NCBI GenBank assembly: GCA_963920705.1
Contig: OY987230.1
Location: forward strand, 6,820,001 to 6,884,000
DNA from: Odiellus spinosus
Taxonomy: Eukaryota > Arthropoda > Arachnida > Opiliones > Phalangiidae
DNA: 64,000 nt
Direction: 5' to 3'
Below the pieces are notes generated by a model. That model searched no databases. It was not told the DNA's origin and saw only the letters and a list, made by a program, of their open reading frames with translations. The position numbers and the translations under genes were made by a program. Of this stretch, positions 1 to 64,000 are shown piece by piece (the first letter of the stretch is position 1; every line of letters begins with the position of its first letter).

Positions 1-3000
1 TACATATTGAATTATTTAAGTAATCTACTCTGAAGATTTTTACGATTAAATGTTTTTACTAAATTTCTTCGTTCTAGACAATTGAATTGTCTTTAAAACT
101 AGCTAAATTTGACATTATCTGTCTTAATTTAAAACTTTCGAGACGTTACATTAGATTAATTATTGAAATAAAGGATTTAAAGCGATTATCTGGCATCTTC
201 CGAAAATAAATTCAAAAGCTGTTCCATTTTTACCTCCAAGTTTCCCTTTAATTTTTAAATATTTTAAAAGTCAAATTAATATTTAATTAGCTTAAAACGT
301 CGCGACTAATTTAGAATCTCGCTTCACGAATGCCGCTACCCTCGGCTAAAACCACACACTAAATATATATGAAAGATCAAAATCGCGGAAACAGAGTGTT
401 GGCGTACTTTGCGTGGGTGACTAAAAGACATTGTCTAAAGGGAATCTTATACGCGTAACTTTGGGAGTCCTGCATATAATTAAATAGCCATGGGCTTTCT
501 AATAGACGAACATCGTAAAACCGCAAGGTTACTACTTCATTAATAAGAGGGTTACTACGAAAATTTCCCTTGAATGAAACTATCTATTTTAGGATATAGT
601 ACCACGACCAAGTTAGCTATAAGTAACCTTTCAAGTCCACTTGAACTGGACTAAAAGTAATCATCACCACGGAGGGACAACTCAAGTCTTTTCCTGGCTA
701 TCCACACACGTTACAAAAGGGAGACGTTCCATTTTTCTTGTGAGAAAGGTAAATAAAGCATGGATCTATCTTAAGGACGATTCAACGCGAGGGGGCAGAC
801 ACTTGCCAACCAAGGTTCACACAATTTGTAAATTCTTTGCACTATCAAAGCTGAACTCAAGAGCTCATAAGAGTTCGGACTCTATGCACTGTCAAAGCTG
901 AATTCAGTGAACTTAGGTGAACAGTGAATTCAAGAATGTCTGACCTCTCGATTCGCAGACAAAGAGCACGTTCATATTATATTTTTAAACCGTTTCCAAT
1001 ATTCAAATAAATATTTCAAGCGAATAACTGCATTTTTTTGACAAAAAAGATCTCTACAGTTGACCCAAAAATGGTTACTTTTCCAAACGGTTTCAGAGTC
1101 TCTAGTTTAAAAGGTAAAACATTATGCTCTTAAAGGGACTATCTGCGATATGAAAAGCCCCTTTAAATTAACTTTAATCGTCACAACTTGGATAATCAAA
1201 ATTGGGTAGAATTGTACTAAGTTAGAAATCGGTTTAAAAGACTTTTTGCGGATTTAAAAATTAGTTAAAAGATTTACCAGCTTCCGTATAACTTAGCTAA
1301 TCACTGTTTACGCGATTACTGACTACAGCCTTGATAAAATAAACATTCAGTTACGAAATCATTCAACGCCTGAGTTTAGGTGTCCAGTAGTTAATAGCCC
1401 TACTTTAGTGCATCTTAGCCAATAAATAATAAAATAATGGAAATTATGAGGACTACGTATTTAGTATTAGCAATATTTAATATTCGCTAAAAATAATTAT
1501 CTGAATCACGCGTGTGGTCTTGAAACTCGTTTTAACCTTTCAAACAAGGAGAATGTGGAAACATTTCCTAGAAAAATACTTATCAGAATACCCAATACAC
1601 GAAGATTCTTAAAATATAATACGGATTAAGTCTACTAACTTTTCTTCTCAATATTGAAAGCGATTCTATCGACGCAAAGTTAATAGCTAGAGACTAGAAC
1701 GAGTTAGTTGGCTGTCCAAAACGAAACTGAGAGAATATTAGCGTCTTAGGATAACTAGGGATTTTCTCGCTCTCTGATCAACTAACTTACCCAATGTTTC
1801 TAGTATATGTTTTTTTCTTTCTCCAAAGGACAGCCCTTGTTAAGATATAGGCGTGGTTTAAATGGGAGTGGTAAATACTTAAAAAGAAGGAGGAGTAATA
1901 ATAAAAGAAATATCTTAGAGCGTCGAAAAGGGCAAGAGCGTTAATGTCAAACAACGATTAACAACGCGTGCAACAAGAAGACGGGTGGCACACTCTCTTA
2001 ACCCCCCAACACTTCCCCCCTGTATTAGGCTGCCTTATAAGTGCTAAAATGTGTTAATTAACTATGGGTAAAGCTGGAATGAGAGGGATACATTTCTACG
2101 CGATTATGTAAAAGAATATATTTTTTTAACGAAACAGTTTTTGTAACCGGTAAGTGGTATTTGGTCTATTTCTGTTGCAGATTTTATTTTACTAAATAAA
2201 TGCGAATATTTTGGGACTTTAAGAGGTTAGGAAATTATTTCAAATTACCAAATTGTTCAATTTAAAAGGAAATTTGCTCGCAAAATAATAAATTTCACGA
2301 AATATTCTTCAAACATATTTAACTACTTGTCAGGTATTACTTGTCATTTATTTGATTACCATTTTCTAAACTTGGAGATAACGAGAGCTGTAAGGACCAT
2401 GGACCCTAGCTTTTACTAATACGCTGCATGAAACAAAAAAATTACCTTTCAGAAATTTTTACCCTTCAAGATTTTTAACCGAATATTTTCTCATGACGAT
2501 GGCGCGTTTCCGTTTTTTTGCGAAATATTACCTTAGAAAAGGATTTTTCGCGAATTACCACCATTTCCCTTCAAAACAGTTTTCCTCAATCTTCCCCACA
2601 TATTTCAAACCGTTCCCGTTTTTAGTTACGCGAAAACTTGTTTTTGAGTTACTTTAGCGATCATGCTAAGTTCTGCCGTCGCCACTGACAAAGGCAGGGG
2701 CTTGCACGAAAAACATAATAATAATAATAAGCCTTCAGGTTCAGTTGTCGCTTGTAAGAAACACGGGACATAGGAGAGAGAGGTTCTTTACGCGTAACTG
2801 TCAGAGTCACGGCGGATAGAAGAGAGGTTTCTCACGCGAAAATTCATTGAATAATAACAAAGGAAGATCCAAACGTAAAATCATTGTGTAATAATAAAGG
2901 GGTAGCCAGACGTAAATTCATGGAAAAAGGATAATAAAGGGAGAGCCAGACGTAAAACCGAGGGGTAATAATATAGGGAGAATCTGGCGTTGGGTCATTC

Positions 3001-3300
3001 CATGTGGTTTCACCTAGGCATACCACCATGGGTCGGCAGATCATTATGAAATTTGGCACACTTGTTGGTGCCTAAAAAACTACGATTTCCAGATTTTAAC
3101 TTGAAAATAAATGTTGGCAAGGTTTTGAGCATGGACTCTTTATATAACCGGACAAGAAAAACAGCCTAGTTCTGTACCCTCGAACTATCCTTTCGGCTTA
3201 ACTAAAATAGTGGACCGTATCTTAAAAGATGGGACGTCAAGGTTGCTTAGGAATCAGACCGTCATCTCGAAAAATGTCCATCTCTTTCAGACCATTCGTT
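1..3300. other. AT-rich intergenic DNA, no gene recognised
   Basis: No open frame here shows codon-like conservation or a recognisable domain. What can be supported is repeat debris: a fragment of the GTTTCCCTTTAA-ended family at 195-254, a copy of the ACTGTCAAAGCTGAA repeat at about 832-960 (also seen at 50.86 kb), a fragment containing AAAGGGACTATCTGCGA near 1130, and about three loose units of a 43-44-bp tandem repeat at about 2845-2995. The 86-aa and 71-aa open frames at 641 and 2844 fall in or beside these repeats and look fortuitous. Confidence 0.6.
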
Positions 3301-3305
3301 TAATT

Positions 3306-4487
3306 TATGTTTATTATGGTTCCTGGGTGGTCCATCGCCAGCCAATGTCCTTTATTTTTCCTAGGAGGTCCATCGCCAGCCAATGTTTATTATGGTTCCT
3401 GGGTTATCCATCGCCAGCCAATATTTATTATGGTTCCTGGGTGGTCCATCGCCAGCCAATATTTATTATGGTTCCTGGGTGGTCCATCGCCAGCCAATAT
3501 TTATTATGGTTCCTGGGTGGTCCATCGCCAGCCAATATTTATTATGGTTCCTGGGTGGTCCATCGCCAGCCAATATTTATTATGGTTCCTGGGTGGTCCA
3601 TCGCCAGCCAATATTTATTATGGTTCCTGGGTGGTCCATCGCCAGCCAATGTCCTTTATTTTTCCTAGGAGGTCCATCGCCAGCCAATATTTATTATGGT
3701 TCCTGGGTGGTCCATCGCCAGCCAATGTTTATTATGGTTCCTGGGTGGTCCATCGCCAGCCAATGTTTATTATGGTTCCTGGGTGATCCATCGCCAGCCA
3801 ATATTTATTATGGTTCCTGGGTGGTCCATCGCCAGCCAATATTTATTATGGTTCCTGGGTGGTCCATCGCCAGCCAATGTCCTTTATTTTTCCTAGGAGG
3901 TCCATCGCCAGCCAATGTTTTTATTTTTTCTAGGTCGTCCATCGCCAGCAATGTTTTTATTTTTTCTAGGTCGTCCTTCGCCAGCCAATGTTTACTACGT
4001 TTCCTATGTGGTCCATCGCCAGACAATGTTTTTTATCTTTCCTAGGAGGTCCATCGCCAGTCATTGTTTATTATGTTCCTGGGTGGTTCATAGCCATCCA
4101 TTGTTTTATTATGGCTCCTGGGTGGACCTATTGCCAGCCACTATTTACAATGGTTCCTAGGTCGTCCATCGCCAGCCAATGTTTATTAAGATTCCTGGGT
4201 GGTCCATCGCCAGCCAATGTTTATTATGTTTCCTGGCCCCTGGCTGGTCCATCGCCAGCCATTGATATATTACGGTTCCTCGGTGGTTCATCGCCAGCCA
4301 ATGTTTTATTATGGTTCCTGGGTGGTTCATTGCCAGTCATTGTTTTATTATGGTTCCTGGGTGGCCCAGCGATAGCCAATGTTTATTTATTTTCCTGGGT
4401 GGCCCATCGCCAGCCAATGTTTATTTATTTTCCTGGGTGGCCCATCGCCAGCCAATGTTAATTATGTTTCCTATGTGGTCCATCAAA
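3306..4487. repeat. 38-bp minisatellite, about 30 units
   Basis: A tandem array whose core contains GGTCCATCGCCAGCCAAT followed by a TTTATTATGGTTCCTGGGT-like half. Units are nearly identical from 3400 to 3900 and decay toward 4480, the usual pattern of an array homogenised in its centre. Because 38 is not a multiple of three, overlapping frames stay open for 150-220 codons. Those frames are artefacts of the repeat, not genes. Confidence 0.92.
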
Positions 4488-5945
4488 CTCTCGGGTCAAC
4501 CGGAAAGGTATGAAACCAGAGAGGTAAAAAGACCTGAACGTAAAACACATAGACAAGGGCAATTGCTCAAAACACAACCCCAAGCGTTCCAATAGTTGGT
4601 ATTTAAAATAACATTGGAACCAACAAAATCCCCTTTAATAGAACCTAATTCTATTCCCTTAGCTAAAATTGATAAAAATCAGGGCAAAATTTCAAAGGGG
4701 AAAATTTACTTATTTGTAGCGGGTCTGTGAATTTGGAAAGCCATGTGGGTGAACTCTCATTTTTCTTAAGAGAAGCCAGGGTCGTAACTGTGCAAGGCAA
4801 CAAAATGTATATTTAGGCGTTGAGGGGTGGAGCTCTTTCATGGGTTACGAGTCGCAAGAAAGAAGGGCAGAAAGTCATATATTCCTTCTATATTTATAAC
4901 TAGTTATTACCCATCAAAAATGACGAATTTGGTAATTAAGTTAAGCCTTGTACGGCTTAATCAACGTTTGAAATGATTCTCCAGTCTCACAATACGCTGA
5001 ACCGCACAGTAAAAATTTTAATTCAAACCGCCTGCATACTGTTTTTGTAATAAAAATAGCCGCGGTTTTTAAATAAAAAATCAAGAGGAGTTTGCAATGA
5101 AGTTTAACATAAACATATATCTAGCTTTGCTTGAATATTTTAGAGTTCCCGACAGACAGACATATGTTGAATTTTGCCACGACATAGTCCTATAATCAGG
5201 GAATGTTGATATTTCAGGAATAGTCAATTTTTTCCACGTTTGGCTAAACCTTTGGGGGCCCCTATAGGGCCTAGCCTAATTAATTTTAGGGCCCCCATCG
5301 AGAAGGGCCCCTTGAAATTTACACGTAGGCTATAGCCAACTCAACCTACCCCCCCTGGGAATAGTGTTTTGTTTTTTTAATCCAAACCATTATGAATTGC
5401 ATTTTCGTATGCAGACAAATTTAATATTAATCCAAAGAAAACCAGCATAGGCTTAGCATTCAACACATCCACCGCGTAGTCATATAAAAATACAATGTAG
5501 AAATAATCGCATCAATAATATTTACACTCCTTATAATATATAAACCTTCTATTAGATACGAAAGCAAAAATAGGCCTATTTCGTTGAAAACCTGTCGCGA
5601 TTCATTAATATTTTTTTTTTAGATTTAGATAAAGTTTTCAAACCAGATTTTTTTTGGGACCTAATGGTTCACACTACTTCATAGTTATATTTTTGAACAT
5701 TCCTTGCAATAATAGACTATCTTAAACAAAAGAATTATAATAAAACCAGGGTACTGAAGATGCTATTTTTTTTGTTTGCGCTAAGAAGCTAGCTGCCCTT
5801 TTAAAGCAGCCTGAATATTTTCCTAAAGACAATTATTATTTGTTTCAAATTACGCTTTTCTTAATGGATCCAATTTGAATAATTTCACGTGATTGGCTGC
5901 CATTTTAGCAATATAGTCAACAAAAATGCTTCGTTTTAAATATTC
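4488..5945. other. Intergenic DNA, nothing recognised
   Basis: AT-rich sequence with no long open frame and no splice-consistent coding segment that I recognise. A small GC-rich inverted motif (GGGGGCCCCTATAGGGCC and its partner GGGCCCCCATCGAGAAGGGC) lies at about 5250-5310. Confidence 0.5.
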
Positions 5946-5948
5946 TGT

Positions 5949-6708
5949 TAAAGTAGACCAGAAACCCGACTCAATTCCCGCCTTGACAAATTGATCCAGT
6001 GACAAACTCTCGATTTTAATCTCTACGTATTAAAAAAATTCGCAAGGTTTTTTACATAAGCTTGACGTCAGTTTTACTTTTCATTTCAATGTGCTCCCAT
6101 AGAATAACGCAAGAAATTTTCTTTGCAAACGAGGAATTGTTTATAGTTTGTTCAAAAATGGTTCAAATTGTAAAATTCCGACTGAATTAGATCAAGTGAA
6201 ATAAAGTGAATTCAACAAAAGCTATGACCAAAAATTAAAATGCCTTCCCTTACCGAAAAAAGATAGTCCGATCTGAAGAGGTCCTGAAGAACACTACAAA
6301 AGTTCTTGACATAATGAAGACTTCTCCAAGACCTCTTAAGACTACATAAGACACCCGAAAAACTTCCCCAAGACCTCATAAGACCAACTTTTTTTGGTAA
6401 GGATTTAGTCCACTTTACCGAATTAAAGTTATTTCATTTGGTTAATTTGGTAGAATTCTATTGGAATTTTCTAACTTGGACCATTTTTTGACCAAATTAA
6501 TAGATTTTCCCTCATTGGAAAAGCCCATTTCTTCAGTTATGGGAGAATATTGAAATTGAAGTAAAAACTACGTCATGCGCGTATGTAAAAACACCCTTAC
6601 GCAATTTTTTCTATTTCTTTAGATTATAAGATCATGAATTTCGTGCGAGATCAATTTGAAAAGGCCTGAATCAAGTCAGGATGCACGTCTACTTTAAAAA
6701 TAAAGTAC
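5949..6708. mobile_element. MITE-like inverted-repeat element with a nested CCTTACCG element
   Basis: The ends are imperfect inverted copies: AAAGTAGACCAGAAACCC-type sequence on the left and the complement of CAGGATGCACGTCTACTTT on the right. The interior carries the GTGCTCCCATAGAATAACG motif also found near 12.47, 32.19 and 61.67 kb, so this is a dispersed family. Nested inside at about 6249-6412 is a second element bounded by CCTTACCGAAAAAAGATAG and an inverted CTTTTTTTGGTAAGG; a relative lies at 11638-12300. No transposase is encoded. Confidence 0.7.
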
Positions 6709-6730
6709 TTTACATTCTCTTCACCTTCTC

Positions 6731-7289
6731 TTTAAATTGAGAATGAAACCTAACAAGTAATTTTCTATCTATTCCTTATTGTATAAAATAAATAGACCCA
6801 ATCCACTAGTAAAAAAAATTACAAACCAACAATAAGCTTGAAATCAATCTTTATATTACATGGAAAGTAGGCTTAAAGGAGTCCAAAGTTTAAAATTGGC
6901 CCCTTTATAATTATCTTCCCTTATGAACACAGCCTAGCTTTGGACAGTGTAATTTGAGGTGGCCAACATAGTCTACAAAGCAAGAAAGTAAACTAGTTTT
7001 TGAGGTGAGAAATTCTTTAATCGCGGGCTTTTAAAACAAGTATCTATATCTGCACAACCCGTTGATCACGAGAAAAGTGCGAGTGAGGATAGTAAAATGT
7101 TTAAAGTAAAGGCTTAGGAGATGAAAAATTTTGCTAGTTGGCTAGAGGCACAGATACAGCTAGAAAATTCTCTCCATATCTTGTGTTAAGCCTACTTTCC
7201 GAGTTACGCAGGTTTAACTTGAAAAAGTAGTTTACTAGTGAATTAGGCCTAGGAAATCACTTCTAGTTTAGCTTCATTCCCACTTTAAA
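6731..7289. mobile_element. Decayed long-TIR foldback MITE (TTAAAGGGAGAATGCAACC family), interrupted
   Basis: The left end (GAATGAAACCTAACAAGT, then a CTATTCCTTATTGT segment) and the right end (an inverted GCTTCATTCCCACTTTAAAG) match the long terminal arms of the family best preserved at 45855-46258 and 61151-61571. The middle contains a piece of a second family (ACAGCCTAGCTTTGGACAG, about 6900-6960) also seen at 27.0-28.1 and 31.0 kb. Confidence 0.6.
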
Positions 7290-8214
7290 GGGCAAAAAAG
7301 AGATGAAATTAACTTTTTTTTTTTTTTAAGAAAACAGACCAAAATCCGATATATACTAAGGTAGCAAATAACCTTTTGGCCGAATGATATCGTATCACCT
7401 GCGCTTGGTATTCGCTAGGGCTTCCACCAAAATCCAAAAATTAAATGTTGATAAACTTTTTACCATAAAAATAGGGCAAGACAGGAATAAGTCATTTTTC
7501 ATTTAACTAGTGAACATCGTGGCGATCTTTAGAACTATTTTTAAGAAAAAGTTAAGTTAGTTCCTAAAGATTCTTTCTTTTGTAGGAAGATTTCATAATA
7601 TTTTAATCCAAGCATATCCTGGAATTATTTTAAATGGGTCATTTTAGGGACCTTGAAATAAACTAGGGAATTTTAGGGTATTTTAAGGACCTAGTGGTAG
7701 CCCTGCTATAATAATACATATCGGGGGTCCATCATGGATTTTCAATATAAAAAATTATAAAGTTAGTTGATAAAAATTAACTGTACGCATTGAAATGGAT
7801 TCAAAGAAAATGCTGAAATTTCAGTTATATTCAAAAAGAAACAAAAATAATGTTCAATGTAGTTGGAATATGTCAATATAAGTTCTAAAACTTTCCACGA
7901 TACACTCGGAAGCACATTTTCCCCAAATTGAACCCCCCTAAAGGCGAAAATATGGTTGAAAATGTTCACTTACAAAAGAGAATAGTCTCTAAAGCAAATT
8001 CTAAGTTTTTGTATATATCGAAAATATATTGTAATACTATTTCTTTAGTGATTTTTTCTTTCTTACGTTGTTAACAGGTTATAATTTTACGGTTATTTAA
8101 AAAAAAAAGGAAACTAATAGTAATAATATTAAATCCAAGTAATAATATATGAATATTTCTAAAAGGGGTTTGAATTGGGTTCATCGATTTCTACAATTAA
8201 TCGTATATCTATTA
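7290..8214. other. NFX1 3' flank and 3' UTR, nothing else recognised
   Basis: This lies downstream of the minus-strand NFX1 stop codon. No clear minus-strand AATAAA hexamer stands out, so the 3' end of the transcript cannot be placed. The 68-aa frame at 7763-7969 shows no recognisable feature. Confidence 0.4.
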
Positions 8215-8890
8215 TCAGAAATCAAAATAATCGATAACTTTCTCCGTATTCGGTTTATCCGAGCTAGACGTTAATTCATTCGGTTTGGAAGTTGTAGTCG
8301 TATTGGAATTGGCTCCTCCACTCAAGAAAGGAGGCGGAGCTTTACGCATACCCATTTCCCGTTCAACTACGGCCATGATACTATTGGATGGCAAGTAGCT
8401 GCGGTCCCTAAAAAGTTTTATTTCAAGTTTTCAGCTCCGTTTATACGTATAGGACTTGAAAAATTATTAAAGCAAATGATTTGGGGTCAGGAAGGCGTAA
8501 AGCCACATTGTCTCATTGCGATAAAACCATATTATGCATACCAACAAAATCAGTAAACAAAAACCCAGGAGAAACGTTATGGTTCGTAAGAGCAGGTTTT
8601 AAATTTTTAGTTTCAGCAAAACCAAACCAGTAAAGGATGCAAAAAATTTGTGCAAGATGAAACCACTAAATTTGTGTATTAAAAACGCACTGAAAATGGT
8701 AAAATATGAGCAAAACAATGCCCAAAAGCTCCTTTTACACGTAAAGGGTTTGATAAATTATTTGCGCAAATGATTCAAGGTCAGGAAGGCAAAAAGCCAC
8801 ATTAGTTCGTTGCAGATAATTATATTTTGCATGGGGAAGTGCAATACCAACAAAACCAGTGAGAAATGGTCAAAAAATGACCAAATAAGA

Positions 8891-8928
<38 letters not shown>

Positions 8929-11900
8929 AAAATCAAGGTTTTTGGTTAAAAAACCAATTAGACCAATCAAAGTAACAAATCACTTAAAAAGGATTAAGTT
9001 TTAACTAGTGTTGGCCGATATTGTAATTTAAAGTATCCAGGAAACCTGCGTACAAAAATCCTAGTTCCTTCCAAGCTCACAATCAATTTACACTCAAAAG
9101 TGAACCAGAAATCAATAAGAAACACCCAAAAAATAATGAATAAACACTTAAAACATTCTCATTCGAGTCATTTTGCAAGCCCATGAATAATGAATGCCTA
9201 AGAAGCAAAGCTTGCGAGACTATTTCTACTTACAATCGTGATTAAAACCATTCATTCAAAAATATACCACCAATGATAAAATCAAAATTCACATTCATAA
9301 CCATGCTAAAAAATATTAACGTTAAGACTCACCGAAACGCAGTAATGACAACGTTCCGTTTAGGCTCTTGATCAAAACTAACAGTTTCGCATCCAAAAAA
9401 TTCAGCTAGTTCGTGAACAACTCTACGGTGATCGCGATTCATCGGTTGAAAAGAGTGGCTCCGTGATTTTTGCTTCGACTATAAAGATACGGTCTAGTAA
9501 GATTACTTACAACTTTAGGAGGTAAAATTAAACTTTTACAAACCTGTTTGGCCAATTGAACCAATTCAACTAGTTTGTCGTAAATCAAAATCACAGTAAT
9601 ACGATTTTTCTTAAATTCTTCTTTTAAGAAATCTGAATATTTCGGAGGACCAAGATTGGCCGATAAATCAGGGTTTCGAATTTGCAAGGCCAAAGCGAGG
9701 CGACGATTTCGATCAACGGTAGAACATTCCTCGTTGCAATCAAGCCTGAAAGAACAGATAAAATTTTAACATACATTTCCTGAGTGACCACAACAATAAC
9801 GCAAAACAAGTTTGGTCAAATCTACGGTCAAATTGACAGATTTTAATAACATTACGCCATCTAGTGACACAATTCGACAACTGAAAAGACTGCTATCTCC
9901 CACACACTGTCCCCTCCCGTCAGCCATTACTTGGGATTATACTCATGGGGCTATAGTATCATTAATAAAATTAACGTGTTTCTCTTAATCCAGCAATAAT
10001 ATAAAGTTTTAATGTAGCACATGTTTTATATCAAGGGGAAAACACTTATTGACCTTGATATATCAAGTAGTTGAATCTTGGTTAATTAAAGGCATTATTA
10101 ACTGAAATGAAGTATGTGGGGCAGCCCAACCTGACTTGTTATATTGTATCGGTACACTATTAATTAAGCTGGTTGGGTCTTGAACAGGCTTGGAAATAAG
10201 GATATTTTATTTAGTAGTCAGACTGACTAGTGAGCCCCCTCTCCTTATTTATTTTAGTAGTCACTGACTACTGGGGGTAAAAATAGGGGTATGAAACAAG
10301 AAGGAAAGACCGTATTAATATAATGCTTTACCCATCTCGTATGTCGTATTCGCGAGGACTGAATTTAAGGTTTTCCCACCTGTGTATAATCTCGTTTTTT
10401 CCCTTTTTGGGTTTGATGAATATTAGAATTGAGGTAAATGTTTCACTAGTCAAATAGACTAGTTATCCCTCTGATTTTCATTAATTTTAGTAGTCAGGAC
10501 ATTTATTTTTGTAGTCAAATGCCGTGACTAGTGCCTTATTTCCAAGCCTGGTCTTGAATGTCTAAAGTAGGGTTGTCCAAGTACTTGTCGCAAGTCTGAG
10601 CCGAGTACTCTGACACGTAACCCAATTTCCCAAGACTAACTAGTACCCTCCTCCAAGGCTTAAAAAATTACTCAAGGAGGACTCGCAAATGGGTATAAAT
10701 ATTAAAAATTTGAAGTCCAAATCATTTCTTGAGGACACGAAGGCTAGGATGAGACCAGTTTATCAGGACTCGAGACTGATGAGTACGGTTTACCAGGACT
10801 CGAGACTGATGAGTACGGTTTACCAGGACTCGAGACTGATGAGTACGGTTTACCAGGACTCGAGACTGATGAGTACGGTTTACCAGGACTCGAGACTGAT
10901 GAGTACGGTTTACCAGGTATCGAGACTGATGAGTACGGTTTACCAGGACTCGAGACTTGACTGGAAACCCAAATATCAGGACTCACCTTATTAGGTACTA
11001 AATACTCTAAGTACTCAGAATTATTTAATGCGTAATTATAAATCTTACAGAGTACAAGTCCAAAATTTTTTATTATTATTGGGTCATTATCAAACTATAA
11101 AGAACATCTTGTACTCCATTCAACAGAGTACCCTCACCCAACATTTCAATAACAAATTTCCAATAAACTTTTTAGAATTCATGATCAACCCCTTAGAAAT
11201 CAAGCAATCAAAACAAAACCTACTTTCCAAGCTTGTTCTTCTTGACGTTTGAGGTGCCCAAAACATCGCTGATATCGACGCTATTCCCCAATTGAATATC
11301 CTGCATTTTTGAAGCCAATTGAGACGCCGACATTTGCTTAAAGAGTCTAACGTTTTCGCCGCATGGAACTCTCTCGGAACGCGTTCCACATTCGCAAGAT
11401 AGGAGGATCAGGGTTTTGCAAGCATTATCCAATGAACACTGACCCTATTTTGTGGAATAACATTTGCTTATTCTAGTGTAGTCAATTTTATAATATCACT
11501 AGTATATAGGGATAAAAAATAGCAATATTTAAACCTAAACCAAAAAACATACCAAGCAGGCATTTTTTTGAAGAATTTAGAACTACACAACTTTTATCGT
11601 AGCAAGTTGAGAAAAAAAAAAAAAAGGTTTTAAAGTACCCTTACCGAAAAAAGTTAGTCCAGGGTTCGTACAAAATTTTGGAAGGGAATTTCCCTGACTT
11701 TTCCAGATTTTCCTTGACCATTTCTAAATAATTTCCCTGACCAATTTTAATATTTTTTCATAAATTTATTCTTACGAGCGAGCTGTTGGCAATTCCCACA
11801 TTTTATTTGACATATTTTATCAATCGGGGTCAGGATAGTTTACTCAGAATATGAGAAACAATTTGAATCTTTAGGCAATATTTTCAGTTTATAATAATTA

Positions 11901-14900
11901 CGTTGCAACTGATTGGTAAACCAATCATAAACAATTCCTTGACAGATACCAAATTATTTATTTTCTCTGACCATTTGGGCTATTTCCAAATTCCCTGACT
12001 TTTCCCTGACCTTTTGGGCCAATTTGCAAATTCCCTGACTTTTCCCTGACCTTTTGGGCCAATTTGCAAATTCCCTGACTTTTCCCTGACCTTTTGGGCC
12101 AATTTGCAAATTCCCTGACTTTTTCAGGTTTTCCAGGTCGTGTACGAACCCTGTAGTCTGATCTGAAGAGGTTCTCAAGAACACTACAGAGATGCTAAAG
12201 ACTTCCCCAAGACTTCGACAAAATGAAGGACCTCTTAAGTCTACAAAAGATACCCGAAAGACTTCCCCATGACTAACCTTTTTACCGTAAGGATAGACAC
12301 ATCCCCAAGACCTCTTATGACTAACCTTTTTACCGTAAGGGTAGACATGCAATCCGACTTGATTCGCGTCTTGTCAAACTGATCTCGGGAACTTAATCAC
12401 AAATAAGGAAAGCTTCCGCGAGGCTGTCTTTACGTACGAGTGATGTTGGTTTTACTACAGTGTATTCATTTCAATGTGCTCCCACAGAATAACGACAATC
12501 ACCTTTCCCCAATGAGGAAAAATAGCCTAATTTGGTCAAAAATGGTTCAACAGAATTTAACTAAATGAAACAACCAGAATTCAAGTGGACCAAAGTCATT
12601 TTAAATTTTGGCCATCTTTTTGTTGAATTTGGGTTATTTCATATTCGTCTATTAGGCCAAGTTCTGTTGGATCATTTTTGACTTTTCCTCAATTTGAAAG
12701 TCAATTTCTTTCGTTAATCTACGAGAGCACATTGAAATGTAAAGAAAAGACCGACACGCGTATTTATATTTTCGAACTTGTAGCGAGATCACTTAGACAA
12801 TTAAGGCCGCTTCGAGTCTAGTTGCATATCTACTTTTAAGACCAAAACATTTTGGCAAATAACAATTACAAATCATAACCATTTTCCTTGAGTTTCACCA
12901 AAAATTAACTTCCTTGACTTTTTCCTGACCTTTACAGTAAAATTTCAAAACTCGAAATAAACCTAACACCTAGCTTAAACCTAACACCTAGCTTAGATAT
13001 TCATAGAGATACCGAATTTCTTTGCTTTTAAAGGGTCATCAACCAATGAGCAAAGGCCCGTCGTTGACTATCTCGATGAGACTTCCAATAACATTCGATT
13101 GGTTGATAACCATTTAATACAAAGAAATTCTGGATCTCTCCGTGAACCAAGCTAAGCCTATTTTCCATGTAAGTTTTTAATTAATTTCTTGTTAAATATT
13201 TGTTTGTAATTTTGTTTATCTGTGGATTAGGCCTATTTGAACGATAATGAATCTTTAAATCACTAATTTAGGTTGAATTCTTCCTTTAAGAAATTAACTA
13301 ACAAACCTGATGACAAGGAGCGCCGCACGGATGTTCACAATCTGGCCTTTTTTTTGGGCAAGGTTGAGTACATGGGTTTTCTTGGTCTTCCGGCTCGCAA
13401 AGACCTTCGTGACACGTTTTTTGGCAGACATGTTGTCCGCAACCCAGAGGTTTAGAGCATGGCCGCCCGCATGACAAACTAACTAGAAAACAAGGGACGT
13501 GGCTTCGCTTCTCGTGTCCCCCGAAGCAATATTTTTCCGTAAAGGCGGTACAAGGAGGGCAATTCTCTTCGCTGTGACAATTATGTTGAACTTGGTGTTC
13601 GCAGGCGTGATCTCTCGTACATAGTTGATCACACTCGGGAGGTTTCTTACCGCAGGCCACCGGTGCCATAACCATTTGAGTTCCACAATCGCAATATAGA
13701 TCTTCAAAACCTAATTTAAAGAAAAAATTATACGTTTTTTTTTTTTTGATTCTAATACGGCTAAATATATTTAACATGTATAGATTAAAGGGTGACACAC
13801 AATTAAATCCAAAAAACTAAGATTTTACGATCAAAAATATAGCGAGATATGAAAGTAATCCAAATTCCCGCCTTTTTCAAAAGACAGAGCTACAATTGTT
13901 GCAGGATCAACAATAATAGCCACTTCGCCTTCAAGGGACACTAAAAGTCCAAAGAAGTGTGTTGCCATTACCCTAAACTAGTATTCAAGATGAGTTAGCA
14001 CTGACTACGTTTTTCCTTATGAGTTTTGATATTGTGTATCAATCCGCCTTGGGTTTACCCATTCTGCAAACCCATCTATAACAAGTTAAAGATGCTGAGC
14101 TTGACGTCACAATTGAAAGAGAGGCGAAAGAAACCAAAAGAAAAACTGAAGATTAAGCCCCACAAGCCAAAATCCTTTATATATTGAAAAGTCATTTTAA
14201 CGGTTGACGCTTGGGTTTGAAGTTCTGGCACTCAAACAAAATTTTTTTTAGATTTAATTTAACTCGAATTCATGGGGAGGACTCGATTAGGACTCGAATT
14301 TATGGGGAGGACTCGATTAGGACTCGAATTTATGAGGAGGACTCGATTAGGACTCGAATTTATGGGGAGGACTCGATTAGGACTCGAATTTATGGGGAGG
14401 ACTCGATTAGGACTCAAATTTATGGGGAGGACTCGATTAGGACTCAAATTTATGGGGAGGACTCGATTAGGACTCGAATTTATGGGGAGGACTCGATTAG
14501 GACTCGAATTTATGGGGAGGACTCGATTAGGACTCGAATTTATGGGGAGGACTCGATTAGGACTCGAATTTATGGGGAGGACTCGATTAGGACTCGAATT
14601 TATGGGGAGGACTCGATTAGGACTCGAATTTATGGGGAGGACTCGATTAGGACTCGAATTTATGGGGAGGACTCGATTAGGACTCGAATTTATGGGGAGG
14701 ACTCGCTTAGGACTCGAATTTATGGGGAGGACTCGATTAGGACTCGAATTTATGGGGAGGACTCGAAACATTCTTTTTAAGCCAGTTGAAGGACTCGAAG
14801 ACTCGACACTAACTTTAAATTGGACTCGAGACTCGAAAAGTCGTTTGGTTTGGACTCGAGACTCGATTCAAAACCCTAAAAATTGGACTCGCACAGGCCT

Positions 14901-17900
14901 GAAAATTAGCTAAAAAAAGGGGCCGTAGTGGCAGAAGTTTGAACCATACTGAAAAATTATGGGTTCAATTAATTTAGATCCCAATTTCCTAGGATTTATC
15001 TGATCTTGCGCAATCCCACCCAAGTTTTGATACTTACTAACGTTAGAACAGGTCCTACAATTTCCTTTATGGCACAATTCGGGGCACCGATGAAGGCCAC
15101 ACGATAACATTCTGTTGCAAGTTAATTCGCATAAGTGTTCATCGTCGACGCAACACAGATTGAGGCACTTATGTCGACCACAGTGTTTTTTCTTATTGCA
15201 TCGACGTTCGCAAGTTAACTGGAAAGAGCTTTCTAATTCGGCGCAAGCGATGTTTTGGACCAAGTTACCGCAGCGGCAACGTACTTCAGTTTTCAAAGGA
15301 CACGGAGGACACTTATTGGAGTGGCATTTTGAATAGCATTTGTGAGGTTCATCTACGGGATAATACGTATTTCACGAACGAAGGTTCAATTATAAAAAAA
15401 GGGAAACATTGTAAAACAAACCTTCAGGGCCACAAGATAAAACTTTCAAACAATCATTTTTGCAGGTAGGAATGGGGTCAGTACATTTCTCTCTATTCTT
15501 GCCACCCAAAAGATCAATTACGCTATTTCTAGCGCACGGACACGTAGTAACGACGCTTGGCAATAACTGACAAGGCGGACATTTTCCATCGTGGCAGTAA
15601 AGCTCGCAGTTATGTTCGCCACATTCTAACTTCATGCTACACATTTCATCGCAAATGAATCGAGAGGAATTAGAGCTTTCCTCCGTACAAGGAACTTCCC
15701 TAGAACTTTTTGAGCAGTAACACTCTAAAAAAACAAATAAACAACATCTGTTAAAACTCTAAAGTCTGTCACAGCGTGACAATCAGCCTTTTTAAAGTTT
15801 CTACACTTTACAAATTCAACTAGATCTTGTTGGTGACTAGCGACCAAGGATGGAAATTATGATAAGACATTGTCCTGCACCAGTATTATCTATTTCTTCT
15901 TGAACAATGAATAAGTAATCTAACATTTGATTATTTTCCACTCTTTGCAGTAATATTCAGGAGCGGAAATAAGAATATTTTCTTAAACGCCTTAAGCAAA
16001 TTGAAAGTTGTCAGACATTGCCAGATATTTTTTATCCGTAAGTACTTTTACTTTTTGGACAAATGTCCAGTAAACTTCTTCTTGAAAAAGTTCCCGGACA
16101 TTTGAAAAATTTATCGGACAATGTCCAATGTCCTTATTTCCGTCCCTGTTAATATCCAATCAAACAAGCAGACATTTGGGAAGGAAGAATAGAACGCTTC
16201 AAAATGGCTCTTCATTTATAAAGAAAACAAGGAAAATGATAATCAAAATCATACTTTGAGGCACGATCGAACTGCAAGGAGGACACGCACCAGGATGGCA
16301 TTCAATTTTACACTTATGAGCTCCGCAATTCAGTAATTTCTCGCATATACCATCACAAGTTAGGCTCTTAGCTCTACCACATCTCACAGACTGAAATTGA
16401 GTACAAAAGTTAATAATTTTCTCTTTCACAGACCTAGGGCTTCCATTAAAATCTAAAAAAATAGTATGGGAAATAGGGACTTTACATTATAAGAAATAAG
16501 GATAAGGTAAAATAGGAACCAAAATTTTCAAAGTAGAAACCAATACTTGGTACTATAAAAGAACTTGGGGGTTTGACATCTTGTTCGAATGTTGCTAACT
16601 ACGTCACAGGACAGTTATTTCCATTTTCATAAAACGCTATGGCTCAGACAGCTAAGAAGTCACTCAGGAGAGACCCGACCTTGAGAGCTGACATGGATAT
16701 AGAAAAAATATGCTTAAGAAATGCTCGGTGCTCACGAGCGCTATGAGCTTTACAAGCTATGACGTCGATGGCAACATTCCCTAAGCTCCTCCTCTTTTAT
16801 AATAGCACCTATTAGAGACCAATTTTCAATGAAAATGGGATATTTTATTGCTAGGTGGAAATCCTGGATATTTTTTTCTTCTCCTTCAAACTACCGAGGA
16901 GTATACTAACTCGAGACTAAATCTCCTTCAAGTTTATTAAACCCTGTGGCGCCATCTAGACATCTAAATAGATTTATCCCCAAATACTGATTTAAGGTGG
17001 TCTAGGGACCTAGTAACAAAATAGGAGATTTATGAAATTCTATGGAAGCCCTGTCCAGCTTTGTTACCATTTCAATCTTGCCACATTCGCACTTTCTGGT
17101 CACCATAGTAGAACACGGAGGACAGGGACCCGGATGACACAGAATGTTGCAAAGATGAGTGCATCCTTTGATTTGTCTATTACGATTACAAACGTTGCCG
17201 CAACTATGAGGAGTATCGTGACGATTCATTTCGGGATCTCGAACATGGCCGCAGAAGCAATAATAATGGTTGGGTATCTTTTCGTATAAATCTTGGCAAG
17301 TGGGGCAACGCCAACCAGCTCCTTCCACGATAGCAGTTGGGGTTCTGGCCCATTTTCCAATACAACCCAAGTGAAAGATATTGAAACATTTGACGCAATT
17401 CCATATAGGATCTCGATGTCTAACAGTTTCGCAGCAAACCATACATTCAAAGTCTCGGCTTTCAAGTTGTTCGGTCAACCTTTCTGCGTTAAAATAATAT
17501 AAAAATTGTTAATATCACATTTTATTATTGGTGTGACGCATTAGATTTACTATTATTTTAAAGGCCCCGTATGTTTAATAACCCGCCTTTTTAAAGTATA
17601 TACGCAACCTGACTACATTCGACCCATAACGTGAAAAATGAATTCTCCCCTAGTCTTATCAAGATTTTCCCCAATGTGATGGCAACTTGGCCAGCTAGAA
17701 TGATGGAGGTTGACGAAGTTAGTCATTTTCATTTAAAAGGCTATGGTAGAATTTAAGAGAAGGCTCTCAAGACCTAATCTCAAATCTATTTTGGTAGTCT
17801 TGTCAAACATTTGGCTAATGGTTTCTTTAAATCATGAGTCTTGTCCAAAAAACCTTTATACGTAGTTTTCATTAAAGGGGCAAAAAAAAAAAGAAAAATT

Positions 17901-20900
17901 TGCACACATCTTTCCCACTATCCTTTCATAGTAAAGTTGCACAATTTAGAATAAATCGATTACAAAATGAACTACTAGACTTTATCTTTGCTTCAATTTG
18001 CGCTCACAAGCAGTGATGCCTGATGGGCATTTTCCCAATTTTATCTACTGCTCACGCTCCAGCTCACGACTCTTTGCTGAGCTTGGAGATGAACTCCGCT
18101 CCTGCCCCGTTTCGCAGTTGTTAACTTAAAGGTACTCATCTCCCAACTCTCTCTCATAAAATCTAAATTATAGCCCCTCCCCTCTTGTAAACGCCCCCCA
18201 AGATGGCTCTCCTCTCCCATCTTCCTTTCCTTTTAACCAAGATGGTGCCAAAGTTAAAACTCACATCTCATTAAAAAACTCTGGAGCTCGTATTCTTCTC
18301 CGCTCTTTTTTGCAACGCCTCGCTGGGCTCACCTCTCATCTCATAATTTCGCCCCCTCTAAAGTTATTCAAAGCTCACCTCTCTTTAGATCTTTTGTGAG
18401 CTGTCAGTTCTCCTTCTCATCTCCTCTCCAGTAACTTAAAGCTCACCTCCCTTTAGAAAGTTTCTCAACTCTCATCTCTACCGCTCATCTCATCTCCTCT
18501 CCAGTTAAAACTCGAAGCTAACCTTCCTTTAGACATTTTCCGAACTCCCAACTCTACTGCTCATCTCCTCTCCTCTCATCTCATCTCCAATAACTTAATG
18601 CTCACCTTCCTCAAGTTCCTTTTTATTGATTTTGTCGTTATTTTATTATTCTAAAATCTAAACCGATAAAAAAAAAGCACTTGTTGTCAGAGTTCATGCT
18701 GCTTTAAGAGCCCCATTCATAAACGATCTTAACACTATCACTAACCTTTGGCTTTACTACGACAGTGATGGTCCTATTTTGAAGCTCAGATTAGCCAAAT
18801 TGGTATTTTCATTCGACTTAACCCTTGACACCCACAAGAACTTCAAATAGTGTGAAAATACCAGTATGGGTTTCGTTTTATACATATATAATTTATATTT
18901 TGGGCAAAAAACTTTGATCAAATGGTCAATAGCCCTGTTTACCATTTCCTGAACCCACCACCCATTGAACTTTTATTTAAAATAGTCAAAATATCCAAGT
19001 GAGTGGAGCTGCATGGAGCGGGCCCATCACTGTTGAGTCCCAAAAACATTTCTCTCATTTCTACTCATCTGTTGGAATCCCAAAAAAGTACTTCTCATAT
19101 CTACTCATTTCTTGGAGTTTAAAGAAAATGCCTCTCATTTCTACTCATATCTCTTGAAATCTAAAAAAATGAACCTCTTATATCTACTCATTTCTTGGAG
19201 TTTAAAAAAATGCCTCTCATTTCTACTCATCTCTTGGAATCCCAAAAAAAGAATCTCTCATATCTACTCATCTCCTGGAGTTTAAAAAATGACTCAATTC
19301 TACTCATCTCTTGGGGTCCCAAAACAAAAAGGTCCTCTCATTTCTACTCATCTCTTGAAGGCTTCAAAAAGTAGGCTCTCATTTCTACTCATCTCTTGGA
19401 GCCCCTAAAAATATGCCTCTCCTCTGCAACTCTCCTATGAAATTTTAGTACCTCTCCTGTCCCGCTCCTCTTATATACCACACAAAAACTCATCTCCACT
19501 CAAAATATTCCAAGTGAGCGGACTACTCACAAGTGGTTGGAAACATGGAGGGAACATAGATTAATTAACCTCGGAGGGATAATTCACTCTCATAAAATGA
19601 TTGTTCGAATCGCACCCTGGTGACAAAAATTGTCTCTACACCGGAGGTTTCTAGCTACCGATACACGGGGTGAAATATTGAAGGGTAAAAAAACTCTAAA
19701 GCAGACGATGTTCTCATGGATTACTTCCAGATTTGTATCCTTAAGGGGGTAAATTTGAGGGGCGGGATAAAATGTCTGGCAGCCATGTTTGAAACAAACA
19801 TCTTCAACTACTAGGCATAGTATAGCAAATCGTACCAGAGTGAATTATCCCTGTGAGGTTGATTAATCCATGGAGGGAATGTCATTTACCACCTTTAGTG
19901 AGAACTAAGAATACATTTTTAAGCCTAATTTCAGAAATTTACACAAGCTACTGCTAAAAACACAAGATATAATGCATTCTTCACCTCTTTGAGTGGCATC
20001 CTCGTCAACAGGAGCTTTAGCTTTTGGAGCACTAGGGTATACTTTATTCCTAGGGTATTGATTACGTCCAAAATGAGGCTTGGAAACCGCGCCATTCATC
20101 ATTTCCATATCAGTTTTTTCTTCAACCAAATTTGATCTATCATCTTGTTTATCGTGATTATGCTTTCGTTGCCCCCGATAGGAAGACGGTTCCCCTCCAT
20201 TGTCTTCGGTACCAGTTTCGTTGTATTTTCGATTATGACGACCTCTGTGAGATCTATCAGGATTATAACTCTCAAAGGCTTCTTGGCCCCTTTCTACCCT
20301 TGGTTTGAAGAAACTTCTAGGTTGATGACGATCCCTTCTATGTTCATTTTGACCATTTGAATTGAAGCCACTATCGTCATCTTCCGCCAAAACCTTTGGC
20401 CGATAAGCTTCTTTACCATGGCTGTGTCCGTGCTTATGCCTATGTCCATCTCTGCTATAAGATTTGTAAGGTTTTCTCGAATGATTCTTCTCACTGCCAT
20501 CTTGACTATCATCATCTTCTAGTTTTTTGACCTTTTCATATAAGTGACTTTCATTATTTGACGCTCCGCCAATGTTAGCGGAAGCCCCTTGATCAAATTC
20601 TCCATCCAAATTTGGCTTTTCTGGTCCAGTTTTCTTCAGCATTTCTTCAATACCATCTAGAAGAGATAACTTTTGTCGTTGTTTCTCTTTTTCTATCGGA
20701 TCTTCGTCATTCTGTTCTTGATGGTCATGACCTCGATGATGTCTTCTTCCACCACTGGATCTAGAATTTAGACCATCGTTTAAAGAGTAATATCCTTGAC
20801 GAGGTCCCCGATGATGTCTGTCTCGTCTTCTATCTTCCAACGGAACACTTTCTGGTTCAACTTCCTGCGCAATTTCATCCGGATTCCTGAATCTAAAAGT

Positions 20901-21059
20901 ACCCCTAACTTCAGGAGGTTGATGCCTGTGCCGATTTCCTCCATGAAGGCTGTTGGACGACGAGTTATAATAAGAAGTTCGATTGTGTCTTCCTCCTCTA
21001 CCTCTCGATTGAGAGGAACCACTTCGAGACGACTGCTCATCGTCATTAGCATTTTCCAT
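8215..21059 (-). CDS. NFX1: NFX1-type zinc-finger protein (NFX1 / shuttle craft homologue)
   Basis: NFX1 proteins are nuclear transcription regulators. Ten minus-strand exons: 21059-19985, 17483-17068, 16390-16255, 15724-15422, 15352-15038, 13710-13307, 11444-11224, 9745-9544, 9478-9333, 8407-8215. All junctions are GT-AG, all phases agree, and the total is 3411 nt or 1136 aa; human NFX1 and fly Shuttle craft are about 1100-1120 aa. Domains in order: a charged His/Arg/Gly-rich N-terminus (about 1-355); a C4HC3 RING-type finger (about 372-421, CMVCC to CPTC); a run of seven or eight NF-X1 fingers ending in CHPGPCPPC-type motifs (about 440-900); an R3H domain (about 1040-1075, [13 protein letters not shown]); and the tail [10 protein letters not shown] ... 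VIDYFDF, very close to vertebrate NFX1. The RING finger suggests ubiquitin-ligase activity, known for the family and inferred here. The ATG at 21059 follows a good acceptor (21063-21062), so a 5' UTR intron is likely. The introns are loaded with repeats. Confidence 0.95.
8440..8930. repeat. Diverged direct duplication and poly-A tract in the last NFX1 intron
   Basis: Two related segments (about 8455-8560 and 8745-8870) share GGTCAGGAAGGC, AAGCCACATT and CCAACAAAA in the same order. The second ends in an A homopolymer of more than 30 bases (about 8892-8926). Confidence 0.6.
10185..10550. mobile_element. 366-bp hAT-like MITE in NFX1 intron 7
   Basis: Perfect 17-bp terminal inverted repeats, CAGGCTTGGAAATAAGG at 10185-10201 and its complement at 10534-10550, are flanked by an exact 8-bp direct duplication, GTCTTGAA at 10177-10184 and 10551-10558. 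CAGG ends with 8-bp duplications are typical of the hAT superfamily. The interior has repeated TAGTAGTCA/TGACTAGT motifs and no coding capacity. Confidence 0.88.
10757..10970. repeat. 30-bp minisatellite, about 7 units, in NFX1 intron 7
   Basis: The unit contains GGACTCGAGACTGATGAGTA followed by CGGTTTACCA. Seven nearly identical units are followed by a tail with loose GGACTC motifs. The 30-bp period keeps frames open on both strands, so the 80-101-aa frames here are repeat artefacts. Confidence 0.92.
11638..12300. mobile_element. CCTTACCG element interrupted by a GGGTTCGTACA element
   Basis: Outer ends CCTTACCGAAAAAAGTTAG (11640) and a CTTTTTACCGTAAGG-like right end match the nested element at 6249-6412. 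Its body is split by a second element running from AGGGTTCGTACAAAATTTT (about 11663) to its inverted end TGTACGAACCCT (about 12153). That inner element carries three 40-bp tandem units (TTCCCTGACTTTTCCCTGAC plus a CTTTTGGGCCAATTTGCAAA half) at 11990-12122. A relative of the inner element lies at 51533-52240. Both sit in NFX1 intron 6. Confidence 0.7.
12320..12850. mobile_element. MITE-like element related to 5949-6708
   Basis: The left end GGGTAGACATGCAATCCGAC and right end TTGCATATCTACTTTTAAG are inverted partners, and the interior has GTGCTCCCACAGAATAACG. It has the same family layout as at 5.95, 32.08 and 61.57 kb, and lies in NFX1 intron 6. Confidence 0.6.
12955..13290. mobile_element. 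Long-TIR foldback MITE ending 15 bp from the NFX1 exon-6 donor
   Basis: It contains the family's AAGCTAAGCCTATTTTCC core, a GTGGATTAGGCCTATTTGAACGA-like arm and a terminal AGGTTGAATTCTTCCTTTAAG. Copies lie at 40.65, 44.61, 45.86 and 61.15 kb. The minus-strand donor of exon 6 is at 13306-13305, so the element occupies the start of intron 6 almost up to the splice site. Confidence 0.65.
14269..14765. repeat. 30-bp minisatellite, about 16.5 units, in NFX1 intron 5
   Basis: The unit is GGACTCGATTAGGACTCGAA plus a TTTATGGGGA part. Units are almost identical; variants include CTCAAA for CTCGAA in two neighbouring units, and a tail of loose GGACTCGA motifs runs to about 14890. As 30 is divisible by three, both strands stay open for about 170-210 codons; these frames are not genes. 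Confidence 0.94.
15958..16148. mobile_element. 191-bp hAT-like MITE in NFX1 intron 3
   Basis: The left end CAGGAGCGGAAATAAG and right end CTTATTTCCGTCCCTG are imperfect inverted repeats starting with CAGG. The flanks GTAATATT and TTAATATC share TAATAT, compatible with a slightly mutated 8-bp target duplication. The interior has repeated GGACAATGTCC-like motifs. Confidence 0.6.
18040..19500. repeat. Degenerate CT-rich tandem repeats in NFX1 intron 1
   Basis: Two blocks: about 18040-18620 with recurring CTCATCTC and AAAGCTCACCTCCCTTTAG motifs, and about 19020-19480 with roughly 43-45-bp units built on CTCATTTCTACTCATCTCTT plus a GGAATCCCAAAAAA half. The blocks are related and probably derive from one ancestral array. 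Confidence 0.75.
19555..19869. mobile_element. 315-bp inverted-repeat element flanked by 10-bp direct repeats
   Basis: The termini are inverted partners over about 32 bp (left GATTAATTAACCTCGGAGGG, right the complement of GATTAATCAACCTCACAGGG, both continuing into ATAATTCACTCT). The element is flanked by direct copies of ATGGAGGGAA at 19545-19554 and 19870-19879. No coding capacity; it lies in NFX1 intron 1. Confidence 0.75.
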
Positions 21060-21063
21060 CACT

Positions 21064-21500
21064 GAAATTAAAGATATAATTACAAATTATTAAAGAAATA
21101 GAATGGCTTCTAGACTCCTAGAGTTCCAATATTAGAAAAAAAAAAAAAAAAAACTCAGTTTCATAAAACCAAGGCTTAAAGGCAATCTTCAAGACATTAC
21201 CCTTTTTAAACTTGCGCCTTTGCCAGAATTTAAATCAATTTTAAATGATTGTTTCCAAATGTTTGGAAAATTATTGCGTAAATAAAGTTCAGGATAATTA
21301 ATTAAAAAAAACTGGAATAATACACGTATACCGTTGACTCACGTCGAGAGAGTCGTCAGTCGACTCGACACACTTTACGCCGCTCGAGTAAGCAGTGTGC
21401 GGTCGTTCCGATTACGTGATTATAACCGGTACATCTGCTGAAACTCACAGAGTTGGTAATAACCGAGTAAGTTGGAGTAAGAAATTAAATGGTCCAATGA
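21064..21500 (-). promoter_or_regulatory. Probable NFX1 5' UTR intron and promoter
   Basis: Directly upstream of the ATG is a strong minus-strand acceptor (TTTCAG at 21067-21062). About 280 bp further upstream is a GTGAGT donor (21342-21337) next to a CpG-rich stretch (21340-21430) holding repeated GTCGACTCG-like motifs. This fits a short non-coding first exon beginning within about 21343-21450. The start site itself cannot be read from sequence. Confidence 0.45.
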
Positions 21501-22390
21501 CGTCACCAGCCTCGCCAAGCAAAACTGTGTAGAATTTAAAATTCTCTACAAACTTTAGTGGTTATTTATGGTTTAGTTTATTTATGGTTTAGTTTATGGC
21601 CGTTTGAGTTTATGGCATATGTAAGAGAGTCGTGGCACGACGATGTGAAAACTTAATTACCATTAAAATTTTTGCGCTATTAGTAAAATCCAATGAAAAC
21701 GCGATGTGGAAGCGGAAATATAGTAAACCATGGAATTAGATAATTAGTTCGAGTAAACCAACTAAGTTACGCTTGTTTTGTTCATATTTAGTTAAATAAT
21801 TTGAGGTGTTGCATGTTTTGTCAAATAGACAACTTCAATTAGCAATTCGCCCCCTCCCCCCCCTCCGTACTCGTTCGAGATCTAGTTCTATTTTCTTCTG
21901 GTTTTACTAATGTTTTAGATCGAAAAGGGTACATTTTCTCCTCGGCAACTAGATTTCGAATGGTTACAGAAGAAAGCTTCGCCTGATAAACTTCATTTTG
22001 CAGTAGAAACTACTAAATTAAATCTTTTGTAATATCAGAAGTAAATATTTACTTCTGAAAGCGATCTGAGCAAACCTTGGGTTTTGTCCGACAAGGCCTA
22101 GTGGCGGGTTACTTCATTTGGCCAGGTATTTCACTACTCGGTCTATACTTACTATGAGTAAAAGCATTTTTAATGCAACCGACCGCACCGACGATTTTTG
22201 GTACATGAGCCGGAACGGCTACGGAGCCGACGGAGCATGATGGGGGACAGTAAAGACACGTGACTAAAAGTTTCGTAATTTGAAATTTTGAACATTTTTT
22301 GTTTTAAGTTCGTAAACAAACAGGTTCTAAATGAAAAATAAAATAACCCATTCGTTGCGAATAATTTAAAAAAAAAAAAATATTTTCAAA
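21500..22390. other. Intergenic DNA between NFX1 and EPHX4-like
   Basis: No coding segment recognised. It should contain the NFX1 upstream region and, at its right edge, the 3' end of the EPHX4-like gene. Confidence 0.5.
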
Positions 22391-22394
22391 ATAC

Positions 22395-22400
22395 TTTATT
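22395..22400 (-). terminator. Poly(A) signal of the EPHX4-like gene
   Basis: TTTATT on the plus strand reads AATAAA on the minus strand, about 130 bp past the stop codon. It is the only canonical hexamer I noticed close behind this gene. Confidence 0.6.
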
Positions 22401-22527
22401 AGCAAATGCATTTCACTTAATTTATACATAAAACATTCGTGGACTTAAATTTATACTTTTAAGGTGAATATAAGAAAGCTTATGAAACTCAAATAGTTTT
22501 GTAAAATGAAATTACAAATATGATTCA

Positions 22528-24111
22528 TCAAGTTTGATTTCGTAGGAAGATACGAACGTAGCTGTTAAATTTATCCGGGCACTCTACGGGTGACCAATGA
22601 CCACATCCATTTATTACCCGTAAATGGAATGTGTCGATGTACATAGAAGATTGCGTGGCACAGAGCATATCTAAAGCTCTATCTTCATCTCCCCAAATTA
22701 AAAGAACAGGAACGCATACGCGATAAGCATCACGTGTGTGGCGTTTATCATCGGTTGTAAAATTTGCTCGATAATAGTTTATCGAATGAGTTATTGCACC
22801 TGAAAAAATAAGTTTAAATTATTTGGTGTGAATAAATGCAAGTTTGGATGCTTAAATCACTCCTTATTGGCAGAATTTTGCACCTTTTTAACAGCCAATA
22901 TTATATTTTTAATCTTTTTTAAAGCCCAGTTCACACTAAAGACTTTGTAACCATTTTGGAAAGGTTAGATTGTAAAATTTTTGGTTTAAATGTCAAATTA
23001 GTGAATTTGAACATTCAAAATGATTTGAAAACAATTTCAAAGTCACTAGCGTGAATGTAGGCATAAAGCGTCCAAACTTACACTTAAAATCTAGAAAAAG
23101 GTGTTGTAAGACTTTTTTAAATACCTGGCCGGGAATAAATATATTTATAAGCTTCAATTTCTTCATTGGAAGCAAATTTTTTATTTCCATTTGCAAAAAT
23201 ATTGTGGAAAATTTTCATATCCTCAGATCGAAAATACATTTCTGGTAAATAAGGTAATCTAAAGAAAAACATGTACCTTTTTCCCCAACAAGGACTTTAA
23301 TTAGAAGAAAGGAGAGCCAATTTAAATATGAACAATAATAATTATCACTTACCAGCATTTTAAAAATTGTGACCAAGATTTTCTGAGAACTTTAAATAAA
23401 ACTTTAGGATGAGGAGCGTTGCTAACAATTAAACTAGACACAACTTCGGGGTATTTAGCAGCCAAATAGTAAGATGCCAATGCGCCCCAATCGTGAGCCA
23501 TAACGATAGCTTTTCCAGTATCACGACTCAAACTCAGAATCAATTGATGTAAATCATCAACAATTCGGGCCAGGGAATATTCCTGAATATTATTCTTTTT
23601 CTCAGAGTCTCCAAAACCTCGTAAATCTATCGCAACTACGCTGCAAAGTTTAAAACCCAAATTTTTATATCGACATTCTTTTTAAATAAAAATAAGGACT
23701 ATTTACTAATAATCTTTGCTGAACTCCTTTAATTGATATCTCCAGAGGAACCAAAAATCAGGCCAGCCATGGATTAACAACATCAAAGGATTATTTTGAT
23801 CTCCATTAGCAACATAGTGTATTTTTATATCCTGAAAAATGAATACACTTGATATTTAATGATAAGGTTTTTAATAGCAATTTATCATAATCACTGATAA
23901 ATCAATTGACACTGACCTTTAACTTCACATATCCGTGTCTTCCCAATAAAGGGTCTAGCATGCAAGGAGGCGGCGTTTCACGCGTTTTTACATAAAAGAA
24001 CTTCGATTTTCCAACAATTAGAATACGTAAGAAGCACCTCAACAACGTTATCCATCCGTAAAACAAGGGGAGAAGGAAAAGCAATATTTTACTCGACAAC
24101 GTCCGAGTCAT
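22528..24111 (-). CDS. EPHX4: EPHX4-like epoxide hydrolase (alpha/beta-hydrolase)
   Basis: Five minus-strand exons: 24111-23917, 23831-23707, 23640-23353, 23276-23125, 22799-22528. They give 1032 nt, 343 aa, with all phases consistent; human EPHX4 is about 362 aa. Residues 1-35 form a hydrophobic signal-anchor, then PPPCMLDPLLGRHGYVKLK aligns with the membrane-linked N-terminus of the family, so ER membrane anchoring is inferred. Oxyanion motif HGWPDFW at 86-92; nucleophile Asp157 in AHDWGA; acid Asp293 in WGDEDRAL; catalytic His321 in GHWSP. The expected role is hydrolysis of an epoxide to a diol via an alkyl-enzyme ester; the substrate is unknown. For exon 4 the acceptor GGGGAAAAAG is needed: the nearer CTTTAG would create a stop, while this one gives WYMFFFRLPYLPE, matching the family. 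The start is the first in-frame ATG. It may instead be an EPHX3-type paralogue. Confidence 0.93.
22925..23062. mobile_element. Short MITE in EPHX4-like intron 4
   Basis: Imperfect inverted ends GCCCAGTTCACACTAAAGAC and GTCACTAGCGTGAATGTAGGC bound about 138 bp of non-coding sequence containing inner inverted CTTTG/CAAAG. The last residues do not clearly show a target duplication. Confidence 0.5.
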
Positions 24112-24773
24112 TACCACTGCGATATAATTAAGCCTAACTTTAAAAGCTAGACGCCTAAAATGAACCTTTATTCGGAAACGAACATTCGACAATTCGTTAA
24201 CGCTCCTCAGGAGGCCCTTTTTGGAATGATAATTAAAATTTTCCCTTTCAAATAGATTAACAACCCACGGCGATCTATCATAACTCCTTTTATATCTTTT
24301 TTTGGCCTTCCTCACTCGCGGCTTTTCCGAGTGAATGAATAATTAATTTTTAGGATTGATAAAAAGTCGGCGCCTGCGCGTTGACAACTATGAAGATAAC
24401 TCCTGTTGGGACCAATCGGAATACAGTTGCTATAGCGACAGTTTCCCTCCAGTTTCAAACATCATAAAAACCAGTGTTATTTAATAGTTTTAAAATATCA
24501 AACTAGGCTTATGTTAGTTCCAAGTTTTTATTATTTAAAAGTGATATATGCCTTCCCGGAAATTATATTGCACAATAAATCATAGATAGATATCTGTGGA
24601 ATAAGCTTGATTGTAACTTCTACCGTAAAGTCAAGGAAATAGTAGGCCTAAATATATATACCTAGGACTAAATTTTAAGTATAATAATTTGGTCATTTGA
24701 AGCTTCCTGGTAGGATAGATATTGACAAGATACTGGTTTTAATTTACTATAAGAGGAAAAAAATAACACTGGG
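24112..24773. promoter_or_regulatory. Head-to-head intergenic promoter region, EPHX4-like and MSH4
   Basis: About 660 bp separate the two divergent start codons. The EPHX4-proximal part (24112-24420) is richer in CpG (for example GTCGGCGCCTGCGCG near 24366) than the AT-rich MSH4-proximal part. No TATA box is obvious at typical spacing from either ATG. Confidence 0.5.
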
Positions 24774-27700
24774 ATGGAAGAAACACCAAAATACGGTAAA
24801 AAATGGGAAATAACTATAATTATTGTAAAATCATCAGTTATTTTTTATTGTTAAATATATCCAAAAGTTTTAGTGTATAATAAGCGTTTGCATCTGTCCT
24901 GGAAACCACACTGAAATGGCTATGCCTGTGTGGTTGCCTTAAACTCTTCGTTGTAAATTAAATATTATTATAGTTATTGTTATTGGTAATTGAACCTTTA
25001 ACTATTTAGTGTTTCCCGACCTCCATCCTGTTGACGAAGGTCTCGAGGAAGAACAGGAATTCCATTTCGAACCGACTGCAGAGAGAAATAGAGCCACATC
25101 GGCTTCAAATTGTCCGAATACCCCATCGACTGCATTTCCATTCCCACTTCCTAAGTCAACCTCGGGGGCAGCTGCCAGTAGTTCCTCAAGTCCCGTTTTT
25201 AAATTCCCCCCGAAAAGGAATATTGCACCAAAGGTTCCATCCCTGAGACTCAGATCTAGAACCAAGTAGGGTGGTATTTGAAAATTGGGAAATTACTTTG
25301 TAACACTAATTACTCATATTCAAAATTAGCAGCTCATTCGCTGAAACACCTAGAAATTTTCCTCCTAGAAATTATAGTAGTTCCTCAACTGGTAATAAAA
25401 CCAGAAGATCCGGTAATGGTAAAACTACAGATGCCTCTAGCGCTACCGTTCAGTGCTCAGTCCTAGTTGGTAAGTCTTATGATTTTATATATATCATACC
25501 AGGAGTTTAAAAGAAACCACCTTTTGAGAGGAGGGGGTATGAAAAAGGCTATACTAGGAAGGTAGAAACTCGGTAACGACAAGACACTAACTTGCGAGGG
25601 ATTTCATACCTCGCTGCACTCCAATATCAAGTCTGTCTTTTGGTTTTAACTTTGAATCGGAAGTTAAAAAGGCCAAACTCTCGCGTGTAAAATATTCCGA
25701 ATAACAATACGTACAATTGTTCCGGAAGAGAGAGTCTAAGAAAATGATTGGGCTCGTGAAAATGGTGAAACTATTTTCAAGTGAATAAAGCGGTGTCTCA
25801 ATCCTCCCGAGTTTAACGACGAAACTTTGTGACGCATTTTTCACTACGTTGCGTACTGACCCCCTCCCTGAAGTGGGTTTCTTACAAACTCCTGATCATA
25901 CGAATCATAAACCCGTAATATCAACATTCCTCGAAGCCGTGGTCGAAGGACGTGGTAACGCCAAGGGTGAAGTTGGTTTAGCCAGCATAGATTTGAAAAA
26001 CCCTCTATTGGTATTGTCCCAATTCGGCGATAACGCAACGTACACGAAACTGGCCACCAAACTCGTTATCCTGGATCCGATTGAAATCATACTTCCAAAC
26101 ACGACGTACGATACCAACAGGAAGACGGGTAGCGACTTGGCCAAGTGTTTGAAGGAGCAACTGCCCGACGTTAGGCTCAATTCCGTCCAGAGACGCTACT
26201 TCAACGAAGGGCTAGGGGTTCAATATATCAGGGAATTGTGCGCGCCAGAGTACATCTCCGTCGAAATGGATCTTAGTACCAAGTATACTTAGCGCACCAT
26301 TTTTAAGTTTTCACAGCTCCTAGCCAGCCATTTCTTCTGTAAGAGAAATATTTTTTTTTCTCTTCTGGAGCCTAGTTCTGAAGAATGCGCCTACCAGGCT
26401 ACCACTCGTAACAAGAACGCGTTCATGTACATAAGAAACCAGGGAATACAGCTTTAGGATCTTGTACCACGCTCGCATATTTTGTAGCCAAAATTCGTCC
26501 GCTCTTCACTTTCTCGCCTCTCTAAAAACGCACCTTGGAGTTTCATAGTTCTCCTGAGGTTGATTCCCTAAGACAGTCCTTGTTGATAATGTCATTAGTT
26601 TCGGTTTCTACTGTATTATTTTTTATATAAAACTTTAAAGCAACTGGTGGCTCTGGAGGAACCCCTGTGAAAGTCTCTTCCCTGATGCACGTCAAATATG
26701 CCTTACCAAAGGCAGGAGCCAATGGGACCCACATACACTTATAAATCCCTCCCTCCTGCCTTTGGTAAGGTAAATTAATTGTGTAGCAGAAAAGCAGGAA
26801 TTTAGGAGAAACTCTAGAGACGCCAGTTGCTTTAAGGAATCTATATAAAGTATGGGTTTAGAATATTTTGCTCCCATGTTCTTAAGCACAATAAATGCGT
26901 TCTTGCTTCCGGAGAAATATTTCCCATTAGCGTTCTGTTAGCCGAGGAACGAATGTAAAAGGAAAAATCTGCAATTTTTAAATCCCCTTAAAGTCGCCTT
27001 CTTTTCTAGCTTAACACAAGACGTTGACGGTTGACCATATCAACTTGTACAGTCAAAGCTAGGCTGTGTGCATAAGGGAAGAGCATTTTAAAGGGCCAAA
27101 TTTCAGAGCAGATAGGGTCTTTAAGAGGAATTCTTAGTATTTGTTTTATTTCTGAATCCAATGAAGTGCCTGACGTATACCAGTAGCGTATTTAAAGGCT
27201 CTGAAATTTGTCCTTTTAAAATGCTATTCCCTTACGTACACAGCCTAGCTTTGACAGTACAATTTGTTGTGGTCAACGTCGTCTGCTAAGCTAGAAAAGA
27301 AGGCAATTTTAAAGGAGTTTTAAAATGGCAGATAGTCCCTTTAAGGTCACTGAAGAAATGGTTGGCTTTTCAAATACAACTGTTTAACTTATGAAAACAC
27401 TCGCTTTACGACATTTTGCGGCCTGGCTTGACCATCCCAGTCTTTTGCTTTAAGCTAGAAAATGCGACCTTGTAAATTTATCCAATTGGTCGGGAGTTAA
27501 TGGTCGACAAAAAGTCTATTAAGTGGCTTTTTGATGAAATTTATTATACGGAAGTTAAGGACTAATTTACCTAACGCAAAACCTTACCGCGGTATGATAC
27601 CTACACAATTTTGTTTTGCCTGACGTATACCAGTAGCTGGCGGAAGGACATATTTTTCGCTGCGAAAATAGCTTGATGAAAATTAGTCTTAAACATATTA

Positions 27701-30700
27701 GTTTTATCGCAGATATTATTCACTAGCAGCTGCAGCCGCTCTGCTAAAATACGTTGAATACGTACAACATACCCAGTACATTCGGAAATCGCTCAAGGTG
27801 GTTTATCAAGGCAGTTTGAATACCATGATGATAGGTAAATATTTTAACTATTAACTCATAAAATAAATATTACACTGGGACCCAAAAAAAAAAAAAAAAA
27901 AAAAAAAAAAGCACTCTCATGACGGAAGATACAAAAATAGGGTTTAAAGGCCCTATCTGCTCTAGAATTTTCCCCTTCACTTATGCACAAAGCCTAGCTT
28001 TGACTGTAAAATTTGTTATGGTCAACGACGTCTGTTAAGGAAGGAAATAATGCCACTTTAAAGGGGCTTTCAAAATCGCAGATAGTCCCTTTAACGTGGT
28101 TTTATTTTAATAAACAATTTATCCGAGATTAAAATATCTGAAAAAGGTCTAGATATCATTGGATAATTCTAAGTTATTCATTATCCGATTCCGAGCACTA
28201 TCTACTGTACACTTGTTCTTGTATATATATATATATATACTTTTACAATATGCAATCGACGTAAATTAATTCTTCCTAACAGACGCCATAACGGCTAGGA
28301 ATTTGGAGGTGATAAACAACAACACGAACCTCCGTAGCAAAGACAGTCTTTTCGGAGTCATGAATTTTACTAAGACCCCCGGAGGGACCCGTCTACTGAG
28401 GGCCAACTTAATGCAACCGCCCTGCGAAGCGGCGGTTATCGCGGACCGATTGGACTGCGTTCAGGAAATTCTAGAGGATGAGCAACTGTTCTCAACATTC
28501 CAAACTCTTCTGGGAAGGTTCATAAATACGGAACATTTATTGTCCTCTTGCGTTCAAGTACCAAAAACGGAGAACCTCCAAGTGGCCCAACAGAAAATAA
28601 ACAACGTCCTGTACTTGAAGCATACTCTGGAAATGGCCGAAGCCCTCAAAACGTACACCAAGAATTTTAAACATCCCACACTCGTGGCTTACCATAAGGT
28701 AAAAAAATTTAAATATTGTCTTATCATTTAAATACGAGGGATCGCGGACACTTTCCACTTTTTGAGGATTTTAGAGATAGATCTTGAGATTTCAAAGATA
28801 CTTTTGAGGAAGAATTTGAGATTACAAAGCTACTTTTGTGAATGAATTTGAGATTACAAAGCTACTTTTGTGAATGAATTTGAGATTACAAAGCTACTTT
28901 TGTGAATGAATTTGAGATTACAAAGCTACTTTTGTGAATGAATTTGAGATTACAAAGATACTTTTGTGAATGAATTTGAGATTACAAAGCTACTTTTGTG
29001 AATGAATTTGAGATTACAAAGCTACTTTTGTGAATGAATTTGAGATTACAAAGCTACTTTTGTGAATGAATTTGAGATTACAAAGATACTTTTGTGAATG
29101 AATTTGAGATTACAAAGCTACTTTTGTGAATGAATTTGAGATTACAAAGCTACTTTTGTGAATGAATTTGAGATTACAAAGCTACTTTTGTGAATGAATT
29201 TGAGATTACAAAGCTACTTTTGTGAATGAATTTGAGATTACAAAGCTACTTTTGTGAATGAATTTGAGATTACAAAGCTACTTTTGTGAATGAATTTGAG
29301 ATTACAAAGATACTTTTGTGAATGAATTTGAGATTACAAAGCTACTTTTGTGAATGAATTTGAGATTACAAAGCTACTTTTGTGAATGAATTTGAGATTA
29401 CAAAGCTACTTTTGTGAATGAATTTGAGATTACAAAGATACTTTTGTGAATGAATTTGAGATTACAAAGCTACTTTTGTGAATGAATTTGAGATTACAAA
29501 GCTACTTTTGTGAATGAATTTGAGATTACAAAGCTACTTTTGTGAATGAATTTGAGATTACAAAGCTACTTTTGTGAATGAATTTGAGATTACAAAGCTA
29601 CTTTTGTGAATGAATTTGAGATTACAAAGCTACTTTTGTGAATGAATTTGAGATTACAAAGATACTTTTGTGAATGAATTTGAGATTACAAAGCTACTTT
29701 TGTGAATGAATTTGAGATTACAAAGCTACTTTTGTGAATGAATTTGAGATTACAAAGCTACTTTTGTGAATGAATTTGAGATTACAAAGCTACTTTTGTG
29801 AATGAATTTGAGATTACAAAGCTACTTTTGTGAATTAATTTGAGATTACAAAGCTACTTTTGTGAATGAATTTGAGATTACAAAGCTACTTTTGTGAATG
29901 AATTTGAGATTACAAAGCTACTTTTGTGAATGAATTTGAGATTACAAAGCTACTTTTGAGGAAGAATTTGAGATTACAAAGCTACTTTTGAGGAAGAATT
30001 TGAGATTACAAAGCTACTTTTGAGAACGATTTTGGAATTCCAAAGTTAGAGATCGGGGTTTGGACAAGAAATTTCTGATTATTTTATCTTTATTCATAAC
30101 TTAAAATTTTTTGAGGAAAGTCTATGATAAATCCAATGTAATCGCGAATAATTTTCCGATTATTTTTTTTATGATTAACTGATTAACGGATAGTTGGGGA
30201 TTATTTTGTCCAAACCCCGATCTCTATCCAAAGTTAATTTCCCATAGGGAACGTTTAAAAACTTCGGTGGCAATTGGTATTTTAGTCAAAGTGTACGCGA
30301 TTTTGGCAAGTGGACCAACAAAGCCTGCTTCCCGTTAATTTGCAGTTAAAGTGAGGCTGTCACGGATTTTTCGCGATGAGCTCCAAATATAATTTTTAGA
30401 AATAGTGTTAAAAATGATTCCGAAAATGATCTTCCGAATAGCTTTCCCAGATTCGGGGAGAAAAGAACCCATAATACATTTTTTTTACCCATTGTTTTCG
30501 TTGGTACCGAATCCCTGGGAAAAAAATAAATAAACTCTGGTTCGGGTTTTGTTTTATCTTTCTAACTTAAATGAGAATCAACAATAATTACTTACTCTAA
30601 TATGTAGGCTTTGGAAAACCCTCAATTTGGGGAAATTCTAGAACTGATTCGTGACACGATTCACGAAGACGCTCGATACGTCAAGGGAACGAATAACATG

Positions 30701-33700
30701 ATACATCAAAGATGTTTCGCTGTTAAAGTAAGTTAAACCTTTCAAGAAAAACAGATCCAATCAGATGACTTCGAATAAAATATTAACCATTAATAAACAG
30801 CCCAACCGAATCGGATTACTTGATGTATCTAGAAAAATCTACACGGAAACCGTGGAAGACATTATAGGTATGTGCAGGTATTGATACAAGAAGAGTTGTG
30901 GGATAGTAGGATAGTATCGTAGTTTTTTGGGAACGCGTTTTTCTCTTTATTTTAACGTGTATAGGTAACGGATCTAGGAAAGTTCAAAGTCGCCTTCTTT
31001 TCTAGCTAAGCAGACGACGTTGACCATAACAAATTGTACAGTCAAAGCTAGGCTTTGCGCATAAGGGAAGAATATAATAAAGGGGTCAATTTCAGCGCAG
31101 ATAGGGCCTTTAAAGGGACTATCTGGACACTGCTTAGCGGGCTTGCGCAGTGACTTTACTGTTAGCTCCTATGGTTAACCAATATTATTCGGGGATGTTT
31201 GTAGTGAAAGAGTGCAGCATTCTTCCAAACATCGTTTTCAGTTCGTGCGCTCATCTTATACGTTCAACACCTGTCATGGCTGTGATTAGGCTTAGAGCGC
31301 TTAAGGGAGACTAATATACCGGTATTTGTAAATATACTTAAAGGGAGAATGCAACCCGAGAAATATGGCGATGTTGGATTTACTTAAAAATATGAGAAAT
31401 ATAGTTAAGAGAAATTGAAGCTCAATAAATATGACGGTATTTGTTAATACATCTCGGAGTTGGGATAAATGGAGAGACCAGACCTGACGAAAAATAGTGG
31501 GGGCTTCTCCTATAGACTTGACCATTTTAAACACCAAAAACGTGTCTAAATATTGTTTTTTAAGATTCTGGAATACGTTTTTTTTTGGCCTGGTGATTGC
31601 GAAAATATATTTAAAAGCCGTTCCATTTTTAGCTCCAAGTTTCCCTTTAAATGTTTTACCATTCGGTTTTACGTCTTTAATTCGTGCTAACAGATACAGT
31701 GCGACGATTGGGAGAATATTACGGAATGCCGATGTTGCGGACGAGTTATAACTCATCCAGAGGCTATCACGTTCAATTACCCGTCATTGGCAAAGTGGAC
31801 CCTGATTCTATAAATTTACCACCAACTTTCCTAAAAGTTGTTCGCACCAAAAGTAGCATCAACTTTACGACGGACGAAATGGTAAGAAATCGTAACTAAA
31901 TTGATTCCATTTTAAATATAATGATTCAAATTGGTATCATCTTTTGCTGTTTCAAAAATGCAAAACTTCTACTCAAATCTCAGTTAAAATTAAATTGTAA
32001 GTACGTAAGGTGAGGAATTAAAAATTATATAATGAAGACTAGTAATGTGTTAATTGAAATCGTTATAATATTCAAGGCATTCGGACCTTGTCAAATTGAT
32101 TTATCACTCCAAACTCGCGAATTCAATCTTAACAAAATGATAGGCTGTTTTTATACGCGCGTGACGTCGGTTTTACTTGTCATTTCAATGTGCCCACAAT
32201 GAGAAAAATCAACTAATTTTGTGAAAAATAGTTAAAATTGGTAAATTCAATCTGAATTCGACCAAATAAACCAAATGAAATAAAGTGAATTTAACAAAAA
32301 GGCATTTTTCATTTTGGTCCAGTTTTTCTTGAATTTATATATTTGGATCATTTGTGACCAAATTAGGCAATATTTCCTCATTGAGTACGACAATTTCGTT
32401 ATTCTATAGGAGCACAATGAAATGAAAAGTAAAACCGACGTCACTCGTATAAGTAAAAGCAGCATCGATCGTTTTTTTCCTATTTCTCGCGATTAAATTA
32501 GCGAACTTGGCGCGAGATCAATTCTACAAGGCCCGAATCGAGTCAAACTGCGCTTGAATACTCTAAAAAATAATTGAAGTTTCCCGTTAAAGTGAGGTTG
32601 ACACGGATTTTACACCAGTTACAAATTGAATTAGAGAAGTATTTTAGCAAAAACCGTTATAAAAAGATTCAAAAAATATATATTCGTTAATTGTAAATTA
32701 AAAAGAAACGTTTCACGGCTTTTACTATTGTTTTAACGCATATTTTAACGTTCATAATCGATAGCCAATAACACGTTACTCGCCTTCATTATCCCTTTAA
32801 GAGGTTTGACGTAAAGTATTTTCTAAGGTCGTGCCAAAGAGTCTCTGGAGGAAATTTACGTTATGAGCAGCAGGTAAGTTATCTATTTAACCAAGAGTAT
32901 ATTAAAACCATCCTTAAGAGTAAGAGAATACACCATTTAGCTCTTCCACTGTACGCATGCCCGCGCTCAGGGAAGCAAAGATAACAGGGATTCAGGGAAC
33001 TTGATTCGCCTCTTGTTACGCGAATAAAGCTTATCCTCTATTCATTATTAGCTCAAATACACCAGGGCTTGTAGGCATACACTTTATATCATTTTATAGG
33101 GCGTTGCATACGTTGCTATTGAACATTTGCGAAAAAGTGCACTGCCTACATAGTTTAGCGGAATGCGTCGCAAACTTGGATATGTTAATGTCCTTAGCTC
33201 AAGCCGCCTCAATTGGCAATTATGGTAATTATATCAGTAAAATTATATAACGCCGTCTTTCTTCAAAAAATCTCTCTTTTTAATTATTTGTCATATCCGA
33301 TCGTATTAAAATAGTTAAGCCAGAATTTACCGACACGATAGCCATCCGAAACGGTCGACACCCTATCCTAGACAGAATTGATTCAGAGCTCATGGTTCCT
33401 AATAACACTGTAAGTATAATTATCCCTTTTGGCTCTTGGTTTTAATTGTCCTTTTGAAACCAAACTAAATCTCTATTTCTCGTGTAGTTCTTAAGCGAAG
33501 ATAGTAATATGCAGATCATATCCGGACCCAACATGGTATGTACTTTTTGTATCAGCTTCTAGATTGCCAGTTTTTTTATTGCTATGGTGATCATCTATAA
33601 AATTTCAAATTTCCTCGCAATCGACTTTGAGATTTCGATTTTTATCGCGATCGACTCTGAGATTTCTATTTTTATCGTGATATACTTTGAGGTTTCTATT

Positions 33701-36700
33701 TTTATCGCGATATACTTTGAGATTTCGATTTTTATCGCGATCGACTTTAAGATTTCGATTTTTATCGTGATATACTTTGAGATTTCAATTTTTATCGTGA
33801 TCGACTTTGACATTTCAAATTTTCTCGCGACTGACTTTGAGATTTCAATTTTTATCGCATATTGTCGAAAATTAAACCCCTCCCACTCAGTCGGAGAACG
33901 ATAGCAACTCGAACATTCCCTCTTACGTCTTTGATCGAGTTCCTGATGCTATATTTATAGCAAAAGTCTATCATTTTATTCCATAAAAGTAAACAACGCC
34001 CCGTAGCTTAATACTATCAGCAAAGGGCTAGCTAAACGTACTAGCCCATCACTTAAAGTTAAAGTTAGCCAAAAAAGTCACCACCCCTGTCTGGCTCGAG
34101 TGGTTTGGACTCTTCCTCGATATTATGAGTCGGAAGAGAATGACGGAATTTAGACGGGCCGCGTTTGCCTATACTGTCTTCCCTCCCAGCTTCGGAATAC
34201 CTCCAAAGAGTGGCGCTTCCTCCGTTCACTATTTACACGGCGACTGCGGCCGCTAGAGTGTCTCGAATCAGAATCTGCCTGTACATTTACCTGGACCTTT
34301 GCTGATAGTATTAACCAAAGGGTCTTTTTTTACTTTTATGGAATAAAATTATATACTTTTGATTATAGTCATACATGGTGAAATCTTTTCAAAATCGTAT
34401 AATGAGTGTTTAAGAAATACGCCAAAATAACCTTTTATTCAAAAGAGCCATTGAATAAATCTCGAGATTCGAATAGGAGAATAGGATCGTCTGAATTTGA
34501 TTTTTCTATCGATACTTTTGAACAACAGAGTGGAAAGTCGACTTACTTGAGACAAGTGGCTTTGTTGCAAGTGATGGCTCAAGTGGGATCGTACGTGCCA
34601 GCCGAATACGCTTCTTTCAAGATCTGCGATCACATATTTTCTCGAATCGGAAACAATGACGATATGGAATCCAACGCCTCGACTTTCATGATAGAGGTAC
34701 GTATCAAATCGAAAAGAAAACTCTTATCTGTTGAAGAAAAATAAAAAAGAAACGCATTTTTATTAATTTTTCCATCCAATTTTGTTTCTTTTCATACGCA
34801 AAGATGCGAGAAACAAGCTACATTCTTAAAAACGTCACCAACAATTCTTTGATAATTATTGACGAATTGGGAAGAGGTAAGTTTACTTAATTTAACGTCA
34901 GTCATAGCTCATCTCGGTGACGTCGCGCCTATAAACTTCTCAACTAGCTAGGGCGCTACATTGGACTAACATTGAAAGAATAGGATGTCGTTTGACACCC
35001 AAGAATTTGTCCATCAAACGCCGGCCTATTATTTTTATGTTAAGACCTTACAAGCACTGTTGAGGGCTGAAATAATATGAACGGCCTGAATTTATCTTTA
35101 CTTTTATTCAAATTTTACCAAACTTTAGAAACTAATTTAAACACCAAAAAAGTGCCTAAAATTGTTTTGAAAATTCTCGAATACGTTTTTTGACATGGTG
35201 ATTCAGAAAATAAATTCAAAGGCTGTTCCATTGTTAGCTCCAAGTTTCCCATTAAGCTAGAGTCACTTTATAGTGAAGCAACATTCCAAAGAGATGTTCA
35301 AAACTAATTTTTTAATTTTAAACAAAGTTAGAGATCGGGTTTGGACAAGAAATTTCTGATTATTTTATCTTTATTCATAACTTAAAATTTTTCGAGGAAA
35401 GTCTATGATAAATCCAATGAAATCGCGAATAATTTTCCGATTATTTTTTATGATTAACTGATTAACTGATAGTTGTGGATTATTTTGTCTAAACCCCGAT
35501 CTCTAAACAAAGTATTAACTGCGTACGTTAGATCTTCTCGTACATTACTCTTGCATCCATTTTATAAGAAAATGTCTTTTTGATTTGAGAGTGGTTTCAA
35601 AGTTTTAAAAATTGAAGGTGTAGTTTAATTTTTTTTAATATATATGACAATTAAGCGTAATTTTACACAGGTACGAGCTTAGAAGAAGGTGCCGGCATTT
35701 GTTACGCAATTTGCGAATTTCTTCAAGGTTTAAAAGTAAATAACACTTTTTTTTTAAATTAAAGGGTTAGTGAAAAAAATATTATTTCTATAAATGAGGT
35801 CACTAACGCTTTAAAACTTAATTTCATTTATACTTGTAATATATTTTTAATCCTCCCTCTACGGCTCGTCCGATGTTAAGGCCTTCACCTTAGTGGCTAC
35901 TCATTTCAAAGACGTCTGCCTTTTGGACTTGAATTTCCCCAACGTTTCAAAGTTCGAAATTATGCTTATTTTTAAACTATAAAGGATAAGTCTTATGAAA
36001 ATTCTTATTTCTACATAAAAATTTATTTTGATTCGAGTACCATTTTTCCAAATCAAATACTTGATGTTTTTTTATCTTTAAATAGCTGACGATTGACGAT
36101 TGCCAATTAAATATTACATTTAAAATCATTATAATCTCTCTTAATTAAAACGCGAAGCCTAAAATTTAATTCGAAGTCTCCCGTTCGTTTGCAATTGAAA
36201 CACACTCTTATATACTCTTCCCTTATAGAGGGGGAGAAAAAAATTATAATTCCAGCGTTGATCTGTCTCAGATCCCTATGTTACAGATCCATAGGTTCTC
36301 ATACTAATCAATTTGGCAATGTTCCAATTGCGCACTTCCACTTTGAGCAGTTCTTATAAGCGCATTTGCACTTCAGCAGTATTTCGGTTTCGCAGTTTTC
36401 CATTTCCGCAGATTTCATTTAGTAGGTTAATGGAAAACTGCGCAAATGAAAATGCGCAAATGGAAAACTGTGCAAATGAAAACGGCGAAAATTAAAATGC
36501 GCAAATGGAAAATGCGCAGATAGAAAACTGCGCAAAACGAAAATAAGCAAATGGAAAACTGCGCAAATAAAAATGCGTGAATGGGGAACTGCGCAAATGG
36601 GAAACTGCACAAATGGAAATGCGCAAATGAAAATGTGCAAATGATAATGGATGTGAATCCAAATCCTTTAATTTATACCTTTAAATTTTCTCATTTCAAA

Positions 36701-39003
36701 GTTTTCTTTGAAAAAGCATTTTTTCCCGAGACTTATCCTTTAAAATAGAAATACTTTTCCCAAGTACACTTTTGCAGAAAACTCAATAAGTATATTTCTT
36801 TCCCCGCAGTTCGCATCTAATGGTTGATCATACGGGCTCCAATTCGACTCTAGAATGCGATTGGAAAGATTCAAACTATCATTTTAGTCACGTTTTAACG
36901 TCTGGAAGTACTTCGGAAGAACACTACGGTATATATTATATAAATCGACGAATTTATGCTAGATTTCATTCAACTTGAACATCTATACTCGAAGTAACGT
37001 GAAAATATTTTTCCTATCTCTCGCAGGTTTGAAGTTAGCTCATAAAATCAGCCTCCCGGAAGAGATCTTGAAAGAGAGTAGAAGAATAGTCAAAGAGACG
37101 GATGAAGAAAAAAGGGTTCGTACATTTACCAAACTAAAATAGAAACGAAAGTTTCGGCCAAGAGAATCTACTGGCCAATGAAATGGATGCTTTATAGGAA
37201 AGAGATGGAAATACCTGTAGGGTAAAGGTTAAATCAATGCGCCAAACCATAAGTTCATAACTTATATTAGAAAAGTAATTATTATCAAGTAGCTACGTAA
37301 CTAGTAGAGATCGGGGTTTGGACAAAATAATCAGTTAATCAGTTCATCATCAAAAAATAATCGGAAAATTATTCGCGATTACATTGGATTTATCATAGAC
37401 TTTCCTCGAAAAATTTTAAGTTATGAATAAAGATAAAATAATCAGAAATTTCTTGTCCAAACCCCGATCTCTAACTAGAGTTCTAAAATTACAGTAATTT
37501 ACGGGTAGTTACAAAATGATTTTGTATTTGAATTTCTGTGATTTTAAATGCGAAATTCCTGTTTAAAACTCTTCAAAATTCTTATTTTTTACTAAACAAT
37601 TCCTACACCAATGAAAAATTAAATGTTTTTCATGATAAACTTGACCATTTGACTTGGCATTGATAGAGCAAAGTGATTCAGACGTAAAAAATTAAATTAA
37701 CACGCCCTTAAAGACAAAAAACTTAAAACTAGAGTTCGGAATTCGTATAACTTTTGTTAATTAAATAAGACAATCGTGAATGTCAATCAGATATTATCCG
37801 TTTTGTGAAAATCATTTCCATTTGCTATTCGAGTTAACGTATATCCTAATGTAAGGCAAACTTTTTATTCGTACTCCTTGTTATAGGAAATTGATATAAG
37901 TTATACGAGTTATTCATTTGCCGATAAGAACGATTTAAAACTTAAGTTTCTTCGCGGATTTTAAACAAAATTGAGATCTCGAAGCTAGAATGTAGTCATT
38001 TAGTCGCTGTTCCTTTCAATTTAGATTAAAATCTAAATATTATATTTCATTCTACACGAATTTCGAGAAACATTATATTTTTATCTTGGCGTTATCCGTT
38101 TGAATAAACGCGTAATTTGTTTATTAATCGAGCTTAAAATTTTATCTCGGTAAAATTCGTATCCATGTTTGATACGCGTCTGTTTCTATAATTTTTCATT
38201 TCATATTAACAAAAAGTTTAAATGAGATTAAAATATTAAATAAATATCAATGGATATCCTAAATTTTTCAATATCTGATTCCGAACTCTTAAAACTAGAG
38301 ATCGGGGTTTGGACAAAATAATCCACAACTATCAGTTAATCAGTTAATCATAAAAAAATTATCGGAAAATTATTCGCGATTACATTGGATTTATCATAGA
38401 CTTTTTTCGAAAAATTTTAAGTTATGAATAAAGATAAAATAATCAGAAATTTCTTGTCCAAACCCCGATCTCTACTTAAAACGCTAGGATATTTTTCTTG
38501 GATAAGTTGTCATTTTCGGATAAAAACGGTATTATTATTTATTTTATCTTCGGGTAAATTAATTGCAACAGATAAAAATGTTTTAATCAAACGGATAATA
38601 TCTGAATATAATTCAGTAGATCATATCCAATTAATAAAAGTTATACAATTTCAAAGCACTATCGTTTATGAACGGGGACTATATAGCAGTAGCACTATAA
38701 CGTCTACCGTATATTTTATTCAACAACGTGGCAATATTTTCTTTCCTCATATAACATCAGGAAAAGAGATTGTTGCCCAAAGAAGCGAGGATACAAAGGT
38801 TAAAGTTCGCGATTCAAGCCAGTATCAAACAAATATTGAGAAATGGACGAATGAACGAGCTCGATTTAAGAATGACGGTGGCTGAGGTTAAACAACAATA
38901 TAATGGTAGTTTGATTCTAATTGATCAAGAATTTGACAAGGAAAATCAAGAACAATTTGACAAGGAAAACGAACAACAATCTGATATCGATATTGATCAA
39001 TAA
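24774..39003 (+). CDS. MSH4: MutS homologue MSH4 (meiotic crossover factor)
   Basis: MSH4 pairs with MSH5 as a meiosis-specific ATPase that clamps recombination intermediates and promotes crossovers; it does not repair mismatches. Exons: 24774-24795, 25010-25265, 25369-25469, 25874-26282, 27713-27834, 28283-28698, 30608-30727, 30801-30867, 31694-31881, 31984-31996, 32828-32873, 33100-33224, 33315-33409, 33488-33535, 34529-34696, 34804-34876, 35671-35735, 35881-35951, 36810-36928, 37027-37115, 38761-39003. Total 2856 nt, 951 aa (human about 936), phases consistent throughout. It has a Ser-rich N-terminus and [14 protein letters not shown], then the MutS connector, core and clamp ([32 protein letters not shown]) with no mismatch-binding domain I, as usual for MSH4. 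Walker A GPNM/SGKST lies at about 673-681, Walker [11 protein letters not shown] with Asp752-Glu753, and FTLVATHF with His786. Exon 1 (MEETPKY) is inferred; exons 18 and 20 use weak donors (GTTCGA, GTTCGT). All ATPase motifs are intact. Confidence 0.95.
26701..26770. other. Perfect 18-bp hairpin in MSH4 intron 4
   Basis: CCTTACCAAAGGCAGGAG (26701-26718) is exactly complementary to CTCCTGCCTTTGGTAAGG (26753-26770), with a 34-base loop. I see no second copy of this hairpin in the window and no flanking duplication. It could be a small foldback or an RNA hairpin. Confidence 0.8.
27035..27345. mobile_element. Inverted pair of CAGATAGTCCCTTTAA-family fragments in MSH4 intron 4
   Basis: Left arm CAGTCAAAGCTAGGCTG...GCATAAGGGAAGAGC and right arm GCTATTCCC...CAGCCTAGCTTTGACAG are inverted copies, ending at CAGATAGTCCCTTTAA near 27340. 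The same sequence recurs at about 27935-28096 and 30985-31125 in the same gene and partly at about 6900-6960. Confidence 0.65.
27880..28097. mobile_element. Poly-A tract and CAGATAGTCCCTTTAA-family MITE in MSH4 intron 5
   Basis: An A-rich run of about 28 bases (27883-27910) precedes a short element from TTTAAAGGCCCTATCTGC (about 27943) to GCAGATAGTCCCTTTAA (about 28093). These are inverted ends; the interior holds GCCTAGCTTTGACTG. Confidence 0.65.
28783..30029. repeat. 32-bp minisatellite, about 39 units, with 11-unit higher-order period, in MSH4 intron 6
   Basis: The unit is AATTTGAGATTACAAAGCTA followed by CTTTTGTGAATG. A variant with AAGATA in place of AAGCTA occurs at 28957, 29085, 29309, 29437 and 29661, that is at spacings of 4, 7, 4 and 7 units. 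Edge units (GAGGAAG in place of TGTGAATG) differ from the core, as expected for an array growing from the inside. Confidence 0.94.
30047..30226. mobile_element. hAT-like 180-bp MITE (TAGAGATCGGGG family), MSH4 intron 6
   Basis: Terminal inverted repeats TAGAGATCGGGGTTTGGACA and the complement; flanked by an exact 8-bp duplication TCCAAAGT (30039-30046 and 30227-30234). It sits at the right edge of the 32-bp minisatellite. Confidence 0.92.
30985..31130. mobile_element. CAGATAGTCCCTTTAA-family fragment in MSH4 intron 8
   Basis: Contains CAGTCAAAGCTAGGCTTTG, GCATAAGGGAAGAAT and CAGATAGGGCCTTTAAAGGG, matching the copies in introns 4 and 5 of the same gene. Confidence 0.6.
31480..31652. mobile_element. 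GTTTCCCTTTAA-family fragment in MSH4 intron 8
   Basis: Shares CACCAAAAACGTGTCTAAA and CCATTTTTAGCTCCAAG plus TTTCCCTTTAA with copies at 195, 35090, 39295, 40008 and 63586. It ends about 40 bp before exon 9. Confidence 0.6.
31984..31996 (+). CDS. MSH4: 13-nt microexon of MSH4 (exon 10)
   Basis: The sequence TTAAAATTAAATT lies between a pyrimidine-rich acceptor (CTACTCAAATCTCAG) and a consensus donor (GTAAGT). Exon 9 ends in phase 0 and exon 11 must be entered with one base in hand; 13 nt supplies exactly that shift and encodes LKLN plus the first base of a Cys codon. The joined protein reads [18 protein letters not shown], aligning with vertebrate MSH4 LIKMNERCQESLREIY. Without this exon the frame is lost. 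Confidence 0.88.
32080..32580. mobile_element. MITE-like element in MSH4 intron 10
   Basis: Inverted ends around GGACCTTGTCAAATTGAT and GATCAATTCTACAAGGCCCG, with the interior motif TGTCATTTCAATGTGC seen in the family at 5.95, 12.3 and 61.6 kb. Confidence 0.6.
33601..33862. repeat. 30-bp tandem repeat in MSH4 intron 14
   Basis: About nine loose units of GAGATTTCGATTTTTATCGC plus a GATCGACTTT part. The 30-bp period keeps frames open on both strands without being coding. Confidence 0.8.
33958..34368. mobile_element. Inverted-repeat element (CAAAAGTCTATCATTTTATT family) in MSH4 intron 14
   Basis: Left arm CAAAAGTCTATCATTTTATT with CCATAAAAGTAAACAAC and TTAATACTATCAGCAAAGG; the right arm is the inverted counterpart (CTTTGCTGATAGTATTAACC ... 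ACTTTTATGGAATAAAATT). Other copies: 52829-53596 (interior in the opposite orientation, interrupted) and 62214-62370 (truncated). The interior has a GC-rich segment (GGCGACTGCGGCCGC) and no frame that I recognise. Confidence 0.75.
34975..35256. mobile_element. GTTTCCCTTTAA-family element in MSH4 intron 16
   Basis: The left part carries AGAATAGGATGTCGTTTGAC and CATCAAACGCCGGCCTATT; the right part carries CACCAAAAAAGTGCCTAAA and CTCCAAGTTTCCCATTAA. The layout matches 39945-40175. Confidence 0.6.
35329..35505. mobile_element. hAT-like MITE (TAGAGATCGGGG family), MSH4 intron 16
   Basis: A 177-bp copy flanked by exact 8-bp duplications AACAAAGT (35321-35328 and 35506-35513). Confidence 0.92.
36317..36645. 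mobile_element. GCGCAAATG-repeat element in MSH4 intron 18
   Basis: The right half is a run of AATGGAAAACTGCGCAAATG-type motifs; the left half carries the inverted form (TTGCGCACTTCCAC, GCGCATTTGCAC, CGCAGTTTTCCATTT). The same motif structure makes up the element inserted at 52873-53271, so this is a second member of that family. The exact ends are not clear. Confidence 0.65.
37305..37473. mobile_element. hAT-like MITE (TAGAGATCGGGG family), MSH4 intron 20
   Basis: A 169-bp copy with both inverted ends. The flanks GTAACTAG and ACTAGAGT share only ACTAG, so the duplication is imperfect or one end has been altered. Confidence 0.85.
38296..38474. mobile_element. hAT-like MITE (TAGAGATCGGGG family), second copy in MSH4 intron 20
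   Basis: A 179-bp copy flanked by exact 8-bp duplications CTTAAAAC (38288-38295 and 38475-38482). It ends about 290 bp before the last exon. Confidence 0.92.
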
Positions 39004-39004
39004 A
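38999..39004 (+). terminator. Possible MSH4 poly(A) signal overlapping the stop codon
   Basis: AATAAA spans the TAA stop codon (39001-39003). It is the nearest hexamer, but a signal this close would leave almost no 3' UTR. A site further downstream is equally possible. Confidence 0.3.
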
Positions 39005-39294
39005 CTGGTTTCGAAATATAACACCAATCTAAGATCAAAATTTAACTCTTAAAACATGTGAAACCTTACTTTGTTTTTGTCTAACTGCCCCCATTAGGAA
39101 TTCGGGCAAAGATAATGATAATTGATCAGAATTTATTTAAATTTAGAAAACTGTAACACGCCTTACTTTCACAAAACTATTGCTTTTGAGTCTCTGATGA
39201 TATGTTGATTCATCCCAGATTTCAGTTTAAATTAAGAAGAAGTTTTTGGAAAATATTGTTGTAACTGCCACGGTTAGAACGTTCACAGACGATT

Positions 39295-39475
39295 AAATGG
39301 AAACTTAGAGTTAAAAATTAAACAGCTTTTGAATTTATTTTCGGAATCAGCATGACAAAAGGTATTTGTCAATTTTCAAAACAATTTTTAGACACGTTTA
39401 TCGAGTATAAATTAATTTAAATTTAGTTTGGTAAAGTTTCTATAAAAGTAACTATAAATTCGGGCCAATTCAGCC
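39295..39475. mobile_element. GTTTCCCTTTAA-family fragment, inverted
   Basis: Contains GGAAACTTAGAGTTAAAAATTA-like and GAATTTATTTTCGGAATC sequence, the complement of the copy at 40008-40175. It directly abuts the 414-bp palindromic element that follows. Confidence 0.6.
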
Positions 39476-39477
39476 AT

Positions 39478-39891
39478 AAAGGGAGAATGAAAGGCCGAAA
39501 CAACCTATTTTAATCGATTAAGAATGCTAAAATAATGAGAAAAACAATAATATAACTCACTAAAAATATTTCCAAAGTTCCGATGCTAAGCCTAGGCTGC
39601 CTAGCTCTAGCACGACCTGTAGTTTTTTTAATATTCGCGGCCGTTCTTGTCGCCAATCACGTGCGTGAACGCGTATTTTAAAAATACGCGTACTCGCTCG
39701 TGATTGGCGACTAAATCAGACTAGTTCGCCGAGCTAGGCAGCCAAGGCTTAGCATCTCAAAGTTTCGGAACTTTGGAAATTTATTTTAAAATAACGAAAT
39801 ATTTTTGGTGAGTTATATTATTGTTTTTCTCATTATTTTAGCATACTTAATCGATTAAAAATAGGTTGTTTTGGCCTTTCATTCTCCCTTT
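39478..39891. mobile_element. 414-bp near-full-length palindromic MITE
   Basis: Ends AAAGGGAGAATGAAAGGCC and its complement. Arms remain complementary almost to the centre (AATCGATTAAG / CTTAATCGATT; TGCTAAGCCTAGGCTGCC / GGCAGCCAAGGCTTAGCA; CGCCAATCACG / CGTGATTGGCG), around the central GCGTATTTTAAAAATACGC. Confidence 0.85.
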
Positions 39892-39944
39892 AATTCAACA
39901 GCGCTTGTAATGTCCCAACATTAAGATAACAGGCAGGCATTTCA

Positions 39945-40175
39945 TGTCTAAGGCCTTGTTCATCAAACGCCGGGATATTGGCGTTGAAGGCTGAAATCGT
40001 ATGATTGGCCCGAATTTACATTTATTTTTATTCAAACTTTACCCAACTTTAGAAATTAATTTAAACACCAAAAACGGGTCTAAAAATTGTTTGAAAAAAT
40101 TCAATTTTTGACATGATGATTCCGAAAATAAATTCAAAAGCTGTTCCATTTTTAGATCCAAGTTTCACTTTAAAG
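39945..40175. mobile_element. GTTTCCCTTTAA-family element
   Basis: Begins near AAGGCCTTGTTCATCAAACG and runs through CACCAAAAACGGGTCTAAA to CAAGTTTCACTTTAA. Same order of motifs as 34975-35256. Confidence 0.6.
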
Positions 40176-40650
40176 TTTCTTAAAAAAACCTATTCAAAAT
40201 CCAGTATTTTCCCCTAAAAATATAATCATTATTCATAATGTAAAATAGTAATCGGCTTGTTTTTTATGTTGAGGAGCTAGATTGAGCTCAGAAACGAAGA
40301 AATACGATTCTGTCCATCCTTAACATTGTAAAATCAACATCCCATATAGTTCCAACCAGAGTAATTTAGTTTTTAGGGCTATTTTTTTTTTTTTTTTTTT
40401 TTTTTTTTTGTCAAAATAAGTTGTGGTTACCATATAGCTTTCCAAATATAAAATATTTTTTTCGGTAAAATGAAAACGAATAACACAACATTATCTTGCC
40501 CAAATTTCTAGGGCTGTTTTGGTTGTTATTGAAATAAAAAATACTTAACAAAATACACGTGTCATTGCTGATAAAGTATTTATTGTTGATGCATCTAAAT
40601 TATTATTTTAAGCTTGGGTTAGGCTTAACGCTAATTTTGATTTGAATCAT
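40176..40650. other. Non-coding DNA with a T homopolymer
   Basis: AT-rich. A run of about 27 T lies at 40382-40408. No coding segment recognised. Confidence 0.5.
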
Positions 40651-40978
40651 TACAAGTGATTTTTTATCGATACCTTATCGTTTAAATAGGTCTTATCCAC
40701 CAGTAAAAAACTTACAAACAAATATTAAGCTAGATATAAATTTAAAACTTATCATCAAAATAGGCTTAGCTGGATTCATGGAGATCTTGAACTCCCCATA
40801 TATAAGGACTAGCGACAAATGACATTGATCGCTAGTTTTTATATGGGGGAGCTAAGCCTATTTTGGTGGTAAGTTTTCCAGTTTAATTTTTTTACTGGTG
40901 GATTAGGCCCATTTAAACGATAAGGAATAGATAAAAAGATCCCTTGTTGTTAGGTTGCATTCTTTCTTAAAAGGGACA
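40651..40978. mobile_element. Long-TIR foldback MITE (GCAACCTAACAACAAGTGA family)
   Basis: The long inverted arms include GTTTAAATAGGTCTTATCC / GGATTAGGCCCATTTAAAC and AAAATAGGCTTAGCTGG / GAGCTAAGCCTATTTT, bounded by ACAAGTGATTTTTTATCGA and TTGTTGTTAGGTTGCATTCT. Confidence 0.75.
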
Positions 40979-41254
40979 GAATTGAAAATGGAAGATTAAC
41001 TGCACGCTAAAATAATATTAACATTTATTTTTTTTTAATTATTAGGTGAGATTTTGTAGTATAAATAAATTTCTAAATTTTTTTTTTTTTTTTTTTTTTC
41101 GGTTTGAATTCCAGGTAAATGATAAGTCTGGCTGATTGTTTCGTTCGTTGATGGATTAACTAGGCTTATAAAATTAGACTATTATTTATACCGGGTTTTA
41201 AAATTCAAAGCTTTCCCAACGCGAGTAAACGGACCCTGGATTTCTCTACAGCTA

Positions 41255-44200
41255 CGGTCACACTAGCATTTCTTAATCGATTTGAAACAGAAAAATCAAA
41301 CAATTATTAAAATCATCGGGAATCGTTTTAAAGGTCACGCGTTCACGCAAGTATCTTTATAAATCGATTTATCGTAGCTTCATCTATTGGTTGTTGAAAC
41401 CGAATCGGTACGAAACTGGTTCCCGAAGCAGTTTCGAGAAATCGAATCAAATCGTTTCCCGTTCACACGACTAAAGCGAAACAGTTTGAAACGGTTTTAA
41501 TCGATTCCAAAGCCTAGTACGAACGCGGCTTACGAATAATGTTTATCAAACGTGGCCAGTTGCCTACGTGTAAATTTAAAGGGGGCCACAAAATCCACTT
41601 AAAGATGCCTCGAAAACAAAAAAAGGGCCTTCAAAATCCTGTAAAAGTAAGCCTCAAATTACTGTCGAGTTAAAGGTTAGAGATACGTTATCAGCCTACG
41701 TGGGAAAACATCCTGAGGCCACCACTGGTTCTGGCACGTGATATAGTGAAAACTTTAATCAGGGCCGGATTAAGCGATTTGGCGCCCGGGGGCAAAAATA
41801 ATGAGCGTCCCCTAATTTGAAAATCCAACATTAATTCACGTCTTAATCTCTCAAAGAAAAGACAAATTCATCGCGCCCCATCCAAATTTTAGTAAAATAA
41901 TCGCTTGGACTACAAGGGTATCACCAGATTTGTTGGGCGCCCCCATTTCGCTAGCCCCCGTAATCCCTGACTTAAATATCACATTACATTTTTTTGCAAG
42001 ACATGGTTAATGCGCAACTAACCGTTTAGAAACAAGGCACGAAGGAGCTGTATGTATTTGATTTTTACCTCCCCGACTGAACTGGTCTGTGTGTGTGTCT
42101 GTGTCACTTCCTGTGAAAGCGGATATCCTGTGTAAGCGGATATCACGTGACCAAGCTCGTGGAGCCAAAAGTCTAGAGACATTATCATACCCGCTTATCG
42201 TTCAATTCCGTTTAACGGGAATTACCTCCTTTAAGCATGGCTGCCACGTTAAGTTTCAAGTGTCGTGCAATGATATGCAACAGGACGTCTCCAATTGCAT
42301 ATTATCACCTTCCACCATCCACTTTACGGTCAAACCTCGATGCTGGACAGTTGAAGGCGATCATACGCAATGGGACGTCTCCCACTGTTATAATCACCTC
42401 CGACCATCTCCACACCAAGGTCCAACCTTCAGGGTCCGATCTCAGCGGGCCATACTAGCGAGGCGTCCCTCACTAATATGGTCCACATCGATCTTCCACT
42501 CTCCAAACATCGCCCCACCAATGGGTAAATTAACATTGCGAACCAAGCGCCTAGAGATCAAGAATCGTCTAGACATTGAAGGGAGGGGGTTTTCCTCCCA
42601 GCTTCATGGCCACTTCGCTCGACTAATAAAGGATTTCGATCGGTTTATATACTACCTTTTTGGAGTGAATGCAAATGAGCCTTATGGTGTGATATCGTTT
42701 AGGGAAATGAAACGCAATATTAATTTATTTTATAATTAAAAATATCAAAATGGTTAAACTTAATCTAATTAATAATTCAGTTGAAAAATCAATTTAAAAT
42801 TCGAGATAGTTTAGAAGATATTTAAGAAATTGTCCAAAAATTTTGTGAAATTTGACCGTTTAATACCAGCTTGAGTTGGCAACACGCGCTTAGCTGTTTT
42901 CCATATATCATTTAGTCCAAAAAGCAAAGGTATAACGGGCAGTATAGGCTAAGGCTTTCTGCAAACTTGGGGTGGATTGAAGAATCTAAATAAAGGTACG
43001 TTTACACGGGCATCCAAGATAGAAATGATATAAGATTTAAAGCTGAGGCGGATTGATACAAAATGTTAAACCTCTTAAGAAAAATGATAGTGGTGAAAAC
43101 TCTCCTTGAACAAAAGTACAGTAGGTTTCCCGTGATTAAAAAACAACAATTTTGAAGAAAAAATGGATATCTGATGTTGGAATAAAAAATAGGCTTCAGT
43201 TTTCTCCAATATAAAACCAAGAAACATTTCCGATTATTTTCATAATCGAAATAAGCCATGTACTGTGAACTTCGAGACCAGGAGACGAGGCCAGACCAGA
43301 CGAAAGAGAGCTATAATGATTTAAGAGAGATAATCAACCAGCATAGAATGTTATCACCATTTGAAGTCAACAGAGCAGCGACACGGCTTTCATTTATCAC
43401 CAGAAAGAGACGGCCCGGCTACGAAGAATTGAAACGTGCAAGCAGTTAGTGTTTTCGGACTCGACATATGAGATACCTACAGTCAGTAAAAGCTCGGCAG
43501 TTCTTCATACGGCCTCGTAATTGTAAACATAAAAGGAGCTATTCAAATATAAGTACTAACGGTATGGAATTGGTCTACTTTCAGTCTTTTAAGATATTTT
43601 TTATCATAGGAGTGGAAGATAACGTCTTGTAACCGGTTTGGAAAATAACCTCTCAACCAGCTCAATCCTTGGATTCTTCCATTGACTGGGATCACTTGTA
43701 TGATGAGAATATCGGTAATGGTCCTCTATTAGCACGTCAAATCAAGAATTTCAGACGAAAATTGTACCGGAAGTAATTACCAATCATCTACCGACAATGG
43801 GTTGTAAATGGAACATTCAGTCTTCAATATTCCTTGGTTTGTCCAAGAGGAACTTGCTACCATATCTTCGTCGTTTTCATTCCTTGTCTTCCTTGCCATC
43901 CCAGACTAAATTCTTCGTCTTTATCAAATCAGTGGATTATCAAAGATAATCACACAGTACAGCCTATACTCAAGTGTTAATTTATATTACAAGAACTTGT
44001 ATTTTACATATTTATTTAGAAAATAAACATTTCATTTGGTGGGTCTATTAAGAAATCTAGGCCTGCCGCATATAATTATGGGTACCGCAGGACATTTCAT
44101 TTGGTGTGTATATTAAGAAGTCTACGACCTGCCGCATACAATTATGGGTAACGCAGGACACTCTTTTGAATTCTCTGAATCCTTGAGGTTAAGGGAAAAA

Positions 44201-44378
44201 ACTTATACTCCGTAACATAAATGGGAAATAGAGAAGTGTGATTGAAATGGACGCTGTTTCTTCTACTCTTCCAATACTCTACATTTCTTTTCATCTTTTA
44301 TTTTAGGTTAGGTTAAGTTAGGTTATGTTACCTTAACGTCGGGGTCGGGGAGGTTATAATTTGGTTTCCCAACTTGTT
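41255..44378. repeat. Duplicated unit, copy A
   Basis: Homologous to 54515-57069. Shared landmarks in order: GGTTGTTGAAACC; GAAGCAGTTTCGAGAAATCG; TTTTTACCTCCCCGACTGAAC; a GT-rich microsatellite; CACTTCCTGTG; AGCGGATATCCTGTGTAAGC; AACGGGAATTACCTCCTTTA; GGTACGTTTACACGGGCATC; a TATAAAA box; a short ORF; an AATAAA hexamer; a TTAGG-like run; and CGGGGTCGGGGAGGTTATA. Copy A carries about 510 bp (41541-42058) absent from copy B. No transposase, reverse transcriptase or integrase is visible. The 216-aa frame at 42089 is not preserved in copy B. Confidence 0.85.
43258..43776 (+). CDS. Small ORF of unknown function in duplicated unit copy A, possibly two exons
   Basis: Not a gene I recognise. Exon 1 (43258-43444) encodes about 62 residues, basic in its second half, with motifs LREIINQHRMLSPFEVNRAA and FITRKRRPGYEELKR. 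A GTTAGT donor (phase 1) could join a CAACCAG acceptor at 43661 and continue in frame to a stop at 43774, adding WDHLYDENIGNGPLLARQ and LYRK at the C-terminus: 100 aa in all. A TATAAAA box lies about 45 bp upstream of the ATG and an AATAAA hexamer at about 44020. In copy B the core differs from exon 1 at only three sites, all synonymous, but B lacks an in-frame ATG. Alternatives are an unspliced 63-aa ORF or chance. The splice is a hypothesis. Confidence 0.35.
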
Positions 44379-44613
44379 ACGTCTTAGCTTTTTTGGGAAT
44401 AAGATAATGGGATAAAAACAACTGTTTTGTCTTTGGCTATACAGCGCATTTACGAGCTATTTTTAGTGCGATGCCCGCAGTGTCGAATAAAGCGTGGGTC
44501 TTGGTATAAATTTATTTTCCTTCATCCTCCTTTTCCATGTACCGCAATATATTTAGTTAATCAAAACTTAGTGTTTCGTATCTTACGTGTTCAGGGCCTG
44601 GCCACCGCGGTTA

Positions 44614-45345
44614 CAGGGAGAATGCAACCTGACAACAAGTGATTTTTATCGATTCCTTATCGTTTAAATAGGCTTAGTACACCAGTAAAAAATGAAAACA
44701 AATATTAAACTAGAAATAATTTTAAAACTTATCCGGAAAATAGACTTAACGGGATTCATGGAGGTCCTGAATTTCTTCGCAATGAATCGTCATTGACTAA
44801 TGACAAGAATCCATTCAGGTTCCATAAGAATATGGGAGGGCCGCGATTCAATAACCATCCTCCCAAACTTTGTAGCAAAAGTTCGTCCGCTTCGAATCGA
44901 TTTTTCAAGTAAATCGCTCCTGACATCTATTATTAACCCGCGCCACTAACGACCTTGACATAATATTTTGGGTAATAAAAATGGAGCCGACCGAAAAAAG
45001 ATCTAAGCGTACAATGTTGCGAAAATTGCGGACGAAATTTTGTTACAAAGTTTGGGAGGATGGTACCAGAGGCTAAAGCTCATGGAACCTGAATGGATTC
45101 TTGCTAATGATCAAAGGTCCGTCGTTAAAGCCAGATCTCCATGAGACTTCAAATAACATTCGATTGGTCGCTGACCCATCAATGAGAAGAAATTACCATG
45201 AATCCAGCTAAGCCTATTTTCAGGGTAAGTTTGAAATTTCTTTCTAGTTTAATACTTGTTTTGCAAACTTTTTATTGGTGGATTAGGCTGATTTAAACGT
45301 TAAGGAATTGATAAATCCACTTGTTATTAGGTTACAGTCTTCCTT
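44614..45345. mobile_element. Long-TIR foldback MITE containing a nested element
   Basis: Outer arms: AGGGAGAATGCAACCTGACA and GTTATTAGGTTACAGTC-type sequence, with AAAATAGACTTAACGGGATT / GCTAAGCCTATTTTC inside. The interior is interrupted by the element at 44804-45103. Same family as 45855-46258. Confidence 0.7.
44804..45103. mobile_element. Nested foldback element with CA...TG ends and 7-bp duplication
   Basis: The end CAAGAATCCATTCAGGTTCC (44804 onward) is perfectly complementary to the right end (to 45103). A second internal inverted pair CCTCCCAAACTTTGTAGC / GTTACAAAGTTTGGGAGG lies at about 44861 and 45043. It is flanked by CTAATGA on both sides. Confidence 0.8.
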
Positions 45346-45734
45346 TGAGTAGTTTTCACTCTAATTCAGAAATGAACTTGACTTTTGTTCAACTTTATTT
45401 TCGACTTGTAAAAAAAAGTCGTTGCGATGCGTAACTACGTGGCTGCAAACACCGTCTTGTTTTAAATACCCCGAGGCCTTTAGAGAAGTCATTTTAAAAC
45501 CCAACACCATAAGGGGTACCGCCCAGTATACTACGGGGAAGGAATGGTTTTGGTTTTGTGAAATATCGAAATTGAAACCTAAAGCCTAAAATTTGGCAAT
45601 AACGTTTGGAAAAATGTTTTGCAGTATCAAGGAATATTTATTTAGGACGGCTTAGGGGAATCCGATTACGGAAATAAATGATTTGGGAAAATAATTTAAA
45701 CGATACTACCTAAGTCTACATGATTTAAGGGCAC

Positions 45735-46258
45735 GTTACTTTTTATTTTCTATCGATTCCTTATTGTTTAAAAAGGTCAAATCCACTATAGCTAAAAAAT
45801 TACAGAAAATATTGTGTCAGAAATCAATTTTAAACTTACTCTGAAAGTATAGGCTTAAAGTGAGAATGCAATCTAACAACAAGTGATTTTTTATCGATTC
45901 CTTATTGTTTAAAAAGGCCTAATCCAACAGTAAAAAAATTTAAAAACAAATATTTAACTAGAAATCAATTTAAAACCTACCCGGAAAATAGGCTTAGCAG
46001 GGTTCATGGAGATCACCTGAACTCCTGATATAAGGATTAGCAACCAATGAGCTTGATCGATGGCTCTTATATGGGGAATGCAGGATCTCCATGATCACTG
46101 TCATTGGTCGCTAGTCCTTATAAGGGATGTTCAGGATATCTCCATGAATCCAGCTAAGCCTATTTTGATGGTAAGTTTTTAATTTATTTCTAGTTTAATA
46201 TTTGTTTGTAATTTTTTAATGATGAATCACTTGTTGTTAGGTTGCATTCTCCCTTTAA
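45735..46258. mobile_element. Half copy plus full long-TIR foldback MITE
   Basis: 45735-45855 is a solo arm (CTATCGATTCCTTATTGTTT to GTATAGGCTTAAAG). 45855-46258 is a complete element: left AATGCAATCTAACAACAAG, right CTTGTTGTTAGGTTGCATTC then TCCCTTTAA, with internal inverted arms ACTCCTGATATAAGG / CCTTATAAGGGATGTTC. Confidence 0.75.
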
Positions 46259-46715
46259 CAAAGTATGAGGGCTTTGGTATCTCACAAATAGCGAGTTTTA
46301 AGCCAACGAGCAAGGGCACCCGCCTCTTAAATGGATACTATACCATCGAAACAAGATATTTTTAATTGATTTAGACTGTTAAAATTTGCGTAGAAACATT
46401 ATCAAAACTCGCGGCAAATTTTTTAAGTTACGAAATTAGGCTCGAAGAAAGTGGACAATAAGAAATTCAAATAATATCTTGTATCACTTTAAGAGTTAAA
46501 TTGGTTCACGCGTAAATTTTATACGATATATCAATGGCATCAGCAAAATCAATTTTCTCTAGAATTTTTACATTCTAAGATTTCTTCTCGGTGGATTTAG
46601 GCTTAGCGAGACTAGTTCGCAACTTTGATAATTAAATGAAAATTGCTTCGAAGCCTTTAGTGTGTTTTGATACTTTTTTACCCAACCCTTCGCGATTGAC
46701 CCCTGATTTTTTTTA
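46259..46715. other. Non-coding DNA, nothing recognised
   Basis: AT-rich sequence with no supportable ORF or repeat. Confidence 0.4.
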
Positions 46716-46716
46716 T

Positions 46717-47260
46717 TCAACGCCTGTAGAAGTGTTTCAACCTACGCGCAATGGTGTTATAGGAGAGGCTGTCATTTAGGAGCTAAACTACTAATGTATT
46801 TTCTATTAACGCCTGTAGATGTGTTTCAACCTACGCGCAAAGATGTTATAGGAGAGGCTATCATTTAGGAGCTAAACCACTAATGTATTTTCTAATAACT
46901 CTCTTAGAAGTGTTTTAACCGTCGCGCACCATTTTTAGAGGTCGGAGTTTGTAGAAGATAATCCCGCACAAATATTTGGTTAATCAGTTAATCGTTAATA
47001 ATAATCGGTTAAACAATAGCGATTCCATTGGATTGATCATAGACTTCCCGCAGATAATTTCAAATTATGAAAAAAGATAAAATATTCAGAAATATCTTGT
47101 CCAAATCCCGACCTCTAGCCATTTTTCTAGTACTAAATAGCGGATAAACTACTAATATATTTTCAGGTTACAGCTGTAGAAGTACTAGGCTAAACTATAA
47201 ATGTATTACCTACCAACGTCTGTATAATAAAGGTGTTTTAACGGTTCATGTTTACAATTA
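46717..47260. repeat. 89-bp tandem repeat interrupted by a MITE
   Basis: Units contain CGCCTGTAGAAGTGTTTCAA, ACCTACGCGCAA and ATTTAGGAGCTAAACTACTA. Two good copies (46721, 46810) and a diverged third (about 46899) are followed by the MITE at 46936; the array then resumes with partial units at about 47145-47250 and further decayed ones at about 47450-47580. Confidence 0.75.
46936..47117. mobile_element. Diverged hAT-like MITE (TAGAGATCGGGG family) inside a tandem repeat
   Basis: Ends TAGAGGTCGGAGTTTG and its near complement; flanks ACCATTTT and GCCATTTT match at 7 of 8 positions. This is the most diverged of seven copies, so probably the oldest. Confidence 0.8.
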
Positions 47261-47970
47261 ACATGTATTGAGTTGACTGTGGCCCTTTGGTTTCGTTATC
47301 CTCGGGCTAGCCATAAAGTTAACTCCCAAAATTAAAATAAATTCCACTAATTAAAGTAAATGGAGATAAATGTTTGTAGTATCGCGTCGGAGATAACAAT
47401 AGGGAGAAAAATAAAAAAAAAAATCAGTTATTAAACCTCGGCGTCCAACGTAACATAGCCGCTAAAATACTAATATAATTTTTAGCTAATTACTTTCGAA
47501 GCGTTTCTAGGCACGTTGCAACGGCGTTCTCTTATAGATACTATCATTTAGGGACTAAATTATTCTAATGTATCCAAAGCCGAGCACACCGCACTTATGT
47601 TAATTAAATAGTTATTAATATGATACTAATCAATCTTTTTCAAAACAAAACACGGAGAAATATTTTACGTGTATGAAATTAACATAAATCTAGTGTTTAA
47701 AGTGAAGTTGTCCTATAGATTATATTTTTAGTTTTATCATAATATTAAAACGCCATAACAAAAATTTTTATAACTCTGCCGCTACTGAATCTCCATTCCG
47801 TGACAGCCTCACTTCGATTATTAAAGAAGCAATGGCGAAATATTGCAGGTATGTAAAGTAAAGCTAAGCGAGTGTCTCTCTTGGACGAGAAGCAAACTTT
47901 CCCTAAAGTCTAGAATTTGACAGCTGCCTGGTTTAGTAGATTTTAAGAGATCAATATTGACGAGAATTGT

Positions 47971-48204
47971 TTATCTAGAAACGAGCGCTATATATACGCA
48001 ATTAATTTTTGGGACAAAATTTCCAAAGTTCCCCCGACAGAATTGCTTCTGGGAATTTTCGAATATTTGCCGCTCTTTCATTTTCGCCCTTTTAGTTTTA
48101 CTCCGGATATGTTCGTAGCATCTTTCGGTCGAGCACCGACCCAAGACGAACACGCAAATAAGAAAAAAAGAAATAAAGAAGAAGTCGCGCGAAGCTGAAA
48201 CCAT
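47971..48204 (-). CDS. Candidate small secreted peptide or first exon, unknown
   Basis: A minus-strand frame of 77 aa begins at an ATG with a good context (AACAAAATGG). It opens with a signal-peptide-like segment (MVSASRDFFF, then a hydrophobic run ISFFLICVFVLG) and continues RCSTERCYEHIRSKTKRAK. A GTAAAA site within the IRSK codons could be a donor, making this the first exon of a longer gene. No family is recognised, no downstream exon was found, and the frame may be fortuitous. Confidence 0.25.
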   Translation of the reverse strand: MVSASRDFFFISFFLICVFVLGRCSTERCYEHIRSKTKRAKMKERQIFENSQKQFCRGNFGNFVPKINCVYIALVSR

Positions 48205-48529
48205 TTTGTTTTTCAAATATCTACGCGTAATATTTCTAGTTTTTTAATACTACTCAAAATTCTAAATCTCTTGGTTTAAAATGCCAAAAATACAGGGTGT
48301 TTCGAAAATGGTGTTAGGACCGAGGTACAGTGCGTTCAGTGGGTCATTTTAAGACGAAAATGATCTACGACGTTTTGCCGTACGTTTAAGAGTTACGAAA
48401 TGAATCATGCGCGGATGACCCCTTAACGTACATTAATAAACGTATACTCAATGATAAAATAAGTTCAATTATTTAGCACGTTTTTTAAAATTACACGCTT
48501 GATAAAAAATTGATTTTATCATTGAGATG

Positions 48530-48720
48530 CTAGTGCTAGGACAGCAAGGTTCTGTTGGTGCTTAGGGTAAGAGTTAGTGCTAGGAAAACAAGTGCTGGTG
48601 CTGTGTGCTATAGTGCTAGGTGCTGGGGCTTGGTGCTAAATTTAGATGCTAGTTATTAGGTACTGGTCCTAGGTGCTAGTCCTAGGATTTGGTGCTAGTC
48701 CTAGGTGCTAGTTTAGTTAC
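48530..48720. repeat. Degenerate GTGCTAG simple repeat
   Basis: Many copies of GTGCTAG/GGTGCTAGT with irregular spacing. Confidence 0.8.
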
Positions 48721-49079
48721 ATTTAGAAATATATAGGGAATTAAAAGTCGTCAACATAAGGGAAAGCTCTTATAGGTGGGTGAATTTGATTAATTAGATT
48801 AAACTAAATGGCAAGCAATTTAGAAGAATTAGAACATCAAAACATACGATTTTATAAATTATATTACTTTATTAAAGTATAAATAGGCTAGATAATTATT
48901 GCTTTTATGCTATTGTCCTATTGATTTAAAAGTTTTATATTATTGTAAAAAGCGTGCTTATAAGAATTATAAATAAAATGTAGAAGTAAATAATAAGGAA
49001 GTAAACGTATGAAAAAGTAGGAAATGTTATCGAAATGAATTCTAAGCTTCCCTTTTCATAATCCCTTAAAACGTGTTCT
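48721..49079. other. Non-coding AT-rich DNA
   Basis: Nothing recognised. Confidence 0.4.
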
Positions 49080-49953
49080 CTCTAAGGAATGTAAGACAGA
49101 AAGTGAAATTGCGTATAAGGACGCGTAACGTTTCCGAACGAGGACGTTGCCAGTCGGAAGTAGGATGAAAATTGGCGGAAAGAAGCCGACGCGAAAATAT
49201 CGAGGAAAACGTCTCTTGGATTTTACCCGGGAGCGAGAGAGGAGGGCGGAACTTCCGGTCTATTCAGCCATCTAGCGGAGAAATTCTATAGAGCGTATAG
49301 CTTACGGAATTAGCAAGATTCCTTTTCTGTCACGCGCAGCACGCGAAATTAAAAACCAACCAGTATACTTCTACCGTTATACGAGCGTTCGAGAGACTTA
49401 CAAAGAACTTTGCGAAACTATTTTCAACCACTATGATATTTTGCATCGCGTATTCGTACACCTCGGATATAGTTATTAAGCCCAACTGCTTTTTAAAAGA
49501 AGATATAGAGCTGAAAAAGCAAAATCCATAACGTCGCTATTATTATTAGAAAACTATATCCATTGAAGGAAATTCCAGCAGCGATAAAATATATCTTTCA
49601 ACGATTTCTCTCTCGTTCTATAACTTCTCTCCCAGCAGGGCGATTTCAGTTTAATTTTCGGTTATTTTGGCGCGTTTATCCGGCTTCATTCGTGGAAAAA
49701 ATAGAGACAGAGAATTGTGTGAGAGAGAGAGAAGGGAAAAATGTTCTTCAACCGGATTCGCGCGCGTTTTTAGTCGCCTTTCTTACCTCTTATCGGAAAG
49801 AACGCGCTTGCAAACGCGCCTTTTACACGTACTAAACTATTCTACAGAAGGGTTGGTTTATTCCCGCCAAATTCGCTCATTAGCGCGCGCGAATTTGAGG
49901 GAAAGTTAACAAGGAAACGGATAATGACAACGTGATGACCAGAAAAGTTAAAG
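49080..49953 (+). promoter_or_regulatory. CpG-rich stretch, candidate promoter and first exon of an unseen plus-strand gene
   Basis: This stretch is much richer in CpG than its surroundings (GAACGAGGACGTTGCC, AGCCGACGCGAAAATATCG, GCGCGTTTATCCGG). It ends in ATGACCAGAAAAGTTAAAG followed by a GTATGT donor at 49954, which would give a six-codon start exon. Two overlapping 80-90-aa frames have no recognisable features. No downstream exon could be tied to it within the window. Confidence 0.3.
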
Positions 49954-49954
49954 G

Positions 49955-50840
49955 TATGTTTCATATTTTAAATTATAGTAGACTGTAGATGTTTTGTTAA
50001 AATGAAAGTGTTTGGTTAAATTCTATCAATTATTCTGCACGACTTACAATTTACCTCGCGTTTGAAAGTTGATTAAAAGTTGATTAAAATTCGTATATTC
50101 TCATTAAATATGTATGCTATAAATTATTGAAGAATTTATTGAAATGTAGTTAAAATTTATTCAGAATAAAAAAGGCATACGCGCTGATTAATTTATTATT
50201 TAATTTGCGTAATCATATGTATTAAAGTTAATTATAACGCCCGTAACCGTTCTAATTAATCATTAGATTTTATGGGATCATGAAGCATTCACACAAGTTT
50301 GTTTTGTTTAAGTGTAAATATTGTTATGACGTTAATAAAATTTACAATCTAAACTTTAATCAAATTTTTAAAGTACTGTAGTTAATTTTAGGCTTAAAAG
50401 TGTCTCTTGGAAAGTTATCGTTTCAAACTCGCGCGATGATTATGTAATTTTACGCGGGAAACTTTATTTCCCGCGAATTAAATTTGAATGTAAGATAGGC
50501 AATAAGATGACATGATGGAAACTGCGTGGAAAATACTTGTTTAGAAATTATTTTAGGTCTAAAAATAGACAAATTTAAATTGTCTCGATTCCGTGGCTTT
50601 TGGTTTGCGCTCTTTTTCAATATCAATTTCTAAAATTTCAAGATTAGGCTTAGCGCCAATACGGTCATTTATTTCTACAATTTATAAGCTTTTCGTCAAT
50701 TTTCATTGATTAAATTGACGGAAAAGCCCGGGGAATATGCTAATTGAGCTCTAAAATCGAGAAACTAATTACCATCTCAATCATTCTCTTTCTAAAACAT
50801 CACGTGATAGACTAGGCGAGGGGCTGACACTCGAGAACTC
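49955..50840. other. Non-coding AT-rich DNA
   Basis: No coding segment recognised; it may be the first intron of the candidate gene above. Confidence 0.3.
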
Positions 50841-50844
50841 AGGT

Positions 50845-51080
50845 GCACAAAAATTTTGAACTCAGTGCACTGTCAAAGCTGAACTCAAGAGTTCATAAGA
50901 GTTCCAACTCAATGCACTTTCAAAGCTGAACTCAGAGTTCATATGAGTTTGAACTCAGTGCACTGTCAAAGCTGAACTCAAAGTTCATAAGAGTTTGAAC
51001 TCAGTGAACTGTCAAAGCTGAACTAAGTGAACTCGAGCGTACAGCCAATTCAAGAGTGTCGGATCCCTCGAATCTAAGCT
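50845..51080. repeat. 46-bp tandem repeat (GAACTCAGTGCACTGTCAAA), dispersed family
   Basis: About four units of GAACTCAGTGCACTGTCAAA plus GCTGAACTCAAGAGTTCATAAG. The array ends with CAATTCAAGAGTGTCGG, matching the end of the shorter array at about 832-960 (GAATTCAAGAATGTCTG). Shared ends suggest the array travels inside a mobile element. Confidence 0.75.
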
Positions 51081-51532
51081 CTGATTGGTCGAAAATCATT
51101 ACATAAAAATATAAGCCCAGCCCGGGAAAGCCGAAAAAAGTTTAATATATTTTTTTTTTCTAATTGAAATAATTGATCAAAAATTGTGCAAAAATTCAAG
51201 AATTTATATATTATTACTAGTAAATAGGGGAAAATTAAAACGCTAGTAACATTTCAAGTTAAAAGTCTACATTTAAGCCTAACGCCAAGGCCTAATTTAA
51301 TTATTCAGGATTCGTACAAACTAAAGATTAAATTGGCGAGCTTGGCATGAGATCAATTTGACAGTTGAACAGCCAGCGTCATCTGCTAAGTAAGAATGTA
51401 AGCTTATTTTAAAGTGCTCTATAAACGGCAGTTAGGAAAAGATGTCACAGTTTATTTGTTCAGGGGAAATAGAAGGCAACGTAATTCACCAATCGAGGCC
51501 AATTTATTATGGTTAGGACAGATGAAGCAGGG

Positions 51533-52240
51533 GTTGTACAAAATTTTGGAAGTTGATTTCCCGGATTTTTCCGGGTTTTCCCTGACCATTTCTAAATAAT
51601 TTCCCAGACCAATTTTAATCTTTTTTCATGAATTTATTCTTACGATTTATTTCCCATAGTTAGAGATCGGGGTTTGGACAAGATATTTCTGATTGTTTTA
51701 TCTTTATTCATAACTTAAAAATTTTCGAGGAAAGTCTATGACAAATCCAATGTAATCGCGAATAATTTTCCGATTATTTTTTTATGATTAACTGATTAAC
51801 TGATAGTTGTGGATTATTTTGTCCAAACCCCGATCTCTACCATAGTTTATCAATCTAGGGTCAAGATAGTTTACTAAGAATATGAGAAAAAAGTTTAATC
51901 TTTAGAAAATATTTTCAGTTAATAACCGTTACGTTAGAATTATTTGGTCAACCAATCGTAAACAGTCCCTTGACACGTACCAAAATATTTAATTTCTCTA
52001 ACCATTGGGCTCATTTTCAAATTACAAGACTTTTCACTGACCTTTTGGCAGAATTTCCAAATTCACTGATTTTCCCCCTTGGGCTAAACAAGTTCACCAA
52101 GGCCAAATTATATGAGGGATAGTTACCCCAGGTCCGACTACCGAGGGGGCTTGAGCCCACCCTGCCCACCCGCTTCCGACGCCCCTGTTTTTCCCTGACC
52201 TTTTGGGCCAACTTCTATATTCCCTGACTTTTTCAAGTCG
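51533..52240. mobile_element. GGGTTCGTACA-type element with two insertions
   Basis: The left end GGGTTGTACAAAATTTTGGA and body TTTCCCTGACC repeats match 11663-12153. It is interrupted by a hAT-like MITE (51661-51839) and by unrelated GC-richer sequence at about 52075-52190. Confidence 0.65.
51661..51839. mobile_element. hAT-like MITE (TAGAGATCGGGG family)
   Basis: A 179-bp copy. CCATAGT flanks both sides, giving an 8-bp duplication CCATAGTT if the element is read from AGAGATC. Confidence 0.9.
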
Positions 52241-52826
52241 TGTTTTGGAGTTTATAACGTTTTTTTTCTTGTTTTTCAAAACATAAATTGAACAAATAAA
52301 GTATGATTAAAGATAATAATTAATTAATATTTTTGACGGCTAATTCGCTAATAAATTAAATAATTAGGCAAACAATACTAAATTCGAAGAGCTACATTAA
52401 TTCCTGAAAGTTATTATATTATCTCTCTATACCTGTTGACTTTATAAAAGCGTAACTAGGTCAATACATTCTCTCAAATGATATTGGATATCAATAATTT
52501 CCATATAACACTCGAATGCCACGCGTACAAAGGGATTTAAATGGCTTTTAGATTATAGTTACCACGCAGTAATTGTAATTGGAAACAGTATCGCGTGACC
52601 TATATAATTATCACGCTAGCTCCGTACCGTAATAAAGAAAGAATTAACTTATATTAGGTGCTTAATCAATACTAGTCATTAGGTTCAAAAAACTGAGACA
52701 GGAAATTACTCACACCAGTTTACAAGTTTGCGCACTTTATAAGAATGTTCACGCATGGAGGAAGGATACACAGGGTGGGGCCTATAATCTAAGATATAGC
52801 GTCGTAATTTAGTATTACCAAAAGTC
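52241..52826. other. Non-coding AT-rich DNA
   Basis: No coding segment. The 52640-52820 part resembles 53597-53800 (AAAAAGT/AACTGAGACAGGAAATTA, then GCACTTTATAAGAATGTTCACGCATGG), so the element between them splits a duplicated sequence. Confidence 0.5.
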
Positions 52827-52828
52827 TA

Positions 52829-53596
52829 TTACTTTATTCCAAAAAAGTAAACAATACCTCGTAGCTTAATACGGTTTGCGTCCGCTTGCGCAGTTTCCCA
52901 CTTGCGCATTTTCATTTGCGCAGTAGCCACTTGCGCATTTTCATTTGCGCAGTAGCCATTTGCGCATTTCCCATTTGCGCAGTTTTCTATTTGCGCAGTT
53001 TGCCATTCGAGCTGTACACAAGAGGGACAGGCTAATTCGAATGATTAACTAACCTAACCTAACCAAACTTATAATATAACAAGAAGGACAGGCTAGTTCG
53101 AGTGATTAACTAACCTAACCTAACATAACCTGCAAATGAACACTGCGCAAATGAAAAAAGCGCAAATGGAAACTGAGGAAATGGAAACCTGCGGAAATGG
53201 AAAACTGCGCAATTGAAAAACTGCGCAAAAGGAAATGCGCAAAAGGGAACTGCGCAAATGGAACCTTACTGCTTAATACTATCAGCTAAGGCCAGGGTAG
53301 ATTCTGATTCTAGACACTCTAGCGGGCGCAGTCGCCGTGTAAATAGTGAACGGAGGAAGCGCCACTCTATGGAGAAATTCCGAAGTTGGAAGGGAAGAGA
53401 ATACAGCCAAGCGCGGTCCGCTTAAATTCCAACCCTCTCTCCCGACCCAAAATATCGAGGAAGAGTTCAAATCGCTCCAGGAAGACAGGGGTGATGGCTT
53501 TTTTCGCTATTTTAAGTGGTGGACCTTTGCTGATAGTATTAAGAACTGGACGTTGTTTACTTTTATGGAATAAAGTGATAGACTTTTGGTTATACA
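52829..53596. mobile_element. CAAAAGTCTATC-family element, interrupted by a GCGCAAATG element
   Basis: Left end CCAAAAGTCTATTACTTTAT; right end GGAATAAAGTGATAGACTTTTGG, its complement. Interior GC-rich sequence (GGGCGCAGTCGCCGTG) is the complement of that in 33958-34368. The left arm is split at CTTAATAC by the insertion at 52873-53271. Confidence 0.82.
52873..53271. mobile_element. 399-bp GCGCAAATG element nested in the previous one, 8-bp duplication
   Basis: Flanked by CTTAATAC at 52865-52872 and 53272-53279; the uninterrupted relative at 34.0 kb has CTTAATACTATCAG once, proving the insertion. Subterminal regions are inverted arrays of TTGCGCAGTTT / TTGCGCATTTTC motifs. The interior has a roughly 62-bp duplicated segment (GACAGGCTAATTCGAATGAT, then ACTAACCTAACCTAACC) containing CCTAA runs. 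Confidence 0.88.
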
Positions 53597-53937
53597 TTAG
53601 GTGCTCAATCAATAGTCATTAGGTTCAAAAAGTTTCCCGAGGAAATTATTTCCAAGTTTACAAGTTCGTGCACTTTATAAGAATGTTCACGCATGGATGA
53701 AGGATACAAAGGGTGGGGTCAGACGTGAGAAAATAGAACGATCAGGGAGAAAGTTAAACTTATCGACCCAATATAAGAAATACAAGATAAATAGATTGTC
53801 GTGATTTAGTATTATACCTAAGGTTTCTACAATTAACTATTGCTCGAAATTACGCATGATCATATACTACGCTATTACATCAAACACTATTTATTTACAA
53901 TGTCAGTACGTGCGTACTTAAACTTTTCCCAGAATGT

Positions 53938-54265
53938 TCCAGGAAGGTTCCAGGAAAGTCTGGAAAGTGCTAGAAAGTTCTAGAAAATTCTGGAAAGTAC
54001 TTGAAAGTTCTAGAAATGGGTCTGGAAAGTTCTAGAAATATGTCTGGAAAGTTCTAGAAATGGGTCTGGAAAGCTCAAGAATCAGGTCTGGAAAGTTCTA
54101 GAAATAGATCTGGAAAGTTCTAGAAATAGATCTGGAAAGTTCTAGAAATAAATCTGGAAAGTTCAAGAATCAGGTCTGGAAAGTTCAAGAATCAGGTCTG
54201 GAAAGTTCAAGAATCAGGTCTGGAAAGTACTAGAAATAGATCTGGAAAGTTCTAGAAATAGGTCT
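53938..54265. repeat. 22-bp tandem repeat TCTGGAAAGTTCTAGAAAT
   Basis: About 15 units with variants AGATC/GGTC at the joint and some CAAGAATCAG units. Related TTCTAGAACTTTCTGG motifs recur at 61060-61140. Confidence 0.85.
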
Positions 54266-54284
54266 GGATTTCTAAAGGTGCGTT

Positions 54285-54291
54285 TTCAATC

Positions 54292-54322
<31 letters not shown>

Positions 54323-54420
54323 GCCAAAAAAGTAACTTTTTCGTCATAACTAATTTTCTAAAGTTTCGACGAAAAAGTTGCTTTTTCGGCCAAAAAAATC
54401 TTCATTGAAAACGGGGCTTA
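54285..54420. mobile_element. Short foldback element with a T homopolymer
   Basis: GGTGCGTTTTCAATCAAG and CTTCATTGAAAACGGGGC are inverted ends; inner arms AAAAAAGTAACTTTTTCGTC and CGACGAAAAAGTTGCTTTTT pair. About 26 T at 54298-54322. Confidence 0.75.
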
Positions 54421-54514
54421 AACATCCCTTTCGGTTGACGCAATGCCATTTCAAAGACGAACTCTCATTGACGACAACTTAATTTCGCAAATTTTTCTAT
54501 AATTAATCGCGAAT

Positions 54515-54825
54515 TACCACGAAACCGTCGAGCTGTTCACGCGTTATCTTTATAAATCGATTTATCATCTATCGGTTGTTGAAACCAAATCGGTACGAAA
54601 CTGCTTCCGGAAGCAGTTTCGAGAAATCGAATCAAATCGATTCTAGAAAAGAAGGTTTCCCGTTCACACGACTCTAGCGAAACCTTTTGAAACGGTATAA
54701 ATCGATTCCAAGACCTAGTATGAACACGGCTTATATAAATTGATAATTTTTACCTCCCCGACTGAACTTTAGTTCAGGGGGAGGTTTTACACTGATCGTG
54801 TCTGTGTGTGTGTGTGTCTGTGTGT

Positions 54826-54857
<32 letters not shown>

Positions 54858-57069
54858 CACTTCCTGTGTAAGCGGATATCCTGTGTAAGCGGAAATCACG
54901 TGACCTAGCTCGTGGAGCAAAAAGTCTAGAGACGTAATCATACCAGCTTATCGTTCAATTCCGTTTAACGGGAATTACCTCCTTTAAGCGTGGCTGCCAC
55001 ATTAAGTTTCAAGTGTCGTGCAATTATATGCAACAGGACGTCTCCAATTGCATATTATCACCTTCCACCATCCACTTTACGGTCAAACCTCGATGCTGGA
55101 CAGTTGAAGGCGATTATACGCAATGGGACGTCTCCCACTGTTATAATCACCTCCGACCATCCCTACACCAAGGTCCAACCTCAAGTGTCCGATCTCAGCG
55201 GGCCATATTAGCGAGGCGTCCCTCACTAATATAGTCCACATCAACCTTCCACTCCACTCATCTCCTCCCTCTACGGGTCTTTGTGGTGCAGTTACCGAAT
55301 GCCTAGGGTTACGATAAACGTCTAGACGTTGAGAAGGGGGGGTTTTCCCCAACTCTTCACGGTTACTCGCTCGATGAATAAAGGTTAGCGAAAGCTATAT
55401 ATACCCCTTTTCCATGCCCAAACTATTTTGGCCTTATGCCGCGATTTCTTTTAGTAAATTGAAGCGTATAATGCATTTAAATTTTAATTTAATATCATAA
55501 TATTGTTAAACTGAATCTAATTAATAACTAAGCTGAAAAATCAATTAAAAATTCGAGATAGTTTAGAAGATATTTAAGAAATTGTCCAAAAATTTAGTGA
55601 AATTTGACCGTTTAATACCAGCTTGAGTTGGCAACACGCGTTAAGCTGTTTTTTATATATCATTTAGTCCAAAAAGTAAAGGTATAACGGGCAGTATAGG
55701 CTAAGGCTTGCTGCAAACTTGGGGTGGATTGAAGAATCTAAATAAAGGTACGTTTACACGGGCATCCAAGATAGAAATGATATAAGATTTAAAGCTGAGG
55801 CGGATTGATACAAAATGTTAAACCTCTTAAGAAAAATGATAGTGGTGAAAGCTCTCCTTGAACAAAAGTACAGTAGGTTTCCCGTGTTTAAAAAACAACA
55901 ATTTTGAAGAAAAAATGGACATCTGATGTTGGAAAAAAAATAGGCTTCAGTTTTCTCCACTATAAAACCAAGAAACATTTCCGATTTTTTTCATAATCGA
56001 AATAAGCCGTGTACAGTGATCTTCGAGACGAGACGAGACGAGGCCAGACCAGACGAAAGAGAGCTATAATGACTTAAGGGAGATAATCAACCAGCATAGA
56101 ATGTTATCACCATTTGAAGTCAACAGAGCAGCGACACGGCTTTCATTTATCACAAGAAAGAGACGGCCCGGCTACGAAGAATTGAAACGTGCAAGCAGTT
56201 AGTGTTTTCGGACTTGACATATCAGATACCTACAGTCAGTAAAAGCTCGGCAGTTCTTCATACGGCCTCGTAATTGTAAACAGAAAAGGAGCTATTCTAA
56301 CGGTATGGAAATTAGTCTACTTTCAGTCTTTTAAGATATTTTTTTTATCGTAGGAGTGGAAGCTAACGTCTTGTAACCGGTTTGGAGAATAACCTCTCAT
56401 AAACCAGCTCAATCCTTGGATTCTTGCAATGACTGGGATCACTTGTATGATGAAAATATCAGTAATGGCCCTCTGTTAGCACGTCAAATCAAGAATTTCG
56501 GACGAAAATTGTACCGGAAGTAATTATCAATCATCTACCGACAATGGGTTGTAAATGGAACATTCAGTCTACAATATTCCTTGGTTTGTCCAAGAGGAAC
56601 TTGCTACCATATCTTCGTCGTTTTCATTCCTTGTCTTCCTTGCCATCCCAGACTAAATTCTTCGTCTTTATCAAATCAGTGGATTATCAAAGATAATCAC
56701 ACAGTACAGCCTATACTCAAGTGTTAATTTATATTACTTGTATTTTAAATTTTTACTTATAAAATAAACATTTCATTTGGTGTGTCTATTAAGAAATCTA
56801 TGCCCTGCCGCATATAATTATGGGTAACGCAGGGGTAACGCAGGACACACTTTTGCATTCTCTGAATCCTTGAGGTTAAGGGAAAATACTTATACTCCGT
56901 AACCTAGATGGGAAATAGAGAAGTGTGATTGAAATGCACGCTGTTTCTTCTACTCTTCCAATACTCCACATTTCTTTTCATCTTTTATTTTAGGTAAGGT
57001 TAGGTTAGGTTAGGTTATGTTACCTTAACGTCGGGGTCGGGGAGGTTATATTTTGGTTTCCCAACTTGT
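54515..57069. repeat. Duplicated unit, copy B
   Basis: Same landmark order as copy A (41255-44378), with a much longer GT microsatellite (about 54797-54858) and the full inverted motif CCGACTGAACTTTAGTTCAG. The ORF core corresponding to 43258-43444 is present, but its start codon is GTG followed by a 2-base length difference that puts an in-frame stop upstream. The second putative exon ends at 56523 with four amino-acid changes. Confidence 0.85.
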
Positions 57070-57461
57070 TAATAACATTATATAGATATTTTAAAAACAA
57101 AATTGGGTGTCCGCTTTAAGGGTGGTGAGTTGTTAACACTCGATCATTGACTTCTACAGTCGTTTACCTTCCCTTCAAATGTACTGAATTTATATCGAAT
57201 AAATAGAATAATCAATAGAGGAAAATAATGACAGCTTATACAAAGCCTCACTGAATTCGAACGAATGTTTGCGTTTTCCGAAAATGTCAAGGGTTTTGAA
57301 TTAAGGCGAGTTAAAGGGAGCGTGAACGCCACTATTCGGTTGATAAAACAAAAATATAATAATAAAAAAAGTTTCAGGAAGGTATATCTCTAAAACCACT
57401 TGTATACTGGAAAAGGGGGCTTAATTGTATAATGACATTGGCATATAGCTGCCTAAAGCGT

Positions 57462-58034
57462 AGTTTCCACTGTAATGTGCAAAGTTTTTACGACTCGGGC
57501 GTAATGAAAAACGCACCGTTATACCCTTTTCAGACGATCATAAAATAAGCCGAGTTCGGTTTATTTTTAGCCAAAATAAACTGAAGTTTAAACTGGTCTA
57601 AAAGCTTACGACCTATGTGTTCAGACGAGAAACAACACAAACTGAAATTTAATAGCAATATGTTTCCCGCCAAAAATATGGGATTTGATTTTTTGAAAGT
57701 AAATTACCTTTGAGATTTATTTTCTAATATTTTCAACCTTTATTTCATAATCAGTTCGTTCACAATTATTTTTTAAAAGCGGAGAAAAGGTTGAGGCGGA
57801 GAAATTAAGCCGCGCGCGCGGGAAGAGCTAAGCCTAATTTGACGTAATTAGGCTTAGCTTTTCCCGCGCGCGGATGGCGTTGGTTTATTTTTTAACCGCG
57901 GTTTCGGTTTGAATCTGGGTTTTAAATTTACACCGTCTGAAACACTAACCCTGGTTTAAAAATGAACTTTGGTTTACTAAACCCAGTCTTATAGGCTCGT
58001 CTGAAGAGGGTATTACGGCCCTGGTGGAAACTAC
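57462..58034. mobile_element. GTAGTTTCCAC outer element containing a CCCTTTTCAGACG element
   Basis: Outer inverted ends GTAGTTTCCAC (57462) and GTGGAAACTAC (to 58034). Inner element 57524-58010 has ends CCCTTTTCAGACGATC and its near complement GCTCGTCTGAAGAGGG, flanked by TA. Its centre is the GC-rich palindrome at 57814-57872. Confidence 0.7.
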
Positions 58035-58262
58035 ATGAGCTAAAGAAAACGAGATTACATTGGCTTAAATGTCTCTTTCAAAATGGGGGACAATCTGAAA
58101 GCTCGAATAAAAAGCTTCCTTTTTAAAAAAAAAAAAATTTTTCGTGATAAATATTAGGCCTATTATAAAAAATAAATTGTGGTTTTGGATACGTTGTTGA
58201 AATGTTGCGGTGCCGTCCAAAAAATCAAGCGAGACGAGATTATTTGAATTAAAACGCCCAAT

Positions 58263-58553
58263 CAAGAAGGATCAGATAAGGAGAGGAAAAGTGGGGCTGC
58301 GTTGAGTTAGAGAGAGAAGAGCCAACCTCCCACTCGGGTGGAAAGGGGGATAGGAAATTCTCGAGGTAAACTGTTGTCACGTGGTCGCTAGCTAGCGCGT
58401 CTCATAAAGGATTCGTTTTACCCACGTGACAACAATTTACCACGAAGCATCTCTACCCCCGTCTGTCCCCCGTTCTCCCAGAGTGGGAGTTTAGGCCGAC
58501 GCAGTAGGAGCCGCGCCGTTCCCACTTTTCCTCTCCTTATCTGATCCTTCTTG
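58263..58553. mobile_element. 291-bp foldback MITE with perfect 33-bp ends and 7-bp duplication
   Basis: CAAGAAGGATCAGATAAGGA continues into GAGGAAAAGTGGG (58263-58295) and is perfectly complementary to 58521-58553. Flanked by GCCCAAT at 58256-58262 and 58554-58560. Further internal pairing includes TTGTCACGTGG / CCACGTGACAA. No coding capacity. Confidence 0.9.
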
Positions 58554-58560
58554 GCCCAAT

Positions 58561-59300
58561 TTAGCGTTTTTCATTCTCGCGCGCGCTGTTAAAGATGAGA
58601 ATTTCACGAGCTACGAAGTAGAGAGCAACATTTTCTAGCTAAGTTAAAGTTCCTCGATTCCCTTTCATAATATCGAATATTAAAACCCTTTTAGATACAT
58701 TTCTGTGATATTTTACGTTATGTCATTTTGCGCTTTATTTTGTTCACGCTCTCTTTTAAACTCTTCCTTAAAAGTAAACGCAATTTTCGATTGTATTTTA
58801 AAGGGTTCAAAAATGGCTTTAGCAGCGCTCACCAAACCGATTAATATTTGCTTAAGCGAGCTCAATAACATTTTGGAAAACAACGTATTTGTCCCAATTT
58901 AAGGTTTCACCACGGAGGATCTATAACAGGGACAGCCAAACGTGGCGGAATGGTTGAGAAAACGATATTTTTGTGATACAAAATACCTCTTGAACTGTCA
59001 GTTCCTTGTGTCGTAATGGGGGTTCTAAAATTTGGGGCCAATATATAGCGAGATTCTCACTGAAATAAAAAACAACAAACGATTTTAAATATTCTAACGG
59101 TCCCAGACTATCTAGCTTCGCTGGAATTAGATGAGGGAGAATGGTATTTGTCCCGAGATAGCAGTAATCCCTCCACATGCGAACGTTCGTCGTGCATCGT
59201 GACGAAAGTCATTTTATCTACGCGTCTGAAACGGTTTTGCCGAAATCGGTCTATATAACCATTTTATTCGTACGATTTTGGAATTTGAATTTGTCATTGA
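58561..59300. other. Unassigned DNA with short ORFs
   Basis: Frames of 65 and 85 aa (58705, 58921) show no recognisable domain or supporting signals. GGCGGAATGGTTGAG at 58946 resembles a tRNA A box, but no B box follows. Confidence 0.35.
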
Positions 59301-59479
59301 TAGAGATCGGGGTTTGGTCAATATATTTCTGATTATTTTATTTTTATTCATAACTTAAAATTTTTCGAGGAAAGTCTATGATAAATCCAATGTAATCGCG
59401 AATAGTTTTCCGATTATTTTTTGAAGATTAACTGATTAACTGATAGTTGTGGATTATTTTGTCCAAATCCCGATCTCTA
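59301..59479. mobile_element. hAT-like MITE (TAGAGATCGGGG family)
   Basis: A 179-bp copy flanked by exact 8-bp duplications GTCATTGA (59293-59300 and 59480-59487). Confidence 0.93.
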
Positions 59480-61150
59480 GTCATTGAGGTCACATCAACA
59501 TAGGGGTAAGTAAATGTAATTGTCTCTTCTCTTCTAAATCTCTTATTTTCTCACGCAAGGCTCTCCTTTTGATCTTTCCCTCTGTGGTTTAACATTATAT
59601 ACATCTTCGGCTATTACGTAAACCTCATTTCCAGTCTAAATGGAACAGTTACGAAATATATAATAGGAATACAACTAAAGCTTACGCAAGAAATTCGTAA
59701 CCAAAAATACGCATTTTTCGTTTACGCTGGAAAAAGAAGCCGTGTCCAGAAAGATGGAAATAATTTTTCAAATTTTTGGGCAAGCATCGGCGCCCACTTG
59801 AATTGAAAACGGAAACTATAGCGATACTAAGCCGTGCCTGGTATTAGCCCACGCGCTCCGGATGGCCCATAATGCCTTATTCTCCACCTCGAGAGGGAGA
59901 AGACGGAAAATCTTCCCGAGATATTTCTTCCCCTTCGACCCCAATCGCCGAATTGATTTGTCACGGGCGATTCCTATACAATTAGAGCTCAGGGTTTCAT
60001 ATATTCTTTTGTTAATAAAAAGCAGGAGGCCGCTATATTTGTTTGCGATCGCTGTCCAGTCAGCTAATCTACGTCACTCTATACCGACAAGATGTTGAAG
60101 TCCTTAGAAATACCTACAACTGAAAGTCAAATTAAGGGGTTCATTTTGTCACATCTACTTATTCAAGTTTTCAAAGTTATAAGTGGTTGTTTTTCTCCTT
60201 TTTCAACGGCGAAGGCGACGGCAACGCCGCAAACAAATACCTACACTCCAACTCCTAGTAGCTAGGTCTGAGTTGACTCTCCAAACTTTCTCCATGAAAA
60301 TAAGGAAACAACTCTAGACGGAGATCTAAGTCATAAGAAATGTCGGGTCATGCGTAGAGAGCACGACGAAAACTCGTATTTCCAAGGATGCCCGAGGGGT
60401 TGATGATTGCAAGTAATAGATATACAAGCGTGTAGCTTTGACTGTATTAAAACAATTACGTAACTGGCTACGTAATTAGCTTTACCAAAGACTGTAGTCA
60501 CGCAGTTACATAGTCGTGTAGTTGATGTACAGATTTTACAGTGACATACCCTCGGGGGAAATCCCACCATTCACGGATTCTATTTCCGTCCTGATAGGCG
60601 GCTATGGTGTTTAAAACCCTTTCTTAATCTCCTAAGGACTACAAAATTTCTAAAGCGCGACAGAGAAAGAGTAAATATAGCAATGGCCAGGGGATAAGGG
60701 CTTGTCACTTCTCTCAGTTAATCAATGGTTGATCGAACAGCGAGTGCCCGGAAGAATATATTGGAAAGGAAGCTAATGCCATATTAATTCTCGGCTGTCC
60801 ATAAAAGTTCAAAGTTTTATAAAAACCAAACTTAACGTCATTTTAAGTCGCGTGGCTATTATAGAGTCGATAGCTAATTCTCGCGCATTTTGACACGTGA
60901 TGCGATGGCTTTCACGACGTTTCTTTCGCGAAAGTACTTAATGCAGAAAGTCCTACATTTCTTTATATATTTATCGTTAAGTTTTTCCCATATTCTACAA
61001 TAATTAAATGGAAAATAATTTATATACCTATTTGTATATTATACTAGCTTGAATTTTTCAGAATATTCTTGATTTTTCTAGACTTTTATAGACTTTTCTA
61101 GAATTTACCGGAATTTTCTAGAACTTTCTGGTTTTTTTCAGAATTTTCTT
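59480..61150. other. Unassigned DNA, no gene recognised
   Basis: Short frames (78 aa at 59862, 79 aa at 60331) show no recognisable features. GC content rises around 59800-60100, and repeated GTAACTGGCTACGTAATTAG motifs lie at 60455-60520. 61040-61140 holds loose TTCTAGA/TTTTCTAGAC repeats. Confidence 0.35.
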
Positions 61151-61571
61151 AGAGGGATAGCATGCAACCTAACAACAAATGATTTTTTATCGATTCCTTA
61201 TTGTTTAAATAGGCCTAATCGACTATTCAAAAATTTACAAACAAATATTAAACTAGAAATAAATTTAAAACTTACCCTGAAAATAGGCTTAGTGGGATTC
61301 ATGGAGCTCCTGATTTCCTCGCGTGTAAGGTCTAGCGACCAATCGCACGTGACGTAAGTCTCGTGGAGATCTCGCGTGAACGACGGGCCTTTGCTCATTG
61401 GTCGCGATTCAGGATCTCCATGAATCGCTCTAAGCCTATTTTTCGGTTAAGTTTTTAATTTATTTCTAGTTTAATATTTGTGTTGTAAACTTTTTATCGG
61501 TGGATTAGGCCTATTTAAACGATAAGGAATCGATAAAAAATCACTTGTAATTAGGTTGCATTCTCCCTTTT
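61151..61571. mobile_element. Long-TIR foldback MITE, well preserved
   Basis: Left GGATAGCATGCAACCTAACA, right GTAATTAGGTTGCATTCTCCC. Paired arms extend over about 150 bp on each side, including CCTGAAAATAGGCTTAGTGG and its near complement, to a centre with GGTCTAGCGACCAATCGCAC. Confidence 0.8.
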
Positions 61572-62150
61572 AAACAGAGTCAAATGAAACGTGTCTATTT
61601 GGTCGAATTCTCTTAGATTTTTTCTCAATGTGTAAGTCGATTATTTTTTTTTTCGTTATTTTATTCGTTAGCACATTGAAATGGAAATTAAAACCGACGT
61701 CACGCGTATCAGAAGCCGATGAAACCCTCCTTTGAAGTCTAATGTTCCATATAGCGCTCCTCTCTGCATGGGTAAAATTCACAGTTTTACGAGATCGGAG
61801 GGGTCCTACTTCATACCCCCTGTCTACGGAAAATTGGAAATTATCTCTCTCCACAAACGACGACGTTTTTTTGACGAACTCCAAGGCTGCTAGATATATT
61901 CGCTCGACGAACTCCCGCTCCGAAAATATCTACCGTTAGGAGGCGTACGAATCGCGCTTTTTGAAACTAACCCATACAGAGAGGGGTAGACAAGACCCGG
62001 GAGTAGTAGACTTCAAAGGAGGGTTTCATCGGCTTCTGCGCGTATGTAAAAACAACCTCGCGAATATTATCAATTTCTTCAGAATAAATTCGCGAGCTTG
62101 GCGCAAAAATCAATTTGACAAGTCAGGTTGCGTGTCTACTTTAAGCCTAC
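61572..62150. mobile_element. MITE-like element (5.95-kb family) carrying a nested insertion
   Basis: The outer body carries ACATTGAAATGGAAATTAAAACC and GACAAGTCAGGTTGCGTGTC, ending CTACTTTAAG, as in the copies at 5.95, 12.3 and 32.1 kb. It is interrupted by the element at 61710-62038. Confidence 0.65.
61710..62038. mobile_element. 329-bp nested element with perfect 31-bp ends and 7-bp duplication
   Basis: CAGAAGCCGATGAAACCCTC continues into CTTTGAAGTCT (61710-61740) and is perfectly complementary to 62008-62038. Flanked by CGCGTAT at 61703-61709 and 62039-62045. The 104-aa and 65-aa frames crossing it are not preserved elsewhere. Confidence 0.9.
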
Positions 62151-62213
62151 TTTTGGGGTAATTAGTTAAAATTTGATAAAGTTATTATTGGTGTGTATAA
62201 TTGTTTTTGATAC

Positions 62214-62370
62214 TATATAATGCCAAAAGTGTATGCCTTTATTCCACAAAAGTAAACAACGCCTAGTAGCTCAATACTATCAACAAAGGTCCATTTTTAT
62301 GTCATAGCCCATCACTTAAAACTATCCAAAAAATCATAATCCCTTTCTGGTTTTTATAAGTAAACGGAGG
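62214..62370. mobile_element. Truncated CAAAAGTCTATC-family element
   Basis: CCAAAAGTGTATGCCTTTAT, CCACAAAAGTAAACAACGCC and CAATACTATCAACAAAGGTC match the left arm of 33958-34368, then CCCATCACTTAAAACTA; the right half is missing. Confidence 0.65.
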
Positions 62371-63580
62371 ATGAGAAATAAATTTTCCATCAACGGAAAT
62401 TACATTTTTGGTGAAGGATGAAGATAAGTTAAATTGGATTTTTTTTGTATTAACGTTATCTTAAAATATGATCCTTTTGGTAAAGGTATTAAGTCTCAGA
62501 GGTTTTGTAATATAATAGCAAAACTTAATGGTTTTGAAATTGTGTTTTTTTTTTTTGTTTTTTTTTGTTTTTTTTTTTTTATCTGTCGCTAGGCAGGAAA
62601 CATGGTGTTTCTATCTGTGGGGTCAATACGTGGCGGGGAGGAGACTGAGGAGTTTTAGGGTAGTTTTGATGTCCAGCTGGGCAAAAGCTGTGTAGCGATT
62701 GCAACGCTGCCAATATTTTACTATATATCATCATTTTTCCTATATTTTCCTAATTTTCAAGATTTTTTTGGTATTTCCGGTTTTCCACCGCGTGTTTTTA
62801 ATATGTACGTGGGGTTTAAAAACTACATAAATGAAGTGAATTTTTTTAATAGAGATAGTTCTCAAATCCAACAAAGGTTTTTATAATTTGGGTCAAGTGT
62901 CATCTTCTTGTTTAGTTTTAGAATTAGAAATAATGCGATTTTCATCCTTTAAAAAGCATGCGTTTTAATTTCATATTTGAAATCTATATTTTCCTATCAT
63001 TTCAGTAATTCTCCTATAAATTATCATATAAGTTACTCCAAATCGATGGAATAATTCCTATTTTTCTATAATTTCTTCTAAATCGATGGAAAAATTCCTA
63101 TTTTCCTATAAAAAAATCACAAGTTCAGTGAAAAAATTATAAATCTCAGAGACCAAAAATCCCAGCATTTCTTCGTCATAACTACATGGTAATTCCCATT
63201 GGAGATAATTCCCATTTTACATAATACCAATTGGACAGAATACCCATTGGACAGAATTCTCATTATACAGAGTTAAGTAACTCGAAAAACTATAACTCGA
63301 AACATTTTTGGAAGTGAAATATTTCTTGGAACTTAATTCGTTTACCATAAGAAGTGTGACTATGCCTATGGGCTTGACCATCTTGTTACTATTATAGTTT
63401 TGTTCAAGGGCAGTTAGACGTAACAAGCAAGAGTTAAACACTAAAGTTTACCACACCTATGTTTGGTAACCACAACACGATAAGATCTAAACCACTATAC
63501 AAATAATTGTGTGGAAAAGGGTATTACTTTATACCAGAGGTTTATGACTAAGTTCCTAACGGGTAATAAATGTATTAGAA
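62371..63580. other. AT-rich DNA, nothing recognised
   Basis: Contains T-rich runs near 62545-62580 and short direct repeats (TAAATCGATGGAAAAATTCC, near 63075; a variant near 63040; CCCATTGGACAGAAT near 63235). No gene. Confidence 0.45.
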
Positions 63581-63585
63581 TTTTA

Positions 63586-63747
63586 TTTAAAGGGAAACTT
63601 GGAGCTAAAAATGGAACAGCTTTAGAATTTATTTTCAGAATCACTGTGCCAATAAAGTATTCAAGAATTTTCAAAACAATTATTATAGATACGTTTTTGA
63701 TGTTTAAAAGAATAGGCCGGCGTTTGAACGCCGGTCTATTCTTTTTT
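63586..63747. mobile_element. GTTTCCCTTTAA-family element with terminal hairpin
   Basis: Starts TTTAAAGGGAAACTTGGAGC and includes AGATACGTTTTTGATGTTTA. It ends in a compact hairpin AGAATAGGCCGGCGTTTGAA / CGCCGGTCTATTCT (63709-63747). Confidence 0.65.
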
Positions 63748-64000
63748 CAATAACTTTAGTGCGTAAATATGAGCTTAATTTTGTACCACGAGCTTGTTAC
63801 GGAATTCTTTAATCGTCGATAAGACTTTGATATTTAAGGTTTAAAAGATAAAAGTGTTTTTCATAGACATAGATCATACCACGCAAAACTGTTATAAAAG
63901 GTCAGGGGTCGTCAAACAGTCGATCGCCAGATTTCCAAAGCCGATAGCCAGGAATATCGGATTTTAAGTGTAAAATTAATATTTAGGAATTTAAGAACAA

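Follow-up and report, generated by a model that had tools for sequence, protein, structure and literature searches.

The window analysed here, a 64,000-nucleotide stretch of the Odiellus spinosus genome (443 Mb in 286 contigs), carries a MutS-family gene (Table 1) that we take to be MSH4 on the basis of the vertebrate sequence. Its 20 predicted exons, one of them of only 13 nt, were positioned manually from the sequence and then joined; together they give a single MutS-family reading frame that stays open for 871 codons, and 19 of 19 introns are GT-AG. MutS domains II, III, IV and V (PF05188, PF05192, PF05190 and PF00488) all lay above the Pfam cut-off, and the translation contains GPNMSGKST and DELGRGT, which we take to be the Walker A and B motifs. 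Pfam listed these four families only (E up to 0.001), MutS_I not being one of them; a missing domain I is typical of MSH4 and MSH5. Four further MutS-family loci in the genome were by eye MSH2-, MSH3-, MSH5- and MSH6-like, the MSH2 locus being the one compared with PDB sequences. An acceptor for exon 4 at 25791 was dropped, as it breaks the frame, and 25937 was taken instead on homology. The least certain parts of the model are exon 1, the donor of exon 18 and the 3' end, which is tentative because exon 20 was extended beyond 37115 until the first stop. On a small position weight matrix built from the 17 other introns of this same hand-made model, which provides all splice scores given below, the exon 18 donor (GTTCGA) scored 3.79, the weakest among the 19 model donors.

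Table 1. Positions, within the window, of the gene model, the candidate microexon and its surroundings
Feature	Coordinates	Strand	Description
MSH4 coding model	24774..37142	+	20 exons joined by hand; MutS_II, III, IV and V in Pfam
MSH4 exon 9	31694..31881	+	188 nt; phase 0 end at ...FTTDEM; donor GTAAGA at 31882
Upstream intron	31882..31983	+	102 nt; two AGs, at positions 4 and 101 of the intron
Rival donor GT	31892..31893	+	ATC then GTAACT; frame kept without the microexon
Predicted microexon (exon 10), TTAAAATTAAATT	31984..31996	+	13 nt; LKLN and first base of a Cys codon; residues 560-563
Downstream intron	31997..32827	+	831 nt; donor GTAAGT
Repeat element with inverted ends	32131..32478	+	ends 32131-32193 and 32412-32478, 81% alike; in the 831-nt intron; overlaps candidate exon 32410-32428
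MSH4 exon 11	32828..32873	+	46 nt; entry requires one base already read

Several other features were noted in and around the gene. On the minus strand, ORFs at 22528-23681 adjoin MSH4 and by eye suggest an epoxide-hydrolase type alpha/beta hydrolase, and Cys-rich ORFs at 13298-21086 resemble by eye an NFX1-type zinc-finger gene. Between exons 6 and 7, a minisatellite (28784-30045) in which a 32-base unit is repeated 39 times with 97% matches takes up most of the intron. An element with AGAGATCGGGGTTTGGACA at one border and the reverse complement of this sequence at the other recurs by eye at about 30040-30230, 35330-35510, 37300-37475 and 38290-38475, in and beside MSH4 introns, and looks like a small inverted-repeat transposon. 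At 56990-57022, inside a chromosome arm, there are 6.6 copies of TTAGG, which we take to be the usual arthropod telomere repeat unit. Elsewhere in the genome, one nuclear-sized contig (C17) carries several long COX1 copies, for example at loci L010, L011 and L012, in which TGA and TAG are read through; they probably represent mitochondrial DNA inserted into the nuclear genome. The mitochondrial contig itself (C286; 16,074 bases) reads in the invertebrate mitochondrial code, with a gene order by eye of ND2, COX1, COX2, ATP8/6, COX3, ND3; ND5, ND4 and ND4L reversed; ND6, CYTB; and ND1 reversed, presumably the ancestral arthropod order.

The original prediction was that a 13-nt microexon lies between exons 9 and 11, and its position, splice sites, phase and encoded residues all proved correct in the sequence, as did the phase 0 end of exon 9 and the entry into exon 11 with one base already read. 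Exon 9 terminates in ...GACGAAATG at 31881 (GAAATG, then GTAAGA), and read-through from there (GTA AGA AAT CGT AAC TAA) meets a TAA after five codons. The 13-nt segment is preceded by CTTCTACTCAAATCTCAG, which contains the CTCAG acceptor, and followed by GTAAGTACG with its GTAAGT donor; it encodes LKLN and ends with the T of a TGT codon. Exon 11 reads GTCGTGCCAAAGAGTCTCTGG from 32828 and is preceded by TTTTCTAAG, with an in-frame TAA at 32824-32826. With the microexon, the spliced junction would read FTTDEM-LKLN-C-RAKESL; if it is left out, a stop follows after 12 codons, within exon 11. The four residues fall within the MutS_IV match (481-570), presumably near the clamp-lever junction of MutS. 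At 13 nt the segment falls within each of the size limits in use for microexons (15, 27 or 30 nt), and it is flanked as an internal exon would be, with CTCAG and GTAAGT at its borders and predicted exons 9 and 11 on either side.

The microexon had also been called necessary for the frame. Its omission does lead to the early stop, but 'needed' is too strong a word because other solutions likewise keep the frame: the interval holds 31 open internal AG..GT segments shorter than 200 nt and eight single-junction joins that do so. Frame alone was accordingly rejected as proof. The bare anatomy is not beyond chance; when the interval (946 nt) was put through 10,000 dinucleotide shuffles, 7,910 of these contained an open AG-N13-GT segment, and the real interval has two (31984 and 32077). 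Nor are the splice sites outstanding. The CAG acceptor had been described as pyrimidine-rich, and CTCAG is present, but the wording was generous for a score of 3.77, the third lowest of the 19 model acceptors; the donor (6.86) is the fourth lowest of 19. The summed score of 10.63 ranks third among the 31 frame-keeping internal segments, on which ground splice score alone was also rejected as proof, and 329 of 1,000 shuffles contained some frame-keeping segment scoring at least as well.

It is among the higher-scoring segments that one alternative is found, in which the frame would be maintained by another internal exon starting at 32410 and ending at either 32428 (19 nt) or 32452 (43 nt). These two candidates exceed the microexon in summed splice score (13.08 and 11.69 vs 10.63). 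However, they overlap the repeat element within the intron, which is present at many places in the genome: at least 97 matches were recorded, three of them at its own locus, with the best 40 of 1,863 candidates scored, and among the matches listed the relatives elsewhere share 65-82% identity across parts of the element. The candidate peptide, EHNEMKS, lacks the LKLN match, and the AG-free stretch of these candidates is 24 nt only. We regard an exon starting at 32410 as highly improbable.

Two properties of the 13-nt segment are beyond chance, its peptide match and the AG-free stretch of 97 nt ahead of its acceptor. For the first, we take LIKMNERCQESL to be the vertebrate MSH4 counterpart of the microexon region, with IKMNE the residues matching LKLNC. 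A full-text literature search for this vertebrate peptide found no paper, and the 37 distinct PDB sequences matched by the model include no MSH4 chain. LKLNC scores 11 against this presumed IKMNE, and a 13-nt candidate with as good a match arose in 26 of 4,000 shuffles and, in a second run, in 53 of 10,000. A 13-nt candidate with as good a splice score was seen in 107 of 4,000, and one as good in both peptide and splice score in none of the 4,000. The peptide test was weaker with MSH2 as the reference (440 of 10,000 shuffles for MSH2 from the same genome, 568 of 10,000 for MSH2 from PDB), and all three references were satisfied together in 18 of 10,000.

The AG-free stretch, a feature chosen post hoc, is the longest for any of the 40 AGs in the interval and also the longest among the 19 MSH4 acceptors; in the whole window, 10 of 3,552 AGs have one of 97 nt or more. 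AG-free length marks real acceptors in MSH4, with a median of 40 for the 18 other acceptors vs 13 for all AGs of the window, but it does not mark all of them, as the acceptor of exon 11 has just 11 nt.

A second explanation dispenses with the microexon, in that exon 9 would be extended by ten bases to the donor at 31892 and joined to 32828, which preserves the frame and puts VRNR in place of LKLNC (joined DNA GAAATGGTAAGAAATC-GTCGTG). Distant relatives do not decide between the two because the PDB sequences are split and Pfam MutS_III is about even (23.6 bits for the 31892 donor, 23.1 for the microexon). The extended exon gave the better match to 11 of 25 distinct PDB sequences, in two of the four PDB MutS groups: the 1ewr/1ewq/1fw6 group, which we take to be Thermus MutS (43.1 vs 39.4 bits with the microexon, for 1ewr), and MSH3 (34.2 vs 28.9, for 3thw). 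It was worse against the other 14, in the 5x9w group (33.8 vs 37.0) and the E. coli group (26.3 vs 28.7, for 1e3m), and MutS_IV also scored lower with it (31.3 vs 35.0 bits with the microexon); with an alternative acceptor at 32842, MutS_IV gave 31.9 bits. The 31892 site itself is poor. It scores 0.65, below the weakest donor of the model, and ranks 24th of the 53 GTs in 31840-32827, whereas the GTAAGA ten bases upstream ranks first at 8.66. Its peptide is, in addition, one residue short of a gap-free match to the presumed vertebrate MSH4 sequence. In our judgement, the relative strength of the donors, together with a match to presumed vertebrate MSH4 that needs no gap, settles the choice for the microexon, and use of the 31892 donor is very unlikely.

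The MSH2 gene of the same genome reads NNGVRFHSSNLRQLNSNF (FHSSNLRQLN) here in one frame without an intron, and the PDB MSH2 equivalent is NGVKFTNSKLTSLNEEY (FTNSKLTSLN); with the predicted microexon, the L and N of MSH4 sit at the same distance from F as in MSH2. Pairwise alignment to MSH2 favours the microexon only slightly: scores were 25 for the microexon vs 21, 18 and 17 for the alternatives against the genome's own MSH2, and 32 vs 30, 29 and 31 against PDB MSH2, the best alignment of the version with the 31892 donor lying elsewhere.

Another possibility is that MSH4 is decayed or mis-assembled in this genome and that the 13 nt are plain intron. The searches offered no second copy and no relative to set beside this one: a DNA search with joined exons 9-12 gave the gene's own three pieces only and no processed, intron-free copy, a protein search returned 14 rows, comprising MSH4 itself and paralogue loci with no processed copy of exons 9-12, and no relative was found among viral contigs. 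Against decay stand the 871 open codons across 20 exons, the four MutS domains above cut-off and the retention of both GPNMSGKST and DELGRGT; moreover, a chance insert is not expected to restore MutS-family residues. We consider decay or mis-assembly very unlikely. Among the frame-keeping solutions tested, the predicted microexon is the best on sequence, and 31984-31996 is very likely a real internal coding microexon of MSH4.

How the transcript is spliced, in which order, and that a skipped form decays are all inferred from the same sequence. Splices would run from 31881 to 31984 and from 31996 to 32828, inserting LKLN and the first base of the Cys codon where the clamp and lever helices of MutS join. 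The 102-nt upstream intron would likely be recognised by intron definition, the sole AG past its donor being the acceptor of the microexon; such recognition is plausible because 7 of the 19 MSH4 introns have a length of at most 107 nt. The first step may be to join exon 9 to the microexon, to give a 201-nt composite exon ending at the GTAAGT donor, and the 831-nt intron would then be removed in the ordinary manner. As skipping would shift the frame to an early stop, we expect constitutive inclusion in all cells that produce full-length MSH4. The frameshift stop lies upstream of nine more introns of the model.

A search for MSH4 together with microexons found no paper in the library covered. 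Coding microexons are already known as a class, to which the 13-nt exon of MSH4 very probably adds a new example. That such small exons tend to escape gene finders, as the original prediction stated, finds support in work on plants, in which coding microexons of 1-15 nt are reported to be often unannotated and about half are not multiples of three (PMC8831610). They are of the same size class and coding role as the predicted MSH4 exon; the plant cases span many genes with RNA-seq backing (PMC8831610), whereas ours is one arthropod gene read from sequence only. A constitutive 4-nt microexon is described in mammalian MPC1, with a critical 3' splice region and major branchpoints far upstream, at -63 and -68 (PMC9929638). 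As in MSH4, its length is not a multiple of three, so that inclusion is required for the reading of the protein. It differs in that its flanking introns exceed 12 and 3 kb, vs 102 and 831 nt in MSH4, and in that its inclusion was measured (PMC9929638). The Drosophila microexons of up to 30 nt described by PMC8042270, like the MSH4 case, come from an arthropod; of the 411 that have a flanking exon on either side, 128 are constitutive, but the set is enriched in neural and morphogenesis genes.

The neural microexons of flies and mammals that depend on eMIC are reported to have a long AG exclusion zone, a weak 3' splice site, nearby UGC motifs and a strong CUAAY branch point (PMC8797185). The MSH4 candidate resembles this type in its 97-nt AG-free zone, its third-lowest acceptor and TGC at -39 and -25. 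A pattern search upstream of it found no CUAAY, the only candidate being TTGAT at -83. The likeness is one of motif features in a meiotic gene, whereas the eMIC microexons are neural (PMC8797185). For C. elegans it has been proposed that intron definition, aided by PRP-40, takes over where an exon is too short for exon definition, and the need for PRP-40 or PRPF40A is removed by a short flanking intron of about 50-60 nt (PMC8378409), compared with 102 nt at the MSH4 microexon. The weak acceptor, long AG-free zone and TGC motifs could conceivably make a regulated on-switch, tying inclusion to a microexon factor of the eMIC or PRP-40 type, with cells that lack the factor degrading the frameshifted MSH4 mRNA. 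We consider such a switch improbable. If it were true, MSH4 would be confined to the germ line by splicing as well as by transcription, and the dosage of crossovers could be set by splicing too.

A 13-nt exon beside a 102-nt intron would offer a simple natural case for testing microexon splicing. At this point a gene finder is likely to report a frameshift or a split in MSH4, which is a conserved meiosis gene, and as microexons are often absent from annotation, a lineage could be wrongly said to have lost MSH4. That risk is of interest because MSH4 and MSH5 are reported to have been truly lost in Drosophila (PMC2680839).
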